From positions 744,001 through 808,000 of the forward strand of contig NZ_JAKIJS010000001.1 in the NCBI RefSeq assembly GCF_021608225.1: 64,000 bases of DNA. The letters are read 5' to 3'. Each line of letters starts with the position of its first letter. Positions within the stretch are counted from its first letter, which is position 1. Below are positions 1 through 64,000 of the stretch, one piece after another. The notes below the pieces were generated by a model that saw only the letters and a program-made list of their open reading frames with translations, made no database searches and had not been told where the DNA came from. A program made the translations under genes and the position numbers. This DNA is from Pseudalkalibacillus berkeleyi (GTDB lineage: Bacteria; Bacillota; Bacilli; Bacillales; Fictibacillaceae).

Positions 1-1
1 T

Positions 2-379
2 GATGTGAACCGGATTATTGCTAGGATAGAGAACCCTGATAAGGCGAGTGCTTTAAAAGAAGAAAGTGTAGAAGTCTTTTCAAAGTTCACATCAACAATA
101 ATGCTGCTTGAGGCAATGATTAAATCACCTCATGTAATGAAGTTGTTCGCGAGTCAAGATCATGCACTATCTGAAATTGTTGTCCAAAATGGAGCACATA
201 CTGGAAAGCCAATTAAACGAATGGAATTTTTAGGTGATACGATTATTGCACGGATTTTCCGTGATAATGAATCCATCGTCCCTCACGGCGATACTGTATT
301 GAAACTAGGTGATCGATTGATTGTAACCGGGAGCAAAGAATCTGTCGATCGTTTGAAATCACGTATATATGCTGGTTAA
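2..379 (+). CDS. C-terminal end of a CPA2-type cation:proton antiporter (TrkA-like domains), 5' truncated
   Basis: The reading frame is open to the left window edge, so only the last ~125 residues are present. They look like the end of a regulatory RCK/TrkA-N domain followed by a complete TrkA-C domain (ISEIVVQ-like strand, then GDTVLKLGDRLIVTGSK). Such tails sit on Kef/CPA2 monovalent cation/proton antiporters of the membrane. In B. subtilis the antiporter yjbQ lies a few genes before fabI, and fabI follows here, so a YjbQ orthologue is likely. The membrane part is outside the window, so ion specificity cannot be judged. Confidence 0.75.
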   Translation, partial: DVNRIIARIENPDKASALKEESVEVFSKFTSTIMLLEAMIKSPHVMKLFASQDHALSEIVVQNGAHTGKPIKRMEFLGDTIIARIFRDNESIVPHGDTVLKLGDRLIVTGSKESVDRLKSRIYAG

Positions 380-383
380 TACA

Positions 384-418
384 ATGCCTTATTAGAGTGA
401 TGAACTCTAATAAGGTAT
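384..418. terminator. Bidirectional terminator hairpin
   Basis: A ~15 bp stem (arms ATGCCTTATTAGAGT and its near-perfect complement, one G-T pair) around a 5-nt loop lies between the antiporter gene and the convergent glycosyltransferase gene. It is A-rich on one side and T-rich on the other. Confidence 0.75.
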
Positions 419-1210
419 TTATTTTGGAATTAAATCCTTAACAAGCTTATAACCATCACCTGTCATCATGAAAATCGGTTCATATTTGTTCCCCCAACGA
501 ACTAAAGCGTCTCTAACAATCCATTCTACGATATCGGCATACAGCTCTCTTTTGTTGGTTGAATTAGTATCATGTAGACGATAATTGTATATGACTTTGT
601 CAATCCAGTGATATTTGTACTTCTCAATTAATAAGAGGAACATTCTCAAATCCTCAGCATGTCTCCCGTTATACGGATCATCAATAGGCCAACCACCAAA
701 TTCAAGTATATGTTCAGTTTTATAGAATTTCTGCCAAGGAAACAAATTAGCTTTTAGGATCTCATAACGACTAGCAAATGATTTACCCCAATCAGGATTG
801 CGTACAATGTGTGAACGTGAAAAGTTTCTATTTTCATTAAAAACTTTCACATTACCAATGATCAGTGCGACTTCTTCAGAAACAGTTTTAGTCTCCTTCA
901 ATAACAATTCTAGACTGTTTTCACAAAGCCAATCATCACTATCTAGCATCAAAAAAAAGTCAGTATTGATTTTACGAATGGCAATATTCATACTTTGAGA
1001 TTGACCTACATTCTTCTGATTATGAATAACTTGAACGCGCGGGTCTTTCAAGTAATCGGAAATTAACAATAAGCTATCATCCGTAGAAGCATCATTGACA
1101 ATTATTAATTCCCAGTTTTGGTGTGACTGATTGAAAACACTTTCGACCGCTTCTTTTAAATAATTACCCGGGTTGTATGAAGGTATAACCACGGTCACCA
1201 TATCTTTCAT
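419..1210 (-). CDS. Family 2 glycosyltransferase (paralogue group A)
   Basis: GT-A fold glycosyltransferase of ~263 residues. The N-terminus has the GT2 signature VTVVIPSYNPG, then VNDASTDDS, and the metal/nucleotide-binding LDSDDW near residue 95. The C-terminal half has GGWPIDDPYNGRHAEDLRM, typical of the acceptor/catalytic region. It probably transfers a sugar from a nucleotide sugar to a growing surface glycan in the cytoplasm. It is a clear paralogue of the genes at 4697 and 5500 but lies on the opposite strand. An in-frame GTG at 1222 is possible; the ATG at 1210 has better spacing from GAAGGGTG. Donor and acceptor cannot be read from sequence. Confidence 0.85.
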   Translation of the reverse strand: MKDMVTVVIPSYNPGNYLKEAVESVFNQSHQNWELIIVNDASTDDSLLLISDYLKDPRVQVIHNQKNVGQSQSMNIAIRKINTDFFLMLDSDDWLCENSLELLLKETKTVSEEVALIIGNVKVFNENRNFSRSHIVRNPDWGKSFASRYEILKANLFPWQKFYKTEHILEFGGWPIDDPYNGRHAEDLRMFLLLIEKYKYHWIDKVIYNYRLHDTNSTNKRELYADIVEWIVRDALVRWGNKYEPIFMMTGDGYKLVKDLIPK

Positions 1211-1415
1211 TAACACCAACACCCTTCACTTTTTTGGTGTTTTATACAATTGTAGTTTCAACAGGCGTTCAATTACTTTATGATCAACTGTCGTCAATAC
1301 AATATATGTAAAGGAAGATGTATAATCACTTAACTATTTCTCCCATATATTTTATGAAATAGAAATAGATCCCGGAGATTATTTTTGATTAAAGGAAATT
1401 CGTGATATACTCAAA

Positions 1416-1432
1416 TTAAGACTAGGTCATAA
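1416..1432 (+). promoter_or_regulatory. Candidate FapR operator in front of fabI
   Basis: The 17-mer TTAAGACTAGGTCATAA has dyad symmetry (TTAnGACnnnGTCnTAA) and resembles the FapR operator consensus TTAGTACCTGGTACTAA. It directly follows a -10-like TATACT (1406-1411). FapR, the malonyl-CoA-sensing repressor, controls fabI in B. subtilis, so the position fits. The assignment rests on motif similarity only. Confidence 0.55.
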
Positions 1433-1468
1433 GAACAAATCATATACGATCAATAGGAGGATGAACGA

Positions 1469-2245
1469 ATGAATCTTTCATTAGAAAACCGTACATATGT
1501 AATTATGGGCGTTGCGAACAAACGAAGTATTGCCTGGGGGATTGCACGATCTTTAAGTAATGCTGGTGCACGTCTTGTTTTCACTTATGCAGGTGAACGT
1601 TTCGAGAAAAATGTTAGAGATTTGGCAGAATCCTTAGAAAGAAGTGATTCGTTAGTCATCCCTTGTGATGTCACGGATGATGAACAAATTAAAGAAGCTT
1701 TTGGTCGAATTAAAGAAGAAGTTGGAGTGATCCACGGTGTCGCTCACTGTATCGCTTTCGCTAATGTGGAAGAATTGAAAGGTGAATACTTAAACACAAC
1801 GCGAGATGGATTCTTATTAGCACATAATATCAGCTCCTACTCGTTAACGGCTGTAGCGAAGGAAGCACGTCAGTTAATGACAGAAGGTGGAAGTATCATG
1901 ACAATGACGTATCTCGGAGGAGAACGTGTTGTGAATAACTATAACGTGATGGGTGTTGCGAAGGCATCCCTTGATGCGAGTATGAAATATCTTGCGAATG
2001 ATTTGGGCAAAGATGGCATCCGAGTAAATGCAATTTCTGCAGGTCCTATTCGTACATTAGCTGCAAAAGGTGTCGGAGATTTCAACAGCATCTTAAAAGA
2101 CATCGAGGAAAGAGCGCCACTTCGTCGCACGACAACAACAGAAGAGGTGGGAGATACTGCACTCTTCTTGATGAGTGATTTATCTAGGGGATTGACAGGA
2201 GAGATGCTTCATATCGATAGTGGTTTCCATATCTTAGGGAGATAA
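1469..2245 (+). CDS. fabI: Enoyl-[acyl-carrier-protein] reductase (NADH), FabI
   Basis: FabI catalyses the last reduction of each fatty-acid elongation cycle (trans-2-enoyl-ACP to acyl-ACP) in the cytoplasm. The 258-residue protein has full family length. It has the unusual FabI-type nucleotide loop (GVANKRSIAWGIA, ~14-26) and the Tyr148/Tyr158/Lys165 triad (Y-x6-K). AGGAGG precedes the ATG. It is a single-gene unit with its own promoter region, a candidate FapR operator and a following terminator. In B. subtilis fabI lies next to the cotO-cotZ-cotY coat cluster; here the glycan block follows instead. Confidence 0.97.
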   Translation: MNLSLENRTYVIMGVANKRSIAWGIARSLSNAGARLVFTYAGERFEKNVRDLAESLERSDSLVIPCDVTDDEQIKEAFGRIKEEVGVIHGVAHCIAFANVEELKGEYLNTTRDGFLLAHNISSYSLTAVAKEARQLMTEGGSIMTMTYLGGERVVNNYNVMGVAKASLDASMKYLANDLGKDGIRVNAISAGPIRTLAAKGVGDFNSILKDIEERAPLRRTTTTEEVGDTALFLMSDLSRGLTGEMLHIDSGFHILGR

Positions 2246-2263
2246 AAGTAATAATAAGTTTGT

Positions 2264-2290
2264 AAAAGCATCCAGTAGGATGCTTTTTTT
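2264..2290 (+). terminator. Rho-independent terminator of fabI
   Basis: Stem AAAGCATCC / GGATGCTTT around loop AGTA, followed by a run of T. Confidence 0.88.
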
Positions 2291-2427
2291 GGTTTGAGGG
2301 CTTTTTTACATATCATTGCGCTCCTATTTGGGCATTATATTTTATCTTACGCAAGCAAAAAGCCTATACAGATAGTTAAATGCGGAATAGAGTAAATTAT
2401 CATGACATTGTCAGGGGGGTGTTTGTA

Positions 2428-3111
2428 TTGCTTGAACAAGGAGAAGAACGGTTATTAGTAATCGCCCCACACGCGGATGATGAGGTACTTGGTTGTGGTG
2501 GACTCATTGAAAAGGCATGTAGATTTGGTAATGATGTGAAAGTCATTATCGGATCAGTTGGAGATATTGCATTTCGCCATAAAGAAAACGGGGTTATTGG
2601 AGCGGAGACTAGGAAAAAGGAACTTGAAGAGGCATTATACTACCTAGGGTGCCACGATTATGACATTATGTTCAAAGACAAGGAAAGTGCGATGGATACA
2701 ATCCCAAGAAATCAGATTGTAACAAAATTGGATGATGTAATTACTTGTTTTGAACCGACCATGGCTCTGATTCCTTACCCTAGTTACCATCAAGATCACC
2801 AAGTATTGTTCAATGCCTCCATGGCCAGTTTAAGGCCAGAACCGAAGAAAAGACCTAGATTAATTGCTATGTACGAGTATCCGCTTATTGTATGGCAATA
2901 CCCAAAGGTCAATGATGTTGGGGAACTTTATCTAGATATCACTGATTCCATTGATAAGAAAATAGAAGCATTTTGTAAACATAAATCCCAGATCCGTTCC
3001 AGTGACTATTTGCTATCTCCTGAAAAAATCAAGAAATGGGCTGAAACGAGAGGAATGGAAGTTGGGGTTCAATATGCAGAGAAATATCATCTCTTACGTG
3101 CACTCCTTTAA
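2428..3111 (+). CDS. PIG-L family (LmbE-like) sugar N-deacetylase
   Basis: Zinc-dependent deacetylase of the PIG-L/LmbE/BshB superfamily, ~227 residues. The metal site is visible as HADDE (15-19; family form H[PA]DDE) and HQDH (121-124). Family members remove an acetyl group from GlcNAc-type sugars on lipids, thiol precursors or polysaccharides. Among glycosyltransferases it probably deacetylates an amino sugar of the glycan or its precursor. The first ATG (2380) has no ribosome site; the TTG at 2428 follows a strong AGGGGGG by 7 nt, so that start is chosen. The substrate is unknown. Confidence 0.85.
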   Translation: MLEQGEERLLVIAPHADDEVLGCGGLIEKACRFGNDVKVIIGSVGDIAFRHKENGVIGAETRKKELEEALYYLGCHDYDIMFKDKESAMDTIPRNQIVTKLDDVITCFEPTMALIPYPSYHQDHQVLFNASMASLRPEPKKRPRLIAMYEYPLIVWQYPKVNDVGELYLDITDSIDKKIEAFCKHKSQIRSSDYLLSPEKIKKWAETRGMEVGVQYAEKYHLLRALL

Positions 3112-3141
3112 TAAAGATGAAAGAACAGAAGAGGGATTCAA

Positions 3142-4062
3142 TTGAAAGTGATGATCACGGGTGGTTGTGGATTCATCGGGTCACACCTTACCGAGTATTT
3201 TATCAAGATGAATTATTCAGTAATCGTAATAGACAATTTACGATCAGGCAATTTCAAGATAAAGGCACCAAATGTGAAATATTATGAAATTGATTATCGC
3301 TCAAAAAAGGTGGATCAAGTCTTTAAATTGGAAGCACCTGATTATGTGATCCATCTAGCTGCGCAAATTGATGTAAAAAGCTCCAATGATGATCCATTGT
3401 ACGATGCTAATATGAATATTATTGGAACGATTAATCTTCTTCAATTATGTAAAATCCATAATGTTAAGCGGTTTGTATTTGCGTCAACTTCGGCTGTATA
3501 TGGGAATCAAGGGCAAGGTCCTGTTAATGAAACAGCTAAACTACAACCGATATCGTTCTATGGTGTTTCTAAGCTTTCTTCTGAACTTTACATTCAACAA
3601 TTCAGTCATCAATTCTCTCTTCCTTACACAATTTTCAGATATTCCAATGTATATGGACCACGTCAGCGTTCTGATAACGAAGGTGGTGTCATTCCAATTT
3701 TCGTTAAAAATCTGAATAAAGGTATCCACCCCATCATTTTCGGAGATGGTTCCCAAACTAGAGATTTCATCCATGTTCATGATGTCGCTCATGCAAATTA
3801 TTTAGCTTTACAGAGTGAAGAAAACACAATTATGAATATCAGTAGCAATCATTCCACATCAATTACGGACCTATATGAAATCATTTCAAAGATATGTGAT
3901 GAACCTGTAGAACCCATATATGAGATACAACGTAGCGGAGATATTTTATTCAGTCAGTTAGACAATATCAAAGCTTTTGAAAAATTAGGATGGAGACCAC
4001 AAAAGTCACTGGAAGAAGGAATTATTGAAATGAGTAAGTACGTGAAATCAATAGGTGGTTAG
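3142..4062 (+). CDS. NAD-dependent nucleotide-sugar epimerase/dehydratase (extended SDR)
   Basis: Extended short-chain dehydrogenase/reductase of 306 residues. It has the NAD-binding GGCGFIG (~7-13), an FASTSAVYG strand, catalytic YGVSK (Tyr-x3-Lys) and the GDGSQTRDFIHVHDVA segment of NDP-sugar epimerases. It resembles GalE/UDP-glucuronate epimerase-type enzymes acting on UDP-sugars, but the exact substrate is not clear. It starts at TTG behind AGAGGG and is followed after 15 nt by the methyltransferase, so deacetylase, epimerase, methyltransferase and two glycosyltransferases appear to form one operon. Confidence 0.85.
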   Translation: MKVMITGGCGFIGSHLTEYFIKMNYSVIVIDNLRSGNFKIKAPNVKYYEIDYRSKKVDQVFKLEAPDYVIHLAAQIDVKSSNDDPLYDANMNIIGTINLLQLCKIHNVKRFVFASTSAVYGNQGQGPVNETAKLQPISFYGVSKLSSELYIQQFSHQFSLPYTIFRYSNVYGPRQRSDNEGGVIPIFVKNLNKGIHPIIFGDGSQTRDFIHVHDVAHANYLALQSEENTIMNISSNHSTSITDLYEIISKICDEPVEPIYEIQRSGDILFSQLDNIKAFEKLGWRPQKSLEEGIIEMSKYVKSIGG

Positions 4063-4077
4063 CAAGGAGGACGCAAT

Positions 4078-4716
4078 ATGAAATCTTATCCGAATCGGCC
4101 TGTAAGTAGGAGTTTCGGTTTTGACAGAGGTCAGCCGGTAGACCGATATTTTATTGATCAATTTCTAGAGAAAAACAAGGTCCATATTACAGGGGAATTA
4201 CTAGAAATAGGGGATGCCTCCTATTCAAAGAAATTTGGTCGGGATGTAGAATCATTTGATGTGTTAGACATCAAAGAACATGAAGAGGTAACGTTAATAG
4301 GGAACTTAGAAACGGGAGAAAATTTGCCATCAAACAGATTTGATTGTTTTATTCTAACGCAGGTGATCCATCTTCTATACGATCTTAAGGGTGCATCAGA
4401 AATGGCGATGGACGTTTTAAAGCCTGGGGGCACTTTGCTCGTTACGGTTCCCGGAATAAGTCAGAGTTGTAAAACGAAAACATATGGAGATTATTGGCGG
4501 TTTACGAATATGTCTTTGAAACGGTTATTCCAAGATTTAGAGGTTGTAGAAAGTGTTGATGTGAGCAGTTATGGAAATTTGCCGACTGCACAAGCATTTC
4601 TTGAAGGAAGAGCTTCTCATGAATTGAACCGAAGTGCCTTTTCATTTCATGACCCTCATTATGAAGTGATTATGGGAGCGGTCATCAAAAAGTCGGATGA
4701 AATACATGGGTCCTAG
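4078..4716 (+). CDS. Class I SAM-dependent methyltransferase
   Basis: A 212-residue protein with a Rossmann methyltransferase pattern: LLEIGDASYSKKF (a degenerate motif I where E-x-G-x-G is usual), acidic post-I strand FDVLDI, the motif IV-like FDCFILTQVIHLLYD and the post-IV LKPGGTLLVTVPG. AAGGAGG precedes the ATG. Its place between an NDP-sugar epimerase and glycosyltransferases suggests O-methylation of a glycan sugar. Its 3' end overlaps the next gene by 20 nt, indicating translational coupling. Substrate unknown. Confidence 0.8.
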   Translation: MKSYPNRPVSRSFGFDRGQPVDRYFIDQFLEKNKVHITGELLEIGDASYSKKFGRDVESFDVLDIKEHEEVTLIGNLETGENLPSNRFDCFILTQVIHLLYDLKGASEMAMDVLKPGGTLLVTVPGISQSCKTKTYGDYWRFTNMSLKRLFQDLEVVESVDVSSYGNLPTAQAFLEGRASHELNRSAFSFHDPHYEVIMGAVIKKSDEIHGS

Positions 4717-5503
4717 TAAAGTGACGGTTCTGACAGCTTCGTACAATCCAGGACACTACTTAAAGGAAGCAGTGGAATCTGTCCGTAATCAAACGTATGA
4801 GCATTGGAGGCATGTAATTGTTGATGATGCTTCAACTGACTCAAGTCTTAAAATAATTCAGGAACATTTGAATGACCCACGGGTGACACTCGTAAAGAAT
4901 GCTACGAATTTAGGACAATCAAAAACACAAAACAAGGGACTTGCCGTGATCGACACACCTTATACTCTCATGTTGGATAGCGATGACTTGCTTGTTCATG
5001 ACGCAATTGAATGCTTACTTACAGAAAGCGAAAAAGTGGCTGATGAAGTTGCTCTCATTTGTGGCAAGAAGGAGGTTTTCTATTATTTTGATCATAAAGT
5101 TCTTGGGAAATATGTAGATCATAATGAACTTCAATACAGTGATCGTTATTCGTTTTTGTTAGAAAATTATGTGCCTTACCCTAGATTTTATAGGACTGAT
5201 GCTTTAAAGGCTGTTGGGGGCTGGCCAACAGATGATCCTTACGAAGGTAGGTATTTGGAAGATCGAAGAATGGACTTACGACTCTTAGAAAAATATTCAT
5301 TCCACTGGATGGATCGTTTACTATATCGTTACCGTAAACATGAATCGACACTGACTTCTAAATTTGATGTGATGAATGAGATGATTGAATGGAACGTACG
5401 GGATGCATTAAGACGTTGGGGAGATCATTATGATCCGATTTTTAGTATGAAAAACGGGTGGAAAGTCCTTGATAAGCTTGTAGAAAAAGGTGAGAAGGAA
5501 TGA
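4697..5503 (+). CDS. Family 2 glycosyltransferase (paralogue group A)
   Basis: GT-A glycosyltransferase of 268 residues with VTVLTASYNPG, VDDASTDSS, LDSDD (DxD-like metal site) and GGWPTDDPYEGRYLEDRRMD. Highly similar in layout to the products at 419 (minus) and 5500, including the shared C-terminal EWnVRDALRRWG motif. It overlaps the methyltransferase by 20 nt and the next glycosyltransferase by 4 nt. A second in-frame ATG at 4706 is an alternative start. It probably adds one residue of the surface glycan repeat. Confidence 0.87.
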   Translation: MKYMGPSKVTVLTASYNPGHYLKEAVESVRNQTYEHWRHVIVDDASTDSSLKIIQEHLNDPRVTLVKNATNLGQSKTQNKGLAVIDTPYTLMLDSDDLLVHDAIECLLTESEKVADEVALICGKKEVFYYFDHKVLGKYVDHNELQYSDRYSFLLENYVPYPRFYRTDALKAVGGWPTDDPYEGRYLEDRRMDLRLLEKYSFHWMDRLLYRYRKHESTLTSKFDVMNEMIEWNVRDALRRWGDHYDPIFSMKNGWKVLDKLVEKGEKE

Positions 5504-6309
5504 AGGCATTAGTTACGGTACTGACTCCTTTCTATAATCCAGGAAAACGATTTCTTAAAGAAGCGCTTGATAGTGTGTTTTCTCAAACGTTTACAAGATG
5601 GAAATTAATACTTGTAGATGATGCGTCAACGGATGATTCCATAATGGGCATTCGAGATTATCTGGATGATCCTAGGGTTTCATTGATTAAAAATCGTGAA
5701 AATCTAGGTCAATCCAAATCACAGAATATAGGTTTAGATGAGATCGATACACCATACATCGTAAAGTTGGATAGTGATGATTGGTTTTTCCCGCATACAA
5801 TAGAGGTTCTATTAAAAGAGATGGAGAGCGCTTCTGAAGATGTGGCGTTAATTTGGGGAAATAAAACGGATGTTTACGAAGATCGTGACGGGAACACTTG
5901 TCTGACAGTCCCTAGGTACGGAGGAGCATCATACGAAGATAAATATGAATTCATTTTATCGAATGATGTGCCTTTCCCGAGATTCTATCGGACGGCAGCT
6001 CTAAAGTCGGTAGGCGGTTGGCCTACTGATGATCCTTGGGAAGGAAGAGTGATGGAAGATCGGCGAATCGACATTCGATTGATTGAAAACTATAAAATTC
6101 ATTGGATTGATGAAATGCTATACAACTACAGGCAACACCCATTCAATGCGACGAAGAAATTGGACCTATATAATGAAGTCTTCGAATGGCACATTTATGA
6201 CACGTTGGTAAGGTGGGGGAACGAATACCGACCGAAATTCAAATATCGATGTGGCTGGAAACAATTAGCTGAACTTATTCCTAATAAAGGTAAAAATTTA
6301 TTCGATTAA
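5500..6309 (+). CDS. Family 2 glycosyltransferase (paralogue group A)
   Basis: Third member of the group, 269 residues, with VTVLTPFYNPG, VDDASTDDS, LDSDDW and GGWPTDDPWEGRVMEDRR. The ATGA overlap with the preceding gene and GAAGGA ribosome site show coupling. The tandem arrangement with 4697 implies local duplication and divergence, so donor or linkage specificity may differ. Confidence 0.87.
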   Translation: MKALVTVLTPFYNPGKRFLKEALDSVFSQTFTRWKLILVDDASTDDSIMGIRDYLDDPRVSLIKNRENLGQSKSQNIGLDEIDTPYIVKLDSDDWFFPHTIEVLLKEMESASEDVALIWGNKTDVYEDRDGNTCLTVPRYGGASYEDKYEFILSNDVPFPRFYRTAALKSVGGWPTDDPWEGRVMEDRRIDIRLIENYKIHWIDEMLYNYRQHPFNATKKLDLYNEVFEWHIYDTLVRWGNEYRPKFKYRCGWKQLAELIPNKGKNLFD

Positions 6310-6348
6310 ACATATAATTGTGTAAAACGGTCATTGGAGAGGATTGTT

Positions 6349-7479
6349 TTGAAATTCGATTGGTTAATTATTGGTGCTGGATTTTCTGGTTGTGTGCTTG
6401 CTGAACAAATTGCGAATCGTATGAATCAGAAAGTTTTAATTATAGAAAAAAGGGATCATATTGGTGGAAATGCGTATGACTGTTATGATCCCCATGGCAT
6501 CCTCGTCCATCAGTATGGTCCACATCTTTTCCATACAAATTCCAAAAAAGTTTGGCATTATTTAACTCAATTTACTGATTGGACATGTTATCAACATCAC
6601 GTGTTAGCTGTCATTGATGGAAAGACAGTCCCGGTTCCATTCAATTTAAATGCACTACGTTCATTGTTCCCTATCAAATATGCCGATCGATTAGAAGAGA
6701 AGCTTACCAAACAATATGGGTTTGGGAAGAAAGTTCCTATTCTAGAATTGATGGATGTAGCGGATGAGGAAATGAAGGAACTAGCGGAGTATATATACAA
6801 AAATGTCTTCTACGGATACACAGTTAAGCAATGGGGAATGAAGCCTGATGAACTTGACCGTTCTGTCATGGCAAGAGTCCCTATTCACATCAGTAGAGAC
6901 AATCGTTATTTTCAAGATCAGTATCAAGGCGTCCCTATGCTTGGTTATAAGTCAATGTTTAATAATATGATATCCCATCCAAACATTAAAGTATTACTGA
7001 AAACAGATTACGATGAGGTTAAGGAATACTTTCATTCTACTAATATGATATACACAGGTCCGATTGACGCGTTTTTTGACTATAAATTTGGCAAACTCCC
7101 CTATCGTAGTTTGAACTTTACAGCACGCCACCTACATAATTGCACATCTTACCAACCAGTTGCGCAAGTGAATTACCCAAATAATTATGAGTTCACAAGA
7201 ATTACAGAATACAAAAAAATAACGGGTCAAAACGTGCCTGGAACAACAATTATGCACGAAGAAGCTTGTTCCTATACCCCAGGGGTGAACGTTCCATACT
7301 ATCCGATTCCACGAAAAGAAAACAATGATTTGTATACGAAATATAAAATGGAAGCAAAGAAATTAAAGGAAAATGTACTATTCGTCGGGAGATTGGCAGA
7401 ATACAAATACTACAATATGGATCAAGTAGTCGCTAGAGCTTTACATGTGTTTGAAAATGAAATAGCCAAACAAAAATAA
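6349..7479 (+). CDS. glf: UDP-galactopyranose mutase
   Basis: FAD-dependent enzyme converting UDP-galactopyranose to UDP-galactofuranose, so the glycan likely contains Galf. The ~376-residue protein starts with the dinucleotide-binding GAGFSG (~9-14), has IEKRDHIGGNAYD, HQYGPHLFHTNSKKVW and the NYPN-YEFTRITEYK region seen in bacterial Glf proteins. The TTG at 6349 follows GGAGAGG by 6 nt and places the Rossmann strand at the N-terminus; the in-frame TTG at 6334 overlaps that site. Its substrate can come from GalE at 8659. Confidence 0.95.
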   Translation: MKFDWLIIGAGFSGCVLAEQIANRMNQKVLIIEKRDHIGGNAYDCYDPHGILVHQYGPHLFHTNSKKVWHYLTQFTDWTCYQHHVLAVIDGKTVPVPFNLNALRSLFPIKYADRLEEKLTKQYGFGKKVPILELMDVADEEMKELAEYIYKNVFYGYTVKQWGMKPDELDRSVMARVPIHISRDNRYFQDQYQGVPMLGYKSMFNNMISHPNIKVLLKTDYDEVKEYFHSTNMIYTGPIDAFFDYKFGKLPYRSLNFTARHLHNCTSYQPVAQVNYPNNYEFTRITEYKKITGQNVPGTTIMHEEACSYTPGVNVPYYPIPRKENNDLYTKYKMEAKKLKENVLFVGRLAEYKYYNMDQVVARALHVFENEIAKQK

Positions 7480-7481
7480 AG

Positions 7482-7523
7482 AAGCTGGACTCAAGCGTGA
7501 TAATTATCTTCTGAGTTCAGCTT
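7482..7523. terminator. Hairpin between convergent genes
   Basis: 12-bp stem (AAGCTGGACTCA / TGAGTTCAGCTT, one G-T pair) with an 18-nt loop between glf and the convergent decarboxylase gene. The T-run is weak on the plus side. Confidence 0.55.
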
Positions 7524-7575
7524 AATTTGAAGGTTACATGTATGAAACTAACCTGATGGTAAGTAGCAAGTAATT

Positions 7576-8526
7576 TTATAGATCATTTCGATATTCAGAT
7601 ATCATACGTTTTAATCCCTCTATTAAACTAATCTTAGGCTGCCAACCTAAAAGTTCCTTCGCTTTTGTAATGTCAGGGCATCGTTTTTGGGGATCATCGA
7701 CGGGCAGATCTTTATAAACAATTGTGCTCGAAGAATGGGTCAAAGACTTCACCAATTCAGCTACCTCGGTGATTGTGTATTCTTGTGGATGACCGATATT
7801 GAAAATCTCTCCATTTGCTATTTCATTCGTCATCATTTTCTTAAGTCCAGCAATCGTATCTTCTACGTAACAGAACGTCCGAGTTTGTTTGCCATCTCCA
7901 TATACTGTTATATCCTCGCCTTTCAAAGCTTGCATGACGAAATTGGACATGACACGTCCGTCTTTCTTCCATAGACCTGCAGAATAAGAGTTGAAGATAC
8001 GAGCGACTGTTACCTTCGTATTATAAAGCGAATGATATAAGTAGCAGTAAACTTCTCCAAGTCTTTTCGACTCATCATAACAGGCACGCGGTCCCCAGGT
8101 GTTGACATTGCCATTATAGCTTTCTTCCTGTGGATGTTGATTAGGGTTGCCATAAATCTCACTCGTACTTGAATATAGGAGCTTTGCATCATTAATCTTT
8201 GCTAGTTCCAACATATATTTTGTTCCCAATGTGTTTACTGTAATGGTTTCAAATGGAGCAGCTTGATACCATTTTGGTGATGCCGGTGAAGCGAGATGGT
8301 AAATCATTTTAATCGGTTGTAATGAAGGATGATTGATTACGGAATCATCCGTAACATCGTACTCAATATAATGAAAATTTCGATAAGCTGACAACTTGAT
8401 GATATTCTCAGCTCTACCTGTATATCCGTTATCAATTCCGGTGACTTTATGACCGCTTTCCAAAAGGTTCTCTGCAAGCGTGTTGCCAATAAAACCCGCT
8501 ACACCCGTGATTAAGATATTACTCAA
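7576..8526 (-). CDS. UDP-glucuronate decarboxylase-like (UDP-xylose synthase) SDR
   Basis: Extended SDR of ~316 residues closest in pattern to UXS enzymes, which oxidise and decarboxylate UDP-glucuronate to UDP-xylose. Visible family marks are GVAGFIG (NAD), HLASPASP, TSEIYGNPNQHPQEE, GPRACYDESKR (catalytic Tyr-x3-Lys) and ARIFNSYS. UDP-GlcA could be supplied by Ugd at 27917. The ATG at 8562 has no ribosome site; the TTG at 8526 follows AAGTGGGGA and begins just before the NAD motif. It is divergent from galE. A bifunctional UDP-4-keto-pentose activity cannot be excluded. Confidence 0.82.
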   Translation of the reverse strand: MSNILITGVAGFIGNTLAENLLESGHKVTGIDNGYTGRAENIIKLSAYRNFHYIEYDVTDDSVINHPSLQPIKMIYHLASPASPKWYQAAPFETITVNTLGTKYMLELAKINDAKLLYSSTSEIYGNPNQHPQEESYNGNVNTWGPRACYDESKRLGEVYCYLYHSLYNTKVTVARIFNSYSAGLWKKDGRVMSNFVMQALKGEDITVYGDGKQTRTFCYVEDTIAGLKKMMTNEIANGEIFNIGHPQEYTITEVAELVKSLTHSSSTIVYKDLPVDDPQKRCPDITKAKELLGWQPKISLIEGLKRMISEYRNDL

Positions 8527-8658
8527 TATATCCCCACTTCCTTCAATCGTCGACATATTCATAAAAAATCATGATGGATAATAATCTATTGATAAGTTAT
8601 GAAATATGAAGAGGTTATGATTGGGCATTTATTTTGTTGCTGGAAGAAGGTGTGATAG

Positions 8659-9639
8659 ATGATTTTGGTTACTGGTGGCGCTGGTTACATTGGAAGTCAT
8701 ATGGTGAAACTGCTTTTGAAACACAAATTTAAAGTAGTCGTACTGGATGATTTATCAACAGGAAATCGTAAAGCTGTGCCAGATGACGTACCTTTTATAA
8801 TGGGTGATCTAAAGCATGCTTCTCAGGTTAAACAAGTTTTTCAAGAGTACCCCATATCAGCTGTCATGCATTTCGCGGCTAAATGTTATGTTGGAGAGTC
8901 TGTAGAACAACCGAGTAAGTATTACAACAACAACCTTTTGGGATTAATCAATTTATTGGATGTAATGGTTGAATCAAATGTATATAAGGTGATCTTCTCT
9001 TCTTCATGTGCAGTATACGGTGTTCCTGCTCAACACTTCATAAAAGAAGATACTACACAACGCCCTATCTCCGCATATGGAAGAACGAAATTGTTCTGTG
9101 AGGAAATTATCAAAGATTACAGCATAGCATACGGATTGAACTATATATTTCTAAGATACTTTAACGTGGCTGGTGCAGATACCGATGGGGAGCTGGGAGA
9201 AGACCATCAACCTGAAACGCATTTGATCCCGAATATTTTGAAACACCTCCAAGGTCAAACTCAACAATTCAATATATATGGAGTAGACTACCCTACGCCG
9301 GATGGGACGTGTATTAGAGATTATATTCATGTAACAGACCTTGTAAATGGACATTTAACCGCCTTATCTATGCTCCTCAATGATAAGGTGAAAAATGATG
9401 AATTTAATTTAGGAAGGGGAGCGGGTTATTCCATTAAAGAAATTCTCCATACATGTGAACAAATCACGAATAAACAGGCAAATATCCATATAGATAAAAG
9501 GAGACCTGGAGATCCTGCAAAGCTGATCGCAAATGCTTACAAAGCAGAAAATGTATTGAAATGGAAAGCTTCTCTTGATCTTGAGGATATGATACGTACT
9601 GCATGGAAGTGGTTCACAACTCATCCCAATGGTTATTAA
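8659..9639 (+). CDS. galE: UDP-glucose 4-epimerase
   Basis: GalE interconverts UDP-glucose and UDP-galactose. The 326-residue protein shows GGAGYIGSH at the N-terminus, DDLSTGN, FSSSCAVYG, YGRTK (catalytic Tyr/Lys), RYFNVAGAD and GTCIRDYIHVTDL, all classical for GalE. It can feed UDP-galactopyranose to Glf. Two glycosyltransferase genes follow directly, the first starting 26 nt after its stop, so they are probably co-transcribed. Confidence 0.93.
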   Translation: MILVTGGAGYIGSHMVKLLLKHKFKVVVLDDLSTGNRKAVPDDVPFIMGDLKHASQVKQVFQEYPISAVMHFAAKCYVGESVEQPSKYYNNNLLGLINLLDVMVESNVYKVIFSSSCAVYGVPAQHFIKEDTTQRPISAYGRTKLFCEEIIKDYSIAYGLNYIFLRYFNVAGADTDGELGEDHQPETHLIPNILKHLQGQTQQFNIYGVDYPTPDGTCIRDYIHVTDLVNGHLTALSMLLNDKVKNDEFNLGRGAGYSIKEILHTCEQITNKQANIHIDKRRPGDPAKLIANAYKAENVLKWKASLDLEDMIRTAWKWFTTHPNGY

Positions 9640-9665
9640 GACTAGAGGGGCAGGGAGGTTGTTCA

Positions 9666-10385
9666 GTGATTTCAATCATTACTTGTACGATGAGAGATTC
9701 TTGTATGGATAACGTTTTTCAAAACTATACTCGCCAGAACTATAAGCAAAAGGAATTGATAATAGTCCTTACAAAGAAAGATATGGATGTAAAGATGTGG
9801 AGACAAGAAGCAAGTAAATACGATGGAGTGAAAGTGTTTCACATTATAGATTCGTGGTCTCTTGGAAAGTGCCTTAACTTTGCTGTGCAACAAGCAAGAT
9901 ACAATTGGATCGCCAATCTTGAAGACGACGACTATTATGCCACTCATTATTTAACTTCATCCCTTAGAGAAATTTCAAGGACTAAAGCAGATGTCATCGG
10001 AAAGACATCTGTTTACTTATATATGCCAGTAAAGAAGGTGTTAACAATTTTCAACTCTAACAATGAACACCAATATGTAAATGATCAAAAAAGGGTAGGG
10101 GCGCAATATTTACAAGGGGGGACACTCTTTTTCAGGCGCGATATCAATCATAGCGTTCCGTTCCGTGATCAAATCGTGGAATTGGATCGCTTATTTTGTT
10201 CTGATTGTTTACATGAAGGATATAAGGTGTATTCTGCAGGTAAGGAAAATTTCGTTTATATTCGAAACGACACTGGCACAACACACACATGGAAAGTACC
10301 AAATGACTTGATACTCAATGTCAGTAAGGTGGTTGCCTACACTGATGACTTCATCCCTTATATAGAAAAGAGGGATGTTGAATGA
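9666..10385 (+). CDS. GT-A type glycosyltransferase (paralogue group B)
   Basis: ~239-residue protein beginning ISIITCT, with KELIIVL, a central EDDDYYATHY metal-binding cluster and a C-terminal YIRNDTGTTHTW region. It is a short GT2-like enzyme, paralogous to the next gene. The GTG at 9666 follows GGGAGG by 7 nt and aligns with the start of the paralogue; an upstream start at 9603 would overlap galE and lacks a ribosome site. Role: cytoplasmic sugar transfer for the surface glycan; specificity unknown. Confidence 0.82.
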   Translation: MISIITCTMRDSCMDNVFQNYTRQNYKQKELIIVLTKKDMDVKMWRQEASKYDGVKVFHIIDSWSLGKCLNFAVQQARYNWIANLEDDDYYATHYLTSSLREISRTKADVIGKTSVYLYMPVKKVLTIFNSNNEHQYVNDQKRVGAQYLQGGTLFFRRDINHSVPFRDQIVELDRLFCSDCLHEGYKVYSAGKENFVYIRNDTGTTHTWKVPNDLILNVSKVVAYTDDFIPYIEKRDVE

Positions 10386-11104
10386 TTAGTGTCATTACTT
10401 GTACGAATCGGAATACCTTTCGAAATAACATTATAGAAAATTACACCCGCCAAAAGTGGAAAGACAAAGAACTGATTATCATCCTTAACAATGATTCTTT
10501 AAATATTAAAGAGTGGGAAGCACATTTTGAATATGAGAATCATGTGACTATTAAACAAATGAAGGAAAGTTATACATTAGGAGAATGTTTGAATAGTGGT
10601 ATACAACTAGCACAACATGATTACATTGCAAAAATGGATGATGATGATTATTATTCACGAGAATACTTGAATGGTAGCTATGAAGCATTAATGAAAAGTA
10701 AAGCGAAGGTAGTCGGTAAGACCTCAATATATATGTACTTTGAAGAGGATCAATCGCTTCAACTATTTAACCCCTATAAGTTTGCACCTATGAAAATTCA
10801 ACACTCAGAAAGTATGTATAATCCTAAAGTATTAATGGGGGGCACCCTATTGTTCGAAAAGAAAGTCAATGATATTGTACCTTTTCAATCTTCAAGTCTA
10901 GGGGAAGATGCTAAATTTTGTGAGGATTGCATTGATAAGAAAATCACGATCTATTCGGGAAAGAAAGACCATTATGTTTATATTCGCCGATTGCAAAATG
11001 AGCATACATGGAATATCCAAAATGAGCAGCTTAGAAGATTTTGTTCTCTTATCACTAGAACTGATGATTTTCAAACTTACTTATCTACACAAACAAATGA
11101 ATAA
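10382..11104 (+). CDS. GT-A type glycosyltransferase (paralogue group B)
   Basis: 240 residues, clearly paralogous to the preceding gene: MISVITCT, NYTRQKWKDKELIII, a DDDDYYSREY acidic cluster, KTSIYMYF and a C-terminal YIRRLQNEHTW. It overlaps the preceding stop by 4 nt (ATGA). It is the last gene before a strong terminator and probably acts in sequence with its paralogue. Confidence 0.82.
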   Translation: MISVITCTNRNTFRNNIIENYTRQKWKDKELIIILNNDSLNIKEWEAHFEYENHVTIKQMKESYTLGECLNSGIQLAQHDYIAKMDDDDYYSREYLNGSYEALMKSKAKVVGKTSIYMYFEEDQSLQLFNPYKFAPMKIQHSESMYNPKVLMGGTLLFEKKVNDIVPFQSSSLGEDAKFCEDCIDKKITIYSGKKDHYVYIRRLQNEHTWNIQNEQLRRFCSLITRTDDFQTYLSTQTNE

Positions 11105-11109
11105 TATAA

Positions 11110-11146
11110 AGGGGTCGACTCATAATGAGAGTCGACCTCTTTATTA
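11110..11146 (+). terminator. Terminator (bidirectional) after the galE-glycosyltransferase operon
   Basis: 12-bp stem AGGGGTCGACTC / GAGTCGACCTCT with loop ATAATGA, followed by TTTATT. It also ends the convergent Cys-rich gene. Confidence 0.85.
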
Positions 11147-11163
11147 AAGGAATATGAGTTGTG

Positions 11164-11406
11164 TTACACGAGACGGATCGCTTCTACTTTACGACAGTCT
11201 ACGATGAAAGGATAGTCTCCATCTAAGAAAGTTGCACAGCAAGTAGCATTATCGATGCAAGCAAAAATCAGATTAGGAAATTCATTTCCATCAATGATCA
11301 AATCTACTACTTCCCCTGAACGAAGTTTTTTAAGTTGATCACAAACACATCCGTCGCACTTTGAAGCTCCAGCTACGTCATTACAGCCTTTATCAAATAA
11401 ACTCAT
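11164..11406 (-). CDS. Small Cys-rich protein, CotZ/ExsY-like (putative spore coat), copy 1
   Basis: 80-residue protein with Cys pairs (CDGCVCDQL near 19-27, CIDNATCC, IVDCRK) starting MSLFDK. The pattern CxxCxCxxL followed by a beta-rich part recalls the N-terminal part of the CotZ/CotY/ExsY family, which cross-link into spore outer layers, but it is shorter and the resemblance is weak. It is a clear paralogue of the gene at 25048 (MSLFDK start, FACIDNATCC versus FVCFDDKTCC, VDCRK near the C-terminus). AAGGAGG precedes the ATG. Position beside fabI matches the B. subtilis cotZ-cotY locus. Spore coat role is inference. Confidence 0.72.
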   Translation of the reverse strand: MSLFDKGCNDVAGASKCDGCVCDQLKKLRSGEVVDLIIDGNEFPNLIFACIDNATCCATFLDGDYPFIVDCRKVEAIRLV

Positions 11407-11467
11407 GATTATTCCTCCTTTGTTGTTAAAGTGTGTATGCACCCCAAAAATGCATAATAGAAAGGGT

Positions 11468-11484
11468 TACTATACTATATTGAA
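11468..11484 (-). promoter_or_regulatory. Promoter-like element shared by the two Cys-rich genes (copy 1)
   Basis: On the minus strand this reads TTCAATATAGTATAGTA, 61 nt before the ATG at 11406. A near-identical 17-mer precedes the paralogue at 25320. Further upstream, at 11526-11545, a second shared block lies about 41 nt away in both copies. Conservation of non-coding sequence suggests a sporulation-type promoter region; the sigma factor cannot be assigned. Confidence 0.55.
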
Positions 11485-11662
11485 AAGGATGTCCTTTGGA
11501 ATGGGTTAAGACCTATGAAAATAGAAAATGGTTGTCAGCCTGTCCGCCATAAACCATTTTTTAACAATTCTGATGTTTGTCCATACTACCTCCCACCTTT
11601 TTACATATATATAAGGGAGCATTCAATAACGGTGCTGAATCTTTTGATAAAGGAGTGGAAAT

Positions 11663-11866
11663 ATGGCTAGTACAAAACTTGTTTGGTTACGTATGCACAT
11701 GGGAATGACGCTTACTGAAGTCGTTGTAGAAGCATCCGATATGATCTTCACAAATGTGGAAATTATTGAGGCTGGTAATGACTGGACAGTAATCCGTCAG
11801 AGCGGATCTGGTGGGTTAGGTGACGTTTGGATCCCGACTCAAAATATCGCGTGTATCATCATGTAA
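11663..11866 (+). CDS. Small conserved-looking protein of unknown function (67 aa)
   Basis: 67 residues, no family recognised. It reads as a compact beta-rich protein without Cys (MASTKLVWLRMHMG..., ending VWIPTQNIACIIM, one Cys near the end). AAAGGAGTG lies 7 nt before the ATG, a good terminator follows, and codon use resembles its neighbours, so it is likely a real monocistronic gene. AC-N17-CATATATATA lies upstream, weakly like a SigK promoter. It is divergent from the Cys-rich gene, so a spore-surface role is possible but unproven. Confidence 0.7.
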   Translation: MASTKLVWLRMHMGMTLTEVVVEASDMIFTNVEIIEAGNDWTVIRQSGSGGLGDVWIPTQNIACIIM

Positions 11867-11870
11867 TTGT

Positions 11871-11899
11871 AATGAGACTCTATTAGAGTCTCATTCTTT
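11871..11899 (+). terminator. Terminator after the 67-aa gene
   Basis: Stem AATGAGACTCT / AGAGTCTCATT with a 3-nt loop, then TCTTT. Confidence 0.8.
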
Positions 11900-11923
11900 A
11901 TCCATAATTGAGGTGAATAAGGT

Positions 11924-12850
11924 TTGAAAGAAACCCTTAATATCCTTTTTATTACAAAACCGATGCAATATCATATTGAAAAAAGTACCTATTATCTTGG
12001 AAAAGAGCTTGAAAAGCATTGTAAGCTTATATATTGGTATGAAGATGGAAATCTCCCGGATATTATCAATCAATTGGCCTCTCAACCTGACTTCATTCTA
12101 TTCAATGACCAGAAGCCTGATTATTGTCCGTGGATCAGAAACATCAACCAAGTCAAGATACCGAAAGGAACGCTCGTACATGATTTGCAGTACCGAATCC
12201 CTCGAAGAAAGAAAATGTACAAAAAGGATCAGATTGAGCACTTATTTGTCCAATATCGAGATGCATTCTTAAATTGGTATCCCGAGTTCAAGGATCAAAT
12301 GATCTGGTTCCCACACCATGTACCTGAAGATATTTTTAAAGATTACAAGTTTCCCAAAAATATCGACATGCTGATGTTCGGAAGCCTCATTCCTCACTTA
12401 TATCCTTTACGAGTAAGAATATACAATCAATTCATTAAACACCCCTCATTCAAATATTACGACCATCCAGGGTACAAGACCCTACCTCAAGGGCATCATT
12501 TTATTACAGGACAACAGTATGCGATGACATTGAATAAATCAAAGCTCTTCTTTACATGTGATTCCATTTATAAATTCCCAGTCCTGAAATATTATGAAGC
12601 ACTAGCTTGTCGTACGCTATTACTTGCATCTGGGTCCAAGGAACTCGAAGACCTAGGGTTTAAAGATGGTGAAACCTTTATAAGCGTGGATGAATACGAC
12701 TTCCAAAAGAAAGCGATGTACTACTTACAAAATGAAAGGGAAAGGAACCGTATTACCATGAACGGAATGAAACTGATTCAACAACGGCATACGACAAAGA
12801 TTCGAGTACAGCAACTGCTATCTTATATCAGACAAATATTGAACCGTTAA
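11924..12850 (+). CDS. CgeB/YkvP-like glycosyltransferase (spore maturation type)
   Basis: 308 residues. The middle and C-terminal half match the CgeB/YkvP glycosyltransferase-like pattern: KNIDMLMFGS, then HPGYKTL, MTLNKSKLFFTCDSI, LKYYEALACRTLLLASGSKELEDLGF, and ISVDEYDF. CgeB of B. subtilis belongs to the cge cluster needed for the outermost spore glycan layer. It has a GT-B fold by family and acts in the cytoplasm. Start is a TTG preceded by AGGTGA. It leads an apparent operon with a GT2 gene and the sulfotransferase. This is the strongest single link between the glycan block and spores. Confidence 0.82.
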   Translation: MKETLNILFITKPMQYHIEKSTYYLGKELEKHCKLIYWYEDGNLPDIINQLASQPDFILFNDQKPDYCPWIRNINQVKIPKGTLVHDLQYRIPRRKKMYKKDQIEHLFVQYRDAFLNWYPEFKDQMIWFPHHVPEDIFKDYKFPKNIDMLMFGSLIPHLYPLRVRIYNQFIKHPSFKYYDHPGYKTLPQGHHFITGQQYAMTLNKSKLFFTCDSIYKFPVLKYYEALACRTLLLASGSKELEDLGFKDGETFISVDEYDFQKKAMYYLQNERERNRITMNGMKLIQQRHTTKIRVQQLLSYIRQILNR

Positions 12851-12861
12851 AGGAAGGGATT

Positions 12862-13626
12862 ATGATGTGGAGGAAGAGTCCAAAAGTCTCCATTGTTATA
12901 CCATTTTATAACTGCATGTATATCGATCGAGCGATTGAAAGTGCACTTGCTCAAACCTACCCGAATTGTGAAATCATTGTTGTAGATGATGGATCAACCA
13001 TGTACGTGGATCGGATAACTCCCTATAAGAAGAAAATAAAATATATCCGAAAAGTGAATGGTGGAACTGCTACCGCCTTGAATAAGGGAATCCAGCTGGC
13101 TGAGGGAGAATACTTTTCTTGGCTTAGTTCTGATGACTTGTATCATCCACAAAAAGTTGAAAAGCAATTACAATACATGATTGATCATCAAGCGTTTATC
13201 AGCTATGGAAATTATTATTTGATGAATGAATATGATCAAATTACAAGTAATCCCACAGGAGTTGGAGCTCTTGACAAGCGACATTTCTTAAGATTAATGA
13301 GGTCGGGCTGCATAATTAATGGATGTACAATTATGGCTAAGATAGAAATCCTGAAAAAGGCGGGATTATTTGATGAAACCCTACCTTTTACACACGACTA
13401 TGATCTTTGGTTGAGACTGTCTCCTGCCTATGACTTTCTTTTTTTTGACCAACCATTAGTAAACTATCGTATACATGGAAACATGGGCTCCCAGAAATAT
13501 AAAGGAGCTATTGCAGTAGAGGTTCAAATGGTGAAACGTAAACACCGAGATACGATCAGCAGAATGATTAACAGCCTTGCACCAGTTAGAAGATCCAGGT
13601 ATCTCAGAAATCAAAATCGTCAATAA
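12862..13626 (+). CDS. Family 2 glycosyltransferase (paralogue group C)
   Basis: 254 residues with SIVIPFYNCMYIDRAIESAL, VVDDGST, NGGTATALNKGI, SWLSSDDLYHPQK (metal site) and FTHDYDLWLRL in the C-terminal acceptor region. Very similar in layout to the gene at 18467. It starts 11 nt after the CgeB-like gene, so the two are co-transcribed. The family makes single glycosidic bonds from UDP- or GDP-sugars; specificity unknown. Confidence 0.88.
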   Translation: MMWRKSPKVSIVIPFYNCMYIDRAIESALAQTYPNCEIIVVDDGSTMYVDRITPYKKKIKYIRKVNGGTATALNKGIQLAEGEYFSWLSSDDLYHPQKVEKQLQYMIDHQAFISYGNYYLMNEYDQITSNPTGVGALDKRHFLRLMRSGCIINGCTIMAKIEILKKAGLFDETLPFTHDYDLWLRLSPAYDFLFFDQPLVNYRIHGNMGSQKYKGAIAVEVQMVKRKHRDTISRMINSLAPVRRSRYLRNQNRQ

Positions 13627-13707
13627 GTTGTCCAATCAACTCGTTTTTGGAGAAATATAATTGAAAATGATGTAATGATTAATAAACATAAGAAAGGAAG
13701 AAGTTCG

Positions 13708-14484
13708 TTGGGACAATCAAATAAAGGTTTGTATCCATTTGTGCTGAATTCCATTCCAAAGAGTGGAACGCATTTGCTCAAACAAATATTAATGGGGATT
13801 CCAGGTATGCAGCACTATCCTGATAAAGGCATGTTTGGGCACTATCACTTCCAAACACCTAAACACTTTGAATGGGTGAGAACCCTTAGTGAAAACGAAT
13901 TTGTGAATGGTCATTTGTTCTACTCCTCTGAATGGGAAGATTTTTTCAAAAAATTGAATATGAAGCAAATATTCGTCCTCCGAGATCCGAGAGATGTCAT
14001 TGTCTCTTATGCTTATTTCATACCCACTCTGAAAATACACCCACTTTATACAACCTTTACTCAAGATGGATTTACTCATAAGGATAGACTTAAGTTTCTT
14101 ATTGAAGGTGGAGACCCGATCAGCCAAACCAAATATGTACAACCGGATGTTCATGAATGGTTTACAAGTTTTTCGAAATGGATGGATAAGGAAAATGTAT
14201 TTACAGTTAGATTTGAGGAATTGAATGGCTCACAGATATTAAGGTTTCAAGTGCTTCATAGAATGGTGAAATTTCTATGGGGTGAAGATCCCGTACCATT
14301 TACGAGGCCAATAATGGTAGGGAAAATGATACAAAACATCAATACTGCAACCTCTCCAACTTTTCGAAAAGGTGGGAGTGGGGGCTGGAAGCATGAATTA
14401 GATGATGAATTGAAGGGACTCTTTAAAGAAAAAGCTGGTCAATTATTGATTTCCCTCGGTTATGAAAAGGATACGAATTGGTAA
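13708..14484 (+). CDS. PAPS-dependent sulfotransferase (Sulfotransferase_1 type)
   Basis: ~258-residue protein carrying the full PAPS-binding signature of cytosolic-type sulfotransferases. The 5'-phosphosulfate loop PKSGTHLL is at 17-24, the 3'-phosphate motif VLRDPRDVIVSYA at 90-102 (Arg92 and Ser100), and the C-terminal RKGGSGGWK at 220-228 corresponds to the conserved RKGxxGxWK. It would move sulfate from PAPS to a hydroxyl or amine; in this operon the acceptor is probably a glycan. The TTG at 13708 follows AAAGGAAGAAG; an ATG at 13675 lacks a clear ribosome site. Such genes are uncommon in Bacillaceae glycan clusters to my knowledge. The acceptor is not determinable. Confidence 0.88.
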   Translation: MGQSNKGLYPFVLNSIPKSGTHLLKQILMGIPGMQHYPDKGMFGHYHFQTPKHFEWVRTLSENEFVNGHLFYSSEWEDFFKKLNMKQIFVLRDPRDVIVSYAYFIPTLKIHPLYTTFTQDGFTHKDRLKFLIEGGDPISQTKYVQPDVHEWFTSFSKWMDKENVFTVRFEELNGSQILRFQVLHRMVKFLWGEDPVPFTRPIMVGKMIQNINTATSPTFRKGGSGGWKHELDDELKGLFKEKAGQLLISLGYEKDTNW

Positions 14485-14485
14485 T

Positions 14486-14520
14486 AGCGGCACACGGACA
14501 AGTGCCGCTTTTTATTTTTT
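14486..14520 (+). terminator. Terminator after the sulfotransferase
   Basis: Stem AGCGGCAC / GTGCCGCT followed by TTTTATTTTTTT. It separates the cgeB-like/sulfotransferase operon from the downstream ten-gene operon. Confidence 0.88.
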
Positions 14521-14565
14521 TATAAGATTAACTGGGAGCCTGTCTATGCGTTCATACAACCATTA

Positions 14566-14574
14566 CATAGTATA
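14566..14574 (+). promoter_or_regulatory. Possible SigK -10 element of the long glycan/PAPS operon
   Basis: CATAGTATA fits the SigK -10 consensus CATAnnnTA exactly and lies 52 nt before the ATG at 14627, just after a terminator. The expected AC at -35 is absent at 16-17 nt, so the call is weak. Confidence 0.35.
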
Positions 14575-14626
14575 GAAATAAATGGAATAAATGTTAGAAC
14601 GGGTCCATAAATGGAAGGAGCATAGT

Positions 14627-15709
14627 ATGAAAATTGTTACCATTCTAGGAACGAGACCAGAAATTATCCGGCTAAGTCTTATTTTGAATAAGCTTGACCA
14701 ATGGGCTGACCAACATGTAATCGTCCATACCGGCCAAAATTTTGTTTATAACTTGAGTGAAATATTTTTCAAGGAACTTGAAATAAGAATGCCAGATTAT
14801 ATTTTGCAAACTGAACAAAGAACATTAGGTCAACAGCTTGGAACGATGTTTGAAAAGGTTGAAGAAATTCTTATTAAAGAGAAACCTGACAAAGTACTTG
14901 TCTTAGGTGACACAAACAGCGCGCTTAGTGCCATCCTATCAGAGAGGATGGGTATTCCTGTCATTCATATGGAGGCAGGAAACCGTTGCTTCGACTTATC
15001 TGTACCAGAGGAAAAGAATCGGAAGGTCATTGATGCAATTTCTACTTATAACCTTCCGTACACACCCAATAGTAAAGAGAACTTGATTCGTGAAGGTGTA
15101 CCATCAAATAGGATCCTGTTATTCGGAAATCCAATATATGAAGTGTTGGCACATTTTCAAGATAAGATAGACAATAGCCACATTTTATCAAAACTCCAGC
15201 TCACCTCAGGAGAATATTTCCTCGTAACAGCTCACCGCGCTGAGAATGTTGATAACCCTAAACATTTGAATGAAATTTTTGAAGGGCTAAACTCGATTGC
15301 CCAAAAGTTTAACAAACCAATCATATGTAGTATTCATCCCAGGACGAAGAGTAGATTGGAAAAACAAATCAGTATTACACATCACCCGCTCGTTCGTTTC
15401 TTTGAACCTTTTGGATTTTTTGATTTTGTCAAACTAGAAAAGAACGCTTTTTGTGTATTAACAGATAGCGGTACTGTTCAAGAAGAGTGTTGTATTTTCC
15501 AAGTACCTACCGTAACCATTCGAAACAGTACAGAACGTCCAGAGACAGTGGATTGTGGTAGTAATGTGATTTCGGGGTTAAATCGTAAGCAGATCTTAGA
15601 TGCAACGACTGTCATGGTGAATAGTGTAAATAACTGGGAGTGTCCAGCAGGTTATATCGAAAAGGAAGTTTCACAGAAAGTTGTACAATTTATATTAGGA
15701 GGTCGCTAA
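14627..15709 (+). CDS. UDP-N-acetylhexosamine 2-epimerase (WecB/FnlC-CapG-WbvD type)
   Basis: 360-residue non-hydrolysing UDP-HexNAc 2-epimerase: TILGTRPEII at the start, VHTGQN, VLGDTNSAL, and DSGTVQEECC near the C-terminus. The variant HMEAGNRCFDLSVPEE is the form I associate with FnlC/CapG/WbvD enzymes, which epimerise C2 of UDP-6-deoxy-L-HexNAc, rather than WecB itself (EAGLRT). The next two genes are the partners expected in that pathway. Start at ATG 14627 after GGAAGGAG; an in-frame ATG at 14591 has none. Confidence 0.85.
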   Translation: MKIVTILGTRPEIIRLSLILNKLDQWADQHVIVHTGQNFVYNLSEIFFKELEIRMPDYILQTEQRTLGQQLGTMFEKVEEILIKEKPDKVLVLGDTNSALSAILSERMGIPVIHMEAGNRCFDLSVPEEKNRKVIDAISTYNLPYTPNSKENLIREGVPSNRILLFGNPIYEVLAHFQDKIDNSHILSKLQLTSGEYFLVTAHRAENVDNPKHLNEIFEGLNSIAQKFNKPIICSIHPRTKSRLEKQISITHHPLVRFFEPFGFFDFVKLEKNAFCVLTDSGTVQEECCIFQVPTVTIRNSTERPETVDCGSNVISGLNRKQILDATTVMVNSVNNWECPAGYIEKEVSQKVVQFILGGR

Positions 15710-15712
15710 CCA

Positions 15713-16696
15713 TTGCGAAACAAAACGATATTAATTACAGGAGGAACAGGATCATGGGGGCATGAACTCGTTAAACAATTACTAGAAAAGAACCCCAAGG
15801 AGATTCGAATTTTCTCTCGGAATGAAGCAAGTCAAGTCCAGATGCAACATGAATTTGAATACAACCCTAAACTAACTTTCATAATCGGTGATATCAGAGA
15901 GTATCAGGGGATATGTAAAGCTACTGAAGGTGCCGATTATGTTTACCATCTTGCAGCATTAAAGCATGTCCCGATTTGTGAACATCAACCTTATGAAGCT
16001 TTGAAAACGAATGTATTAGGGACACAACATGTTATTGAGGCTGCTATACAAAATAATGTGGAAAAAGTGATTTATATATCAACAGACAAAGCTGCAAATC
16101 CTTCAAACTTTTATGGGATGACAAAAGCGATTGGTGAGAAATTGATTATTTATGCCAATGTACTTAGTCCATCAACGAAATTCGTTTGTGTGCGGGGTGG
16201 TAATGTACTTGGAACGAATGGGAGTGTTATCCATGTGTTTAAACGACAAATTGAACAGAAAGGTGAAATTGGTATTACAGATAAGCGGATGACCCGTTTC
16301 TTCTTAACGCTTCAAGATGCAATCAAATTATTGTTCAAAGCTACGAATGAAAGCCGGGGTGGAGAAATTTTCGTCATGAAAATGCCAACTTGTCGGATCA
16401 TCGACCTCGCTGAAGTATTAATTGAAGCTTCAGGTAAAAAGAACATTAAAATTAACGAGGCAGGTATTAGACCGGGTGAAAAGCTGCATGAGATCCTATT
16501 ATCTGAATATGAAAGCAACACAACCGTTTATTTTGATGAAGAATATTTTGTGATCCTTCCTACAATCGAACTGGAGAAACTGAAAGAATTTTATCAAAGT
16601 TATAAAAAAATCGATTTGCACAGTTATAGTTCACATGAATCATTGATGACTAAGCATGAGATTAAGGAAATGCTTAACAAAGGTGGATTCCTGTAA
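15713..16696 (+). CDS. UDP-GlcNAc 4,6-dehydratase/5-epimerase type SDR (FnlA/CapE/WbvB-like)
   Basis: 327-residue SDR of the short FlaA1/CapE group: TGGTGSWGHELV (NAD), IFSRNE, GDIRE, HLAALKHVP, STDKAANPSNFYGMTK (catalytic Tyr-x3-Lys), RGGNVLGT and GEKLHE near the C-terminus. These enzymes convert UDP-GlcNAc to a 4-keto-6-deoxy-L-sugar. It starts at TTG behind GGAGG, 3 nt after the epimerase stop, and overlaps the next gene by 1 nt. With its two neighbours it should make UDP-L-RhaNAc/QuiNAc or UDP-L-FucNAc. Confidence 0.85.
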   Translation: MRNKTILITGGTGSWGHELVKQLLEKNPKEIRIFSRNEASQVQMQHEFEYNPKLTFIIGDIREYQGICKATEGADYVYHLAALKHVPICEHQPYEALKTNVLGTQHVIEAAIQNNVEKVIYISTDKAANPSNFYGMTKAIGEKLIIYANVLSPSTKFVCVRGGNVLGTNGSVIHVFKRQIEQKGEIGITDKRMTRFFLTLQDAIKLLFKATNESRGGEIFVMKMPTCRIIDLAEVLIEASGKKNIKINEAGIRPGEKLHEILLSEYESNTTVYFDEEYFVILPTIELEKLKEFYQSYKKIDLHSYSSHESLMTKHEIKEMLNKGGFL

Positions 16697-17532
16697 TGAA
16701 AGTATTGATACTTGGTGGGAAAGGAATGCTTGGACATGTAATGGTACACTATTTTCAACAATTTCAAGAATATGATGTTCAATACACCCATCGTGACAAG
16801 AATGAATCCAACGGCATTTTCTTGGACGTCCTTGACTTTGATGATGTACGGTCACTAATCTCAACATACAAACCAGATTACCTCATTAATTGTGTTGGAA
16901 TATTGAATGAACATGCTACGGAAAACCCACATGAAGCAATTAAAGTAAATACACTCCTACCACATATACTACGGTATGAATTATCTAAATTTGGTGGCAA
17001 GTTAGTTCACATTAGTACAGATTGTGTTTTTGAAGGAGATAAAGGGAAATATACCGAGTCTGATAAACCAGATGGAAAGAGTGTTTATGCCATGACTAAA
17101 TCTCTTGGTGAGGTGATTGATGAGCCCCATTTGACGGTTCGGACTTCTATTATTGGCCCTGAGCTTAAAGAAGGGATCGGCCTCTATCATTGGTTTATGA
17201 AACAAACTGGAAAAGTAAATGGTTATGTCAATGTATTATGGAATGGTGTAACAACACTAGAACTTTCTAAAGTGGTCAAGTACCTTATTGAAAACAACGG
17301 GTCAGGACTGTTTCATTTGACGGCACCAGAACGTGTTTCGAAATATACGCTTCTCAAAAAGATTCAAAATGTCTTTGAGAAAGAAGATGTAACAGTGATT
17401 CCATATGAAGACGTCATATGTGACCGGACACTCGTAAACACCCGAGAAGATATTGAATACACAGTTTGTTCTTATGATGAGATGCTTAATGAGCTAAAAC
17501 AATGGATCGTCGTTCCACATGAGAAGCGCTAA
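16696..17532 (+). CDS. RmlD-like 4-keto-sugar reductase (SDR; WbvR-like)
   Basis: 278 residues with GGKGMLGHVM at the N-terminus, the RmlD-type strand HISTDCVFEGDKG, and the YAMTK catalytic motif. RmlD-like reductases reduce the 4-keto group of 6-deoxy sugars. It lacks the ~100-residue C-terminal cupin domain of CapF/FnlB, so the set resembles the WbvB-WbvR-WbvD route to UDP-L-RhaNAc/L-QuiNAc more than the CapE-CapF-CapG route to UDP-L-FucNAc. Overlaps both neighbours. Confidence 0.82.
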   Translation: MKVLILGGKGMLGHVMVHYFQQFQEYDVQYTHRDKNESNGIFLDVLDFDDVRSLISTYKPDYLINCVGILNEHATENPHEAIKVNTLLPHILRYELSKFGGKLVHISTDCVFEGDKGKYTESDKPDGKSVYAMTKSLGEVIDEPHLTVRTSIIGPELKEGIGLYHWFMKQTGKVNGYVNVLWNGVTTLELSKVVKYLIENNGSGLFHLTAPERVSKYTLLKKIQNVFEKEDVTVIPYEDVICDRTLVNTREDIEYTVCSYDEMLNELKQWIVVPHEKR

Positions 17533-18421
17533 TCCGAGAATTCTTATAACTGGAGCTACTGGCTTCACAGGCATGTATGCTTATCATTATGCATTAGAAA
17601 AGCATATGAATGTTACTTGCATTGGGAGGACCTTACAGCGTTTCCAACAAAATGATCACTTCGTACAATGCAATCTGACAAATTATTTGGAAATCGATCA
17701 ATTGATTAAAGATATAAAGCCTGACTATGTGCTACATCTTGCGGGATTCAATGATGCAGCAAAGTCTTGGGAAAATCCGATGGAATGTATAGAGACCAAT
17801 TTGCATGGCACGTTGCATTTGTTGGAATCAATTCGAAAATATGTACCCGAATGCAGGACACTCGTAATCGGTTCCGCACTTCAATTTTCCCCTCATAATG
17901 AAAAAGCACCCCATCCTTATAGCTTAAGTAAAACGCTTCAAATTCTTCTCACACAAAATTGGCAGGACCTCTTTTCAATGGATGTGATAGTAGCAAAGCC
18001 TTCAAACTTGATTGGACCAGGCCCTTCTAAAGGCATCTGCTCAATTGTTGCCGAGCAAATCGTAAAATCTGAGCAAGAAGGAAAGCCTGTAAAAATCACA
18101 TTAAATAACAGTTTGGCTCAATGTGATTTTGTGGATGTAAGGGATGTAGTCAAAGCGTACTTTCTTCTCCTAGAATATCCATCCAGTTTCCGTTCTTTTG
18201 AGATTGGATCTGGTACGAGCCATACATTAGAAGAAGTGATAACCATTTACAAAACGATGACCCAACAACAGTTCTTAGTAAATATTAATGAAAGCTGTGA
18301 ACAGACACCCGTTTGTATGGAATTAGGACCTATTCAAACGCTTGGGTGGGTGCCAGAGTTTACTCTACAATCGTCTTTAAAAGATATACTCACTTATTTT
18401 CGAACCTATGAAGCTTTGTAA
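17519..18421 (+). CDS. NAD-dependent epimerase/dehydratase family protein (GDP-mannose dehydratase/RMD-like)
   Basis: 300-residue extended SDR with ITGATGFTGMYA (NAD-binding GxxGxxG), PDYVLHLAGFNDAAKSWENP, VIGSALQFS and YSLSK (Tyr-x3-Lys). The HLAG-x-AAKSWENP and KPSNLIGPG segments resemble GDP-4-keto-6-deoxy-mannose reductases and related enzymes. It overlaps the RmlD-like gene by 14 nt. It may make a second 6-deoxy sugar, but no GDP-sugar synthesis gene is in the window, so the substrate is open. Confidence 0.78.
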   Translation: MRSANPRILITGATGFTGMYAYHYALEKHMNVTCIGRTLQRFQQNDHFVQCNLTNYLEIDQLIKDIKPDYVLHLAGFNDAAKSWENPMECIETNLHGTLHLLESIRKYVPECRTLVIGSALQFSPHNEKAPHPYSLSKTLQILLTQNWQDLFSMDVIVAKPSNLIGPGPSKGICSIVAEQIVKSEQEGKPVKITLNNSLAQCDFVDVRDVVKAYFLLLEYPSSFRSFEIGSGTSHTLEEVITIYKTMTQQQFLVNINESCEQTPVCMELGPIQTLGWVPEFTLQSSLKDILTYFRTYEAL

Positions 18422-18466
18422 AGTCAATTCTATGTAAAGATTAAATAAGGAAATGAGGAAAAGACG

Positions 18467-19216
18467 TTGGTAAACGATCGTCCCAAAATAAGTGTAGTCA
18501 TCCCTTTTTATAATTGTCCATATATACATCTAGCCATTAGAAGTGTATTAAGACAAACTTATAGGAATTATGAAATCATCGTTGTTGATGACGGATCCAC
18601 ACTTAACCAAAATTTAATTAGTCCATATTTGAAACAAATCAAATACTACTACAAGGATAACGGTGGTACTGCAACAGCTCTGAATAAAGGGATTCAAGTT
18701 GCTTCTGGTGATTTGATCGCTTGGTTAAGTTCCGATGATATTTTCTTACGAAACAAACTTCACAGACAAGTGCAATACATGCAAGAGACTGGAGCAGATA
18801 TGGTTTATACGAACTTTAGTTTAATTAATGAACGGAACAGGATTATTAGAGAGAATGTAGGTTTGGTTCTCGGAAACCGTAAGGATTTACTGAAAAGACT
18901 TCCAATTAGCTGTCCTATTAACGGAAGTTCTGTATTAGTCAAAAAAGAAATCTTCACAAATGTTGGTTTATTTGATCCTACCTTACGTTATACACAGGAT
19001 TATGATATGTGGATTCGAATGGCTGCAAAGGCAAAAATCGAGATGTTAAATGAAACGTTATTGCATTATCGTCATCATGAAAATATGGGTTCAAAATTAT
19101 ATGTTGAAGAGCAATGGAAGGAAATTAAACAACTCCAAGACAAGTATAAAGGAATGTTAGCTAGATTGATACATTGTGAAGAACTTGGTTATGGAGGAGA
19201 ATGTGATGAAATATGA
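18467..19216 (+). CDS. Family 2 glycosyltransferase (paralogue group C)
   Basis: 249 residues with SVVIPFYNCPYIHLAIRSVL, VVDDGST, NGGTATALNKGI, AWLSSDDIFLRNK and YTQDYDMWIRM. It is a close paralogue of the gene at 12862, which sits in the neighbouring operon. Start is TTG after GAGGAAAAG. Its end overlaps the next glycosyltransferase by 11 nt. Confidence 0.88.
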   Translation: MVNDRPKISVVIPFYNCPYIHLAIRSVLRQTYRNYEIIVVDDGSTLNQNLISPYLKQIKYYYKDNGGTATALNKGIQVASGDLIAWLSSDDIFLRNKLHRQVQYMQETGADMVYTNFSLINERNRIIRENVGLVLGNRKDLLKRLPISCPINGSSVLVKKEIFTNVGLFDPTLRYTQDYDMWIRMAAKAKIEMLNETLLHYRHHENMGSKLYVEEQWKEIKQLQDKYKGMLARLIHCEELGYGGECDEI

Positions 19217-20402
19217 AAAGGAAATCACTGTAATCATACCGACATATAACAAGTATCCTCAAAATCTCTTAACCCTTTACTCATTAACCCATCAAACATT
19301 TGACCTCACAAAAGTCGAAGTGATTATGGTCGATGATGGATCAACAGATGAAACAGAATCCATCACTAAACTCCATAACTTCCCTTTCGAATTCAATTAT
19401 ATGAAATGTAGAACTAATATTGGTAGACCCGCTGCCAGAAATAAAGGCTTGAAAATGGCTAAGGGCAAGGTCATCATCTTCTTGGATGCAGAAATTCTTG
19501 TAAGACCCGATTTCCTAACAATACACCATCAGTATCATGCTGAAACAACAAATCTCGTCGTGTCGGGTATCATGTTTCTAAAACGGTTATATTCTGTTTT
19601 ATTTCCAGATTTCTCAGAGGAACAACTTGAAGAATGCATGAGACTTATGATACGTAATCGAACGCTCTATAAAAAATTAGAAAGCTTCAATACTCAGCCG
19701 CACATCTTGCCGCTTATAGAAAAATCTGATATTGAAAATGACTCTTTTCAAAAGCTTTCTTTGCCTTCTAAAGTAGAGGTGTTTTACAAAGAAATTATCG
19801 TGAAAAATTACGGTTATGGACTATCGAACTATCAAATTCCATGGCAATTATTTGGTACTGGTCACGTATCTGTTTCTAAAAAAGCACTTGATGAAGTGGG
19901 ATTATTTGAAGTGTACCCAGGTTATGGATGGGATGATTGTGAAATGGGATATCGGTTATACAAGAACGGGGCTACTTATCTGACAGACAGAAGGTTAATT
20001 AGTTACCATCAGGAGCACCCAATAGCTCCGACGATTAAGAATGAATCCAAACAAAACTACTACCTCTTTCAAGAAAAGTATAAAGAAGTAGACCAGATGA
20101 TCATTAGTTTGACATTTCTTCCAGTCCCATTCAATCTTCATCAAACTAATCAAATACTTGTCAATTATAAGCGCTTATGTAAAGAGCATCCTAAGAGCTT
20201 TCCAATAATGAAGAAGTATTTCCAGTCGATGCTAAGAAAAATTGGATTTTTGGCAAGCAAAAGTATGAACATCACTAACCTTAAACCAACTCCAACAAAC
20301 ATGACAGAACTCCATCAACTGGAACTGGAGAAAGAAAGACTTAAGGAATTAAATATATATATGACTTTTCTTCAATGTTTTAAACGACTGGAAAACTTAT
20401 GA
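19206..20402 (+). CDS. Larger GT2 glycosyltransferase with galactosyltransferase-type C-terminal region
   Basis: 398 residues: ITVIIPTYNKYPQN, VDDGSTDETES, FLDAEILVRPDFL (the usual DDD replaced by DAE), then FGTGHVSVSKKALDEVGLF and GYGWDDCEMGYRLYKNGA, the WEDxE-like motif of the Glyco_transf_7C region seen in chondroitin/heparosan-type polymerases. The C-terminal ~80 residues are a helical extension. The ATG at 19206 follows GGAGGAG; in-frame starts upstream are inside the previous gene. It could be a chain-extending transferase. Confidence 0.82.
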   Translation: MKYEKEITVIIPTYNKYPQNLLTLYSLTHQTFDLTKVEVIMVDDGSTDETESITKLHNFPFEFNYMKCRTNIGRPAARNKGLKMAKGKVIIFLDAEILVRPDFLTIHHQYHAETTNLVVSGIMFLKRLYSVLFPDFSEEQLEECMRLMIRNRTLYKKLESFNTQPHILPLIEKSDIENDSFQKLSLPSKVEVFYKEIIVKNYGYGLSNYQIPWQLFGTGHVSVSKKALDEVGLFEVYPGYGWDDCEMGYRLYKNGATYLTDRRLISYHQEHPIAPTIKNESKQNYYLFQEKYKEVDQMIISLTFLPVPFNLHQTNQILVNYKRLCKEHPKSFPIMKKYFQSMLRKIGFLASKSMNITNLKPTPTNMTELHQLELEKERLKELNIYMTFLQCFKRLENL

Positions 20403-20420
20403 ATGAAAGGAATCATCTAA

Positions 20421-21455
20421 ATGAAAATAACGTTTGTTGCGATTACCCTTTGTAAGGGAGGGGCACAAAGAATGTTAGTTGAATTAGCGAATGGTCTATC
20501 AAGAAAAGGACATGATGTTTCTTTTCTAATGCCACCTAACGGCGTTATTGAGTACCCCGTAAATGTTAATGTGATTCGCACAGCAGGTCATATTATCAGA
20601 GCAACTGATATTCCGAAAAGCGATGTCATCGTCTCCAACTTCTATACTTTGACAAATACATGTCAAGAGGCAAGCTTATCAGGAAAAGGTACACACGTCC
20701 GAATAAGTCTTTGTTATGAACCGGTATTTTTACCTGATCATGAAGCTTCATTCAAAAGTTACCATGTAAGTAAAAATCTTGTAGTTCTTTCGGATTGGCA
20801 ACAACAACTTGTTAAACTTAATCATGGAATTGAAGGAAAAATCGTTCCTGTAGGAGTGAGTAATCTATTCAAGAACTTAGGTATTAGGCGAAGTACTAAA
20901 AGAGTGCAAGTTAGTGGCATCTTACGTATACCAGAAGGAGGATATTCGTGGCACAGAGAACAAGAGTATTTAATTGAAGCTTTTACAGCCCTTAAGAGAA
21001 AATACCCGAGTGTTATCTTCAATATTATTACCCCACCGAGTGAATTGAGGTCTTCGGTCACACTTCGTAAAATTCATGCCAATCGATTATTCAATTCAAT
21101 GACGCCCAACGATGATCAACAACTTAATCAATTTTTCAACAATACTGACATTTTTGTCAGTGCTTCAACATATGATACAGCTTCACTTCCGGGTCTTGAA
21201 GCGATGAAGTGTGGAGCTGCACTTGCAACCGTTTATTCCGGAGGGAATATGGATTATTGCAGACACGAAGAAAATTGCCTTCTATCGTATCGTCACGAAA
21301 ATAGACTAATCCAACATGTATCTTCATTGATCGATAATCCAGGGTTACGAAATAAATTAGCGATCGCAGGAGAACAAGAAGCGATTAAATGGACATGGGC
21401 TAGAAGTGTCAACCATTTCGAAAATGCTTTAGAGACTTTTATTAAAAGGGGGTAG
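20421..21455 (+). CDS. Family 4 (GT-B) glycosyltransferase
   Basis: 344 residues with an N-terminal [15 protein letters not shown] donor/acceptor loop typical of GT4 enzymes and a C-terminal [24 protein letters not shown] stretch carrying the E-x7-E-like nucleotide-sugar-binding region. It is a retaining transferase by family. It sits 5 nt before the ATP sulfurylase gene, tying glycan assembly and sulfate activation into one transcription unit. Confidence 0.82.
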
Positions 21456-21459
21456 ACGT

Positions 21460-22602
21460 ATGGTAAGTATTCCACACGGAGGTTCTTTAATTAATCGTAT
21501 AGATAAGCAAACAAAAGCAAATGACTTATCAAAATTTAAAAAAATAACTCTATCATCAGATGAGCTTGCTGATTTAGAAGCTATCGCTACAGGTGTTTAC
21601 AGTCCATTAGTAGGTTTTTTGAATGAAGAGGACTATAAAAGTGTACTTCATTCAATGCGCTTATCTAGTGGATTAGTTTGGTCGATTCCTATCACTCTTT
21701 CGATTCCAAATGAACAAGTAGAACAGTTGCAGAGAGGGGAAACAGTCACACTCGTCTATGATGAGGTGATATACGGGTATATCATGATTGAAAGTATCTA
21801 TGAAGTTGATTTGGAAGAAGAAGCGGAATTCATATATGGGACAACTAATAAGGATCACCCTGGTGTTGCTAAAATAATGATTCGTTCACCCTATTATGTC
21901 GGCGGAGAAGTCATGCTGATCCGTAAGAAATATAGTGAATTTCCGGACTATGTATACACACCAGGAGAAACAAGGGAACTTTTTGAACAAAAAGGATGGA
22001 AAACAATCGTAGGATTCCAAACGCGAAATCCAATTCATAGAGCTCATGAGTATATTCAAAAGGTTGCATTGGAACAGGTTGACGGTTTATTTCTACATCC
22101 GCTAGTAGGTGAAACAAAATCTGATGATATCCCAGCTGATATAAGGATGAAATGCTATGAAGTATTGTTGAAAAATTATTATCCTGCAGAACGCGTCCAT
22201 CTTGGGGTCTTCAATAGTTCTATGAGGTATGCGGGTCCACGAGAAGCTGTCTTTCATGCACTTGTCAGAAAGAACTTTGGCTGTACTCATTTTATTGTAG
22301 GAAGGGACCATGCTGGAGTAGGAGATTATTATGGCACCTACGATGCTCAGCGTATTTTTGACTCTTTCACATTAATCGAACTTGGCATTACACCAATGCG
22401 GATGGAGCATAGCTTTTATTGTAAGAAATGTATGCAAATGGCGTCTTCGAAGACCTGTCCACATGATATAAAAGACCATATCCATCTATCTGGAACGAAA
22501 GTGCGAAACATGTTGAAAGAAGGAAAAGTACCACCGAGGGAATTCAGTCGTCCAGAAGTGATCGGTATACTGGTGGAATTATATAACAAGCCAAAGGAAT
22601 GA
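21460..22602 (+). CDS. sat: Sulfate adenylyltransferase (ATP sulfurylase)
   Basis: Makes adenosine 5'-phosphosulfate (APS) from sulfate and ATP. The 380-residue monofunctional form has the ATP-binding [10 protein letters not shown] at 187-196, [22 protein letters not shown] and HLSGTKVR, plus a Cys-rich segment ([16 protein letters not shown]) common in bacterial Sat. It lies inside the glycan operon, 5 nt after the GT4 gene and 12 nt before the permease. No PAPS/APS reductase or sulfite reductase is nearby, which favours a role in sulfation over cysteine synthesis. Confidence 0.95.
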
Positions 22603-22613
22603 CATAATAGCAA

Positions 22614-24377
22614 ATGATGGAAATTTGGATTACCTATACGGTAATAGGCTTCATGTTTTTGTTCTTAATCGCTAATTGGTATAGTGCTGAGGTTGTTATA
22701 CTCAGTGCGGTTATTATATTGATATGGAGTGGAATTCTGACCATTCCTGAGGCATTTAATGGATTCATCAATGAAGGAGTTCTTACAATTGCCTCGTTAT
22801 TTGTAATCATGAATACACTTCAAAAACACCCTGCATTTATAAAAATCACGAAGATTATTTTTGGAAATAAACAGACACTGAAGAGTGGTTTAGTACGTAT
22901 GATGGCTGTAACTGGCGCGTTTTCTAGTTTAATGAACAACACACCTCTCGTCATACTTTTGACCCCAATCGTCAAAAAATGGTCTGACAAGTATAACATT
23001 TATCCTTCTAAACTATTGATCCCTCTTTCTTATGCCGCCATCATCGGAGGTATGTGTACGCTCTTAGGTACTTCTACCAATCTAGTCGTCCATACATTAT
23101 TACAAAAAGAGGGTTATGATGGTTTCTCATTATTTGAGCTTAGCTTTATAGGTATTCCGTTTTTTGTAATTGCTTTGATTTATATGATCACGTTCGGACA
23201 TAAGTTATTACCTGAGCGTGTCTCCATCCATATGGATGATCTACAAAGCACTCAATTTAATGTGCAAGCCATTGTGAATGATTCTTTTCCTTGGATCGGA
23301 AAATCAATTGAACAAGCCGGACTAAGGCACCTTAAACAAAGTTATGTTATGGCAATTCTAAGGCAAGGTGAGTTTATTTTCCCAGTAACTCCGGACCAGA
23401 AAATATGTTTGAACGACCATCTTCTACTAGTAGGTGATCAATTATCTGCAGATGAATTGAAGCGTTTTGAAGGGCTATCCATTCAAGCGTCTAATTTTGA
23501 AATTGGAGGGCAAGGATCCGAATTCAAATTATTAGAAGCCACAATTCCACTGCACTCTGCATTTATTTCATTAAGTATTAAAGAAATCGGATTTCGTGCG
23601 AAGTATGGAGGCGTAGTTGTAGCTGTTTATAGAAATGGTCTGCGAATGAATGGTAAAGTTGGATCTATCCGCTTAAAAGCCGGAGATATGCTTTATATTC
23701 TTACGACAAAAGATACTGTTCAATACGAACGTCTGGAAAGAAATTTATTATTATTATCTACTTATACGCCAGAGAAAGAAGTGAAAATGAGAGATTGGAT
23801 ACCAGTGATTTTGTTTGGTTTAATGATCTCCGTAGTTACATTTGGCCTTGTGCAAGTGGCCCAGGCTGCGATAACAACTGCATTACTGTTGTTGATATTG
23901 AGGAGTACTACATTTAATGATGCCAAAGATTCAATTAAATGGGATGTCCTATTTATTATAGGAGGAGCCTTTGGAATAGCTGAGGCGATGATTAAAACTG
24001 GAGCAGCTCAATATTTATCTAATGTTCTTTTGCGATCTCTAGATCAATTGACGCCTTTTTTCTTACTGTTACTTATTTACGTCATAACAAATCTTCTCAC
24101 CGAATTGATTACAAATAACGCAGCAGCCGTCATCATGTTCCCGATTGCCATGTCTTTTGTTCAAGAATTGTCGTTAAACCCAGAGCCATACGCTGTTGCC
24201 ATTGCCATAGCTGCTTCAGCTAGCTTTTCGACCCCTATTGGATATCAGACTAATTTACTTGTATATAGCACAGGTCAATATCGATTCAATGATTTTATTA
24301 AAGTAGGCATACCATTAAATATACTTGGACTAATCATATCTATCATGATCATTCCATTCGTATGGCCATTAAATTAG
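22614..24377 (+). CDS. SLC13 (DASS) family permease with two TrkA-C domains, probable sulfate importer
   Basis: 587-residue membrane protein. Hydrophobic segments fill residues ~1-200 and ~395-585, with paired signature loops MNNTPLVILLTPI / GTSTNLVVHTLL and TELITNNAAAVIMFPIA / STPIGYQTNLLVY, the inverted-repeat ion-binding sites of the SLC13/divalent-anion symporter fold. Between them (~205-370) lie two RCK_C/TrkA-C domains (YVMAILRQGEFIFP..., YGGVVVAVYRNGLRM...). The same architecture occurs in algal and bacterial sulfate transporters (SLT/SAC1-like). Flanking sat and cysC makes sulfate the likely substrate. Confidence 0.88.
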   Translation: MMEIWITYTVIGFMFLFLIANWYSAEVVILSAVIILIWSGILTIPEAFNGFINEGVLTIASLFVIMNTLQKHPAFIKITKIIFGNKQTLKSGLVRMMAVTGAFSSLMNNTPLVILLTPIVKKWSDKYNIYPSKLLIPLSYAAIIGGMCTLLGTSTNLVVHTLLQKEGYDGFSLFELSFIGIPFFVIALIYMITFGHKLLPERVSIHMDDLQSTQFNVQAIVNDSFPWIGKSIEQAGLRHLKQSYVMAILRQGEFIFPVTPDQKICLNDHLLLVGDQLSADELKRFEGLSIQASNFEIGGQGSEFKLLEATIPLHSAFISLSIKEIGFRAKYGGVVVAVYRNGLRMNGKVGSIRLKAGDMLYILTTKDTVQYERLERNLLLLSTYTPEKEVKMRDWIPVILFGLMISVVTFGLVQVAQAAITTALLLLILRSTTFNDAKDSIKWDVLFIIGGAFGIAEAMIKTGAAQYLSNVLLRSLDQLTPFFLLLLIYVITNLLTELITNNAAAVIMFPIAMSFVQELSLNPEPYAVAIAIAASASFSTPIGYQTNLLVYSTGQYRFNDFIKVGIPLNILGLIISIMIIPFVWPLN

Positions 24378-24389
24378 GGAGGTGGTCTT

Positions 24390-24998
24390 ATGACTTCAAA
24401 TTTATTCTGGCATCACCAAGATGTTTCTAAGAAAGCCAGACAACTGTTAAATGGACATAAAAGTTTCGTTATTTGGTTTACAGGATTATCAGGATCGGGG
24501 AAATCCACGATAGCAAACAAACTGGATCGGTCCTTATACCGAAACGCGATTTCAACTTATTTATTGGATGGAGATAATTTAAGAATGGGACTGAACAGTG
24601 ATCTAAGTTTTAAGCCTGAGGATCGTGCAGAAAACATCCGAAGGGTAGGAGAGGTTGCTCGCCTATTTGTAGATGCAGGTATTGTAGTATTAGCAACATT
24701 CGTATCCCCATATCGTGAAGATCGTGAATTTGTCAGAAGCCTATTTAACAAGGATGAATTTATTGAAGTGTATGTAAAATGTAATATGGACACATTAAAA
24801 GCCAGAGACCCTAAAGGGTTGTACAAAAAAGCATTGAACGGTGAAATCGAAAACTTCACAGGTATTTCGGATCCATATGAAGTACCTGAAGATCCTGAAA
24901 TCATTGTGGATACAAACATGATGTCTGCTAGCGTATGTGTGAAACAAATTCAAAACTATCTTTATAATAATGGCTATTTACCAAAAAAAAGTAGTTAA
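24390..24998 (+). CDS. cysC: Adenylylsulfate kinase (APS kinase)
   Basis: Phosphorylates APS to PAPS, the sulfate donor for sulfotransferases. The 202-residue protein has the P-loop GLSGSGKST (32-40), LLDGDNLRMGLN, the APS-binding FSPEDRAENIRR-type segment (FKPEDRAENIRR) and TFVSPYREDR. GGGAGGTGG precedes the ATG, 12 nt after the permease. Together with Sat and the sulfotransferase at 13708 it completes a sulfate-to-product route within 11 kb. It ends the long operon before a terminator. Confidence 0.95.
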   Translation: MTSNLFWHHQDVSKKARQLLNGHKSFVIWFTGLSGSGKSTIANKLDRSLYRNAISTYLLDGDNLRMGLNSDLSFKPEDRAENIRRVGEVARLFVDAGIVVLATFVSPYREDREFVRSLFNKDEFIEVYVKCNMDTLKARDPKGLYKKALNGEIENFTGISDPYEVPEDPEIIVDTNMMSASVCVKQIQNYLYNNGYLPKKSS

Positions 24999-25004
24999 AC
25001 TAAA

Positions 25005-25030
25005 ATAAGGCTGAATTAATCAGCCTTTAA
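25005..25030. terminator. Bidirectional terminator after cysC
   Basis: Stem AAGGCTGA / TCAGCCTT with loop ATTAA between cysC and the convergent Cys-rich gene; weak T-run. Confidence 0.72.
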
Positions 25031-25047
25031 TAAGGTAGACAACCTAT

Positions 25048-25320
25048 TTAATCACTATTCACTTCAAGGAATAATGCATCAATCTTGCGACAATCAACAA
25101 TGACTACATTACGCTCATCCTCATCTCCATCATCTTCTTGGATGAACTTGACACAGCATGTTTTATCATCAAAGCATACGAAGATTAAATCCTCAATTTC
25201 TTCTCCGTTCACGATGATTTTTTCTACTTCTTCTCCGACACTTAACCCTTTAAGTTCATTACATATACATGTATCACATGCATTGTCTGTTTTTTTCCAA
25301 TCTTTATCAAATAAACTCAT
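25048..25320 (-). CDS. Small Cys-rich protein, CotZ/ExsY-like (putative spore coat), copy 2
   Basis: 90-residue paralogue of the gene at 11164: MSLFDK start, CDTCICNELKGLSVGE, FVCFDDKTCCVKF and VIVDCRKIDALFL, with an acidic insertion (EDDGDEDE) near residue 70. Six Cys are conserved in spacing between copies. AAGGAGG lies before the ATG at 25320. The upstream region is also conserved with copy 1 over more than 100 nt, so gene and promoter were duplicated together. The two copies bracket the sulfotransferase-PAPS part of the cluster. A spore outer-layer role is inferred. Confidence 0.72.
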   Translation of the reverse strand: MSLFDKDWKKTDNACDTCICNELKGLSVGEEVEKIIVNGEEIEDLIFVCFDDKTCCVKFIQEDDGDEDERNVVIVDCRKIDALFLEVNSD

Positions 25321-25369
25321 TCGGCATCCTCCTTTCAATACATAGAACTCTATAAAGCTTATTTTAAGA

Positions 25370-25386
25370 TACTATATTATATTGAA
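25370..25386 (-). promoter_or_regulatory. Promoter-like element shared by the two Cys-rich genes (copy 2)
   Basis: Minus strand TTCAATATAATATAGTA, one base different from the element at 11468-11484, 49 nt before the start codon. A second conserved block lies ~41 nt further upstream at 25427-25447, as in copy 1. Confidence 0.55.
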
Positions 25387-25516
25387 GGTGCCGAAAAAGG
25401 AGTGGTTGAGTACCTAAATTTACTATAAATGGTTGTTCGCCTTGTCCTTATGAGAGGATAACCTTTAATACAGAAAAACCAACATACCATATTGAGGTGT
25501 TGGTTTTCATCGACAA

Positions 25517-25657
25517 TCATTGATTAGGCTTCCATGTCACTTTTCCACATGACTTGCAACCAGATTGAGGTTTTCTTTCAAATAAATCTATTTTCTTCTT
25601 ATTATTCCTCTTTCTTTTTACCTGTTTATATAAATCGATTACATCTTGTTTTCTCAT
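25517..25657 (-). CDS. Very small basic protein with a CxxC pair (46 aa)
   Basis: 46 residues: a Lys/Arg-rich first half (KQVKRKRNNKKK, 11-22) and a C-terminal GCKSCGKVTW that could bind zinc as a half-ribbon. AGAGGTGA lies 6 nt before the ATG, and CATACAATA (minus strand, 25680-25688) fits the SigK -10 CATAnnnTA, close upstream. No family recognised. It sits between the Cys-rich gene and the gene at 25716, both on the same strand. Confidence 0.5.
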   Translation of the reverse strand: MRKQDVIDLYKQVKRKRNNKKKIDLFERKPQSGCKSCGKVTWKPNQ

Positions 25658-25715
25658 GTCCTATCACCTCTAAATAAGATATTGTATGTTATTCGTACAA
25701 GGTAATAGAGGTGTG

Positions 25716-26477
25716 CTATTTCCTGAAAAATGGATTAATGACTTTAGTTTCTGCATTTTTATTTTGTTTCTTAAAAGGATTAATCTTTGAAGTCTCCGAA
25801 TTTGTATTATTCTTAAAGGGATTAATGGGTTCTCCTTGTTTCTGTTCTTCAGGAGGAATGAGGAATTTAGGCTTTTCAGGCCAAGAAGGCTGTAACTGGT
25901 AAGAGGACAATGCAGGATTGATTGGTGCAAGCACTTTCCTGAGCAGGTTTTCATAGGTTGAAGTAGTGATTGATAGTGGGTGATTAGCAGATTCTGATTG
26001 GCACGTTTGAAGAATTAAATAGGTTAACCATTCTGCAATTTCTTCACATTGATTTGGATTCCAATAAACTTTCGTATCCCTATTGGTGATAATTGGGTTA
26101 AATCCTTTATAAACCCAATCCAGTGTGGATTTAAATGGTCCCTTTTGCTTCCTATATTCATAAACATCTTGGTCTGATTCCACTGATAAATACGACACAG
26201 AATCAGGTTCTCTAAACGATGAAAGCACTAAATGTTCTTCATTTTTGTGCGTTGTCGATAATGACACATCTGTATGTTTCAATAATTGATTCAAACGATT
26301 GAATTCTTTTTTATTCAAACCAATAATTCGGATCGTGTAATTTGATAAACCACCAACGAGATCTTGTTCGGATTCATTCCATATAAGTCCCCAGAAAACT
26401 GCAATCTGTTTTAATGCTTCAAGTTCGTCTATAGGTAGCATACATAACTCTCTTCTATTATATGAAACTCGATGCAT
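25716..26477 (-). CDS. Uncharacterised protein with C-terminal INPF repeats
   Basis: 253 residues, family not recognised. An N-terminal ~170-residue part looks globular and mixed alpha/beta (rich in Trp, Tyr). The last ~50 residues are polar and repeat INPFK / INPFKK / INPFF three times. The ATG at 26477 follows GAGGGAGG; the earlier in-frame ATG at 26537 has no ribosome site. It is divergent from the coat-like gene at 26585. The tail of short repeated motifs recalls coat-protein interaction tails, but this is only a suggestion. Confidence 0.65.
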   Translation of the reverse strand: MHRVSYNRRELCMLPIDELEALKQIAVFWGLIWNESEQDLVGGLSNYTIRIIGLNKKEFNRLNQLLKHTDVSLSTTHKNEEHLVLSSFREPDSVSYLSVESDQDVYEYRKQKGPFKSTLDWVYKGFNPIITNRDTKVYWNPNQCEEIAEWLTYLILQTCQSESANHPLSITTSTYENLLRKVLAPINPALSSYQLQPSWPEKPKFLIPPEEQKQGEPINPFKNNTNSETSKINPFKKQNKNAETKVINPFFRK

Positions 26478-26584
26478 AGCTTTTCCTCCCTCAAAAATAG
26501 GCATTAATCTTTGTGTCATTAGCCGTCGTATTCCCATAGTATGTATTGAATCTTCAGTTCATGATGAAGAAAGGAAGGGAAACT

Positions 26585-27766
26585 ATGAGTCATAAAAAAC
26601 ACAATATACCTAAAGCTACCAATAGCTTACAGGATGAGTGTATTCGCGTACAAAAAGTGTACGACTGGGTAACCGATGCACTTACCGTTCGTAAGACGGT
26701 CCTTTTTACCCGCGAGCAGATAAAAGACATTGAAGAAGCGATGGAAGACCCTGGTCGTCGCCCTTTACGTCTTATCTGTGAGCCGCCTGAAACACCACCA
26801 ATTTTCCCTCTAAACAACAGACGCAGTCATGATCACGATCATGATGATGATAATTTAGAATTCATCTGCGAGCAAGTTGGAGAAAAGCGTGATGTTACAA
26901 TATCAACAAATGGCGGTTTCGTTGATGCACAGCTAGTAGAACTTTTAATCAGCACGGATTTGAGAATAGTTGTTGTAGATCGCCACGGTTGTATTGTAAC
27001 TAAATCTAATATCAACGCTTCGGTTTTTGAGTCATTTGTACTTTGCTATCCAGATGGAACAGATCTTTTCTGTAAAGTATCTAAGATCTTCTGTAAAATT
27101 CCATCAGGAACAGTGTTATTGAACTCACCAGCACCAGAAAGCTTCGATATTGAAATTACATTCTGTCTCGACATTCAAGTAGAAGCGGAAGTGAAGCTAG
27201 AAGTACTTGCTAAATTCTGCTCTCCACGAGATAACGATTTGATTGCACCTGAGTCAGTTGATCAGTGTCCAAAAGTATCGTTCCCTCCACAATGTCCAGA
27301 TATTTTCCCACGACCTAACTGTGACTGCTCTGCTGAAGGGGAAGCAAGTGGTAATACAGGAGAGGACTCATCTGCTACTGGTCGATTAGCTGTACTCGTA
27401 AACATTTGTCCTGACTGTAGTTTAGTCGACAGTGAGTTGAGAGGTAGTTTCAGAGATACAGACACGAGTGATGGTACTGAAAGCTTTAACTTTACTGCTA
27501 CAACATTTGATCAAGATACACTTTGTTGTGAGGAAACACGAGGTGGCTTGAAACTGATCATCAGTGGTGAAGGTAAGGTAGACGGTAGAACAGTTGATTA
27601 CAACTTTGCAGTAGTTGATGATAACTCAGGTACACAATTCCAGCTTCAATTGATCGATCGTAGGGGTAGAACGATCTTTGATTCAGGAGTCGTAGATTCT
27701 GACGAGGGCGAAGTTAAAGTAGAAGATTGTGTCACTTTCGCTGACATTAAAGTGAAAAGACCTTAA
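26585..27766 (+). CDS. Putative morphogenetic spore coat/exosporium protein
   Basis: 393 residues, acidic and Cys-containing, with an N-terminal ECIRVQKVYDWV segment that I associate with Bacillaceae coat proteins carrying SPOCS/DUF3794-like beta domains. A His/Asp stretch (SHDHDHDDD, ~residues 80-88) may bind metal. The middle (~95-215) is beta-rich. A Cys cluster (QCPDIFPRPNCDCSAEG) links to a second beta domain that ends VEDCVTFADIKV. GGAAGGG precedes ATG 26585; an upstream ATG at 26546 lacks a good site. Likely a secreted-to-forespore-surface structural protein rather than an enzyme; exact family uncertain. Confidence 0.65.
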   Translation: MSHKKHNIPKATNSLQDECIRVQKVYDWVTDALTVRKTVLFTREQIKDIEEAMEDPGRRPLRLICEPPETPPIFPLNNRRSHDHDHDDDNLEFICEQVGEKRDVTISTNGGFVDAQLVELLISTDLRIVVVDRHGCIVTKSNINASVFESFVLCYPDGTDLFCKVSKIFCKIPSGTVLLNSPAPESFDIEITFCLDIQVEAEVKLEVLAKFCSPRDNDLIAPESVDQCPKVSFPPQCPDIFPRPNCDCSAEGEASGNTGEDSSATGRLAVLVNICPDCSLVDSELRGSFRDTDTSDGTESFNFTATTFDQDTLCCEETRGGLKLIISGEGKVDGRTVDYNFAVVDDNSGTQFQLQLIDRRGRTIFDSGVVDSDEGEVKVEDCVTFADIKVKRP

Positions 27767-27780
27767 TAGTAAATAAGAAA

Positions 27781-27818
27781 AAAGTGATCCGAGTAACTTT
27801 TCGGATCGCTTTTTTTTT
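27781..27818 (+). terminator. Terminator after the coat-like gene
   Basis: Stem AGTGATCCGA / TCGGATCGCT (one G-T pair) followed by eight T. Confidence 0.9.
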
Positions 27819-27916
27819 GAGTTTTTTGAATCGTTACAGCTCAAACCTTAACTAAACAATTAAAAAGCTGACATAGAGAGTCCTAATGTCAGCTGCATTA
27901 TACTTACAATCTCAGA

Positions 27917-29197
27917 TTAGTTACGGCCAATTGCAACATATTGTAATCCGTGTACTTCAAGTTCAGATTTTCTCAAGCAATTTCGTGCATCTAGTACATG
28001 TTTTCCTTTCATTAATTTACTAATCAAAAGCCAATCCACATTAAGAAATTTATTCCATTCGGTAGCTACTACGATCATTTCAGCATCAATAACTGAATTG
28101 TATATATCTGTACATTGGTAAGTGCCTTTGATTGTATGATTGGCTATAGGGTCATAAGTGGTTAAGATAGCTCCTTGATCTTGTAAACTTTCGATTAGTC
28201 TTAAAGAAGGGGAATCACGACAATCATCAGTATTCGGTTTAAATGAAAGTCCCCATATTGTTATTTTCTTCTTATCAATACATCCTAACGTTTCTACAAT
28301 TTTATGAACATAGTTGCCTATTTGGTTACGGTTAATTTGTTCAACTGCCTCGAGAAGAGTTGGCTGTATCCCTTTAGTTTGAGCTGCAAAAGAAAGCGAC
28401 TGGATGTCCTTTGGTAAACAATACCCGCCATATCCTAATCCTGCCTTTAAGAAGTGGGGACCTATTCTAGGATCAGTGCCAAGTGCTTCTGAAACAGTTG
28501 TTATATCACCATTGTATACCTCGCAAATGATTTGCATTTGATTAATGAAAGATACTTTCGTAGCGAGAAAGGCGTTCGATGCATATTTAATAATCTCTGC
28601 ATTAATTGGACTCGTAAATATATAGTTGGATGAAATATCTTTATATAACTCGAGAATCACTTCCAAGTCACTCTCATTTCTTCCACCCACGACCACTTTA
28701 TCAGGATGTTGTAAATCAGATAATGCTGAACCTTCTCTTAGAAACTCTGGATTCGAAATAACTGTGCAGTTATGAGTAGGTACCCCTGATTGAATTAATT
28801 TTTGCATAATATAATCATTCGTTCCTGGGGGAACGGTACTCTTGATAATGATCGTTTTTGGTTCATTAATAGCGCACTGGAGGTGATCTATTACACTATT
28901 GATGTAGGATAAATCTGTTTCCCCTTTATCGTGGGAAGGGGTACCAACAGCGACAAAAATAATGGCATTTTTTTGTATACTTGCAATCACTTCATTTGAG
29001 AAATGCAAAGACTTATTCTCTAACTGCTCTTGAATGAGTTCTTCTAACCCTTCTTCAACAATTGGGCATTTACCTGAAAGTAAAAGCTTAATCTTTTCAT
29101 CGTCTGTATCGACACAGGTGACTTGATGGCCCCATTTGGATAGCATTGCACCTGTTGTTAAGCCAACATAACCACATCCGATGACACAAATATTCAT
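27917..29197 (-). CDS. ugd: UDP-glucose 6-dehydrogenase
   Basis: Oxidises UDP-glucose twice to UDP-glucuronate. The 426-residue protein has MNICVIGCGYVGLTTG (NAD), GTPSHDKGETDLSYI, STVPPGT, NPEFLREGSAL, the catalytic-Cys motif GYGGYCLPKD, and GLSFKPNTDDCRDSPS. The start follows GGAGGTGA. It is divergent from the UDP-glucose pyrophosphorylase gene that supplies its substrate. Its product is the substrate of the UXS-like enzyme at 7576. In this context it serves the glycan block; TuaD-like cell-wall roles are the alternative. Confidence 0.95.
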   Translation of the reverse strand: MNICVIGCGYVGLTTGAMLSKWGHQVTCVDTDDEKIKLLLSGKCPIVEEGLEELIQEQLENKSLHFSNEVIASIQKNAIIFVAVGTPSHDKGETDLSYINSVIDHLQCAINEPKTIIIKSTVPPGTNDYIMQKLIQSGVPTHNCTVISNPEFLREGSALSDLQHPDKVVVGGRNESDLEVILELYKDISSNYIFTSPINAEIIKYASNAFLATKVSFINQMQIICEVYNGDITTVSEALGTDPRIGPHFLKAGLGYGGYCLPKDIQSLSFAAQTKGIQPTLLEAVEQINRNQIGNYVHKIVETLGCIDKKKITIWGLSFKPNTDDCRDSPSLRLIESLQDQGAILTTYDPIANHTIKGTYQCTDIYNSVIDAEMIVVATEWNKFLNVDWLLISKLMKGKHVLDARNCLRKSELEVHGLQYVAIGRN

Positions 29198-29373
29198 TGA
29201 AATCACCTCCAACCTATTAAAGTTCAAATCCATATATCCTATTTTAATTGACTCAAATCGGTGAGGGTTAAAGATATAAAAGTATATGTCCGAGCCTCAT
29301 TTTCACAGTGACCTACACTACAACATCAACTTGTGAATAAGCTATTGTATGAAACTTAAGGGGGCATTAAAAG

Positions 29374-30195
29374 TTGATCAAAAAAGCAATTATACCTGCT
29401 GCGGGTTATGGTACAAGAAGTTTACCCATTACTAAGGTACTTCCTAAAGAGATGTTCCCAATTAATGGTAGACCGGCCATTCATTATATCGTCGAAGAGG
29501 CAGTACAAGCTGGTGTAGAAGAAATCTTGATTGTTGTTTCAAGTAATAAGAATATGATTGTGGACTATTTCGATACTTCTCTTGAACTCGAAGCATTCCT
29601 TAAACTAACGAATAAATCGAATTTACTCGATAAATTAAGAACACCAGATGTCCATATTCAATATACAAGACAACCGTATGCACGAGGGTTAGGTGATGCG
29701 GTCCGCCTTGGAAAGTCATTTGTTGGTAATGACCCGTTCATGGTGTTACTCCCAGATGATATCATTCTCAACAAGAATGGTTCTGTTACAAAACAAATAA
29801 TGAACGTATTTAACGAATTACATTCTCCCGTTATCGCTCTTAGGCATGTCAGAGACGAATGCCTTAATCAATATGGAGTTGTTGAACCGACGTATCATTC
29901 TAGACACATACATGAAATTCGATCTATTGTTGAGAAGCCGCAAACAAATCCGCCTTCTAATTTAGCTGTTATAGGAAGATATGCGTTTACTTCCAATATT
30001 TTTGAATATCTCACAAGGCAAGAAGAGAGTGTGAATAGTGAAGTGCAGTTGACAGATGCAATTCAAACGATGTTAACGAACGAAAAGTGTTACGGATTCG
30101 AGGTTGAAGGAGACCGGTACGATATTGGAATTGAGAAAGACTATATACAATTATTACAGAGATTGAATGAGGAGAAAGATGAACAAGGGAGTTGA
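29374..30195 (+). CDS. UTP-glucose-1-phosphate uridylyltransferase (GtaB/YngB type)
   Basis: Makes UDP-glucose from UTP and glucose-1-phosphate. 273 residues with the nucleotide-binding AAGYGTRSLPITKVLPKEMFPI (variant of GLGTRFLPATK), VSSNKNMIVDYFD, YTRQPYARGLGDAV, LLPDDI and VEKPQ. The variant signature suggests a dedicated paralogue rather than the housekeeping GtaB. TTG start after AAGGGGGC. Confidence 0.9.
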   Translation: MIKKAIIPAAGYGTRSLPITKVLPKEMFPINGRPAIHYIVEEAVQAGVEEILIVVSSNKNMIVDYFDTSLELEAFLKLTNKSNLLDKLRTPDVHIQYTRQPYARGLGDAVRLGKSFVGNDPFMVLLPDDIILNKNGSVTKQIMNVFNELHSPVIALRHVRDECLNQYGVVEPTYHSRHIHEIRSIVEKPQTNPPSNLAVIGRYAFTSNIFEYLTRQEESVNSEVQLTDAIQTMLTNEKCYGFEVEGDRYDIGIEKDYIQLLQRLNEEKDEQGS

Positions 30196-30238
30196 CATCT
30201 AAATGTTCAACTCCTTTTGAAAAATCAAGTTCTTGTAA

Positions 30239-30265
30239 ACCCATTTGAGTGATATACATATGATA
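30239..30265 (+). promoter_or_regulatory. SigK-type promoter
   Basis: AC at 30239-30240, then 16 nt, then CATATGATA at 30257-30265. Both elements match the SigK (late mother-cell) consensus AC-N16-CATAnnnTA exactly, 30 nt before the start codon at 30296. Confidence 0.6.
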
Positions 30266-30295
30266 AGGATATATGCCCGGTTAGGAGGGGACTTT

Positions 30296-31177
30296 ATGAA
30301 TCCGCAAAAAGAATTAAGTTATGACCGGCTTGCATCACGCACGAAATATTATCAGGAGAAATCTCTACAACTTGAGAAGAAATTGTTGTTCGCTGAAGAA
30401 AAAATGGAGCAATTGGAGATAGAATTAAAGGATGCAAGAGAGAATGATGAATTAAACGAGAAAATACAACAACAAGAAGAAGAGCTAGAGGCTTATCATC
30501 AAGAGGTTCATCGATTAAAGGAGCAATTGTCTCAATCTAACCTAACAGCTATGACGAAGAAAATATTAAGTTTCGAAGAATTATTAGAAACGGTAGAGAA
30601 AGAAATCAATGAAAAAGAAACATTAATTGAAAGTTATAAAAGTAAAATAAAAAGCTTGGAAAAGCGGATCAAAGTGAAAAACAATTCACCAGAAGAATTA
30701 GGGAGTAAGCTAGTCGATAAAGAGAATTTGCAATTAACTGCATATTTTAACCACAGTTTAATCTGTAAAAGCGAAAGTTCTTATGTCATCCATGGAAGTT
30801 TTCACATGACAAATAATGGAACTGAAGAGTTAGATCAACCACTCGTTTGCTTCCGTTTTCAGCCAATTGATTATACGAATTTAAAAGGGAAGATTAGTTC
30901 GTTAGAACAATCAACGATATCCGAAGAGAAACAAGAAGCTGACCAATGGGTCTACATCGAGAATGAGTGGGCGAAGGAAGCAAGGGAAAGAGGAGAAATT
31001 TGGGTTGCTCCCATGCATGACCTTACAATCCAACCCAATCAAACTATTTCAATATCTGATTTCCAAATACCAATTAAAAAGCAATTTGAAGATAGTATCA
31101 TAATAGAAGCATTTGTCTATTTCCAAAATAAGGAATACAGAGCAAGGGCAATGAATCAAATCGCATTAAATTTTTAA
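30296..31177 (+). CDS. Coiled-coil protein of unknown function, probably late sporulation
   Basis: 293 residues. Positions ~10-155 are a long, charged coiled coil (Glu/Lys/Gln-rich heptads). The C-terminal ~130 residues are a beta-type domain with HGSFHMTNNGTEELDQPLVCFRFQP and ISISDFQIPI, like an immunoglobulin-type fold. No signal peptide. GGAGGGG precedes the ATG and a consensus SigK promoter lies just upstream, so expression in the mother cell is likely. It may be a coat-assembly scaffold, but no family was recognised. Confidence 0.7.
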   Translation: MNPQKELSYDRLASRTKYYQEKSLQLEKKLLFAEEKMEQLEIELKDARENDELNEKIQQQEEELEAYHQEVHRLKEQLSQSNLTAMTKKILSFEELLETVEKEINEKETLIESYKSKIKSLEKRIKVKNNSPEELGSKLVDKENLQLTAYFNHSLICKSESSYVIHGSFHMTNNGTEELDQPLVCFRFQPIDYTNLKGKISSLEQSTISEEKQEADQWVYIENEWAKEARERGEIWVAPMHDLTIQPNQTISISDFQIPIKKQFEDSIIIEAFVYFQNKEYRARAMNQIALNF

Positions 31178-31274
31178 TACCCATAAATCATAACTTTTTA
31201 CGAATATTATTAGACAATAACGGGTATAGGAAAAAGAGTGTAACAAGGGTGAAAATTTAAGAGTAGGTGATTCC

Positions 31275-31514
31275 ATGGGTTATGTGCCGCCATATCTAGC
31301 TGATCAGAAAAGAATTTACGCAAGCAGAACGCAAGAGACATATTCTCCCTACAAGCTTCAATTACATCCAGTTGAAAGAATCCATTTTGAAAATGCAACT
31401 GAAAAGAACATGGAAAATGATAGGTATAATCAAGAGTATGAAGACTCAAAAGCATTCAGAAAAATATATTCAGATTTGACAGGAAAAGGACAGAACATAA
31501 ACGAAAGTATATAA
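31275..31514 (+). CDS. Small hypothetical protein (79 aa)
   Basis: 79 residues, polar, Tyr-rich and without Cys or membrane segments: MGYVPPYLADQKRIYASRTQ..., ending in a charged helix. AGGTGA lies 5 nt before the ATG and a terminator follows the stop. It follows the SigK-driven coiled-coil gene by ~100 nt on the same strand and may be read with it. Function unknown. Confidence 0.55.
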   Translation: MGYVPPYLADQKRIYASRTQETYSPYKLQLHPVERIHFENATEKNMENDRYNQEYEDSKAFRKIYSDLTGKGQNINESI

Positions 31515-31555
31515 GGACTGGCGAGGAATGCATCGCTAAGTCCTATTTTTTTTTG
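31513..31555 (+). terminator. Terminator after the 79-aa gene
   Basis: Outer stem AGGACT / AGTCCT with inner GCGA / TCGC pairing and nine T after it. It marks the right end of the accessory block. Confidence 0.75.
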
Positions 31556-31590
31556 TAAAATAGATTGGTAACGAATAGGGGTTGACCGAT

Positions 31591-32490
31591 ATGGAATTGA
31601 TACAGCTGAATCACACTTGTTATTACTTTAATGGTCCGGTGAATGTTGGATATGTTAACAGAGGAAATTGCGGTCTTATTATTGATACTGGAATAGACAA
31701 GCAGAATATGAAGAAGATTCTCAAGGCATTAAAAGACAAGTCATTGCCAATCACACACTTGTTTATTTCCCATGCTCATGCAGATCATTATGGCGCAGCA
31801 GATTACTTGCAAAAAACAATAGATATCTACACATTTGCTCCACAGGTCGAAGAAGCTATTCTCAAATATCCAATTTTAGAGCCTTTATATTTATCTCAAG
31901 GTAATCGTCCTTTAAATGAGATGCGTAATAAATTTTTGGAAGCTCCACCGACTCGTATTGATCAAGTGGTGAGCGATGGGCCATTATCCATTGATGGTCT
32001 AGAAGTTGAGGCAATTGCACTTCCAGGGCATAGTATTTACCAAGTCGGCTTGAAGGTGGGACACATCTTATATGCGGCAGATAGTTATTTTGGGGAAGCC
32101 CAGTTAGACAAGCACAAGATACCATTTATTATCGATGCCCAGGCTACACTTGCTTCGATAGAGAAACTATTATCTATGACCAATGTCGGCATGATCCCTG
32201 GTCACGGTGTATTCGAGGAAGATCCCACACAGACACTTATACGTAACTACGATCATCATGTGAACATTATTTCAAATATGTATGATGTATTGAGTAATCA
32301 CAAAGATGGTTGTTCTTTCGAGATCATAATGAAATCCTTGTGTGAGCACTGGGAAGTAGAGATTGCATCTCTTTCAATATGGTCTCTTTACCGAACGGCA
32401 ATTTACTCTTATCTTATTAAGGGTATAGAAGATGACCGCATCTCTTTTGAATTAAAGGATTTTGCCCCGTTGTTTACTTTGAATAAGTAG
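31591..32490 (+). CDS. Metallo-beta-lactamase fold hydrolase
   Basis: ~299 residues with HAHADH (61-66), ALPGHSIYQVG, AADSYFGE and PGHGV, which make up the dinuclear metal site of the MBL fold. The C-terminal ~90 residues are helical, as in glyoxalase II-like and related hydrolases. Cytoplasmic; substrate unknown. ATG 31591 is preceded by AGGGG; an in-frame TTG at 31582 is less likely. Its 3' end overlaps the convergent DUF421 gene by 17 nt. Confidence 0.85.
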   Translation: MELIQLNHTCYYFNGPVNVGYVNRGNCGLIIDTGIDKQNMKKILKALKDKSLPITHLFISHAHADHYGAADYLQKTIDIYTFAPQVEEAILKYPILEPLYLSQGNRPLNEMRNKFLEAPPTRIDQVVSDGPLSIDGLEVEAIALPGHSIYQVGLKVGHILYAADSYFGEAQLDKHKIPFIIDAQATLASIEKLLSMTNVGMIPGHGVFEEDPTQTLIRNYDHHVNIISNMYDVLSNHKDGCSFEIIMKSLCEHWEVEIASLSIWSLYRTAIYSYLIKGIEDDRISFELKDFAPLFTLNK

Positions 32491-33154
32491 TAATGAGTAA
32501 TTGATCTGGAGATTGCCATTCTGCATGGAGAACATCCGTTATGTGAACAATATCCTGTTCGAAAAGCTTCTTCTTCAACCATGTTTCATTTCTACCTAGT
32601 TCTTGTAGATTATCATACACAATTTCTCCATCTAAAATAAGGGAGATTGGAAGGGACACATCTACTATAGGTAAGTCAAGATCTTTTCTTGTAACTGAAT
32701 CTACATCAGATTTTGGTAACACGCTTATTGTACCGTTCGTTTCTAGAATCGCGTATTCTACATCGTAAAGAGAGAAGTACCCCTTTTGTCGGATCAATCC
32801 CTGTAATTGATTAATATCTAACTTGTTTTTCTTTAAAGATGGGTATAATATTTTCCCCTTATGAATGACAATGACCGGCTGTCCTTCTAAAAAGCCTCTG
32901 ACACTTTTCTTTTTTTGCGTCCAGAATTCGATTAAATAGACTAATAAGCCCCAAATAACTAACGCATAGGTGATTGAGAAAATATTTACATTTTCATCAT
33001 AAATGGCATTTCCTAATAACTCTCCAAGAATTAATGAAGAAATGAAGTCAAATGGTGTGATTTGAGAAATTTGTGTCTTACCCAGTAAACGAGTTACAAG
33101 AAAAAGCATGACAAATCCCAAAATCAACTCGATTGTTAATTGTGTGAAAGGCAC
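32474..33154 (-). CDS. DUF421 (YetF-type) membrane protein
   Basis: 226 residues: three membrane helices in the first ~85 residues with the family motif RLLGKTQISQITPFDF and SLILGELLGNAI, then a cytosolic beta domain with GQPVIVIHKGKI and a region around DLPIVDVSLPISLILDGEI. B. subtilis has several such proteins (YetF, YrbG, YkjA), some linked to spores. GTG start after GGAGG. A nested palindrome lies directly upstream. Confidence 0.88.
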   Translation of the reverse strand: MPFTQLTIELILGFVMLFLVTRLLGKTQISQITPFDFISSLILGELLGNAIYDENVNIFSITYALVIWGLLVYLIEFWTQKKKSVRGFLEGQPVIVIHKGKILYPSLKKNKLDINQLQGLIRQKGYFSLYDVEYAILETNGTISVLPKSDVDSVTRKDLDLPIVDVSLPISLILDGEIVYDNLQELGRNETWLKKKLFEQDIVHITDVLHAEWQSPDQLLITTYSK

Positions 33155-33165
33155 AATACGTTCCT

Positions 33166-33208
33166 CCGATTCCTTCTTAATATGAACAGTTTGTTCATGA
33201 GGAATCGG
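33166..33208 (-). promoter_or_regulatory. Nested inverted repeat in the leader of the DUF421 gene
   Basis: Outer arms CCGATTCC / GGAATCGG enclose an inner ATGAACA-GTT-TGTTCAT palindrome. It lies immediately upstream of the Shine-Dalgarno sequence, so it could be an operator or an RNA hairpin affecting translation. Confidence 0.4.
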
Positions 33209-33238
33209 AATTAAACCTATACCTTTAAAACAAAAGCA

Positions 33239-33270
33239 AGAAAACGACCTTAAGAATCAGGTCGTTTTCT
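33239..33270. terminator. Bidirectional terminator downstream of yjcF
   Basis: 12-bp perfect stem AGAAAACGACCT / AGGTCGTTTTCT with an 8-nt loop, with A-run and T-run on the two sides. Confidence 0.85.
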
Positions 33271-33292
33271 AAAACAATAAGGGGATGTGATC

Positions 33293-33715
33293 CTAAACAG
33301 ACTTTTTCATGGCAACATGAGGAATTCCTGCATCCATAAATACGTCAGAATAAGTTTCATATCCCAATTTACTATAGAATTGTTCAGCTTGTGTTTGTGC
33401 GTGTAACACAAGCTGGTTAACAGAACTTTCAGATGATACGGTTTCCATCTTCTGCATTAATAATTTTCCGACGCCCGACCCACGATACTCTTTCAATATG
33501 CAAACGCGTTCCACTTTCGCATAGTCTTCAACAAACCGTAGTCTGCCAGCGCCAATCGTTTTCTCACCATCATATACGACAAAGTGAGTACAATCATTTT
33601 CATATTGATCAATCTCTTCTTCCTCAGGTACGTTCTGCTCATCAATAAACACTTTTGAACGTACTTTGAGCGCATCTTGCTTTTGAGAATCACTAGATGC
33701 CACGACAACTTCCAT
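33293..33715 (-). CDS. yjcF: GNAT acetyltransferase YjcF
   Basis: 140-residue GNAT-fold N-acetyltransferase with VFIDEQNVPEEEEIDQYE and the acetyl-CoA loop CILKEYRGSGVGKLLMQK (Q/RxxGxG/A). It overlaps yjcG by 1 nt, with yjcH just upstream, an order also found in B. subtilis. Substrate not known. Confidence 0.9.
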   Translation of the reverse strand: MEVVVASSDSQKQDALKVRSKVFIDEQNVPEEEEIDQYENDCTHFVVYDGEKTIGAGRLRFVEDYAKVERVCILKEYRGSGVGKLLMQKMETVSSESSVNQLVLHAQTQAEQFYSKLGYETYSDVFMDAGIPHVAMKKSV

Positions 33716-34233
33716 TATCGTACTTTCCCTAAATGAAATGTCTCATATACTGTCCATGATCCATTCTCTAGCTGGTATAATAATTGGAAGCGATCCACTG
33801 GTTCAGAATGATCGATATCCATCATCTTCATTGATTCAAGGACATCATGATGTTCTTCATCTGGTAACTTTTGAGCAATAGTAATGTGTGGAACAAACGT
33901 ATATGGACGTTCGCTATATAACTCATCCTTGTGTAACTGTTCATGTAGTTTACTAAGTCTTTCTTCTTCTTTAACTTTGAAATAAATAACGTTATTAACT
34001 GGGTGAAATGATCCAACTTTATAAACGTTAATGTTAAATGGTTGGATATTATCTGAGATTTCGTGAATTTGACGCGTCATTTCTTTCAATTCGTCTTCAT
34101 CTTCGACATCGAACGGATCTTTTAATGTCAAGTGAGGAGCGATTAAAGCATAATGAGGGTCATAACGTTTACGATAGGAATTTACCAAGTCTTGTAGTTT
34201 TTTTGATGGAAAAATGGCTATACCATATTTCAT
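33715..34233 (-). CDS. yjcG: 2'-5' RNA ligase/phosphoesterase superfamily protein YjcG
   Basis: 172 residues with the two HxT motifs of the 2H phosphoesterase fold (HLTLKDPF near 37 and HITIAQKLP near 120). These fold members cleave or form 2',5' or cyclic phosphodiester bonds; the substrate here is unknown. GGAGGG precedes the start. Confidence 0.9.
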   Translation of the reverse strand: MKYGIAIFPSKKLQDLVNSYRKRYDPHYALIAPHLTLKDPFDVEDEDELKEMTRQIHEISDNIQPFNINVYKVGSFHPVNNVIYFKVKEEERLSKLHEQLHKDELYSERPYTFVPHITIAQKLPDEEHHDVLESMKMMDIDHSEPVDRFQLLYQLENGSWTVYETFHLGKVR

Positions 34234-34333
34234 AATTTCCCTCCTCGAACTTCATTCTTTACATTAGTTCATTTAAGCAATTCCATTATAGCAAATTTTC
34301 TTACTATTTCATACTCGGATAAGGTTCCATTGT

Positions 34334-35062
34334 TTAAATTGGATAAAGGAATTTCAGGGCTTTCGGTATATCAGGCTGCCAATATGTCCACTTATGATCT
34401 CCATCAAATTCCTCATAATAATATTCACCAAATGACTTGCTAGCAAACCTTTTATTTAATTCTCTATTTGGTGTGATGAAGTCCTTCTGTTTCCCATTAG
34501 TTGTTTCCACTTCTGTCTCGCCTTTACCTGCAACATGATAAACAGATAATAAGGATGGATCCTTAACGTTCGTAACAAGGTCAAGAACTTTGTCATTGAC
34601 ATATGGAGATTGTAGAGCTATCTTCCCAAACGTCCTAGGATACTCAAGAGCAGTCACTAGCGATACAGTGGCACCTAGAGAGCTTCCTATGAGTCCTCGT
34701 GCACTTGCAAGCTCTAGGGTCGAATATTCATCTTCAATGAATGGTAGCAATTCATAAACGAGGAAACGAACATACTTTTCATGCTCTTCTCCAGATGGAT
34801 GATACTTCCGCCTACGATCTTGAACGTCTTTATAAGGTACACCTACAATAATGTATTCTTCGACTGCACCATCTTCAAACAAGGTCTCTGAGGATCTTGC
34901 GATTTTTCCGAGATTAAAATAATCCTTTCCATCCTGCGCAATAAGAACCGAATACCTTAATAGCGGTGTATAAGATGGAGGGAGGTAAACGTGTAATTGT
35001 ATTTCTTCATTTAGAATTTCGCTGTAAATATTTCTTTCTTCTCTTTTTCCTTGCTGTGCCAT
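34334..35062 (-). CDS. yjcH: Esterase-family alpha/beta hydrolase YjcH
   Basis: 242 residues resembling the putative esterase (esterase D/Fes-like) family: LHVYLPPSY, LIAQDGKDYF, GSSLGATVSL (nucleophile-elbow G-x-S-x-G) and a C-terminal DGDHKWTYWQ carrying the likely catalytic His. Cytoplasmic; part of the yjcFGH set. GGAGGTTG precedes the start. Confidence 0.9.
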   Translation of the reverse strand: MAQQGKREERNIYSEILNEEIQLHVYLPPSYTPLLRYSVLIAQDGKDYFNLGKIARSSETLFEDGAVEEYIIVGVPYKDVQDRRRKYHPSGEEHEKYVRFLVYELLPFIEDEYSTLELASARGLIGSSLGATVSLVTALEYPRTFGKIALQSPYVNDKVLDLVTNVKDPSLLSVYHVAGKGETEVETTNGKQKDFITPNRELNKRFASKSFGEYYYEEFDGDHKWTYWQPDIPKALKFLYPI

Positions 35063-35145
35063 GTATAATCAACCTCCAAAATGTTCACGATTGTAATGAT
35101 ATAAAAGTTGTAAAAGTATTAACCTGAGATTGATTGTAACATAAA

Positions 35146-35154
35146 TGGTATAAT
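35146..35154 (+). promoter_or_regulatory. Extended -10 SigA promoter of the YutG/PgpA-like gene
   Basis: TGGTATAAT (extended -10, TGn-TATAAT), 48 nt before the start codon at 35202; the -35 is poor, as expected for extended -10 promoters. Confidence 0.5.
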
Positions 35155-35201
35155 CAATATAAGCAAGCACTACTGCACAGATACAGAAAGGGGAGTCTAC
35201 T

Positions 35202-35756
35202 ATGAATAAAAGGATCCATAGTAAAGAGGTTAAAGCTGCAACAATGAAACTCATAAAAGAGCGTGGCGTTGAGATTATGGATGTAGCTGAAATCGTATAT
35301 GAAATGCAAATTCCTTATGCTCCGACCTTGAAAATGGAAGAATGTATAGAAAGCGTAGAGGCTGTTCTAGAGAAAAGGGAAATACAACATGCATTATTAG
35401 TAGGTATAGAGTTGGATAAGTTAGCAGAACAAAAGAAACTATCTGAACCTTTACAATCAATCGTCGAAACGGATGAAGGTTTGTTTGGAGTAGATGAAAC
35501 CATTGCAATGGGTGCAGTTATGGGTTATGGCAGTATAGCGATTACAACTTTCGGACATTTAGATAAACAGAAGATTGGCATTATTGAGAAGCTTGATACG
35601 AAAAGAGGCAATGGTGTACACACTTTTCTAGACGATTTAATCGCAAGCCTAGCTGCTAATGCTTCTAGTCGTTTAGCACATAGAATTCGAGATCGTGAAG
35701 AAAACTTGAAAGAAGAAGAAATCCGAAGGCGTGATGAGGAAGAGCGGATCGGTTAG
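35202..35756 (+). CDS. yutG: YutG-like phosphatidylglycerophosphatase A family protein
   Basis: 184 residues with the Firmicutes YutG pattern: HSKEVKAATMKLIKERGV, EIVYEMQ, GIELDKLAE, DEGLFGVDE, a GYGSIAITTFG strand and NGVHTFLDDLIASLAANASSRLAH. PgpA enzymes dephosphorylate phosphatidylglycerophosphate in membranes; this shorter soluble-looking form lacks clear membrane helices, so the enzymatic role is a family inference. AAAGGGGAG before the ATG. The last ~25 residues are a charged helix. Confidence 0.8.
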   Translation: MNKRIHSKEVKAATMKLIKERGVEIMDVAEIVYEMQIPYAPTLKMEECIESVEAVLEKREIQHALLVGIELDKLAEQKKLSEPLQSIVETDEGLFGVDETIAMGAVMGYGSIAITTFGHLDKQKIGIIEKLDTKRGNGVHTFLDDLIASLAANASSRLAHRIRDREENLKEEEIRRRDEEERIG

Positions 35757-35780
35757 TATTCATTCTATATGAGTACTTCT

Positions 35781-35818
35781 AGTCATGCACCATCTTATTG
35801 GTGGTGTATGACTATTTT
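35781..35818 (+). terminator. Terminator after yutG
   Basis: 12-bp stem AGTCATGCACCA / TGGTGTATGACT (one G-T pair), then ATTTT. Confidence 0.75.
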
Positions 35819-35857
35819 GGATACGGATACATTGTAATAAAAAGTTTGCTAAACTTA

Positions 35858-35886
35858 TTGACAGAAGTCTAGCTTGAAAGTATAGT
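35858..35886 (+). promoter_or_regulatory. SigA promoter of tRNA-Val
   Basis: TTGACA at 35858-35863, 17-nt spacer, TATAGT at 35881-35886; the tRNA starts 59 nt after the -10. Confidence 0.85.
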
Positions 35887-35944
35887 AATTATTGTCCGCT
35901 ATAAACGTTTTAACATTAGCGAAGTGAATGATTGTACAATAGAT

Positions 35945-36019
35945 GGGGCATTAGCTCAGCGGGAGAGCACTTGCTTGACAGGCAAGGGGTCACTGGTTCA
36001 ATCCCAGTATGTCCCACCA
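35945..36019 (+). tRNA. tRNA-Val (anticodon GAC)
   Basis: 75 nt including encoded CCA. The acceptor stem GGGGCAT pairs with ATGTCCC (one G-U), the D arm carries GCTCAGCGGGAGAGC, the anticodon loop is TTGACAG in stem CTTGC/GCAAG, and the T arm has GGTTCAATCC. Anticodon GAC reads GUC/GUU valine codons. Confidence 0.96.
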
Positions 36020-36033
36020 TACATAAACATTTG

Positions 36034-36062
36034 AGCACCTTTCATTAGAAAGTGCTTTTTTT
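36034..36062 (+). terminator. Terminator after tRNA-Val
   Basis: Stem AGCACcTTTC / GAAAGTGCT around ATTA, with seven T following; one bulged C. Confidence 0.85.
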
Positions 36063-36084
36063 ATTGCAATCGTTTGATTTAACA

Positions 36085-36132
36085 AAAAGACATCCACGTT
36101 GAGTAGGTACCTGCTCAACGTGGATGTCTTTT
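36085..36132. repeat. 48-bp near-perfect palindrome
   Basis: 19-bp arms AAAAGACATCCACGTTGAG and its exact complement flank a 10-nt centre that itself holds AGGTACCT. A-rich on one side and T-rich on the other, so it could be a bidirectional terminator, but no gene lies immediately next to it. From here to 36355 no gene or other signal was seen. Confidence 0.7.
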
Positions 36133-36355
36133 CTTGTTCGTGATGTAAGAACAGAAAAGATGGTTGAGTATTCATTCTTTGAATCATACAAAGGTCATCT
36201 GTCATGTGTGTAATCAGTGAAGTCAGGGTATAGTAGTAGGTATCTTGAGGATTGTGGATTCTAGTTTGTCATTACCTAGATCTGTAGAAGGTTTTAAAAA
36301 GGTAGTTTGCGCGCATCCCTATTTATTTCATCTGTCGCAATATATTAGAATAGGA

Positions 36356-36529
36356 TTATGATATTTTCCTTAAATGATAATCACGATCCCTAAGTTGATT
36401 AGAAAGATGAAGTTGTAGAAGACGGTCTAATTCTTGGCTGCATTTTAATGTTTGTGTCGATGACATCCCAAAGGTTTTAGCGGTTTCTAACATTTGTGCT
36501 CGTTTTCGCTCGATTGTGATAGATAGCAT
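36356..36529 (-). CDS. Spo0E-like sporulation aspartyl-phosphate phosphatase (57 aa)
   Basis: 57 residues with the Spo0E family signature SQELDRLL (31-38; S-x-x-L-D-x-L-[IL]) preceded by an amphipathic helix (IERKRAQMLETAKTFGMSSTQ). Family members remove phosphate from Spo0A~P and so delay sporulation. GGAGGGG lies 6 nt before the ATG. Length is typical for short Spo0E/YnzD/YisI-type members. It sits alone between the tRNA and corA. Confidence 0.85.
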   Translation of the reverse strand: MLSITIERKRAQMLETAKTFGMSSTQTLKCSQELDRLLQLHLSNQLRDRDYHLRKIS

Positions 36530-36683
36530 TATTTGTCCCCTCCGTCTTAATTCGAATTAACCTTGTACATTATCTTACAAAAACAAGAGATTTAAAATAC
36601 TTTCGTCTAAACTTCTTATGATTCGACAGAAATAGTTAGCATTTACAGAAATGGTCGACAAAACTTAAATGGTGGTGAATTAA

Positions 36684-37739
36684 ATGGGCATAGAACAAGA
36701 TTTGGAGCGAAAAAAAGGGCTACCTCCTGGGTCTCTCGTCTATGTTGGTGATGAAGTAGCATCGTCAACGAAAATTTCGGTAATCGATTACATAGGTGAT
36801 GATTTAGTAGAAAAGGAACTTGATAAAATTCAAGATGTTTATCCATATACTAAAACCAATTCTGTAACTTGGGTGAACATAGAGGGATTAAACGATATTG
36901 ATGTCTTTAAAGAAATTAGAGATGAATTCGGTATTCATCCGTTACTGATTGAGGATATATTGAATACGGAACATCGACCGAAAATCAATATTTTAAATGA
37001 TTACGTAGTTATGATTTTAAAAATGGTCTGGTTTAACAAAGAAGAAGTAGAGATAGAAGAAGAGCAGATTAGTGTAATTATCAAGGATCAAACAATCTTT
37101 ACGATCCAAGAGAAAGAAGGAGACGTGTTAGATTCAGTTAGAAAAGCAATCCGTCAAAACCTAGGTAAAATTAGAAATATGAGTGCAGGTTATCTAGTTT
37201 ATTCAATTCTCGATGCAATCGTCGACCAATATTTATTCGAGTCTGAAAGGATATCCTCCGACATCGAACAGTTAGAAGAAGATATGGTAATAGATCCAGA
37301 TCAGACGGTTTTACAGCAAATTTATCATTATAAAAACATCGGCATGCATTTGAGAAAGCTTGTTTGGCCTGTGAAAGAAATCATTGGTGGGCTAGAAAAG
37401 TCGAAAGTCATTGATATGAATACAGGTTTCTATTTGAAAGATGTCAGTGATCATATCATTCACGTGATGGACACGGTTGAAATGACTCGATCCATGGCTG
37501 CGAACTTACTGGATGTCTATTTCTCTAGTGTAAGTAATAAGATGAATGAAGTCATGAAAGTTCTAACGATTGTTTCAACAATCTTTATACCTTTAACATT
37601 TATTGCTGGAATTTATGGGATGAACTTTGCACACATGCCTGAACTAGACGAAGCCTGGGCGTACCCTGTTGTTTGGGGAATTATGATTGCTATGACACTT
37701 GGAATGATTCTCTTCTTCAAAAGAAAGAAGTGGTTCTAA
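36684..37739 (+). CDS. corA: CorA-family magnesium/divalent cation channel
   Basis: 351 residues: a large cytosolic N-terminal domain with long helices (~150-290), then two C-terminal membrane helices with the signature YGMNF (near 310) and loop HMPELDEAWAYP, and a basic end KRKKW. Forms homopentameric Mg2+ channels in the membrane. GGTGG before the ATG; single gene. Confidence 0.94.
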   Translation: MGIEQDLERKKGLPPGSLVYVGDEVASSTKISVIDYIGDDLVEKELDKIQDVYPYTKTNSVTWVNIEGLNDIDVFKEIRDEFGIHPLLIEDILNTEHRPKINILNDYVVMILKMVWFNKEEVEIEEEQISVIIKDQTIFTIQEKEGDVLDSVRKAIRQNLGKIRNMSAGYLVYSILDAIVDQYLFESERISSDIEQLEEDMVIDPDQTVLQQIYHYKNIGMHLRKLVWPVKEIIGGLEKSKVIDMNTGFYLKDVSDHIIHVMDTVEMTRSMAANLLDVYFSSVSNKMNEVMKVLTIVSTIFIPLTFIAGIYGMNFAHMPELDEAWAYPVVWGIMIAMTLGMILFFKRKKWF

Positions 37740-37812
37740 TTCTTCCTTAAACCTTCCTTACTAATGTTAAAATAGTAGGTGGAATATCATAGAATAAATT
37801 GGAAGTGAATTT

Positions 37813-39321
37813 ATGACGAAGGAAGAAATCGTTACAAGAATTAAAGAAAAAACAACATTAAGACCCCTCGTTCTGACATCTGTTATTTTAGCGATGTTCA
37901 TGGCAGCGATTGAAGGTACGATTATATCAACAGCCATGCCTAGTATCGTCGCCGACTTGGGTGGGTTCCGTCACTATAGTTGGGTGTTTTCTTCGTATTT
38001 ACTCATGCAAGCAGTCACGATCTTAATTTATGGGAAGCTATCAGACTTGTTCGGAAGAAAGCCTGTCTTTACATTTGGAGTTAGTATGTTTTTGATCGGT
38101 TCCATCTTATGTGGATTTGCGGAATCAATGCTATTATTAATTGTTTTCAGGCTTATTCAAGGATTTGGAGCTGGGGCAGTTATGCCGATTGCAACAACGA
38201 TTGTTGGAGACATGTATACAATGGAAGAACGGGCGAAAATACAAGGCTATCTAGCAAGTGTTTGGGGGATATCTGCTGTTCTCGGACCTCTTCTCGGAGG
38301 ATTCATCGTAATATATTGGGATTGGTCATATGTCTTTTGGTTAAATGTACCCCTAGGTATTCTTGCGATTGTCGGTACGAACCTTTTCTTACATGAGGAT
38401 ATTGAGAAGAAGAAACACAAAATTGATTACATAGGTGCCACGTTCATCTTCATAGCGGTTAGTAGTTTAATGGTTGCACTCATTCAAGGTGGAGTGTCTT
38501 TACCTTGGAGTTCTTGGCAAATCATTGGGTTACTGATCATGTTTGCAATTAGTTTTCTTCTATTCATCTATCAAGAAAATAGGGCAAGTGAGCCTACGAT
38601 GCCTTTGAGTATTTGGAAAGATCGGCTCATCACATTGGCTAATTTAGCTTCATTAACATCAGGAGCTATATTGTTCGGTATTTCTTCTTTCTTACCGGCG
38701 TATGTACAGGGTGTAATGGGAGAATCTCCACTTATTGCTGGATTTACGTTGACTACGATGTCCATTGGCTGGCCGATTGCTTCAACAATTGCCGGTAAAT
38801 TGATTGTTAAAATAGGCTTCCGTCCTGTTGCGATTGGAGGCGGAATTGCACTCATTATCGGTTCAATCTTCTTCCTTACTCTAGAAGCATCGAAAGGTCC
38901 TATTTGGGCAGGAATCGGTTCATTTATAATAGGTGTTGGTATGGGACTTACGACAACGACATTCATCGTTTCGATTCAATCCTCTGTTGATTGGAAGAAG
39001 CGAGGGGTAGCAACTGCATCCAACATGTTTATGAGAATATTAGGTAGTGCAATCGGTGCGAGCTTACTTGGAGGAATTCTAAATAATCGACTGAACAACT
39101 TCCTACAAGAAAACAATGCAAACATGGACGAATCCCTTTCAATTGATGCAGCCAACGTTTTACTCGAGGAATCCCAACGGAAGAAGCTTTCACCTGAAAC
39201 ATTATCTATACTTCAAGATGGGTTGTCGCTTGGAATGGATAGTGTATACTGGGGTGTTTTCGGACTTGCCGTGATTAGCTTCATCCTTATTGTATTTTTA
39301 CCTAAGAAGGGATCTGTCTAA
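37813..39321 (+). CDS. MFS multidrug exporter (DHA2, 14-TM EmrB/QacA type)
   Basis: 502 residues with 14 predicted membrane segments. Motifs: motif A GKLSDLFGRKP, motif C WGISAVLGPLLGGF, and an N-terminal AAIEGTIISTAMPSI typical of DHA2 proton-driven exporters. Both termini are cytosolic. Drug or metabolite specificity unknown. Confidence 0.92.
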   Translation: MTKEEIVTRIKEKTTLRPLVLTSVILAMFMAAIEGTIISTAMPSIVADLGGFRHYSWVFSSYLLMQAVTILIYGKLSDLFGRKPVFTFGVSMFLIGSILCGFAESMLLLIVFRLIQGFGAGAVMPIATTIVGDMYTMEERAKIQGYLASVWGISAVLGPLLGGFIVIYWDWSYVFWLNVPLGILAIVGTNLFLHEDIEKKKHKIDYIGATFIFIAVSSLMVALIQGGVSLPWSSWQIIGLLIMFAISFLLFIYQENRASEPTMPLSIWKDRLITLANLASLTSGAILFGISSFLPAYVQGVMGESPLIAGFTLTTMSIGWPIASTIAGKLIVKIGFRPVAIGGGIALIIGSIFFLTLEASKGPIWAGIGSFIIGVGMGLTTTTFIVSIQSSVDWKKRGVATASNMFMRILGSAIGASLLGGILNNRLNNFLQENNANMDESLSIDAANVLLEESQRKKLSPETLSILQDGLSLGMDSVYWGVFGLAVISFILIVFLPKKGSV

Positions 39322-39339
39322 TAAGTCCATAGGAAGAAA

Positions 39340-39372
39340 AGGACCAAGTAGGATGCTCAACTGCTTGGTCCA
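39340..39372. terminator. Terminator between the MFS gene and the VOC gene
   Basis: Stem GGACCAAG / CTTGGTCC with a 15-nt loop, then AATCTTTT. Confidence 0.65.
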
Positions 39373-39406
39373 ATCTTTTAGAATTGAGCATGAAAGATAG
39401 AATTCT

Positions 39407-39781
39407 TTAAACTGATGTTAATTCCACAAACTCAATCCTATTTTGAAAAGGGTCATAGAATGAAAATCGTTTCATCCCTGGAATTTGAGTTTCTTCTTTA
39501 ATGGAAACATTTTGTTCAATGAAGTGTTTTTTGATTATATCTAAATTTTCGACTTCAAAGGCAGGGTGCCGCTTACTGATTCCTGAATGGGTCTCAGTTC
39601 CGATATGCAATTCGATGTCAGCTACTGTAAACCATAATCCACCATTCGCTTTTAACGCATCTGGCTTTTCAATCTCTTCTAATCCTAATATTTGAGAATA
39701 AAATTGCCTCGCTTTATTTTCTTCACCTGTAGGAATACAAATTTGGATATGGTGGATTCGTTTAATTTGTAAACATTTCAC
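39407..39781 (-). CDS. VOC/glyoxalase-fold protein
   Basis: 124 residues of the vicinal-oxygen-chelate fold with two beta-alpha-beta-beta-beta units: HHIQICIPTGEENKARQFYSQILGL and the C-terminal FYDPFQNRIEFVEL. Candidate metal ligands are the early His and the late Glu. It overlaps the upstream permease gene by 4 nt, so they are one operon. Activity unknown (dioxygenase, lyase or resistance protein). Confidence 0.85.
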   Translation of the reverse strand: MKCLQIKRIHHIQICIPTGEENKARQFYSQILGLEEIEKPDALKANGGLWFTVADIELHIGTETHSGISKRHPAFEVENLDIIKKHFIEQNVSIKEETQIPGMKRFSFYDPFQNRIEFVELTSV

Positions 39782-40521
39782 AATAGATCTCCTCCAATAA
39801 GTTTAATGAACAGTTGTATAACTAACAAAATCGTAATCACCCGTAATAAAATCTTGACGAAGGATTTCGGAAATTTACCAGCTATTCTAACAGCTATTTG
39901 TGCACCTAATAACGAGCCTATCGCTAATGGGATCGCCACATCCCAAGTTACAAACCCAGTCACATAATAGCTTATGAAGGCACCAAAGCAACTTAGAAAT
40001 GTATTGAATCGGGTGAGTGCGATCGTTCTTAGGTAAGTGACACCTTGGTAAAAGAATAAATACATTTGCATTGTAGCTTGACCAGGACCAAACATGCCAT
40101 CATAAACTCCGATACCAAATAATCCTGGGAAGGTCCATTTTGAAAAAGGCTTTTCACTCGTATTCACACTAAGCGGTTTTCCTAAGAATGATAAGAAAAG
40201 GGCAAAGACCAACAAGCCTATTCCAATCCACAACATGGTTACTTCTGAAAGTGATGAAGTGACTAATCCCCCTAGAAGGCCACCAGCGAAACTAAATGAA
40301 GCGATCTTCAATGCTGATTTGAAATCCACCTCCCGTTTTCTTAAGAGAACAAAGAAGCTTGAAAACGAACTAATCATGTTTGAGAATTTATTGGATGCAA
40401 TGGCATTGTGTACAGGTATTCCCGAAACTAACATAGCCGGTAGATTAATCAGTCCACCACTACCAGCAAGTGTACCTACAAAAGAAGCAAATAACCCTAT
40501 CATTAGTAACGTAATGAACAT
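39778..40521 (-). CDS. TauE/SafE (TSUP) family membrane permease
   Basis: 247 residues, about eight membrane segments, with the family start FVGTLAGSGGLINLPAML and GVYDGMFGPGQAT in the second half, the two repeat signatures of TSUP transporters. Relatives export sulfite, sulfoacetate or other small anions. Divergent from ccpC, whose operator lies between. Confidence 0.88.
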   Translation of the reverse strand: MFITLLMIGLFASFVGTLAGSGGLINLPAMLVSGIPVHNAIASNKFSNMISSFSSFFVLLRKREVDFKSALKIASFSFAGGLLGGLVTSSLSEVTMLWIGIGLLVFALFLSFLGKPLSVNTSEKPFSKWTFPGLFGIGVYDGMFGPGQATMQMYLFFYQGVTYLRTIALTRFNTFLSCFGAFISYYVTGFVTWDVAIPLAIGSLLGAQIAVRIAGKFPKSFVKILLRVITILLVIQLFIKLIGGDLL

Positions 40522-40608
40522 GATTGGTACCTTCTTCCATCAGTCGGTTTACTATTATCTTACGTGAGCATTAGTTATAATAAAATTAATAATATTTTAT
40601 ACTTTATG

Positions 40609-40623
40609 ATAAGAATAACTTAT
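40609..40623 (+). promoter_or_regulatory. CcpC-type operator (ATAA-N7-TTAT)
   Basis: ATAA-GAATAAC-TTAT, the exact dyad known for the CcpC regulator, 24 nt before the start of the LysR gene. Its place in the divergent intergenic region suggests autoregulation and possibly control of the TSUP gene. Confidence 0.65.
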
Positions 40624-40646
40624 GGATGTAAGGTGAGTGATTTGTT

Positions 40647-41528
40647 ATGCAGTTGACTGAATTCAATGTCTTGAGTGTACTAGGAGAAGAATTAAATATG
40701 CGTAAAGCTTCTGAACGGTTGTATGTATCTCAGCCAGCGCTCAGTCAAAGGTTACAATCAATTGAGCAGCGATGGGGAGCGAAATTATTCATCCGATCTC
40801 AAAAAGGGCTCACGCTAACACCTGCAGGCGAAAAAGTAATCGAGTTTGTCAATAAGACGATACAGACAGAAGAAGATGTGAGAGACGAAGTTTTATCATT
40901 AGGAGATGTTGTTCACGGGACGTTGAAATTAGCGGTCGCATCGATTATTGGACAGTACTGGCTTCCGAAAGTATTGAAAGAATATGTGGAGCTATATCCG
41001 AATGTTAAAATTTCACTAGTAACGGGGTGGAGTAGTGAGGTTCAAAGACAATTGTATAGTGATAATTTCCATGTCGGTATCATACGAGGTCAACCTGATT
41101 GGAAGGGGCCAACTGAACATTTAATGTCTGATGAATTACATTTAGTAGATACGAAGATCCAGTCGCTAGAAGACCTGAAAGAAACCAATAGACCATTTAT
41201 TCAGTTCAGGAGTCATTCCACCTATTATCAAGAGATCCAGGAATGGTGGTTAAGTCAGTTTAAAACATCACCAAAACGAACAATCGTAGTTGATCAAATT
41301 GAAACATGTAAACAGATGGCGTTGAATGGCATTGGTTATGCAATTTTGCCATCGATTAGCTTACCCAAAACGGAATCAGCGATTCACACGATCCCAATAT
41401 TAAATGAAAAAACAAAGCCTCTTAGTCGAGATACGTGGATTATTTACAGTGATGCCTCTAAACAACTGAAGCAAGTGACGGCATTCATTGAACTGATTAA
41501 TCGAATGAAGAAAAACGGTCATACTTAA
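40647..41528 (+). CDS. ccpC: LysR-type regulator, CcpC orthologue
   Basis: 293 residues, the same length as B. subtilis CcpC. N-terminal winged helix-turn-helix (MRKASERLYVSQPALSQRLQSIE, ~19-41), then a periplasmic-binding-like effector domain. CcpC senses citrate and represses citB and citZ. Gene order (ccpC before dapH-dapL-ykuS-ykuT-ykuU, without ykuNOP) agrees, and the ATAA-N7-TTAT box upstream fits CcpC. Confidence 0.87.
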   Translation: MQLTEFNVLSVLGEELNMRKASERLYVSQPALSQRLQSIEQRWGAKLFIRSQKGLTLTPAGEKVIEFVNKTIQTEEDVRDEVLSLGDVVHGTLKLAVASIIGQYWLPKVLKEYVELYPNVKISLVTGWSSEVQRQLYSDNFHVGIIRGQPDWKGPTEHLMSDELHLVDTKIQSLEDLKETNRPFIQFRSHSTYYQEIQEWWLSQFKTSPKRTIVVDQIETCKQMALNGIGYAILPSISLPKTESAIHTIPILNEKTKPLSRDTWIIYSDASKQLKQVTAFIELINRMKKNGHT

Positions 41529-41594
41529 CATTCCAAGTAAAATACGATAAAATGAATCCGATTGTGATAAGAGAATATGAAGGAGGAAATAGGA

Positions 41595-42314
41595 ATGAAA
41601 ATGATGGATGCAAACGAAATTATTTCGTTTATTCAAAATAGCGAAAAGTCAACGCCTGTTAAGGTACATATTAAGGGGCAGTTGGATGGAATTGACTTCG
41701 GCACAAACACGAAGACCTTTATTACAGGAAACACAGGTGTACTTTTCGGAGAGTGGAAAGACATTAAACAAGTTATTGAGCAAAATGAAAAGAAAATCGA
41801 AGATTATGTCCTAGAGAACGATCGACGTAACTCAGCGATTCCATTACTTGATCTTAAGGGAGTTCAAGCACGAATTGAGCCTGGAGCAGTAATTCGTGAC
41901 CAAGTTGAAATTGGTAACAATGCGGTCATCATGATGGGTGCAATGATCAATATCGGGTCCGTTGTTGGTGAAGGAACGATGATCGATATGAACGTTGTTC
42001 TAGGAGGACGAGCTACTGTAGGTAAAAACTGTCACATCGGAGCAGGATCAGTACTTGCTGGTGTGATTGAACCACCTTCAGCTAAGCCAGTCGTTGTTGA
42101 AGATGGCGTGGTAGTCGGTGCGAATGCAGTCATATTAGAAGGGGTAACAGTTGGAGAAGGTTCTGTAGTTGCAGCTGGAGCAGTTGTAACAGAAGACGTA
42201 CCACCTATGTCCGTTGTAGCTGGAACGCCTGCACGTGTTATTAAGAAAATTGACGAGCAAACAAAAGGAAAAACAGAGATTAAGCAAGAATTGCGTCAAT
42301 TGAAAGCTGATTAA
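41595..42314 (+). CDS. dapH: Tetrahydrodipicolinate N-acetyltransferase
   Basis: 239 residues with left-handed beta-helix hexapeptide repeats from ~95 to 220 ([37 protein letters not shown]). Catalyses acetylation of tetrahydrodipicolinate in the acetylase branch of lysine/meso-DAP synthesis. Near identical in pattern to B. subtilis DapH. ATG 41595 follows AAGGAGG. Operon with dapL, 24 nt downstream. Confidence 0.96.
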
Positions 42315-42338
42315 TAGATAAGGGAGAGAGCAGTGTTG

Positions 42339-43460
42339 ATGTCATTGAATGAACTCATTCAAATACGTCGCTCTCTACACCGTATACCAGAGCTGGGTTT
42401 TCAGGAAGTGAAAACCCAGCAATTTTTATATCAATATCTTCAATCGTTGCCACAAGACAATATTGAAGTTGTTGAATGGAAGACTGGTTTATTGGTTAAG
42501 GTGAATGGAGCGGCACCTACAAAGACAATTGGATACCGTACAGATATTGACGGATTACCTATTGAAGAGGAAACGAGTTATGATTTCAAGTCCGAACACC
42601 CTGGTATGATGCATGCATGTGGTCATGACTTTCATATGACGATCGCGCTTGGTGCTTTGACGCATTTTGCGCACAATCGTCCTAAAGACAATCTTCTTTT
42701 TATATTTCAACCTGCTGAAGAGGGACCAGGAGGGGCATTACCCATATTAGAAAGTGACGCCTTTAACAAGGTCCGTCCTGATATGATCTTTGCACTTCAT
42801 ATTGCACCAGATTTGCCAGTTGGTACGATTGGTACGAAAGAAGGGCTATTGTTCGCAAACACTTCAGAACTATTTATTGACCTTGAAGGTTTAGGTGGAC
42901 ATGCAGCATACCCCCATAAAGCGAATGATATGGTAGTTGCAGGAAGTCATCTTGTCACACAATTACAAACGATTGTGGCAAGAAATATCAATCCTCTTGA
43001 TTCTGCTGTTGTTACAATCGGTAAAATAACCGGTGGAACGAAGCAAAACATCATTGCTGAAAAAGCAAGGTTAGAGGGTACAATTCGTACATTATCTCCT
43101 GAAGCAATGAAAGATGTTCAATCGCGTATCGAAGCAATCGTATCAGGTATTGAAACGAGTTTTGATTGTAAAGCTGAAATTGATTACGGTGCAAACTATT
43201 ATCAAGTGGATAATGATCCAGCGTTGATTAAGGACTTTAAAAAATTCATGGAAACGAGTAAATATCACCTTATTCAAAGTGATATGGCAATGACTGGTGA
43301 GGATTTCGGTTACTTCTTGAGAGAAATACCAGGTTTCATGTTCTGGTTAGGAGTCGAGACTGACTTTGGACTTCATCATTCGAAAATCGAACCGAAAGAA
43401 GAGGCATTGGAAGTGGCCGTAAACTTAATTATTGAATATTTATCTTATCAAACAAACTAG
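42339..43460 (+). CDS. dapL: N-acetyldiaminopimelate deacetylase
   Basis: 373-residue M20-family metallopeptidase with [20 protein letters not shown] (metal site), [10 protein letters not shown] and [11 protein letters not shown]. Removes the acetyl group from N-acetyl-LL-diaminopimelate in the pathway started by DapH. The ATG at 42339 is chosen; GTG 42333 is a close alternative. Confidence 0.95.
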
Positions 43461-43486
43461 AGCCTAGATTAAGGGCTCTTTTTTTT
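43459..43486 (+). terminator. Terminator after dapL
   Basis: Stem AGAGCC / GGCTCT plus T-G pair, then eight T. Confidence 0.85.
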
Positions 43487-43565
43487 GTGGGTAATTTTGG
43501 TTCTGAAAAGAATAACAGATGATTAAAGAGGATACTTTAAAAATAAATACAAGGAGGTGGAAGGT

Positions 43566-43811
43566 ATGCCACGAATTGGAGTAGAGCAGTCATTGTCCTC
43601 AGTACAAGAGGCATTGAAAAGTAAAGGATATGATGTGAAAGAGCTGAAGCAGGAACAAGACGCAAATGACTGTGATTGTTGTGTAATCTCAGGGCAGGAT
43701 GAAAATGTGATGGGAATTCAAAATGCAATCACACAAGGTTCAGTCATTAATGCACATGGAATGTCCGCAGATGATATTTGCCAACAAATTGATCAACGTT
43801 TCCAACAATAA
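43566..43811 (+). CDS. ykuS: YkuS, UPF0180 family small protein
   Basis: 81 residues: [43 protein letters not shown], ending in an amphipathic helix. UPF0180 proteins are small, conserved in Bacilli and of unknown function. AGGAGG lies 7 nt before the ATG at 43566. Gene order matches the B. subtilis dapL-ykuS-ykuT region. Confidence 0.9.
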
Positions 43812-43820
43812 TAGATGACA

Positions 43821-43860
43821 AAGAATAGGGTCGCTTAATCGCGACCCCCTATTCTTTTTT
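43821..43860. terminator. Strong bidirectional terminator between ykuS and chaB
   Basis: Stem AGAATAGGGTCGC with its complement GCGACC-CCTATTCT (one extra C), then six T on the plus side. It overlaps the end of the chaB-like gene. Confidence 0.85.
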
Positions 43861-44049
43861 GACCCAGTTGTCTTTTTCATTCTTCGTATATTTTTCCTTC
43901 ACTGCATTCCATGCGACTTTATGAGCGGTTTTTTCTTGATCATACTGTTTACTTGCTGAATTGAACGCTTCCTTATAGATCTCTTTTGCATGTTTAGGAA
44001 GGTTGTCCTTCACTTGATCAGGTAATTCATTTATAGAGTTATAAGGCAT
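43849..44049 (-). CDS. ChaB-family small protein
   Basis: 66 residues matching the ChaB pattern: PYNSINELPDQVKDNLPKHAKEIYKEAFNSA, YDQEKTAHKVAWNAVKEKY. ChaB was named as a cation-transport regulator in E. coli, but the role in Bacillus is unclear. Its Shine-Dalgarno sequence AAGGAGG is inside a hairpin (see 44056). It is not present at this position in B. subtilis as far as I know. Confidence 0.88.
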   Translation of the reverse strand: MPYNSINELPDQVKDNLPKHAKEIYKEAFNSASKQYDQEKTAHKVAWNAVKEKYTKNEKDNWVKKE

Positions 44050-44055
44050 AAGAAA

Positions 44056-44083
44056 GTACCCTCCTTTTTGTAAAGAAGGGTAC
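44056..44083 (-). promoter_or_regulatory. Hairpin that encloses the chaB ribosome-binding site
   Basis: On the minus strand GTACCCTTCTT pairs over 11 bp (one G-U) with AAGGAGGGTAC, which is the Shine-Dalgarno region of chaB; loop TACAAA. TTTCTT follows, so it could be a terminator/attenuator for ykuT transcripts or an RNA switch that hides the ribosome site. Confidence 0.5.
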
Positions 44084-44105
44084 CCGTTTTCTAATCGTTC
44101 AAAAC

Positions 44106-44948
44106 TTATTTGTCTTCGTTCTTGTGGACATATACTTGATGTGGGAATGGGATTTCAATTCCGTTCGCATCTAGTGCTTGTTTCATTGCTTTACGTAGTT
44201 CACGTTCAACGCCCCATTGCATATCTGTTTTTGCTTGTGCGATGACACGGAGGACAACATCAGATGATCCGAGTGATTGGACACCAACAACATTTGGTCC
44301 ATCCACAATGTTTTCATTTGTTTCTGCTACACGGTTACATGCTTCTTGTAATACACTGATCGCTTTATCAATGTCATCGTCGTACGATATACCAATATCG
44401 ACAAGTGCTCGCATATTTCCTTTAGAGTGGTTACTAACTGTTGTGATTTCACGATTTGGAACAAAATGTAGCGTTCCATCAAAACCGCGAATATGAGTTG
44501 TTCTCAATCCGGTTTCTTCCACAATACCATCCATTCCAGCAGTTGTGACATAATCGCCTACATCCATCTGTTTCTCTAAAAGGATGAAAAAGCCTGTAAC
44601 AACATCGCTAACGAGTCCTTGAGCTCCAAAACCGATTGCAAGACCGACAACACCTGCGGCAGCAAGTAGACCTGCGATGTCGATTTCGAAAGTACCCAAT
44701 ACAACAACTGCTAAGATAAAGATAATCACATATGAGAAAATGCTCTTAGTCAAGCTTTTAAGTGTTTGGGCACGTCCTGGTGACATGTCTTTTTTGGTTT
44801 CTAACTTTTCAAATGATGTACGAATGATGCGATTTCCAATGCTTCTAACAATCGCAAATGCGATGAAAATGAAGACAAGTTTAATGGTTAAAATACCTAG
44901 GTTTCTAAGTATTTCAGCCCAATCAATATTAGAAATAATTTCTGGCAA
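44106..44948 (-). CDS. ykuT: YkuT, MscS-type small-conductance mechanosensitive channel
   Basis: 280 residues: three N-terminal membrane helices; the pore helix has AAAGVVGLAIGFGAQGLVSDVVTGFF, the Gly/Ala-packed TM3 of MscS; then the MscS beta domain with VTTAGMDGIVEETGLRTTHIR and HFVPN, and an alpha/beta C-terminus. Releases osmolytes on hypo-osmotic shock. TTG start with GGAG 11 nt upstream. Confidence 0.94.
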   Translation of the reverse strand: MPEIISNIDWAEILRNLGILTIKLVFIFIAFAIVRSIGNRIIRTSFEKLETKKDMSPGRAQTLKSLTKSIFSYVIIFILAVVVLGTFEIDIAGLLAAAGVVGLAIGFGAQGLVSDVVTGFFILLEKQMDVGDYVTTAGMDGIVEETGLRTTHIRGFDGTLHFVPNREITTVSNHSKGNMRALVDIGISYDDDIDKAISVLQEACNRVAETNENIVDGPNVVGVQSLGSSDVVLRVIAQAKTDMQWGVERELRKAMKQALDANGIEIPFPHQVYVHKNEDK

Positions 44949-45155
44949 AATTCTTCAACTCCTTATGACGTGATTGATCGGCTAGTAACACTATAACGAA
45001 AATGTTAGGTGTCTCGCAATCAATATGGCTATTTATAAGTATATCCTTTGAGATGATTACGGAAACACGTTAAAATAAACAATGACATGGAATTCTCTAA
45101 TAGGGGAATAGTAAATATGTCGAATGCGCTATATTAAATTAATTCTCATTTAATA

Positions 45156-45184
45156 TTGACTATTAATAAGGGATTAACTATAAT
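45156..45184 (+). promoter_or_regulatory. SigA promoter of the peroxiredoxin gene
   Basis: TTGACT at 45156-45161, 17-nt spacer, TATAAT at 45179-45184. The leader to the ATG at 45306 is about 115 nt. An AT-rich imperfect palindrome just upstream (TTAAATTAATTCTCATTTAA) could be a PerR/Fur-type site but matches poorly. The rest of 44949-45155 shows nothing clear. Confidence 0.75.
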
Positions 45185-45305
45185 ATAGCTGTATTGAATT
45201 AGAGTTAAGAAGGTTGCGTATTCCTTTTCTTGAGGTTAGGACAAGCCTTGATATTGGAATTGCGTATATCTTTTTTATTAAAAATCTTGTAGGAGGTTTT
45301 ACACA

Positions 45306-45854
45306 ATGGCAGAACGTATGGTAGCAAAACAAGCACCGCGCTTCGAAATGGATGCGGTACTTCCAAACAAAGAATTCGGTAAGGTAAGCCTTGAAGAAAA
45401 CATGAAGAATGATAAGTGGACAGTGCTTTTCTTCTATCCAATGGACTTCACATTTGTATGTCCAACTGAAATCACTGCACTTAGTGATCGTTCTGATGAA
45501 TTTGAAGATCTTGATGCTGAGGTAATTGGTGTATCAACAGATACAGTTCACACTCACTTAGCTTGGATCAACACGAATCGTGATGATAACGGTCTTGGAC
45601 AATTAAAGTATTCACTAGCTGCAGATACGAATCATAAAGTATCTGAAGATTATGGTGTCTTAATTGAAGAAGAAGGTGTAGCACTTAGAGGACTATTCAT
45701 CATCAGCCCTGAAGGCGAGTTGATGTACTCTGTTGTGAACCATAACAACATTGGACGTGACGTTGATGAAACACTACGCGTTCTTCAAGCGCTTCAAACT
45801 GGTGGACTTTGCCCTGCAAACTGGAAGCCAGGTCAAGAAACACTTAACGTATAA
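45306..45854 (+). CDS. ykuU: 2-Cys peroxiredoxin, YkuU type
   Basis: 182 residues of the AhpC/TSA fold. Peroxidatic Cys52 lies in DFTFVCPTE, resolving Cys169 in GGLCPANW. Reduces H2O2 and organic peroxides with thioredoxin-like partners in the cytoplasm. Strong AGGAGG and consensus SigA promoter imply high expression. In B. subtilis ykuU follows ykuT, as here (though divergent). Confidence 0.94.
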   Translation: MAERMVAKQAPRFEMDAVLPNKEFGKVSLEENMKNDKWTVLFFYPMDFTFVCPTEITALSDRSDEFEDLDAEVIGVSTDTVHTHLAWINTNRDDNGLGQLKYSLAADTNHKVSEDYGVLIEEEGVALRGLFIISPEGELMYSVVNHNNIGRDVDETLRVLQALQTGGLCPANWKPGQETLNV

Positions 45855-45872
45855 TTAAACATCTTCTATAGG

Positions 45873-45906
45873 GGAGACTGACATTGTAGTGTCAGTCTCT
45901 TTTTTA
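45873..45906 (+). terminator. Terminator after ykuU
   Basis: 10-bp stem GAGACTGACA / TGTCAGTCTC with loop TTGTAG and a T6 run. Confidence 0.92.
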
Positions 45907-46013
45907 TGTCCTAATCTTTGAAAATTTAAGCAAAAATATGGTTATTTATTTCGGAATCCGTTATATTATGTATATTATGACTTTTTAAACAATACATAAA
46001 AGGTAGGTGTTTT

Positions 46014-47771
46014 TTGTTGGATACGTTTAAGCGGCTAAAAGATTTCTATTGGCCTTATCGTAAATACTTTTTCTTGTCGGTTTTTTCATTATTATTTGTT
46101 TCTGGAATTACAGTACTTTATCCAATGCTTTTGCAATTCACGATTGATGAAGTCATTGTTAATGAACAATATATGTGGATTCCATATTTGGCTATTGGAT
46201 TTATCATCGCCATGATGATTAAAGGCGCAGCCACATTCTTCCATCAATATTTAGGTGATTTGTTCGGTGTTACAGCGGTATATAAATTACGGGAAGCCTT
46301 ATATAAGAAGCTGCAGTACTTACCATTTCGATATTATGACAATGCAAAGACCGGAGACCTAATGTCACGCTTAACAGCTGATGTGGAAGGGTTTCGGTTC
46401 TTTTTATCCTTTGGGTTCGCACAGATTATCAACTTTCTATTACTCATTTCATTTAGTTTAGCTGTTATGTTTTATTATTCAGTCCCATTAGCACTTGTTA
46501 CCCTTGGCATGCTACCGTTTCTTGCTGTTGCCGTATATCGGTTCGACAAACGTGTACATCCAGCTTTTCGTGGTATCCGTAAATCAATGGGGCAGTTGAA
46601 TACGAAAGTACAGGAAAATGTAAGTGGGATCAACACGATTAAATCGCTTTCTAGAGAAGATTTCGAAATAAGTAAATTTGTTAACAATAACAAGGATTAC
46701 CGCGATAACTATTTGAATACATCAGATATTTGGGCAAAATATTTCCCTGTTATGGAGTTAATCGGGAATCTCTGTGTCGTATTTTTACTTTCGTATGGAG
46801 GATTCCTTGTCATTAATGATGATTTAAAGCCTGGAGAACTCGTGGCCTTCTTCAGTTTAGTTTGGTATATCATTTGGCCAATCATGATGCTCGGATTTGT
46901 CATCAACACATTTTCACAATCCAAAGCATCTGGAGAACGTTTATTAGAAATTCTTGATGAGCCTGAAGATATTCAAGATATCGATCATCCACTTGAGGTT
47001 GAACGTATGCTCGGTGAGGTAGAGTTCAAACACGTTACTCACAAATATGCGAGTGAGGATGAAGAAGCATTAACTGATGTTTCATTCAAAGCTCCGAAAG
47101 GTACAACAATAGGCTTACTTGGAGCAACCGGATCTGGGAAGACGACGGTGACTCAATTGATATCTAGATTCTATGAACCAGAAGAAGGGTCAGTATTAAT
47201 TGATGGAAAAGACATTAAGGAATACTCTATTCAATCACTTCGAAAAAATGTAGGTGTTGTGCTACAGGAGACATTCTTGTTTTCTTCTACAATCCGAGAC
47301 AACATTGCATATGGGAATGCGGATATTGCACTTGAGCAAGTAGAGAATGCTGCCAAACGAGCTCAAGCACATGATTTCATAATGGAATTACCTGATGGTT
47401 ATGAAACGGTCCTAGGAGAAAGAGGGATGGGACTATCAGGTGGTCAGAAGCAGAGGATTGCCATTGCTAGGGCGATCTTATCAGATCCTAGTATATTAAT
47501 TCTTGATGATGCAACGAGTGCTGTGGATATGGAGACAGAATTTAAGATTCAAAAGGCATTCCAAGAGGTGATGAAGGATCGAACGACGTTTATCATTGCG
47601 CACCGAATCTCATCATTAAAGCATGCTGATGAAATTCTAGTGTTAGAAGACGGACAAATAGCACAACGAGGAACACATGAGGAATTAATTGAACAAGAAG
47701 GCATGTATAGACGTGTTTATGATATACAATACAAAGACAAGAAAGTGATCAATCAAAAACAGACGGGTTAA
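46014..47771 (+). CDS. yknU: ABC exporter half-transporter YknU
   Basis: 585 residues, same length as B. subtilis YknU. N-terminal six-helix exporter domain (~15-310), then an ATPase domain with Walker A GATGSGKTT, Q-loop, signature LSGGQKQR, Walker B ILILDDATSA (the residue after Walker B is Asp rather than Glu, a degenerate catalytic site) and H-loop IAHRIS. Forms a heterodimer with the next gene product. TTG start (46014 or 46017). Confidence 0.93.
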   Translation: MLDTFKRLKDFYWPYRKYFFLSVFSLLFVSGITVLYPMLLQFTIDEVIVNEQYMWIPYLAIGFIIAMMIKGAATFFHQYLGDLFGVTAVYKLREALYKKLQYLPFRYYDNAKTGDLMSRLTADVEGFRFFLSFGFAQIINFLLLISFSLAVMFYYSVPLALVTLGMLPFLAVAVYRFDKRVHPAFRGIRKSMGQLNTKVQENVSGINTIKSLSREDFEISKFVNNNKDYRDNYLNTSDIWAKYFPVMELIGNLCVVFLLSYGGFLVINDDLKPGELVAFFSLVWYIIWPIMMLGFVINTFSQSKASGERLLEILDEPEDIQDIDHPLEVERMLGEVEFKHVTHKYASEDEEALTDVSFKAPKGTTIGLLGATGSGKTTVTQLISRFYEPEEGSVLIDGKDIKEYSIQSLRKNVGVVLQETFLFSSTIRDNIAYGNADIALEQVENAAKRAQAHDFIMELPDGYETVLGERGMGLSGGQKQRIAIARAILSDPSILILDDATSAVDMETEFKIQKAFQEVMKDRTTFIIAHRISSLKHADEILVLEDGQIAQRGTHEELIEQEGMYRRVYDIQYKDKKVINQKQTG

Positions 47772-47784
47772 CGGGGGTGAACAA

Positions 47785-49587
47785 ATGAGTTCAAATACGA
47801 AGAAACGTTTTCATTATTCACAAGATCAAGCAATTGAGAAACAATTTAATTGGCAACAATTGATTCGTTTATTTGGTTTTATTAAACCATACAGATCTAA
47901 TTTACTACCAAAAGCGATTGTAACTATGCTGATCACTACAATTGTTCGATTAATTATTCCTATCATAATCGGGGTCTTATTATTTGATCATGCGATTAAG
48001 AATAAAGATGAGAATTTATTAGTGCAACTAATTATTGGGATATTTTCTCTTTATATATTGTCTTGGGTGGCTAACACCTTTCGAATAAAGTGGACGAATC
48101 AGTTAGGGCAACATATCATTTATGACATCAGACAAACCTTATTTAAACATATACAAAGGTTGTCGCATCGGTTCTTTGACCAGAGATCAGGTGGTTCCAT
48201 TCTAGTACGTATTATTAATGATGTGAACTCATTACAGGAGTTATTTACAAACGGAGTCATCAATTTATTAATGGACTTCATATTATTAGTTGGTATCTTG
48301 GTCATCATGTTTGTGTTGAGCCCACAATTAACGCTTGCAATCATGATCATATTACCGATTATGTTCTTCATCTCTACAAGACTGAGAAGGAATATTCGTC
48401 GATCATGGCAGATGGTAAGGATTAAGCAGGCGAAGATGAACTCCCATTTGAACGAGAGTATTCAAGGCATTCGAGTGACACAATCCTATACACAAGAAAA
48501 AGAAAACATGGGGTTCTTTGAAGGTGTAAATGGAGAGACTTTTGAAAGTTGGAAAGATGCAACTCGGAAGAGTGCTGTATTCCGTCCATTCGTAGAAATG
48601 TCGAATGCTATTGGAACAGCAATTCTTGTATGGTATGGGGTTTATTTGATTCAAAATGGAATGGATTATGGGGTATTCGTAACGTTTGCATTTTATTTAG
48701 GTATGTTCTGGGAGCCGATTTCACGAATGGGGCAAGTATATAACCAACTTCTAGTCGCGATGGCCTCAAGTGAACGCATCTTCGAATTTCTAGACGAAAA
48801 ACCGAACGTTTCTGAAAGAGAAAATGCAATCACCTTTGAGGAAATAGATGGAAAAATTGAATTCAAAAACGTTGAATTCGCTTACGATGAAAAGAGAAAA
48901 GCGTTGAATGGTATTAACTTAACCATCGGTGCTGGAGAAACAGTCGCATTAGTCGGTCATACTGGTTCTGGTAAAACGACCATTGCTAATCTAATCAGCC
49001 GTTTCTACGATCCGACTAAAGGTTCGGTTGAAATAGATGGTACGGATCTAAAGGACGTCAAATTAGATAGCTTACGGCAAAAGGTTAGTGTCGTCTTACA
49101 AGATACGTTTATTTTTTCCGGTACGATCATGGAGAATATACGGTTCGGAAAGCCGGATGCAACGGATGAAGAAGTAATCCGTGCAGCAGAAGCAGTTGGT
49201 GCAGGTGCATTTATTGAAAAGCTTGATAATCAGTATGAGACGGAAGTTGAAGAGCGTGGTAACGTTCTATCCGTTGGGGAAAGGCAGTTGATTTCTTTTT
49301 CAAGAGCTCTACTCGCCGATCCAAGAATTCTGATCTTAGATGAAGCGACAGCGAGCATTGATACTGAAACAGAATTGAAAATCCAGAACGCTTTACAAAC
49401 CTTGTTGAAAGGACGAACAGCAATCATAATTGCACATAGACTATCAACAATCCGCGAATCTGATAACATTTTCGTTTTGGACCATGGAAGCTTAATTGAA
49501 CAAGGAGATCATGATGAGCTGATGGCTCAAAAAGGCGAATACTACGACTTGATTGTTTCACAATTTAAGATGCTTGATGCCATGTAA
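47785..49587 (+). CDS. yknV: ABC exporter half-transporter YknV
   Basis: 600 residues. Membrane domain ~40-335, then Walker A GHTGSGKTT, Walker B ILILDEATAS with the catalytic Glu intact, H-loop IAHRLS. The signature reads LSVGERQL rather than LSGGQ, so this partner has the degenerate signature while YknU lacks the catalytic Glu: the asymmetry typical of heterodimeric exporters (BmrCD/TM287-288). GGGGGTG before the ATG, 13 nt after yknU. Substrate unknown. Confidence 0.93.
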   Translation: MSSNTKKRFHYSQDQAIEKQFNWQQLIRLFGFIKPYRSNLLPKAIVTMLITTIVRLIIPIIIGVLLFDHAIKNKDENLLVQLIIGIFSLYILSWVANTFRIKWTNQLGQHIIYDIRQTLFKHIQRLSHRFFDQRSGGSILVRIINDVNSLQELFTNGVINLLMDFILLVGILVIMFVLSPQLTLAIMIILPIMFFISTRLRRNIRRSWQMVRIKQAKMNSHLNESIQGIRVTQSYTQEKENMGFFEGVNGETFESWKDATRKSAVFRPFVEMSNAIGTAILVWYGVYLIQNGMDYGVFVTFAFYLGMFWEPISRMGQVYNQLLVAMASSERIFEFLDEKPNVSERENAITFEEIDGKIEFKNVEFAYDEKRKALNGINLTIGAGETVALVGHTGSGKTTIANLISRFYDPTKGSVEIDGTDLKDVKLDSLRQKVSVVLQDTFIFSGTIMENIRFGKPDATDEEVIRAAEAVGAGAFIEKLDNQYETEVEERGNVLSVGERQLISFSRALLADPRILILDEATASIDTETELKIQNALQTLLKGRTAIIIAHRLSTIRESDNIFVLDHGSLIEQGDHDELMAQKGEYYDLIVSQFKMLDAM

Positions 49588-49630
49588 AATAAAGCTAATC
49601 CACTGATTTGATAGTGGATTAGCTTTATTT
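49587..49630 (+). terminator. Terminator after yknV
   Basis: 18-bp perfect stem (arm AAATAAAGCTAATCCACT) with an 8-nt loop; T-rich 3' flank. Confidence 0.88.
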
Positions 49631-49745
49631 AGTTTAGAACAATGTATACGTTCGTTTTTAAGTCATTGCAATAAGGGTAATGTAATAATGGCAGAGTATT
49701 CTAGACAATTCTTATGTGTACAAGGAATTTATGGGGGGTTGGAAG

Positions 49746-51074
49746 ATGCCAGAATTAGATAGTGCAATGCTTAGTCGATTACTGACGAGTCTAACACTCG
49801 GATTTCATATTCTATTTGCAACTTTAGGAGTTGGAGTTCCGTTATTAATCAGTGGAGCAGAATGGATCGGAATCCGGAGAAAAGACAATCATTATCGAAT
49901 ATTAGCAAGAAGATGGACGAGAGGGTTTGTTGTTACCGTTGCTGTTGGTGTTGTAACAGGAACCTGTATCGGATTACAATTATCTCTACTTTGGCCGAGC
50001 TTTATGGAAGTGGCTGGTCAAGTGATCGGTCTACCTTTATTTTTAGAAACATTTGCATTCTTTTTTGAAGCTATCTTTCTTGGGATTTACTTATATACAT
50101 GGGATCGTTTTGAAAATCCATATTATCATTGGTTACTATCTGTACCTGTTGTAATTGGTTCAACCGCTTCGGCATTCTTTATTTCTACTGTCAATGCATT
50201 CATGAATTCACCAAAGGGATTCAAATTAGATAATGGACAAATTACTGAAATTAAGCCTTTGATTGCAATGTTTAATCCAGCTACACCAACTAAGGCCTCT
50301 CATGTAATCTCGACAGCTTACTTAACTTCAGCATTTGTATTAGCCGCTATAACCGCTTTCTTAATTTTGAAAAAAGGCAACAGTGAATATTATAGAAAGG
50401 CACTACATTTTACGATGGTTACAGCATTCGTATTTGCAATTGCAACAGTAGTAATCGGAGACTTTTCTGGTAAATATTTAGCAAAATATCAGCCTGAAAA
50501 ATTAGCAGCTGCAGAATGGCACTTTGAAACGGAGAAAGGAGCGGACCTGATTGTTGGTGGGATTCTCGGAGAGGATGGAGAGGTGAAGTACGGACTTCAT
50601 CTACCGAACTTCCTAAGTATTCTAGCTCATGGTGATCCAAATGCCGAGGTTATTGGACTTAATGAATTTCCTGAAGATGAAACAGCACCTTTATTCATCC
50701 ACTATTTATTTGATTTGATGATTGGCATTGGCATGTTCTTGGCCGCCTTATCGACGGTATTCTTAATACTAAGCAGGTGGAGACAAGGCTGGCAGCATTC
50801 GAAATTAATATTATGGACGATAGTTGCTGCAGGGCCACTCGCCTTGTTAGCCATTGAGTTCGGATGGATCTTCTCTGAAGTAGGTCGCCAACCATGGATC
50901 TTATGGCATGTTATGGAAACTGTTGATGGCGCAACAACGAGCGAGCATGTGGGGGCAATGTTCATTCTTTTCTTTGCACTATATGTTGTTCTTGGATGGA
51001 TTTGTATATCTGTCTTGTTGAAAATGTTTCGTAATAATCCTGTTGAAACTGAATTTGAGCAAATGGATCGGTAG
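49746..51074 (+). CDS. cydA: Cytochrome bd-type ubiquinol/menaquinol oxidase subunit I
   Basis: 442 residues, multi-spanning. Heme ligands: His in LTLGFHILFA (b595), His and Met candidates around AEWHFETEKG (b558), Q-loop short, and GRQPWILWHVMET, the quinol-side motif (GRQPW). The short Q-loop and sequence pattern fit the YthA/CIO-like group rather than E. coli CydA. It reduces O2 without proton pumping. ATG 49746 after GGGGGGTTGG. Operon with cydB, 12 nt apart. Confidence 0.92.
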   Translation: MPELDSAMLSRLLTSLTLGFHILFATLGVGVPLLISGAEWIGIRRKDNHYRILARRWTRGFVVTVAVGVVTGTCIGLQLSLLWPSFMEVAGQVIGLPLFLETFAFFFEAIFLGIYLYTWDRFENPYYHWLLSVPVVIGSTASAFFISTVNAFMNSPKGFKLDNGQITEIKPLIAMFNPATPTKASHVISTAYLTSAFVLAAITAFLILKKGNSEYYRKALHFTMVTAFVFAIATVVIGDFSGKYLAKYQPEKLAAAEWHFETEKGADLIVGGILGEDGEVKYGLHLPNFLSILAHGDPNAEVIGLNEFPEDETAPLFIHYLFDLMIGIGMFLAALSTVFLILSRWRQGWQHSKLILWTIVAAGPLALLAIEFGWIFSEVGRQPWILWHVMETVDGATTSEHVGAMFILFFALYVVLGWICISVLLKMFRNNPVETEFEQMDR

Positions 51075-51086
51075 GGAGGGGATTTA

Positions 51087-52106
51087 ATGGATATACAAAT
51101 ACTTGGAATTACTGTGTTATGGATATTCCTATACGGTTACTTAATTGTCGCCTCTATAGATTTTGGTGCAGGTTTCTTCGCTTACTATGGAAAGGTTACG
51201 AAAAGAGATGATGTAATTAATTCCATAATCAGTAGATATTTGTCTCCGGTATGGGAAGTTACGAATGTGTTTTTCGTATTCTTCTTTGTTGGATTAGTAG
51301 GGTTCTTTCCGAAAACTGCTTATTATTACGGAACTGCATTATTAGTGCCAGGAAGTATCGCATTAGTTCTCTTAGCGATCAGAGGCTCATTTTACGCTTT
51401 TGGAAATTATGGTGCGAAGGACAGTCACTTTTATACGTTCTTATACGGGGCAACAGGGTTATTGATTCCTGCTTCTCTATCTACAGCGTTGACGATTTCA
51501 GAGGGCGGATTTATTGATGAAAAGAACGGAACGGTTGTTTTCCTAGTGGAAGAACTACTAACTAGCTTCTATTCTTGGGCCGTTGTCTTTCTAGCTATTG
51601 TGAGTGTGTTATATATAAGTGCCATGTTTCTAAGCTTCTATGCAAGTAAAGCGAAGGACTTAAAGGCTTTAGAATTATTGAGGAAATATGCGTTATTTTG
51701 GAGTCCTCCAACTATTCTAGCGAGCTTTCTCGTTTTCTTAGCCCTTAAGGGACATAATGAAGAACATTTTAACAACATGGTTGATTATTCATACTTCTTT
51801 ATCCTGTCTTTTATCTGTTTCAACATCGCAGTTTGGCTCGTATATAAAAATAAACGTTATGGTACAGCCTTCATATTTGTCATGCTTCAGTTTCTTTTTG
51901 CATTCTTCGGGTACGGGGTTTCTCACTTACCCTACATTCTATATCCGTATATAACAATCGAGGCTGGGTTTACGAATGAAGCAATGGGGATCGCACTTGT
52001 TATCGCATTTATTGCTGGTCTGTTCTTACTCATTCCTTCTTTATTTTTATTAATGCGAATGTTTCTTTTTGACGCAAAATATGTTGAAGGGAACAGGGAA
52101 AAGTAG
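51087..52106 (+). CDS. cydB: Cytochrome bd-type oxidase subunit II
   Basis: 339 residues, about nine membrane helices, with the family start LWIFLYGYLIVASIDFGAGFFAYY and FVFFFVGLVGFFPKTAYYYGTAL. Structural partner of CydA. AGGGAGG before the ATG. It resembles YthB of B. subtilis in length. Confidence 0.9.
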   Translation: MDIQILGITVLWIFLYGYLIVASIDFGAGFFAYYGKVTKRDDVINSIISRYLSPVWEVTNVFFVFFFVGLVGFFPKTAYYYGTALLVPGSIALVLLAIRGSFYAFGNYGAKDSHFYTFLYGATGLLIPASLSTALTISEGGFIDEKNGTVVFLVEELLTSFYSWAVVFLAIVSVLYISAMFLSFYASKAKDLKALELLRKYALFWSPPTILASFLVFLALKGHNEEHFNNMVDYSYFFILSFICFNIAVWLVYKNKRYGTAFIFVMLQFLFAFFGYGVSHLPYILYPYITIEAGFTNEAMGIALVIAFIAGLFLLIPSLFLLMRMFLFDAKYVEGNREK

Positions 52107-52164
52107 TCTGAAAATGTGATACAATGTTCTAAACTGAACGTTATTGGCAATTGGGGGAGTATTT

Positions 52165-52827
52165 GTGAAGAAGCAATTTGCGGTAATTGGATTGGGGCGT
52201 TTTGGTGGAAGTATTTGTAGGTCATTGACTAATAATGATATGGATGTACTCGCAATAGATAGCGATGAAGATCGAGTAAATGAATTTTCATCTATTGCAA
52301 CTCATGCAGTAATTGCAGATGCTACTGACGAAAGTGTTTTAAAGAGCTTAGGGGTAAGGAACTTTGACCATGTTATTGTAGCAATCGGAGATAACATTCA
52401 AGCGAGTATTCTTACTACACTCATTTTAAAGGAATTAGGCGTAGCCCATATAACCGTTAAAGCACAAAATGACTACCATGAGAAAGTGCTACGGAAAATT
52501 GGGGCAGACCGAATTGTCCACCCAGAAAGGGATATGGGACAACGTATTGCCCATAATATCATGTCGAATAATGTGTTAGATTACTTAGAACTATCTGATG
52601 AACATAGCATTGTTGAATTAATTGCAAGTAAGAAAATGCATGACCGCACGCTGATCGAGTTAGATGTGCGTGCCAATTATGGCTGTAACGTTATGGCTAT
52701 TAAAAGAAACGATGATATCGTCGTCTCACCCCAAGCTACTCACACAATTCGTGAGGGTGACATCTTAATCGTGATTGGTGCGGATAACGATATAAGCCGA
52801 TTAGAAAAGCATTTACTAATGGACTAA
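52165..52827 (+). CDS. ktrC: KtrC/KtrA-type gating subunit of a K+ uptake system
   Basis: 220 residues: RCK_N with FAVIGLGRFGGSIC and AIDSDEDRVNEF (NAD/ATP-binding Rossmann), then RCK_C (LIELDVRANYGCNVMAIKR, GDILIVIGA). Forms an octameric ring that gates a KtrD/KtrB channel; RCK_C of KtrC binds c-di-AMP in B. subtilis. GTG at 52165 follows GGGGGAG. The membrane partner is not in the window. KtrC precedes the rnjA region in B. subtilis too. Confidence 0.92.
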   Translation: MKKQFAVIGLGRFGGSICRSLTNNDMDVLAIDSDEDRVNEFSSIATHAVIADATDESVLKSLGVRNFDHVIVAIGDNIQASILTTLILKELGVAHITVKAQNDYHEKVLRKIGADRIVHPERDMGQRIAHNIMSNNVLDYLELSDEHSIVELIASKKMHDRTLIELDVRANYGCNVMAIKRNDDIVVSPQATHTIREGDILIVIGADNDISRLEKHLLMD

Positions 52828-52877
52828 ACGCTAAATGCTTGTGAAAAGGGGCTGCATGTTAATCCCTTGAATGAACA

Positions 52878-52919
52878 AGACCGAGTAGAGGAGGACTTTT
52901 CTTCTGCCGGTCTGTTTTT
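52878..52919 (+). terminator. Terminator after ktrC
   Basis: Outer stem AGACCG / CGGTCT with further imperfect pairing inside, then TGTTTTT. Confidence 0.65.
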
Positions 52920-53020
52920 ATTGTTTTAGTCCTTTGATAAAATGCTGTAGTGGGGAAGCTCTTACACTTGATCTTCGTTGAGGTCGTGGCATAGTGATAT
53001 ATTTATTGGATGCACACTAT

Positions 53021-53075
53021 AAAAAAGGAGCTGTCAGAAAGTCCATTTCCACTGACTTTCTTGACAGCTCCTTGT
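53021..53075 (-). terminator. Terminator of the TM-helix repeat gene
   Basis: 19-20 bp stem (arm GGAGCTGTCA plus GAAAGTC, one bulged T opposite) with a 10-nt loop; T6 on the minus strand. Confidence 0.85.
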
Positions 53076-53088
53076 TATTTAGTTGGCA

Positions 53089-54630
53089 TTATAGGTTGTT
53101 GAAATCATCATTCTCATTTCGATTTGTTTTGTTTACGCTCATTTGCTCTAGCTTTGAGTCAAGGGTTTGGAGGTGTTTATTTGCAAACTCTTTACCACCA
53201 AGACCAAATGCAAGACCGAATGCAAGTGCTAGGCCTCCTAGGATTAGAATGAATGCAGAGTTAACGATTGAATCTGCCACGCCTAATTGATCGAGTGCCA
53301 TAAAGAATGAAATGACTACGATTGAATACTTTGCAATACTTGCGAGTATGCGGTAGCTAGGCCCTTCGAGAACGTTCAATAGTAATTTCTTAACGAGATT
53401 ACCAACATACAATCCTACAGCAAGGATAACGATCGCTGCAAATAGGCTTGGTAAATAGGCAATGACGCCTGTTGCGAGTGTTACTAGGAAATCCAAGTTA
53501 ATTAATTCTAGAGCTTCTACAACGAAAAGCAATACTACGAATATTTGAGCAATGTAACCAGCAATCTCTGAAAGCTTCAATTTAGATTCTGAAGGGTTCC
53601 ATTTTCCGATACCCATATTGTTAAGGATGGAATTAAATCCTAATCTTTCAAGTAAAGAGGATACCATTGATTTCACCCATTTACCTACAAATAATCCAGC
53701 TAGAATCAATATGATTGACACGGCGATATTCGGTAACATGGTTAGTACATCATTTAACATGGCGATCGCTGGTTCAGAGATTCCCTTGATATCAAGTTGT
53801 TCCAATGCTGATATGATTGTAGGAATCATAATTAGAATGAACACGATTGTTCCGATTACAGAAGAAAGACTCGTGCCTTCAAAGAATTTAGTAAGTCCAA
53901 GTCTCTCTGCAAAACGCTCTGTTCCAATACTCTTTAAGAAGTTAGAAAGAATATCCCTAACAATTTTGGCTACAAGCCAACCGATGAATACGATTAATAC
54001 TGCAGCAAATAATTTCGGGATGAAACCGAGCAAGCTACCAATCATATTTGCAAATGGTTCGGATGTGCCAGTAATATCTAATGCTGAAAGAACGCCAGGT
54101 AAGAAGATGAGTAGTACGAGATAAAATACAATCTTGGACGCATTATGAACAGCCTTAGTAGCCTCTTCATCTGTACTAGTAATCTTCCACTTCTTTAATA
54201 ATGACCCAATTTTAGTACCCTTACTGAATTTTCTTACGGTCCAACTTAGTAAGGATGCAACAGCCCAGCCTAATAATAGGATGAGAGCGGCTTTAAGAAC
54301 ATTAGGTACAGTTGCGGTGATTGCAGATAGCATACTAACAAGAGGTGTGGCGATAAAGCTTAAACTTAAAATGTTGAAGAACATAATGAACACAAATACT
54401 AAAATTAAGTAATAAACAATTTTACTTACAATTTTTTCAGAAGAGTATTTGTTTTGTGATCCTCCAAATAACTTATCGTCGAGGCTTGTTTTATGAAGTG
54501 CTTTACGTACAACACTTGCGACCCCTTTAGCGACGAGCCAACCTACAAACAGTACGATGAGTGCAAGTAGTAAATCTGGGAGCTTTCCTAAATAAGAGTA
54601 CCATTCTTCCATGATTGAATTGTAATCCAT
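53089..54630 (-). CDS. Mechanosensitive-channel-like membrane protein with five conserved TM-helix repeats
   Basis: 513 residues made of five repeats about 95 residues apart. Each begins near 17, 108, 204, 299 and 393 with LPxLxxAxxIxxxGWxVAxxVxxxxxxxL (Pfam TM_helix type), followed by a second hydrophobic segment in most units. Such proteins relate to MscS-like CmpX proteins of other bacteria. The last unit runs into an AFGLAFGLGGKEF segment resembling MscS TM3, but no MscS beta domain follows (only ~30 polar residues). GGAGATGAGGAG before the ATG. Likely an envelope tension or osmotic protein; function unproven. Confidence 0.82.
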   Translation of the reverse strand: MDYNSIMEEWYSYLGKLPDLLLALIVLFVGWLVAKGVASVVRKALHKTSLDDKLFGGSQNKYSSEKIVSKIVYYLILVFVFIMFFNILSLSFIATPLVSMLSAITATVPNVLKAALILLLGWAVASLLSWTVRKFSKGTKIGSLLKKWKITSTDEEATKAVHNASKIVFYLVLLIFLPGVLSALDITGTSEPFANMIGSLLGFIPKLFAAVLIVFIGWLVAKIVRDILSNFLKSIGTERFAERLGLTKFFEGTSLSSVIGTIVFILIMIPTIISALEQLDIKGISEPAIAMLNDVLTMLPNIAVSIILILAGLFVGKWVKSMVSSLLERLGFNSILNNMGIGKWNPSESKLKLSEIAGYIAQIFVVLLFVVEALELINLDFLVTLATGVIAYLPSLFAAIVILAVGLYVGNLVKKLLLNVLEGPSYRILASIAKYSIVVISFFMALDQLGVADSIVNSAFILILGGLALAFGLAFGLGGKEFANKHLQTLDSKLEQMSVNKTNRNENDDFNNL

Positions 54631-54940
54631 CTCCTCATCTCCTTCATAAAGTAATGGGGTGATCTTTAATCCCTTCCCCTCTATCTTTTTACATTAAACA
54701 TCGTTGAAATTAAGTGCTGTAGGAATTAATGCCCAGATTACATTTTTACATTTGAGGGATGGAGTCCATTCATTAAATAACTATAGGGTAATCCTAAGAC
54801 GAAACTTCCAAATACCGTTTAATTATATCCGTAAATTTAGAAAATATGTTATATTTCAGATACACAGAAACAAATGTTTACAGAATAGTAGCTAATTATT
54901 CTTATTTGAAAATATGAAACTTAGATTCGGGTGTATGTAT

Positions 54941-56017
54941 ATGAAATTTAAATATGTTGTGATGATGACTTTGTTGCCTCTCCTCATTATTTCAGTATAT
55001 CCGTTCCTTTCATGGCATTTTAAAGCGCCGGTTGAGCGGTCGATTCAAGTTATTGATAAAACAGTACCAAAGGAGGATTATAGAGAGCATTTAGGGCTCT
55101 TTTGGGTTCTAGACCATGAAAGGGTTGTTGATGGGACTGAAGAGTACTACCAGAAGGAAAATGATTACTATGGATATGACCCTGTTGAAGGGAAGGGAGA
55201 TACAGGTTTAACTATTGCGAAGGACGTTGACTTGATATATATCGCAGACACATATGGTATATACACAAACGACCTTCAAGATCAACCAACAGGAGAGCGA
55301 TCTCAATTAATATACGGAGGTTTAAATATATTTGATTGGAACAAAATCATTGAAGCCAAAGGTGATGATGTTACGCTTGTTCTGGAATTCAACTCTATTG
55401 CTTCCCCAACTGATAAATTAACAAGAAGCATCGTTGAAGATGAAATGGGTTTTAAATGGTCAGGTTGGGTAGGGCGTTATTTTAGCGATTTATCTAGTAG
55501 AGAAATACCGCCTTGGTTAATCCAAAACTATGAAAAGCAAAATGATAAGAAGTGGACATTTGATGGTGAAGGGCTTGCATTTGTACATGAGAGTGACGAA
55601 GTAGTCATTATTGAAGGAGAAAACCTCAACGACCGTGTTATGGTTAACTGGACAAAAGCAGGAATCGAACATTATACAAATGTGAAGAAAAGTGAATATC
55701 GTTATTGGTTTGATATTGTGAAACCTGATCAACAAATGAACGTCGAAGCGAATTATCATATAGATCTTAATAAGGAAGGGCAAGAGAAACTGGATGCGCA
55801 TGACATTCCGTCGACCTTTCCTGCAGTTTTACATAATAGTGTTGAAAAAAAATATTATTTTGCTGGAGATTTCGCAGATATTTCAGCAGATTATTATTCA
55901 AGATGGGATTTACCTACAGAAATATACTCGGTTTATTCCTACTTTAAGCCTGACGAAGCATTTTTTTGGAATAATTATATTCCGGTAATGAAACAAATTA
56001 TTGAAGAATCTAAATAA
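54941..56017 (+). CDS. Membrane-anchored protein of unknown function
   Basis: ~358 residues. A basic N-terminus and one hydrophobic helix (~4-24; YVVMMTLLPLLIISVYPF) give a signal anchor, the rest probably outside the membrane. Recurrent motifs are VDLIYIADTYGIYT, YGGLNIFDWNKI, LVLEFNSIASPT, WSGWVGRYFSDL and STFPAVLHN. The ADTYG and EFNSIASPT strands look like a beltless class I glutamine-amidotransferase/flavodoxin-like fold, but I cannot name a family. An in-frame ATG at 54914 is an alternative start. Followed after 41 nt by the phosphatase-repeat gene, so the two probably form an operon. Confidence 0.7.
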   Translation: MKFKYVVMMTLLPLLIISVYPFLSWHFKAPVERSIQVIDKTVPKEDYREHLGLFWVLDHERVVDGTEEYYQKENDYYGYDPVEGKGDTGLTIAKDVDLIYIADTYGIYTNDLQDQPTGERSQLIYGGLNIFDWNKIIEAKGDDVTLVLEFNSIASPTDKLTRSIVEDEMGFKWSGWVGRYFSDLSSREIPPWLIQNYEKQNDKKWTFDGEGLAFVHESDEVVIIEGENLNDRVMVNWTKAGIEHYTNVKKSEYRYWFDIVKPDQQMNVEANYHIDLNKEGQEKLDAHDIPSTFPAVLHNSVEKKYYFAGDFADISADYYSRWDLPTEIYSVYSYFKPDEAFFWNNYIPVMKQIIEESK

Positions 56018-56058
56018 TGCTTTCAAAAGTGTTGTACATCTAGATAGGAGAGGTATTC

Positions 56059-57846
56059 TTGAGGCGTTTTAAACATTTTTCTCTATGGTTTATATTTTTA
56101 TCAACCTTTGGATTTGCTGGTGGGGGTTATTTTCTATTATTTTTAATTGTTCCGTTTGAGGAATGGCTTGTGGGTCTAGGCTCCGATCAGGATCAAATAG
56201 ACGCGATTCTAAAGTATTTTGTATATGGCTGGGTAATATTTGGATTCATCGTGTCATTTCTTTATTACAGATTCATTTTACATAAGAAAAAAATGAAGCT
56301 TGCTTATCTCTTTGTTGCATTCACAATCATTAATGCCAGTTTTGTTTTCTATCTATTTATGAATACAAATTCCGCAATTGTAGCGATGAGTAGGGGAGAA
56401 GTAGAACAAACGACAGAGCAATTGACATTCGGTCCCTATCCAGATGAACAAGCATTAATTGATTTAAAGAAGCAAGGTTATGATGGTGTCATTACACTGT
56501 TAAGTCCTACGATTATTTTTGAGAAAGAGTTATTAGAGGATGAAATAGAATACGGTGAGGAAGTCGGTTTGAACATTCATTCCTTCCCTATGTTGCCATG
56601 GGTTGGAGACAATACAAAATCGATTGACGGCATTGTTGAACTCCTTAAAGAGAATCCGAATAAACGGTATTACGTTCACTGCTATTTAGGTAAACACCGA
56701 GTTGATTTAATTAAGCAAACGATTTTAAAGAAACTTGGTGAAACGAATGCAAGTGATGAGGACAAGGAAAGGATTTTTCTGCAGTCAAAATTTGAACGAG
56801 GTAATGTATACACATTCAAGAATGAATCCATTATTTTAGGACCTTTCCCAACAGATGAGGAGTGGTTCAAACTTCTAAGATTGAATGTCGAAGAGTTAAT
56901 TACGTTTCTTGATGAGGATTCAAAATTCTATAAACAAGAGAAAAAAATAGCTGAAGAACAAGGTATGAAAGTTACAAGGTTTGATCTAGATGCAGACTTA
57001 CCTGACCCAGATCAACTAAAAGAAATAAGAGATTATATAAAAAATAATAAACGTAAAGTATATGTACATGATTTCTCAAAAGGTAAGAAGATAGATCATG
57101 TTGAACTAATGTTAAGAAAAGAGTTAGCACCTATTCAAAAACGCAAGCTGCCACAAAACTTCAATAAAGGCAATATTAAAATCTTAGATAACTGGCTGGT
57201 AATTGGACCAGAACCAACAAATACTGAAATTGACATGCTGAAGGATGCCGACATACAAACAATGATTTATACCGGTGAAGTATCTAAGAAAACGAATGAA
57301 GTAATGGATCAAGTGCTAAGTCAAGATATACGGATGGAGATCATTCCCCATAAAGAATCTTATACAACACAAGATCTTTATCAGCTGGCCGAACGGATTG
57401 ATAAAGGGACATCACAAACCTATTTATTTGGGCTGATAGAATCTGAACAACAAATATTATTCTCTATGCTACAGGGAATGTCAAAGGGTGTTAATAATCG
57501 AAGTTTGCAAGATAGAAATGTTGCACGAGGGTCATTTACTGTAAAATCACGTAAACTGATGATTGGACCAGAGCTAAATGAGGATGAATGGGAAGAGCAT
57601 ATTCTCAAAAATGGATTTAGCCAGATTGTATTATTGCAAGCATCTAGTGTTCAAACAGATGATTTGTTAGAAACACAACATGAATTAGCGAAAAAGTCTC
57701 ACATTCCTTTTGTAAACGTACAAATGGATGAAGACTATTTAGAAGATTTATTGAATGTTATTTCACCAACTGAAAAGACAACTTATTTGATTGTACCTGA
57801 TCAATTAAAGGAATTGGTAATGAAAGATCTGAAGAGTCTTAGATAA
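56059..57846 (+). CDS. Membrane protein with four tandem dual-specificity-phosphatase-like domains
   Basis: 595 residues. Three membrane helices (~8-32, 51-72, 80-102), then four repeats that begin with [FLVM][LI]?GPxPxxEE at ~124, 260, 382 and 502. The first contains VHCYLGKHRVD, i.e. catalytic H207-C208-x5-R214 of protein tyrosine/dual-specificity phosphatases. The second has VHDFSKGKK at the same place, with Cys replaced by Asp; the third and fourth also lack HCx5R. So one active and three degenerate domains, probably cytosolic. TTG start after GGAGAGG. Substrate unknown; partner of the preceding gene. Confidence 0.75.
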   Translation: MRRFKHFSLWFIFLSTFGFAGGGYFLLFLIVPFEEWLVGLGSDQDQIDAILKYFVYGWVIFGFIVSFLYYRFILHKKKMKLAYLFVAFTIINASFVFYLFMNTNSAIVAMSRGEVEQTTEQLTFGPYPDEQALIDLKKQGYDGVITLLSPTIIFEKELLEDEIEYGEEVGLNIHSFPMLPWVGDNTKSIDGIVELLKENPNKRYYVHCYLGKHRVDLIKQTILKKLGETNASDEDKERIFLQSKFERGNVYTFKNESIILGPFPTDEEWFKLLRLNVEELITFLDEDSKFYKQEKKIAEEQGMKVTRFDLDADLPDPDQLKEIRDYIKNNKRKVYVHDFSKGKKIDHVELMLRKELAPIQKRKLPQNFNKGNIKILDNWLVIGPEPTNTEIDMLKDADIQTMIYTGEVSKKTNEVMDQVLSQDIRMEIIPHKESYTTQDLYQLAERIDKGTSQTYLFGLIESEQQILFSMLQGMSKGVNNRSLQDRNVARGSFTVKSRKLMIGPELNEDEWEEHILKNGFSQIVLLQASSVQTDDLLETQHELAKKSHIPFVNVQMDEDYLEDLLNVISPTEKTTYLIVPDQLKELVMKDLKSLR

Positions 57847-57923
57847 AAGATTAGTCGCCAAGGCTCTACGGATGACTGCAAGAGGGAACGAGGAAACTCA
57901 CTGGAGGCTTGAAGTTATGAAAA

Positions 57924-57962
57924 TAGGACCAAGTAGAAAATTCTACTCGGTCCTGTTTTTTT
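57924..57962. terminator. Bidirectional terminator before rnjA
   Basis: Stem AGGACC-AGTAGAA / TTCTACT-GGTCCT with AAT loop and T8 on the plus side. The 60 nt before it (57860-57920) hold no gene or clear signal. Confidence 0.85.
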
Positions 57963-58000
57963 AGGGACGTTTCAGACAGTCCCTTCTTTCATTTAGAGAA

Positions 58001-59668
58001 TTATATTTCCATGATAATCGGTAAAATCATTGGTCGACGTTTAGTCTTTTCGTATAGGAATGGTGCAAGGACGTCAGTGATTTCATTTTTGATTTCAGAC
58101 CACTGTGTAGTTCTTCGCTCCATCATCCCATTCAAGTGCTTAGATAGGATTCCTTGTGCATCATTAATCAAGTCTTCAGATTCTCTCATGTATACGAAAC
58201 CACGTGAGATAATGTCTGGTCCAGATGCAATTCTGAATTCTTTCATATTAATGCTGACAACTACAACAACTAATCCTTCTTCGGACAGGATTTTTCTATC
58301 CCGTAATACGATGTTTCCGATATCTCCAATACCGTTCCCGTCTACATACACAGAACCTGATGGAATTTTCCCGGCAATAGAAGCCTCATTTTCACTTAAT
58401 GCAAGCACTTCACCGTTATCCATGATGAAAGTATTTTTTTCTTCAACCTGACAATCAATAGCAAGTTTCGTATGCATTTTCATCATACGGTATTCACCGT
58501 GAATAGGCATAAAGTATTTTGGTTTCATTAAGCGTAGCATAAGCTTTTGCTCTTGTTGGCCACCATGACCAGAAGTATGAATATCGTTTAATGAACCAGA
58601 TATAACATTTGCTCCAGCACGGAACAATTGGTTAATGATCCGACTTACACTTAATGTATTGCCCGGAATTGGTGAGGAAGAGAACACGACTGTATCACCA
58701 GGGATAATTTGGATCTGGCGATGTGTTCCATTCGCAATACGAGAAAGAGCTGCCATTGGTTCACCTTGGCTTCCTGTACAAAGGATGGTTACTTCGTTAT
58801 CAGGTAGTCTGTTGATTTGGTTTGCATCAATGAATGTATCTTTTGGCGCTTTGATATAGCCTAACTCTTGTCCAATTGTAATCGAAGAGTCCATGCTACG
58901 TCCAAATACTGCAACCTTTCTTCCGTGTTCTACAGAAGCTTCAACTACCTGTTGAAGTCTATGAATGTTAGATGCAAAAGTTGCAAAAATAATTCTTCCA
59001 TCTTCTTTACGGAATATATCTTGGATGCTTTCTCCTACACGACGTTCTGACATCGTAAAGTCAGGTACTTCACTATTCGTACTGTCTGATAGTAAGCAGA
59101 GAACGCCTTCTTGTCCAATCTGAGCCATTTTGTTCAAGTTAGCTGGTTCACCAACTGGTGTGAAATCAAATTTGAAGTCCCCAGTATGCACAATGTTTCC
59201 AGGAGGTGTTTTAACGACAACTCCATAAGAATCAGGGATTGAATGTGTGGTTCTGAAGAAGGTAACAGATGTCTTTCTAAACTTAATGACATCTTCTTCT
59301 TGAATTTCATAAAGTTTTGCTCTACGTAAAAGTCCGTGTTCTTCTAATTTGTTTTTGATTAAACCAATTGCAAGTTTCCCAGCATAAATTGGAATGTTGA
59401 TTTGGCGAAGAAGATAAGGGATGCCACCAATGTGATCTTCGTGACCATGTGTAATAAATAACCCTTTAATCTTATCGACATTTTTAACAAGATACGTATA
59501 ATCAGGAATGACATAGTCGATTCCAAGTAGCTCGTCTTCAGGGAATTTGATCCCAGCATCTACAAGGATAATTTCATCCTGAAATTGAATGCCATACGTA
59601 TTTTTTCCGATCTCGTCAAGTCCACCTAATGCGAATACTGCTGTTTGATGATTTTTTACAAATTTCAT
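58001..59668 (-). CDS. rnjA: Ribonuclease J1
   Basis: 555 residues, identical in length to B. subtilis RNase J1. MBL-fold active site HGHEDHIGG (from 74), HTGDFKFD, a beta-CASP domain ([19 protein letters not shown]), and HGEYRM; C-terminal domain to ~555. Acts as 5'-3' exonuclease and endonuclease in mRNA decay and rRNA maturation. It starts 3 nt after rpoY, its usual partner. Confidence 0.97.
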
Positions 59669-59671
59669 TTG

Positions 59672-59881
59672 TTATCGTGTCTCCAATTCAAAATCTTCTG
59701 ATTGTTGTTCATATTCTAGATGGGAACCGGTCACGGATTGAACGAATTCAATGTTATAGTTCCGATCTGCTAATTTAGCTCGTACTGCTTGTACGGAGTC
59801 TGCTTCCATATAGAGGCTTTTCGTTGCTTCACGTACGGGTACCTCCTGAAGGTTCTCCTGATAAAATACTTTAAAAATCAT
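59672..59881 (-). CDS. rpoY: RNA polymerase epsilon subunit (RpoY/YkzG)
   Basis: 69 residues: [46 protein letters not shown]. Small accessory subunit of Firmicutes RNA polymerase (formerly DUF1447), nearly always just before rnjA, as here. GGAGAG before the ATG. Confidence 0.95.
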
Positions 59882-60156
59882 GCTTAACTCTCCTTACCGT
59901 TTTCAATTAGATTCATCTGCGTTTTATTATAAATGAATTTAAAACGTTTTTCATGTTTTTTTGCTACTGATTATAGAATTTTAGTGGAGATGCCTATGTA
60001 AAAAGGTATCCTGAATACATAAGATACCAAATTAATGCCTTCAAAACAAATCTTCTAATTAAGTATAAATGAAATTGGATGACATTAATAGTAAGTGCGT
60101 ATGTAATGATATACTCAATATTGTGTTTAAGAGAACAATTGGAGAAGAGGCATGCT

Positions 60157-61083
60157 ATGAAATTATATGTCGCATTAATTACACTAAGCTTAATTTGGGG
60201 GACTTCATTCTATTTCATCAAGATACTTGTTGAGGACTTAGGTCCTTGGGGGATCGTGTTTGTTAGGTGTTCACTTGGGGCTCTTACCTTATTGTTGATT
60301 ATCTTTGTTAAAAGAAAACAATTCTTCGTAAAAAATATACCATGGTTATCCTTGCTGATCGTTGGCTTATTCAATGCATTGATTCCATGGGGATTGATAG
60401 GGATAAGCGAAACAAAAATTTCAAGTAGCTTAGCATCAATTGTGAATGCAACAACGCCAATCTGGACGAGTGTCATCGGTGTCATTTTCTTTTCAGTTAC
60501 TTTAAGAATGAAACAGTGGTCTGGAGTGGTAATCGGTTTTATTGGCATTTTAATTTTGATTGATTTAAACCTTACTCAATTATTTAATGAAGATTTAATT
60601 GGAATGGGGACAATGATTGCAGCTACTTTATGCTATGGGTTCAGTTCCCAGTTTACGAAAAAGCATTTACAAGGTATAAGTGTTATGATAATTTCATTAA
60701 TTACACTGGTAGTAGGAGCTATCGGAAGCTCAGTGCTGATGTTTATATCTAACAGTTCAATCGACTTAACATTAATAACGACAACTGAGAATTTGATTGC
60801 GATGGTTGGATTAGGTGTGTTTGGATCTGGACTTGCTTATTTGCTTTTTTATTATATGATCCAAGAAGGCAGTGCCGAATTTGCGACGTTTGTAACCTAT
60901 CTTGTCCCTATTACAGCTATGATTTGGGGGTGGCTGTTATTGGATGAACATATTCCTACACACGCAATATTTGGGCTAATACTAATATTGGTTGGTGTTT
61001 ATTTCTCAACGAAGAAAACGGCTATCCAAACTCATACTCCAAGCCATACGACCAACAACAAGAAGCAAAGGAGTTTCATATGA
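60157..61083 (+). CDS. EamA-family (DMT) transporter
   Basis: 308 residues with ten membrane segments in two EamA repeats (LIWGTSFYFIKILVEDLGPWGIVFVRC; LGVFGSGLAYLLFYYMIQEG). ATG 60157 follows GGAGAAGAGG; the longer frame from 60079 lacks a site. Probably exports amino acids or related metabolites. Its stop overlaps ykrA by 4 nt (ATGA), so the pair is translated together. Confidence 0.88.
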   Translation: MKLYVALITLSLIWGTSFYFIKILVEDLGPWGIVFVRCSLGALTLLLIIFVKRKQFFVKNIPWLSLLIVGLFNALIPWGLIGISETKISSSLASIVNATTPIWTSVIGVIFFSVTLRMKQWSGVVIGFIGILILIDLNLTQLFNEDLIGMGTMIAATLCYGFSSQFTKKHLQGISVMIISLITLVVGAIGSSVLMFISNSSIDLTLITTTENLIAMVGLGVFGSGLAYLLFYYMIQEGSAEFATFVTYLVPITAMIWGWLLLDEHIPTHAIFGLILILVGVYFSTKKTAIQTHTPSHTTNNKKQRSFI

Positions 61084-61859
61084 ATAACAAAATCGTTTTC
61101 TTTGATATAGATGGTACATTACTTGATCATGACAAGAAATTACCTAAAGGAACTGTTGAAGCTATTAAAGAATTAGATGAAAAAAATATACCGATGATTA
61201 TAGCAACAGGAAGGGCGCCTTTCATGTTTAGTGGACTTCGTAGTGAACTTGGGATTCAATCATTTGTGAGTTTCAATGGACAGTATGTTTCATGTGAAGG
61301 TGAATGTGTTTTTGAAAATCCGCTGGATGAGACTATTTTAAAACAACTTGTGACCCAATCTTCAGAACATGATCATCCGATGGTTTTTCTGAATACAAAG
61401 GAAGGACGAACAACCCATGTTCAACACCCTCATGTCCAGAAATCGATGGATGACCTAAAGCTTGAACATCCTAAACATGATCCTGATTTTTATCAAGGAA
61501 GATCCATATTCCAAGCTTTGCTATATTGCGATAACAATGAAAAAGAAACCTTCTATCGAAACGCTTATCAAGATTTTAATTTTATTCGGTGGCATCAATA
61601 CTCAATAGACGTATTGCCTCGTACTGGCTCTAAAGCTGTTGGAATAGAGAAAATGATTGAACATCTAGGTTATAGACAAGAAGATGTTATTGCATTCGGT
61701 GATGGATTAAATGATCTTGAAATGTTGGAATATGCTGGAACTGGCGTGGCTATGGGAAATGCCAAGAATGCGGCAAAGAAATCAGCTGATTTCATCACTA
61801 AAGCGGTTGATGAAGATGGAATAAGGTACGGTCTTAAACATATAGGATTAATTGACTAG
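61080..61859 (+). CDS. ykrA: Cof-type HAD hydrolase YkrA
   Basis: 259 residues with HAD motif I FFDIDGTLLDHD, motif II IATGR, Lys in GSKAVGIEKM and motif III/IV FGDGLNDLEML, plus a C2B cap (~85-185). Hydrolyses small phosphorylated metabolites. Same position upstream of def as in B. subtilis. Confidence 0.92.
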   Translation: MNNKIVFFDIDGTLLDHDKKLPKGTVEAIKELDEKNIPMIIATGRAPFMFSGLRSELGIQSFVSFNGQYVSCEGECVFENPLDETILKQLVTQSSEHDHPMVFLNTKEGRTTHVQHPHVQKSMDDLKLEHPKHDPDFYQGRSIFQALLYCDNNEKETFYRNAYQDFNFIRWHQYSIDVLPRTGSKAVGIEKMIEHLGYRQEDVIAFGDGLNDLEMLEYAGTGVAMGNAKNAAKKSADFITKAVDEDGIRYGLKHIGLID

Positions 61860-61948
61860 TTGTAAGATGATATAGGCTTACTCGGTAAGGTGCTCATATA
61901 TGGTTTGAAAGTAATATTATTCAATTGTATGTAGAGAGTTTTCTAATA

Positions 61949-61983
61949 AAGGATGACCCTATTTTAGGGTCATCCTCTTTTTA
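61949..61983. terminator. Bidirectional terminator between ykrA and the SR-repeat gene
   Basis: 12-bp stem AGGATGACCCTA / TAGGGTCATCCT with TTT loop; T-run on plus, A-run on the other side. Confidence 0.85.
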
Positions 61984-61985
61984 GT

Positions 61986-62225
61986 TTACCAAACCCAATG
62001 TCCACAAGAGGATCTGCCAGAAGAACGTCTGCCTGAAGATCTGCCAGAAGAACGTCTGCCAGTAGATTTACCAGAAGAACGTCTGCCTGTAGATCTTCCA
62101 GTTGAGCGTTTTCCGCTGGATTTCTTTCCTGAAGAGCAGTCTTTCTTCTTCTTTTTCTTACGCTTATGGCTGCATGTAATACAATTACATACAGTATCTT
62201 TATATTCACTTTCGTAATAGCCCAC
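61986..62225 (-). CDS. Small Ser/Arg/Lys-rich repeat protein, CotG/ExsB-like (putative spore coat)
   Basis: 79 residues: a Cys motif (CNCITCSH, ~13-20), a KRKKKKKKDC block, then a C-terminal half of 9-residue repeats G[RK]S[ST]GRRSS ending SSCGHWVW. Such Ser/Arg/Lys repeats that can be heavily phosphorylated occur in CotG and ExsB of Bacillus spores. GTG start, 8 nt after AGGAGG. A second overlapping frame (TTG at 62227) is open only because of the repeats and gives a less plausible protein. It is inserted between ykrA and def. Confidence 0.68.
   Translation of the reverse strand: MGYYESEYKDTVCNCITCSHKRKKKKKKDCSSGKKSSGKRSTGRSTGRRSSGKSTGRRSSGRSSGRRSSGRSSCGHWVW
62011..62118. repeat. Four tandem 27-bp units
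   Basis: Units begin GATCTGCCAGAAGAACGTCT at 62011 and 62038, with variants at 62065 and 62092; the last is degenerate. They encode the 9-residue repeats of the SR-rich protein on the minus strand. Confidence 0.88.
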
Positions 62226-62359
62226 AAATAAAACCTCCTTTCCTTATTACCAATCTATTCATCCTTGTCCTATAGTGCTTGTACGATTGGATGTGATAAA
62301 CGCATATTTATTGAAAAATAAGGCATATATGTATGGGCTAGCTAAAGTGAGACAACATG

Positions 62360-62408
62360 AAAAAGCTGCGGTTATTTGTTTAAAGTGTAAACAAAATACC
62401 ACAGCCTT
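62360..62408 (-). terminator. Terminator after def
   Basis: Imperfect ~20-bp stem (inner arms TGTTTA / TAAACA, outer AAGGCTG / CAGCTT) with T5 on the minus strand. Confidence 0.72.
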
Positions 62409-62435
62409 CTATTTAAGTATTAAATTTCTAAATGG

Positions 62436-62987
62436 TTACCGTCCAATCGCTATGCCATCGGGACGTTCAAATGGATCTTCCTTATTAATATGGTCATAGA
62501 ACATAACCCCATTTAAATGATCGATTTCATGTTGGAATACTATGGAAGGTAGTCCTTTCAATCTTAATTCAATGTCTTTCCCATCAAGATCAGTAGCCTT
62601 AATTTTCACTTTATGATATCGAGGTACAAATCCAGGGACATCTCTGTCAACAGATAAACACCCTTCTCCACCTTCTAAATAAGACTGTTGAACGGAATGG
62701 CTTACGATTTTTGGATTAAACAAAGCGTAGCTATACAACTTTCCGTCCTCGTCTTCAACAAGAACCGCAATCATTCTTTTTCCGACACCAATTTGGGGAG
62801 CGGCAATCCCGATTCCAGGTCGAAGGTTATACTTTGCACTCATATCTGGATCTTGACTATTTACTAAGAATTCATGCATTTTCGCTAGCGTATTTCGATC
62901 CTCTTCTGAAGGTGGCGTTGGTACAGCTTCAGCCCTCTCCCTTAAAATCGAGGCACCTTCCTTCACTACATCATTCATTGTTATCAT
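62436..62987 (-). CDS. def: Peptide deformylase
   Basis: 183 residues, Fe/Zn enzyme that removes formyl from the initiator Met of new proteins. The three motifs are complete: GIAAPQIG (60-67), EGCLS (108-112) and QHEIDHLNG (152-160). The ATG at 62987 (MITMNDVV) follows AAGGAG by 9 nt and matches B. subtilis DefB (YkrB). Faces ykyA. Confidence 0.96.
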   Translation of the reverse strand: MITMNDVVKEGASILRERAEAVPTPPSEEDRNTLAKMHEFLVNSQDPDMSAKYNLRPGIGIAAPQIGVGKRMIAVLVEDEDGKLYSYALFNPKIVSHSVQQSYLEGGEGCLSVDRDVPGFVPRYHKVKIKATDLDGKDIELRLKGLPSIVFQHEIDHLNGVMFYDHINKEDPFERPDGIAIGR

Positions 62988-63231
62988 TTTCTTCAACTCC
63001 TTAAGCCTGCTGGTTACTCGATACTGACGCGCTTGTAAGCATTGAGATTATTTTAACACAAGTTGTTTTCTAAAAGAATATGTGCCAATGTTAGTTTTGT
63101 TCTAAGAAGTTCTAAATCGAAAGAATCGGTCATATTGTACTAATATCCTCGTCCTGTATAATTTTTCTTGTATAGCTTTATTGAAACGTTTAATATAAAT
63201 AATTAGAGAGAAATTGATAGGGGGAACCATT

Positions 63232-63900
63232 TTGAGCGTCAAAAAAAGTATAGTTTTGATCTTTTTGACAATTGGATTATTAGTCAGTGGTTGTTCAGTA
63301 GGACAGTCAACAGAAGAAAAAATACATGAACATTTAGAAGAGACGGTTAGTTTAGAGAAGGGCTTTGGAGAGGTACAACAGTCACTTGTTGATGCAGAAC
63401 AGAAAGAGCAGAAATTATTTAACGAGATCCTAGCATTAAGCATGAAGGATATTGATCAGATTACAAAACTTGCGGATCAAGCCATTGTATCAGCCGAGAC
63501 ACGTCAAAAACATATTAAACAAGAAAAGGAAAGTATACAGAGTGCATATAACAATTTCAAAACCGTCAAGGAATTGTCTAAAGAAATCGAAGATGAAAAA
63601 GTTCAAACAGCTGCAGATCATCTAATTGAGACGATGGACCAACGATTTGAAAGCTATCAGGGTTTACATAAAGCATATGTTAAAGCACTGGAAAAGGATT
63701 TAGAGTTATATGAATTGCTAAAGAAAGAAGACTTGTCTTTAGATGAATTAAAGAAGCATACAGAAACTTTGAATAAACATTATGAGGAAGTATTAACAAA
63801 ACAAGATAAGTTTAATTCCTTAACAGATCAATATAATGAGAAGAAGAAATCCTTCTACAAACAAGCTGGATTATCAACAGGAAAAATCAAGGACTCCTAA
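63232..63900 (+). CDS. ykyA: YkyA-like lipoprotein
   Basis: 222 residues with a lipoprotein signal (basic start, hydrophobic stretch, lipobox LVSGC with Cys21) and a long helical, Glu/Lys/Gln-rich body likely forming coiled coils outside the membrane. B. subtilis ykyA lies between def and pdhA; pdhA would be just beyond this window. TTG 63232 follows GGGGAA. Function not known. Confidence 0.9.
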   Translation: MSVKKSIVLIFLTIGLLVSGCSVGQSTEEKIHEHLEETVSLEKGFGEVQQSLVDAEQKEQKLFNEILALSMKDIDQITKLADQAIVSAETRQKHIKQEKESIQSAYNNFKTVKELSKEIEDEKVQTAADHLIETMDQRFESYQGLHKAYVKALEKDLELYELLKKEDLSLDELKKHTETLNKHYEEVLTKQDKFNSLTDQYNEKKKSFYKQAGLSTGKIKDS

Positions 63901-63921
63901 TTAAAAATGAAATGTGCAAAG

Positions 63922-63948
63922 CCGGTCCAAGTGGATCGGTTTTTTTCG
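63922..63948 (+). terminator. Terminator after ykyA
   Basis: Stem CCGGTCC / GGATCGG (one G-T pair) with AAGT loop and T7. Confidence 0.82.
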
Positions 63949-64000
63949 TTTGTGTAGTAGTACAGACTGTTGTTCTATATTAGTACAGTTCGACTTATTC

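Follow-up and report, generated by a model that had tools for sequence, protein, structure and literature searches.

A gene cluster of Pseudalkalibacillus berkeleyi predicted to build and sulfate a spore-surface glycan

The cluster consists of 14 genes on the + strand at 11663–24998 of the window (the whole 64,000-nucleotide stretch of P. berkeleyi DNA that was analysed) and is split over two operons (Table 1). It is confirmed as real and not a product of chance, as its gene order is found again in genus relatives and a shorter form occurs in a second genus. The reading put forward here, and considered probable from the sequence comparisons, is that of a locus for a spore-surface glycan which brings its own sulfation module, so that the mother cell would sulfate the glycan of the spore surface. 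It is strongly predicted that the bacterium takes up and activates sulfate mainly to decorate the sugars of the outer spore shell.

Table 1. Features of the cluster and its surroundings, in window positions.
Feature	Position	Strand	Basis or remark
fabI, left border of variable glycan site	1469..2245	+	name by eye and from the original prediction; blastp 93-95% within genus
Neighbouring glycan genes: PIG-L, epimerase, methyltransferase, GT2s, UDP-galactopyranose mutase, galE	2380..11104	+	
SDR, within neighbouring glycan genes	7576-8562	-	
Cys-rich 80-aa protein	11164..11406	-	coat-like by eye only; without Pfam or NCBIfam match
67-aa small ORF 5' of cgeB	11663..11866	+	CgeA-like by position only; no Pfam match
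CgeB-like glycosyltransferase	11924..12850	+	PF13524, broad domain
GT2 glycosyltransferase	12862..13626	+	Pfam
PAPS-type sulfotransferase	13675..14484	+	PF00685; PKSGTH and RDPRDVIVS motifs intact
Terminator-like hairpin between operons 1 and 2	14486..14509	+	terminator scan
CATAGTATA, conserved CATAnnnTA -10 box of operon 2	14566..14574	+	7/7 genus genomes with cluster
UDP-GlcNAc 2-epimerase, CapG-like	14591..15709	+	likely start 14627
UDP-GlcNAc 4,6-dehydratase, probably inverting (PseB/FnlA/CapE type)	15713..16696	+	
RmlD-type sugar-nucleotide reductase	16696..17532	+	278 aa
NAD-dependent epimerase/dehydratase	17519..18421	+	
GT2 glycosyltransferase	18467..19216	+	
GT2 glycosyltransferase	19176..20402	+	
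GT4-type glycosyltransferase	20421..21455	+	
ATP sulfurylase Sat, sole Sat found in genome	21460..22602	+	PF01747 and PUA
SLC13-type permease, putative sulfate importer	22614..24377	+	CitMHS/Na_sulph_symp and TrkA_C domains
APS kinase CysC	24390..24998	+	PF01583
Cys-rich paralogue of 11164-11406	25048..25320	-	46% identity
Gene X, divergent from gene Y, family-wide at site	25716..26477	-	
CATAGTATG, conserved -10-like box 5' of gene Y	26535..26543	+	7/7
CATACTATG, the same bases read towards gene X	26535..26543		6/6
Gene Y, BMQ_0737-family morphogenetic spore coat protein	26585..27766	+	NF052457

The original prediction had listed a CgeB-like glycosyltransferase, GT2 and GT4 enzymes, a sulfotransferase, Sat, an SLC13 permease and CysC on one strand at 11924–24998, and Pfam matches back every gene it named, all on the + strand, with the glycosyltransferases falling into the PF00535 and PF00534 families. 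Its list lacked the four sugar-nucleotide genes at 14591–18421. The gene called CgeB-like does carry PF13524, and its likeness to CgeB is that of this broad domain; the 67-residue frame before it is also present in four other genus genomes. The division into two adjacent operons agrees with the hairpin directly 3' of the sulfotransferase gene, one of 8 terminator-like matches in the stretch against 9.7 in shuffles, which is no excess. The Cys-rich flanking genes are indeed paralogues, their coat-likeness being a judgement by eye, and family scans assigned neither them nor gene X to any family; the same scans gave none for the small beta-rich proteins of relatives. The host was taken for a member of the Bacillaceae, whereas Pseudalkalibacillus belongs to the Fictibacillaceae according to NCBI.

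The gene order is kept in five further genomes of the genus and reshuffled in a sixth. Four of the five same-order genomes carry one extra minus-strand glycosyltransferase gene ahead of the sulfotransferase, and in G030 one GT2 gene is in pieces. In Fictibacillus, 15 genomes have the shorter form, which includes Sat and CysC, at the equivalent site; within the stretches analysed for these 15 loci the sulfotransferase is intact in two only (G004 and G014) and broken in G007 and G013, and Sat is in pieces at the G004 locus. Of the 22 family genomes that carry a locus Sat, three (G002, G003 and G008) give no match to PF00685. Both points count against the reading put forward here. One protein at the G014 locus matches PF14667. 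Across the family the cluster occupies a site adjoining gene Y, the product of which scores 145 bits against NF052457 (cut-off 71) and which is present in 13 of 13 genomes searched. In B. megaterium, BMQ_0737 has been assigned to the outermost spore proteins (PMC4656864), and by family the gene Y protein may help to build the outermost layer.

The CapG-like epimerase, the dehydratase and the RmlD-like reductase would together convert UDP-GlcNAc to an L-configured 2-acetamido-2,6-dideoxyhexose, so that one sugar of the glycan is probably of the L-RhaNAc/L-QuiNAc type. The dehydratase scores below the cut-offs of both PseB and FnlA, and comparison places it near FnlA and CapE. A CapG-like 2-epimerase and a dehydratase of this kind are shared with the capsule-type pathways to UDP-L-FucNAc and UDP-L-QuiNAc (CapEFG, FnlABC, WbvBRD). 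However, in place of the CapF/FnlB reductase with its cupin domain, which was looked for in the cluster and not found, there is the RmlD-type enzyme. The CgeB-like, GT2 and GT4 enzymes would then build the glycan that receives sulfate.

Transfer of the sulfuryl group to a sugar of this glycan is assigned to the PF00685 sulfotransferase (56.4 bits, cut-off 22), whose predicted function fits its conserved residues. In 28 aligned sulfotransferase sequences S30, G31, R103, D104, R106, D107, S111, G233 and W238 are invariant, and P28, K29, T32 and G236 are conserved at 90% or more. PKSGT is taken to be the 5'-phosphosulfate loop and R...S the 3'-phosphate motif, with GxxGxW near the C-terminus. Among solved structures, a nine-sequence profile matches cytosolic sulfotransferases. 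The nine-row alignment (A2), which is the 12-row alignment A1 minus three G014 sulfotransferases, was used to scan the collection; the best 80 of 133 relatives were taken, giving 78 loci, 33 of them from Bacillota, with some stretches ending at contig ends. The survey and the family counts are not independent of each other, because several contigs occur in both (for example, L105 is G033, L106 is G030, L107 is G029, L109 is G027 and L113 is G004) and some genomes contribute two or more loci; its lists of genomes with a locus Sat were compiled by hand.

A link to a known spore surface comes from the exosporium plasmids of Priestia megaterium. Their CapG-like, dehydratase, RmlD-like and epimerase genes are 40–70% identical to those of the window, and like the cluster they carry glycosyltransferases, together with CotX genes; the Priestia system differs in being plasmid-borne and in having CysC in one of seven stretches examined (L182). 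A related RmlD-type reductase is present on 35 Priestia plasmids, which are related to each other and thus not independent; a CotX gene lies on all 35 and a sulfotransferase on 6. One of the 35, not among the six with a sulfotransferase match, is pBM600, and according to PMC4674009 cured strains without it had lost the exosporium, a role of pBM500 not being excluded there. The Bacillus subtilis crust system (sps, yfn, ytc, cge) likewise combines glycosyltransferases, including CgeB, with a UDP-GlcNAc 4,6-dehydratase, SpsM; its sugars include legionaminic acid, rhamnose and quinovose. In the crust literature compared, words beginning with 'sulf-' turn up only in connection with an assay and with sulfur amino acids, and a control search with PF00685 matched 2 of 14 genomes, neither of them B. 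subtilis. A scaffold of the CotZ/CotY kind was rejected as a link to the spore surface, as PF10612 has no match in the genome and does match in B. subtilis controls; the name 'fabI-cotZ locus' used in the original prediction therefore does not fit literally.

Upstream of operon 2, by 44–61 nt, the box CATAnnnTA is found in each of the 7 genus genomes that carry the cluster; among 60 permutations of its letters it ranks first, the runner-up reaching 3 of 7. It fits the σK −10 element as given in two published accounts (PMC9562818, PMC3416734); the −35 parts do not fit σK, and the −10 ahead of operon 1 is one base off the σK type. Strict patterns are no commoner in the window than in single-base shuffles, either for σK (7 found, 8.1 expected) or for σE (0 found, 2.2 expected), and full σK or σE promoters were set aside in favour of the conserved −10 boxes. 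A scan for σ70 stayed at or below shuffle level.

The genome, which is 99.97% complete, bears on the likely use of the activated sulfate. Sat (332.9 bits) and CysC (220.6 bits) catalyse the standard first steps of assimilation, and the two genes and the permease could be ordinary assimilation genes placed here by chance, leaving the sulfotransferase as the sole sulfation gene. PF01507 (PAPS/APS reductase) is matched in 30 of 34 family genomes, several of them weakly. In the present genome, however, neither PF01507 nor PF01077 (sulfite reductase) has a match (controls matched in 14 of 14 and 11 of 14 genomes, respectively) and the one Sat is that of operon 2, so that PAPS from the cluster is hardly available for assimilation and a role of Sat and CysC as assimilation genes was rejected here. 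G028 and G032 also lack PF01507 and match PF01077 only once each, in frames 214 and 231 residues long, whereas relatives with a strong PF01507 match (G027, G029, G030 and G033) keep, besides the locus Sat, a second Sat at most 2 kb from it. Chance placement is thus very improbable. Alternatively, the PAPS could mainly feed small-molecule sulfation or a second PF00685 protein (C1:270669-271406), with the locus enzyme minor. That protein lies away from glycan genes, in a separate neighbourhood common to four genus relatives, and several Fictibacillus genomes with the locus Sat and CysC have a sulfotransferase only elsewhere. Against this, the locus sulfotransferase clusters with Sat and CysC in all seven genus genomes that have it; such a use is considered quite unlikely, although the second enzyme may share the PAPS pool.

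It is also conceivable that the product is a sulfated vegetative polymer or glycoprotein, such as a capsule, a secreted polysaccharide or a flagellin glycan, and that the neighbouring coat gene is accidental. At two loci, L133 of Rossellomorea vietnamensis and L130 of Bacillus sp. P14.5, sat-SLC13-cysC, UDP-sugar genes and a sulfotransferase do lie some kb from fliS/fliD-like genes, recognised by eye. The spore-surface reading is likewise weakened by P. spartinae (L110), where Sat, SLC13, CysC and the sulfotransferase adjoin a gas-vesicle gene. The window itself points the other way: no flagellar gene was noticed among its frames, and no exporter, flippase, polymerase or initiating transferase was found among the proteins at 1–31 kb run against Pfam, which cover most frames there; by hydropathy the SLC13 permease is the only multi-span protein of this region. 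Together with the linkage to gene Y across the family and the Priestia CotX genes, this makes a vegetative product unlikely. A glycan that the mother cell deposits on the forespore from its own cytoplasm, as the spore-surface reading proposes, would need no export. The original interpretation, in which imported and activated sulfate is placed on a spore-surface polysaccharide, is thus supported at the level of sequence: its sulfate steps are backed by the domains and the absent reductases, and its location by the adjoining coat protein, the Priestia plasmids, the lack of visible export genes and the σK-type −10 boxes.

A broader proposal is somewhat favoured: sulfate reduction would have been lost or never possessed, uptake and activation being kept solely for a sulfated spore armour, the first sulfated spore-surface polymer in Bacillota, with the module moving between chromosome and exosporium plasmid and being gained and lost at a site dedicated to spore glycans. 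Among the matches listed in the open PMC literature, outside which subscription journals mostly lie, there was no report of a sulfated spore glycan or spore sulfotransferase. A parallel is offered by bacterial PAPS sulfation modules such as NodPQ/NodH, in which sulfate activation genes likewise adjoin sulfotransferase and glycan genes; the present cluster differs in its separate Sat and CysC, its occurrence in Bacilli, its spore coat site and the lack of a sulfate reduction match. Spore surfaces influence adhesion and dispersal, and sulfate esters, if present, would confer on spores a strong negative charge that does not depend on pH; the glycan would form a new class among bacterial sulfated glycans. 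The case lends itself to a direct test, since sulfate activation in this genome appears to serve no further major purpose. An Rfam scan gave one tRNA and nothing else.

The locus appears to work like those for crust or exosporium glycans, supplemented by a sulfation module; beyond family assignment, the steps of this reading are mostly inferred. The original prediction, that sulfate is imported, activated and placed on a spore-surface polysaccharide, was supported overall, with the family name and CotZ corrected. All the genes that it listed were found on the plus strand at the positions that it gave, in agreement with Pfam scans; the four sugar-nucleotide genes of operon 2 were absent from it. 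None of the matches listed in the open-access literature described a sulfated spore glycan, and one may have been described elsewhere.

Features of the window locus and of related loci
Feature	Position	Strand	Content
fabI	1469-2245	+	left border of the site
Second glycan gene set	2380-11104		includes UDP-galactopyranose mutase; adjoins fabI
Cys-rich gene to operon 1	11406-11663
Two operons together	11663-24998	+
Operon 1		+	67-aa ORF (11663-11866), CgeB-like glycosyltransferase, GT2, sulfotransferase
Operon 2	14627 (likely start of first gene)	+	UDP-GlcNAc 2-epimerase, 4,6-dehydratase, RmlD-type reductase, epimerase, GT2, GT2, GT4, Sat, SLC13 permease, CysC
Gene X	25716-26477	-	no known family
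X/Y intergenic stretch	26478-26584
Gene Y	26585-27766	+	spore coat protein family
Second sulfotransferase	G000:C1:270669-271406 (L096:9667-10434)		window genome
Lone CysC	C8; L188:7513-8115		genus genome G031
Small beta-rich proteins	L115:11018-11428, L119:9338-9745, L182:14898-15311, L183:18546-18959, L186:24128-24562, L103:11276-11722		135-148 aa

Operon 1 ends in a terminator-like hairpin directly 3' of the sulfotransferase gene. Among solved structures, the 2-epimerase of operon 2 is nearest to CapG, the dehydratase to UDP-GlcNAc C6 dehydratase, CapD, UDP-GlcNAc 4,6-dehydratase/5-epimerase and CapE, and the reductase to RmlD proteins. The dehydratase scores under the NCBIfam cut-offs for both PseB and FnlA. 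The window locus has no CapF-type reductase with the extra C-terminal domain, and at the locus of family genome G014 one protein carries PF14667. Together these enzymes would make a donor of the L-RhaNAc/L-QuiNAc type, for which we take the WbvBRD pathway as the model. The second glycan gene set points to a glycan with galactofuranose made at this site too, and is retained in some relatives that lack the sulfation cassette.

The sulfotransferase scores 56.4 bits against PF00685 (cut-off 22) with its PKSGTH and RDPRDVIVSY motifs intact, and S30, G31, R103, R106, S111, G233 and W238 are invariant across 28 aligned sequences. Among PDB entries, a profile built from nine relatives matches cytosolic sulfotransferases (best E 7.7e-12), which does not tell sugar from small-molecule acceptors for the predicted enzyme. 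The second sulfotransferase of the genome, 40% identical, lies elsewhere, among genes for an AI-2E transporter, a PLD plus lamin-tail protein and a class-V aminotransferase. Four genus relatives have this neighbourhood in large part.

The window genome (3.5 Mb, 99.97% complete) contains a single Sat, that of operon 2. It has no match to PF01507 (PAPS reductase), found in 14/14 control genomes, or to PF01077 (sulfite reductase), found in 11/14. The locus sulfotransferase is present in seven of the eight genus genomes, always with Sat 2-8 kb away. Three of these seven lack a PF01507 match: G028, G032 and the window genome itself, G000. In each of the remaining four, a second Sat lies no more than 2 kb from a strong PF01507 match. 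Within the genus, PF01077 has no match in G000 and G031, one match each in G028 and G032 (short frames, 214 and 231 aa), and two to four in the remaining four genomes, some of these in frames of roughly 550 aa. Both Sat and the sulfotransferase are missing from G031, which retains at the site a lone CysC, 70% identical. Since the window genome has one Sat and neither reductase, and relatives with a strong PF01507 match have a second Sat, PAPS in the window genome most likely serves sulfation alone.

Gene Y belongs to NF052457, the BMQ_0737 family of morphogenetic spore coat proteins (145 bits, cut-off 71). B. megaterium BMQ_0737 is counted among the outermost proteins (PMC4656864, in part), and a 2014 paper cited there describes it in its title as 'crucial' for the outermost layers. 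Y was present in 13/13 genomes searched for it. It has gene X as its neighbour in the window, at five of six other genus loci (G027 being the one where no X was seen), in 14 of 15 stretches from the second genus, Fictibacillus (only X fell inside the remaining one, L064) and in nine further mapped genomes. The variable part of the site lies between fabI, which is inside only some of the stretches compared, and X/Y. Of the 34 family genomes, 22 have Sat and CysC in this interval; G012, G017 and G018 have different glycan genes there, or genes for His/Cys-rich repeat proteins. Judged by its genes, the site is a predicted spore-surface site. In three Fictibacillus loci without the cassette (L190, L191 and L192), site proteins begin MSVNPFPR/N, MSVSPFPR or MSVQPFPR, and the first two loci also encode His/Cys-rich repeat proteins there.

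By hydropathy, the SLC13 permease is the sole multi-span protein at 1-31 kb, and the Pfam scans of proteins from this region revealed no flippase, polymerase, exporter or initiating transferase. This result is consistent with glycan synthesis in the mother cell, where B. subtilis crust glycans are described as being made (PMC7439481, in part). The published sigmaK -10 forms are given as CATANNNTD (PMC9562818, in part) and GCATANNNTA (PMC3416734, in part). CATAnnnTA occurs 44-61 nt upstream of the operon 2 start in all seven genus genomes with the cluster, the next best of 60 motif-letter permutations occurring in 3/7. Upstream of Y, CATAGTATG is found in 7/7, and the same bases give X CATACTATG in 6/6; these boxes sit in an intergenic stretch almost invariant in the genus. 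Control of the locus by sigmaK is predicted and is rated only as likely, because the -35 parts do not fit sigmaK, the -10 box upstream of operon 1 departs from the motif by one base, and the window shows no enrichment of whole-promoter patterns. Six genus genomes have almost the same X/Y intergenic sequence, and seven share the roughly 50 nt before Y, despite only 39-49% conservation of protein X itself. Between the Cys-rich gene and operon 1, an inverted repeat (TATGCA-N8/9-TGCATA) and the block AGGGTTACTATACTATATTG are both conserved.

The wider survey covered 78 named loci with a sulfotransferase relative (33 Bacillota, 45 others), drawn from the best 80 of 133 relatives; CysC was counted at at least 40% identity and Sat at at least 50%, and some of the 33 belong to genomes already counted in the family search. 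Within this best 80 of 133, the epimerase-dehydratase-reductase triad within 10 kb was found at 15/33 Bacillota loci versus 0/45 others, CysC or Sat at 18/33 versus 1/45, and Y at 6/33 versus 0/45. The proposed co-occurrence with CgeB-like genes held at 9/33 Bacillota loci and at 0/45 others, and both the triad and CysC/Sat were missing from 12/33; L120, L121 and L158, which belong to these 12, share neighbours with the second sulfotransferase of the window genome, and so does G028. Across the family, PF00685 matches 19/22 genomes with the locus Sat versus 2/12 without (Fisher p 1e-4, uncorrected for relatedness); in the latter two, G019 and G025, no more than about 6 kb separates the sulfotransferase from the reductase gene. 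G002, G003 and G008 keep Sat and CysC with no PF00685 match in the genome, for which an unrecognised sulfotransferase or decay are the explanations offered. The module lies near flagellar-like genes at L133 (Rossellomorea vietnamensis) and L130 (Bacillus sp. P14.5). At L110 (P. spartinae), Sat-SLC13-CysC-sulfotransferase directly precedes a gas-vesicle gene, and these four genes are also present at L111 and L112. A link between the module and spores therefore does not hold for all genomes.

Sulfotransferases 34-38% identical to that of the locus occur on six plasmid records, all from Priestia megaterium. The sugar-nucleotide genes of operon 2 all recur on the four examined (identity 66-68% for the 2-epimerase, 69-70% for the dehydratase and 56-58% for the reductase), and two of the four stretches (L182 and L183) contain CotX-domain spore coat genes; CysC was found in one of seven plasmid stretches examined (L182). 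Of the 42 plasmid records with the reductase, 35 are from Priestia, and a CotX-domain protein is matched on 35/35 of the latter and on 6/6 sulfotransferase plasmids. This association is strong, although the Priestia plasmids are related to one another and so do not represent 35 independent events. One of the 35 is pBM600 of QM B1551. Cured strains without pBM600 are described as missing the exosporium, an essential part of pBM500 not being excluded by the authors, in an account whose available portion does not treat glycan genes (PMC4674009). A family of small, apparently beta-rich proteins recurs next to UDP-sugar genes or the sulfotransferase; it is found in Paenibacillus, Bacillus and Fictibacillus as well as on Priestia plasmids, pBM600 among them. 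Pfam and NCBIfam gave no match for the members scanned, and the family is a candidate surface protein or glycan acceptor.
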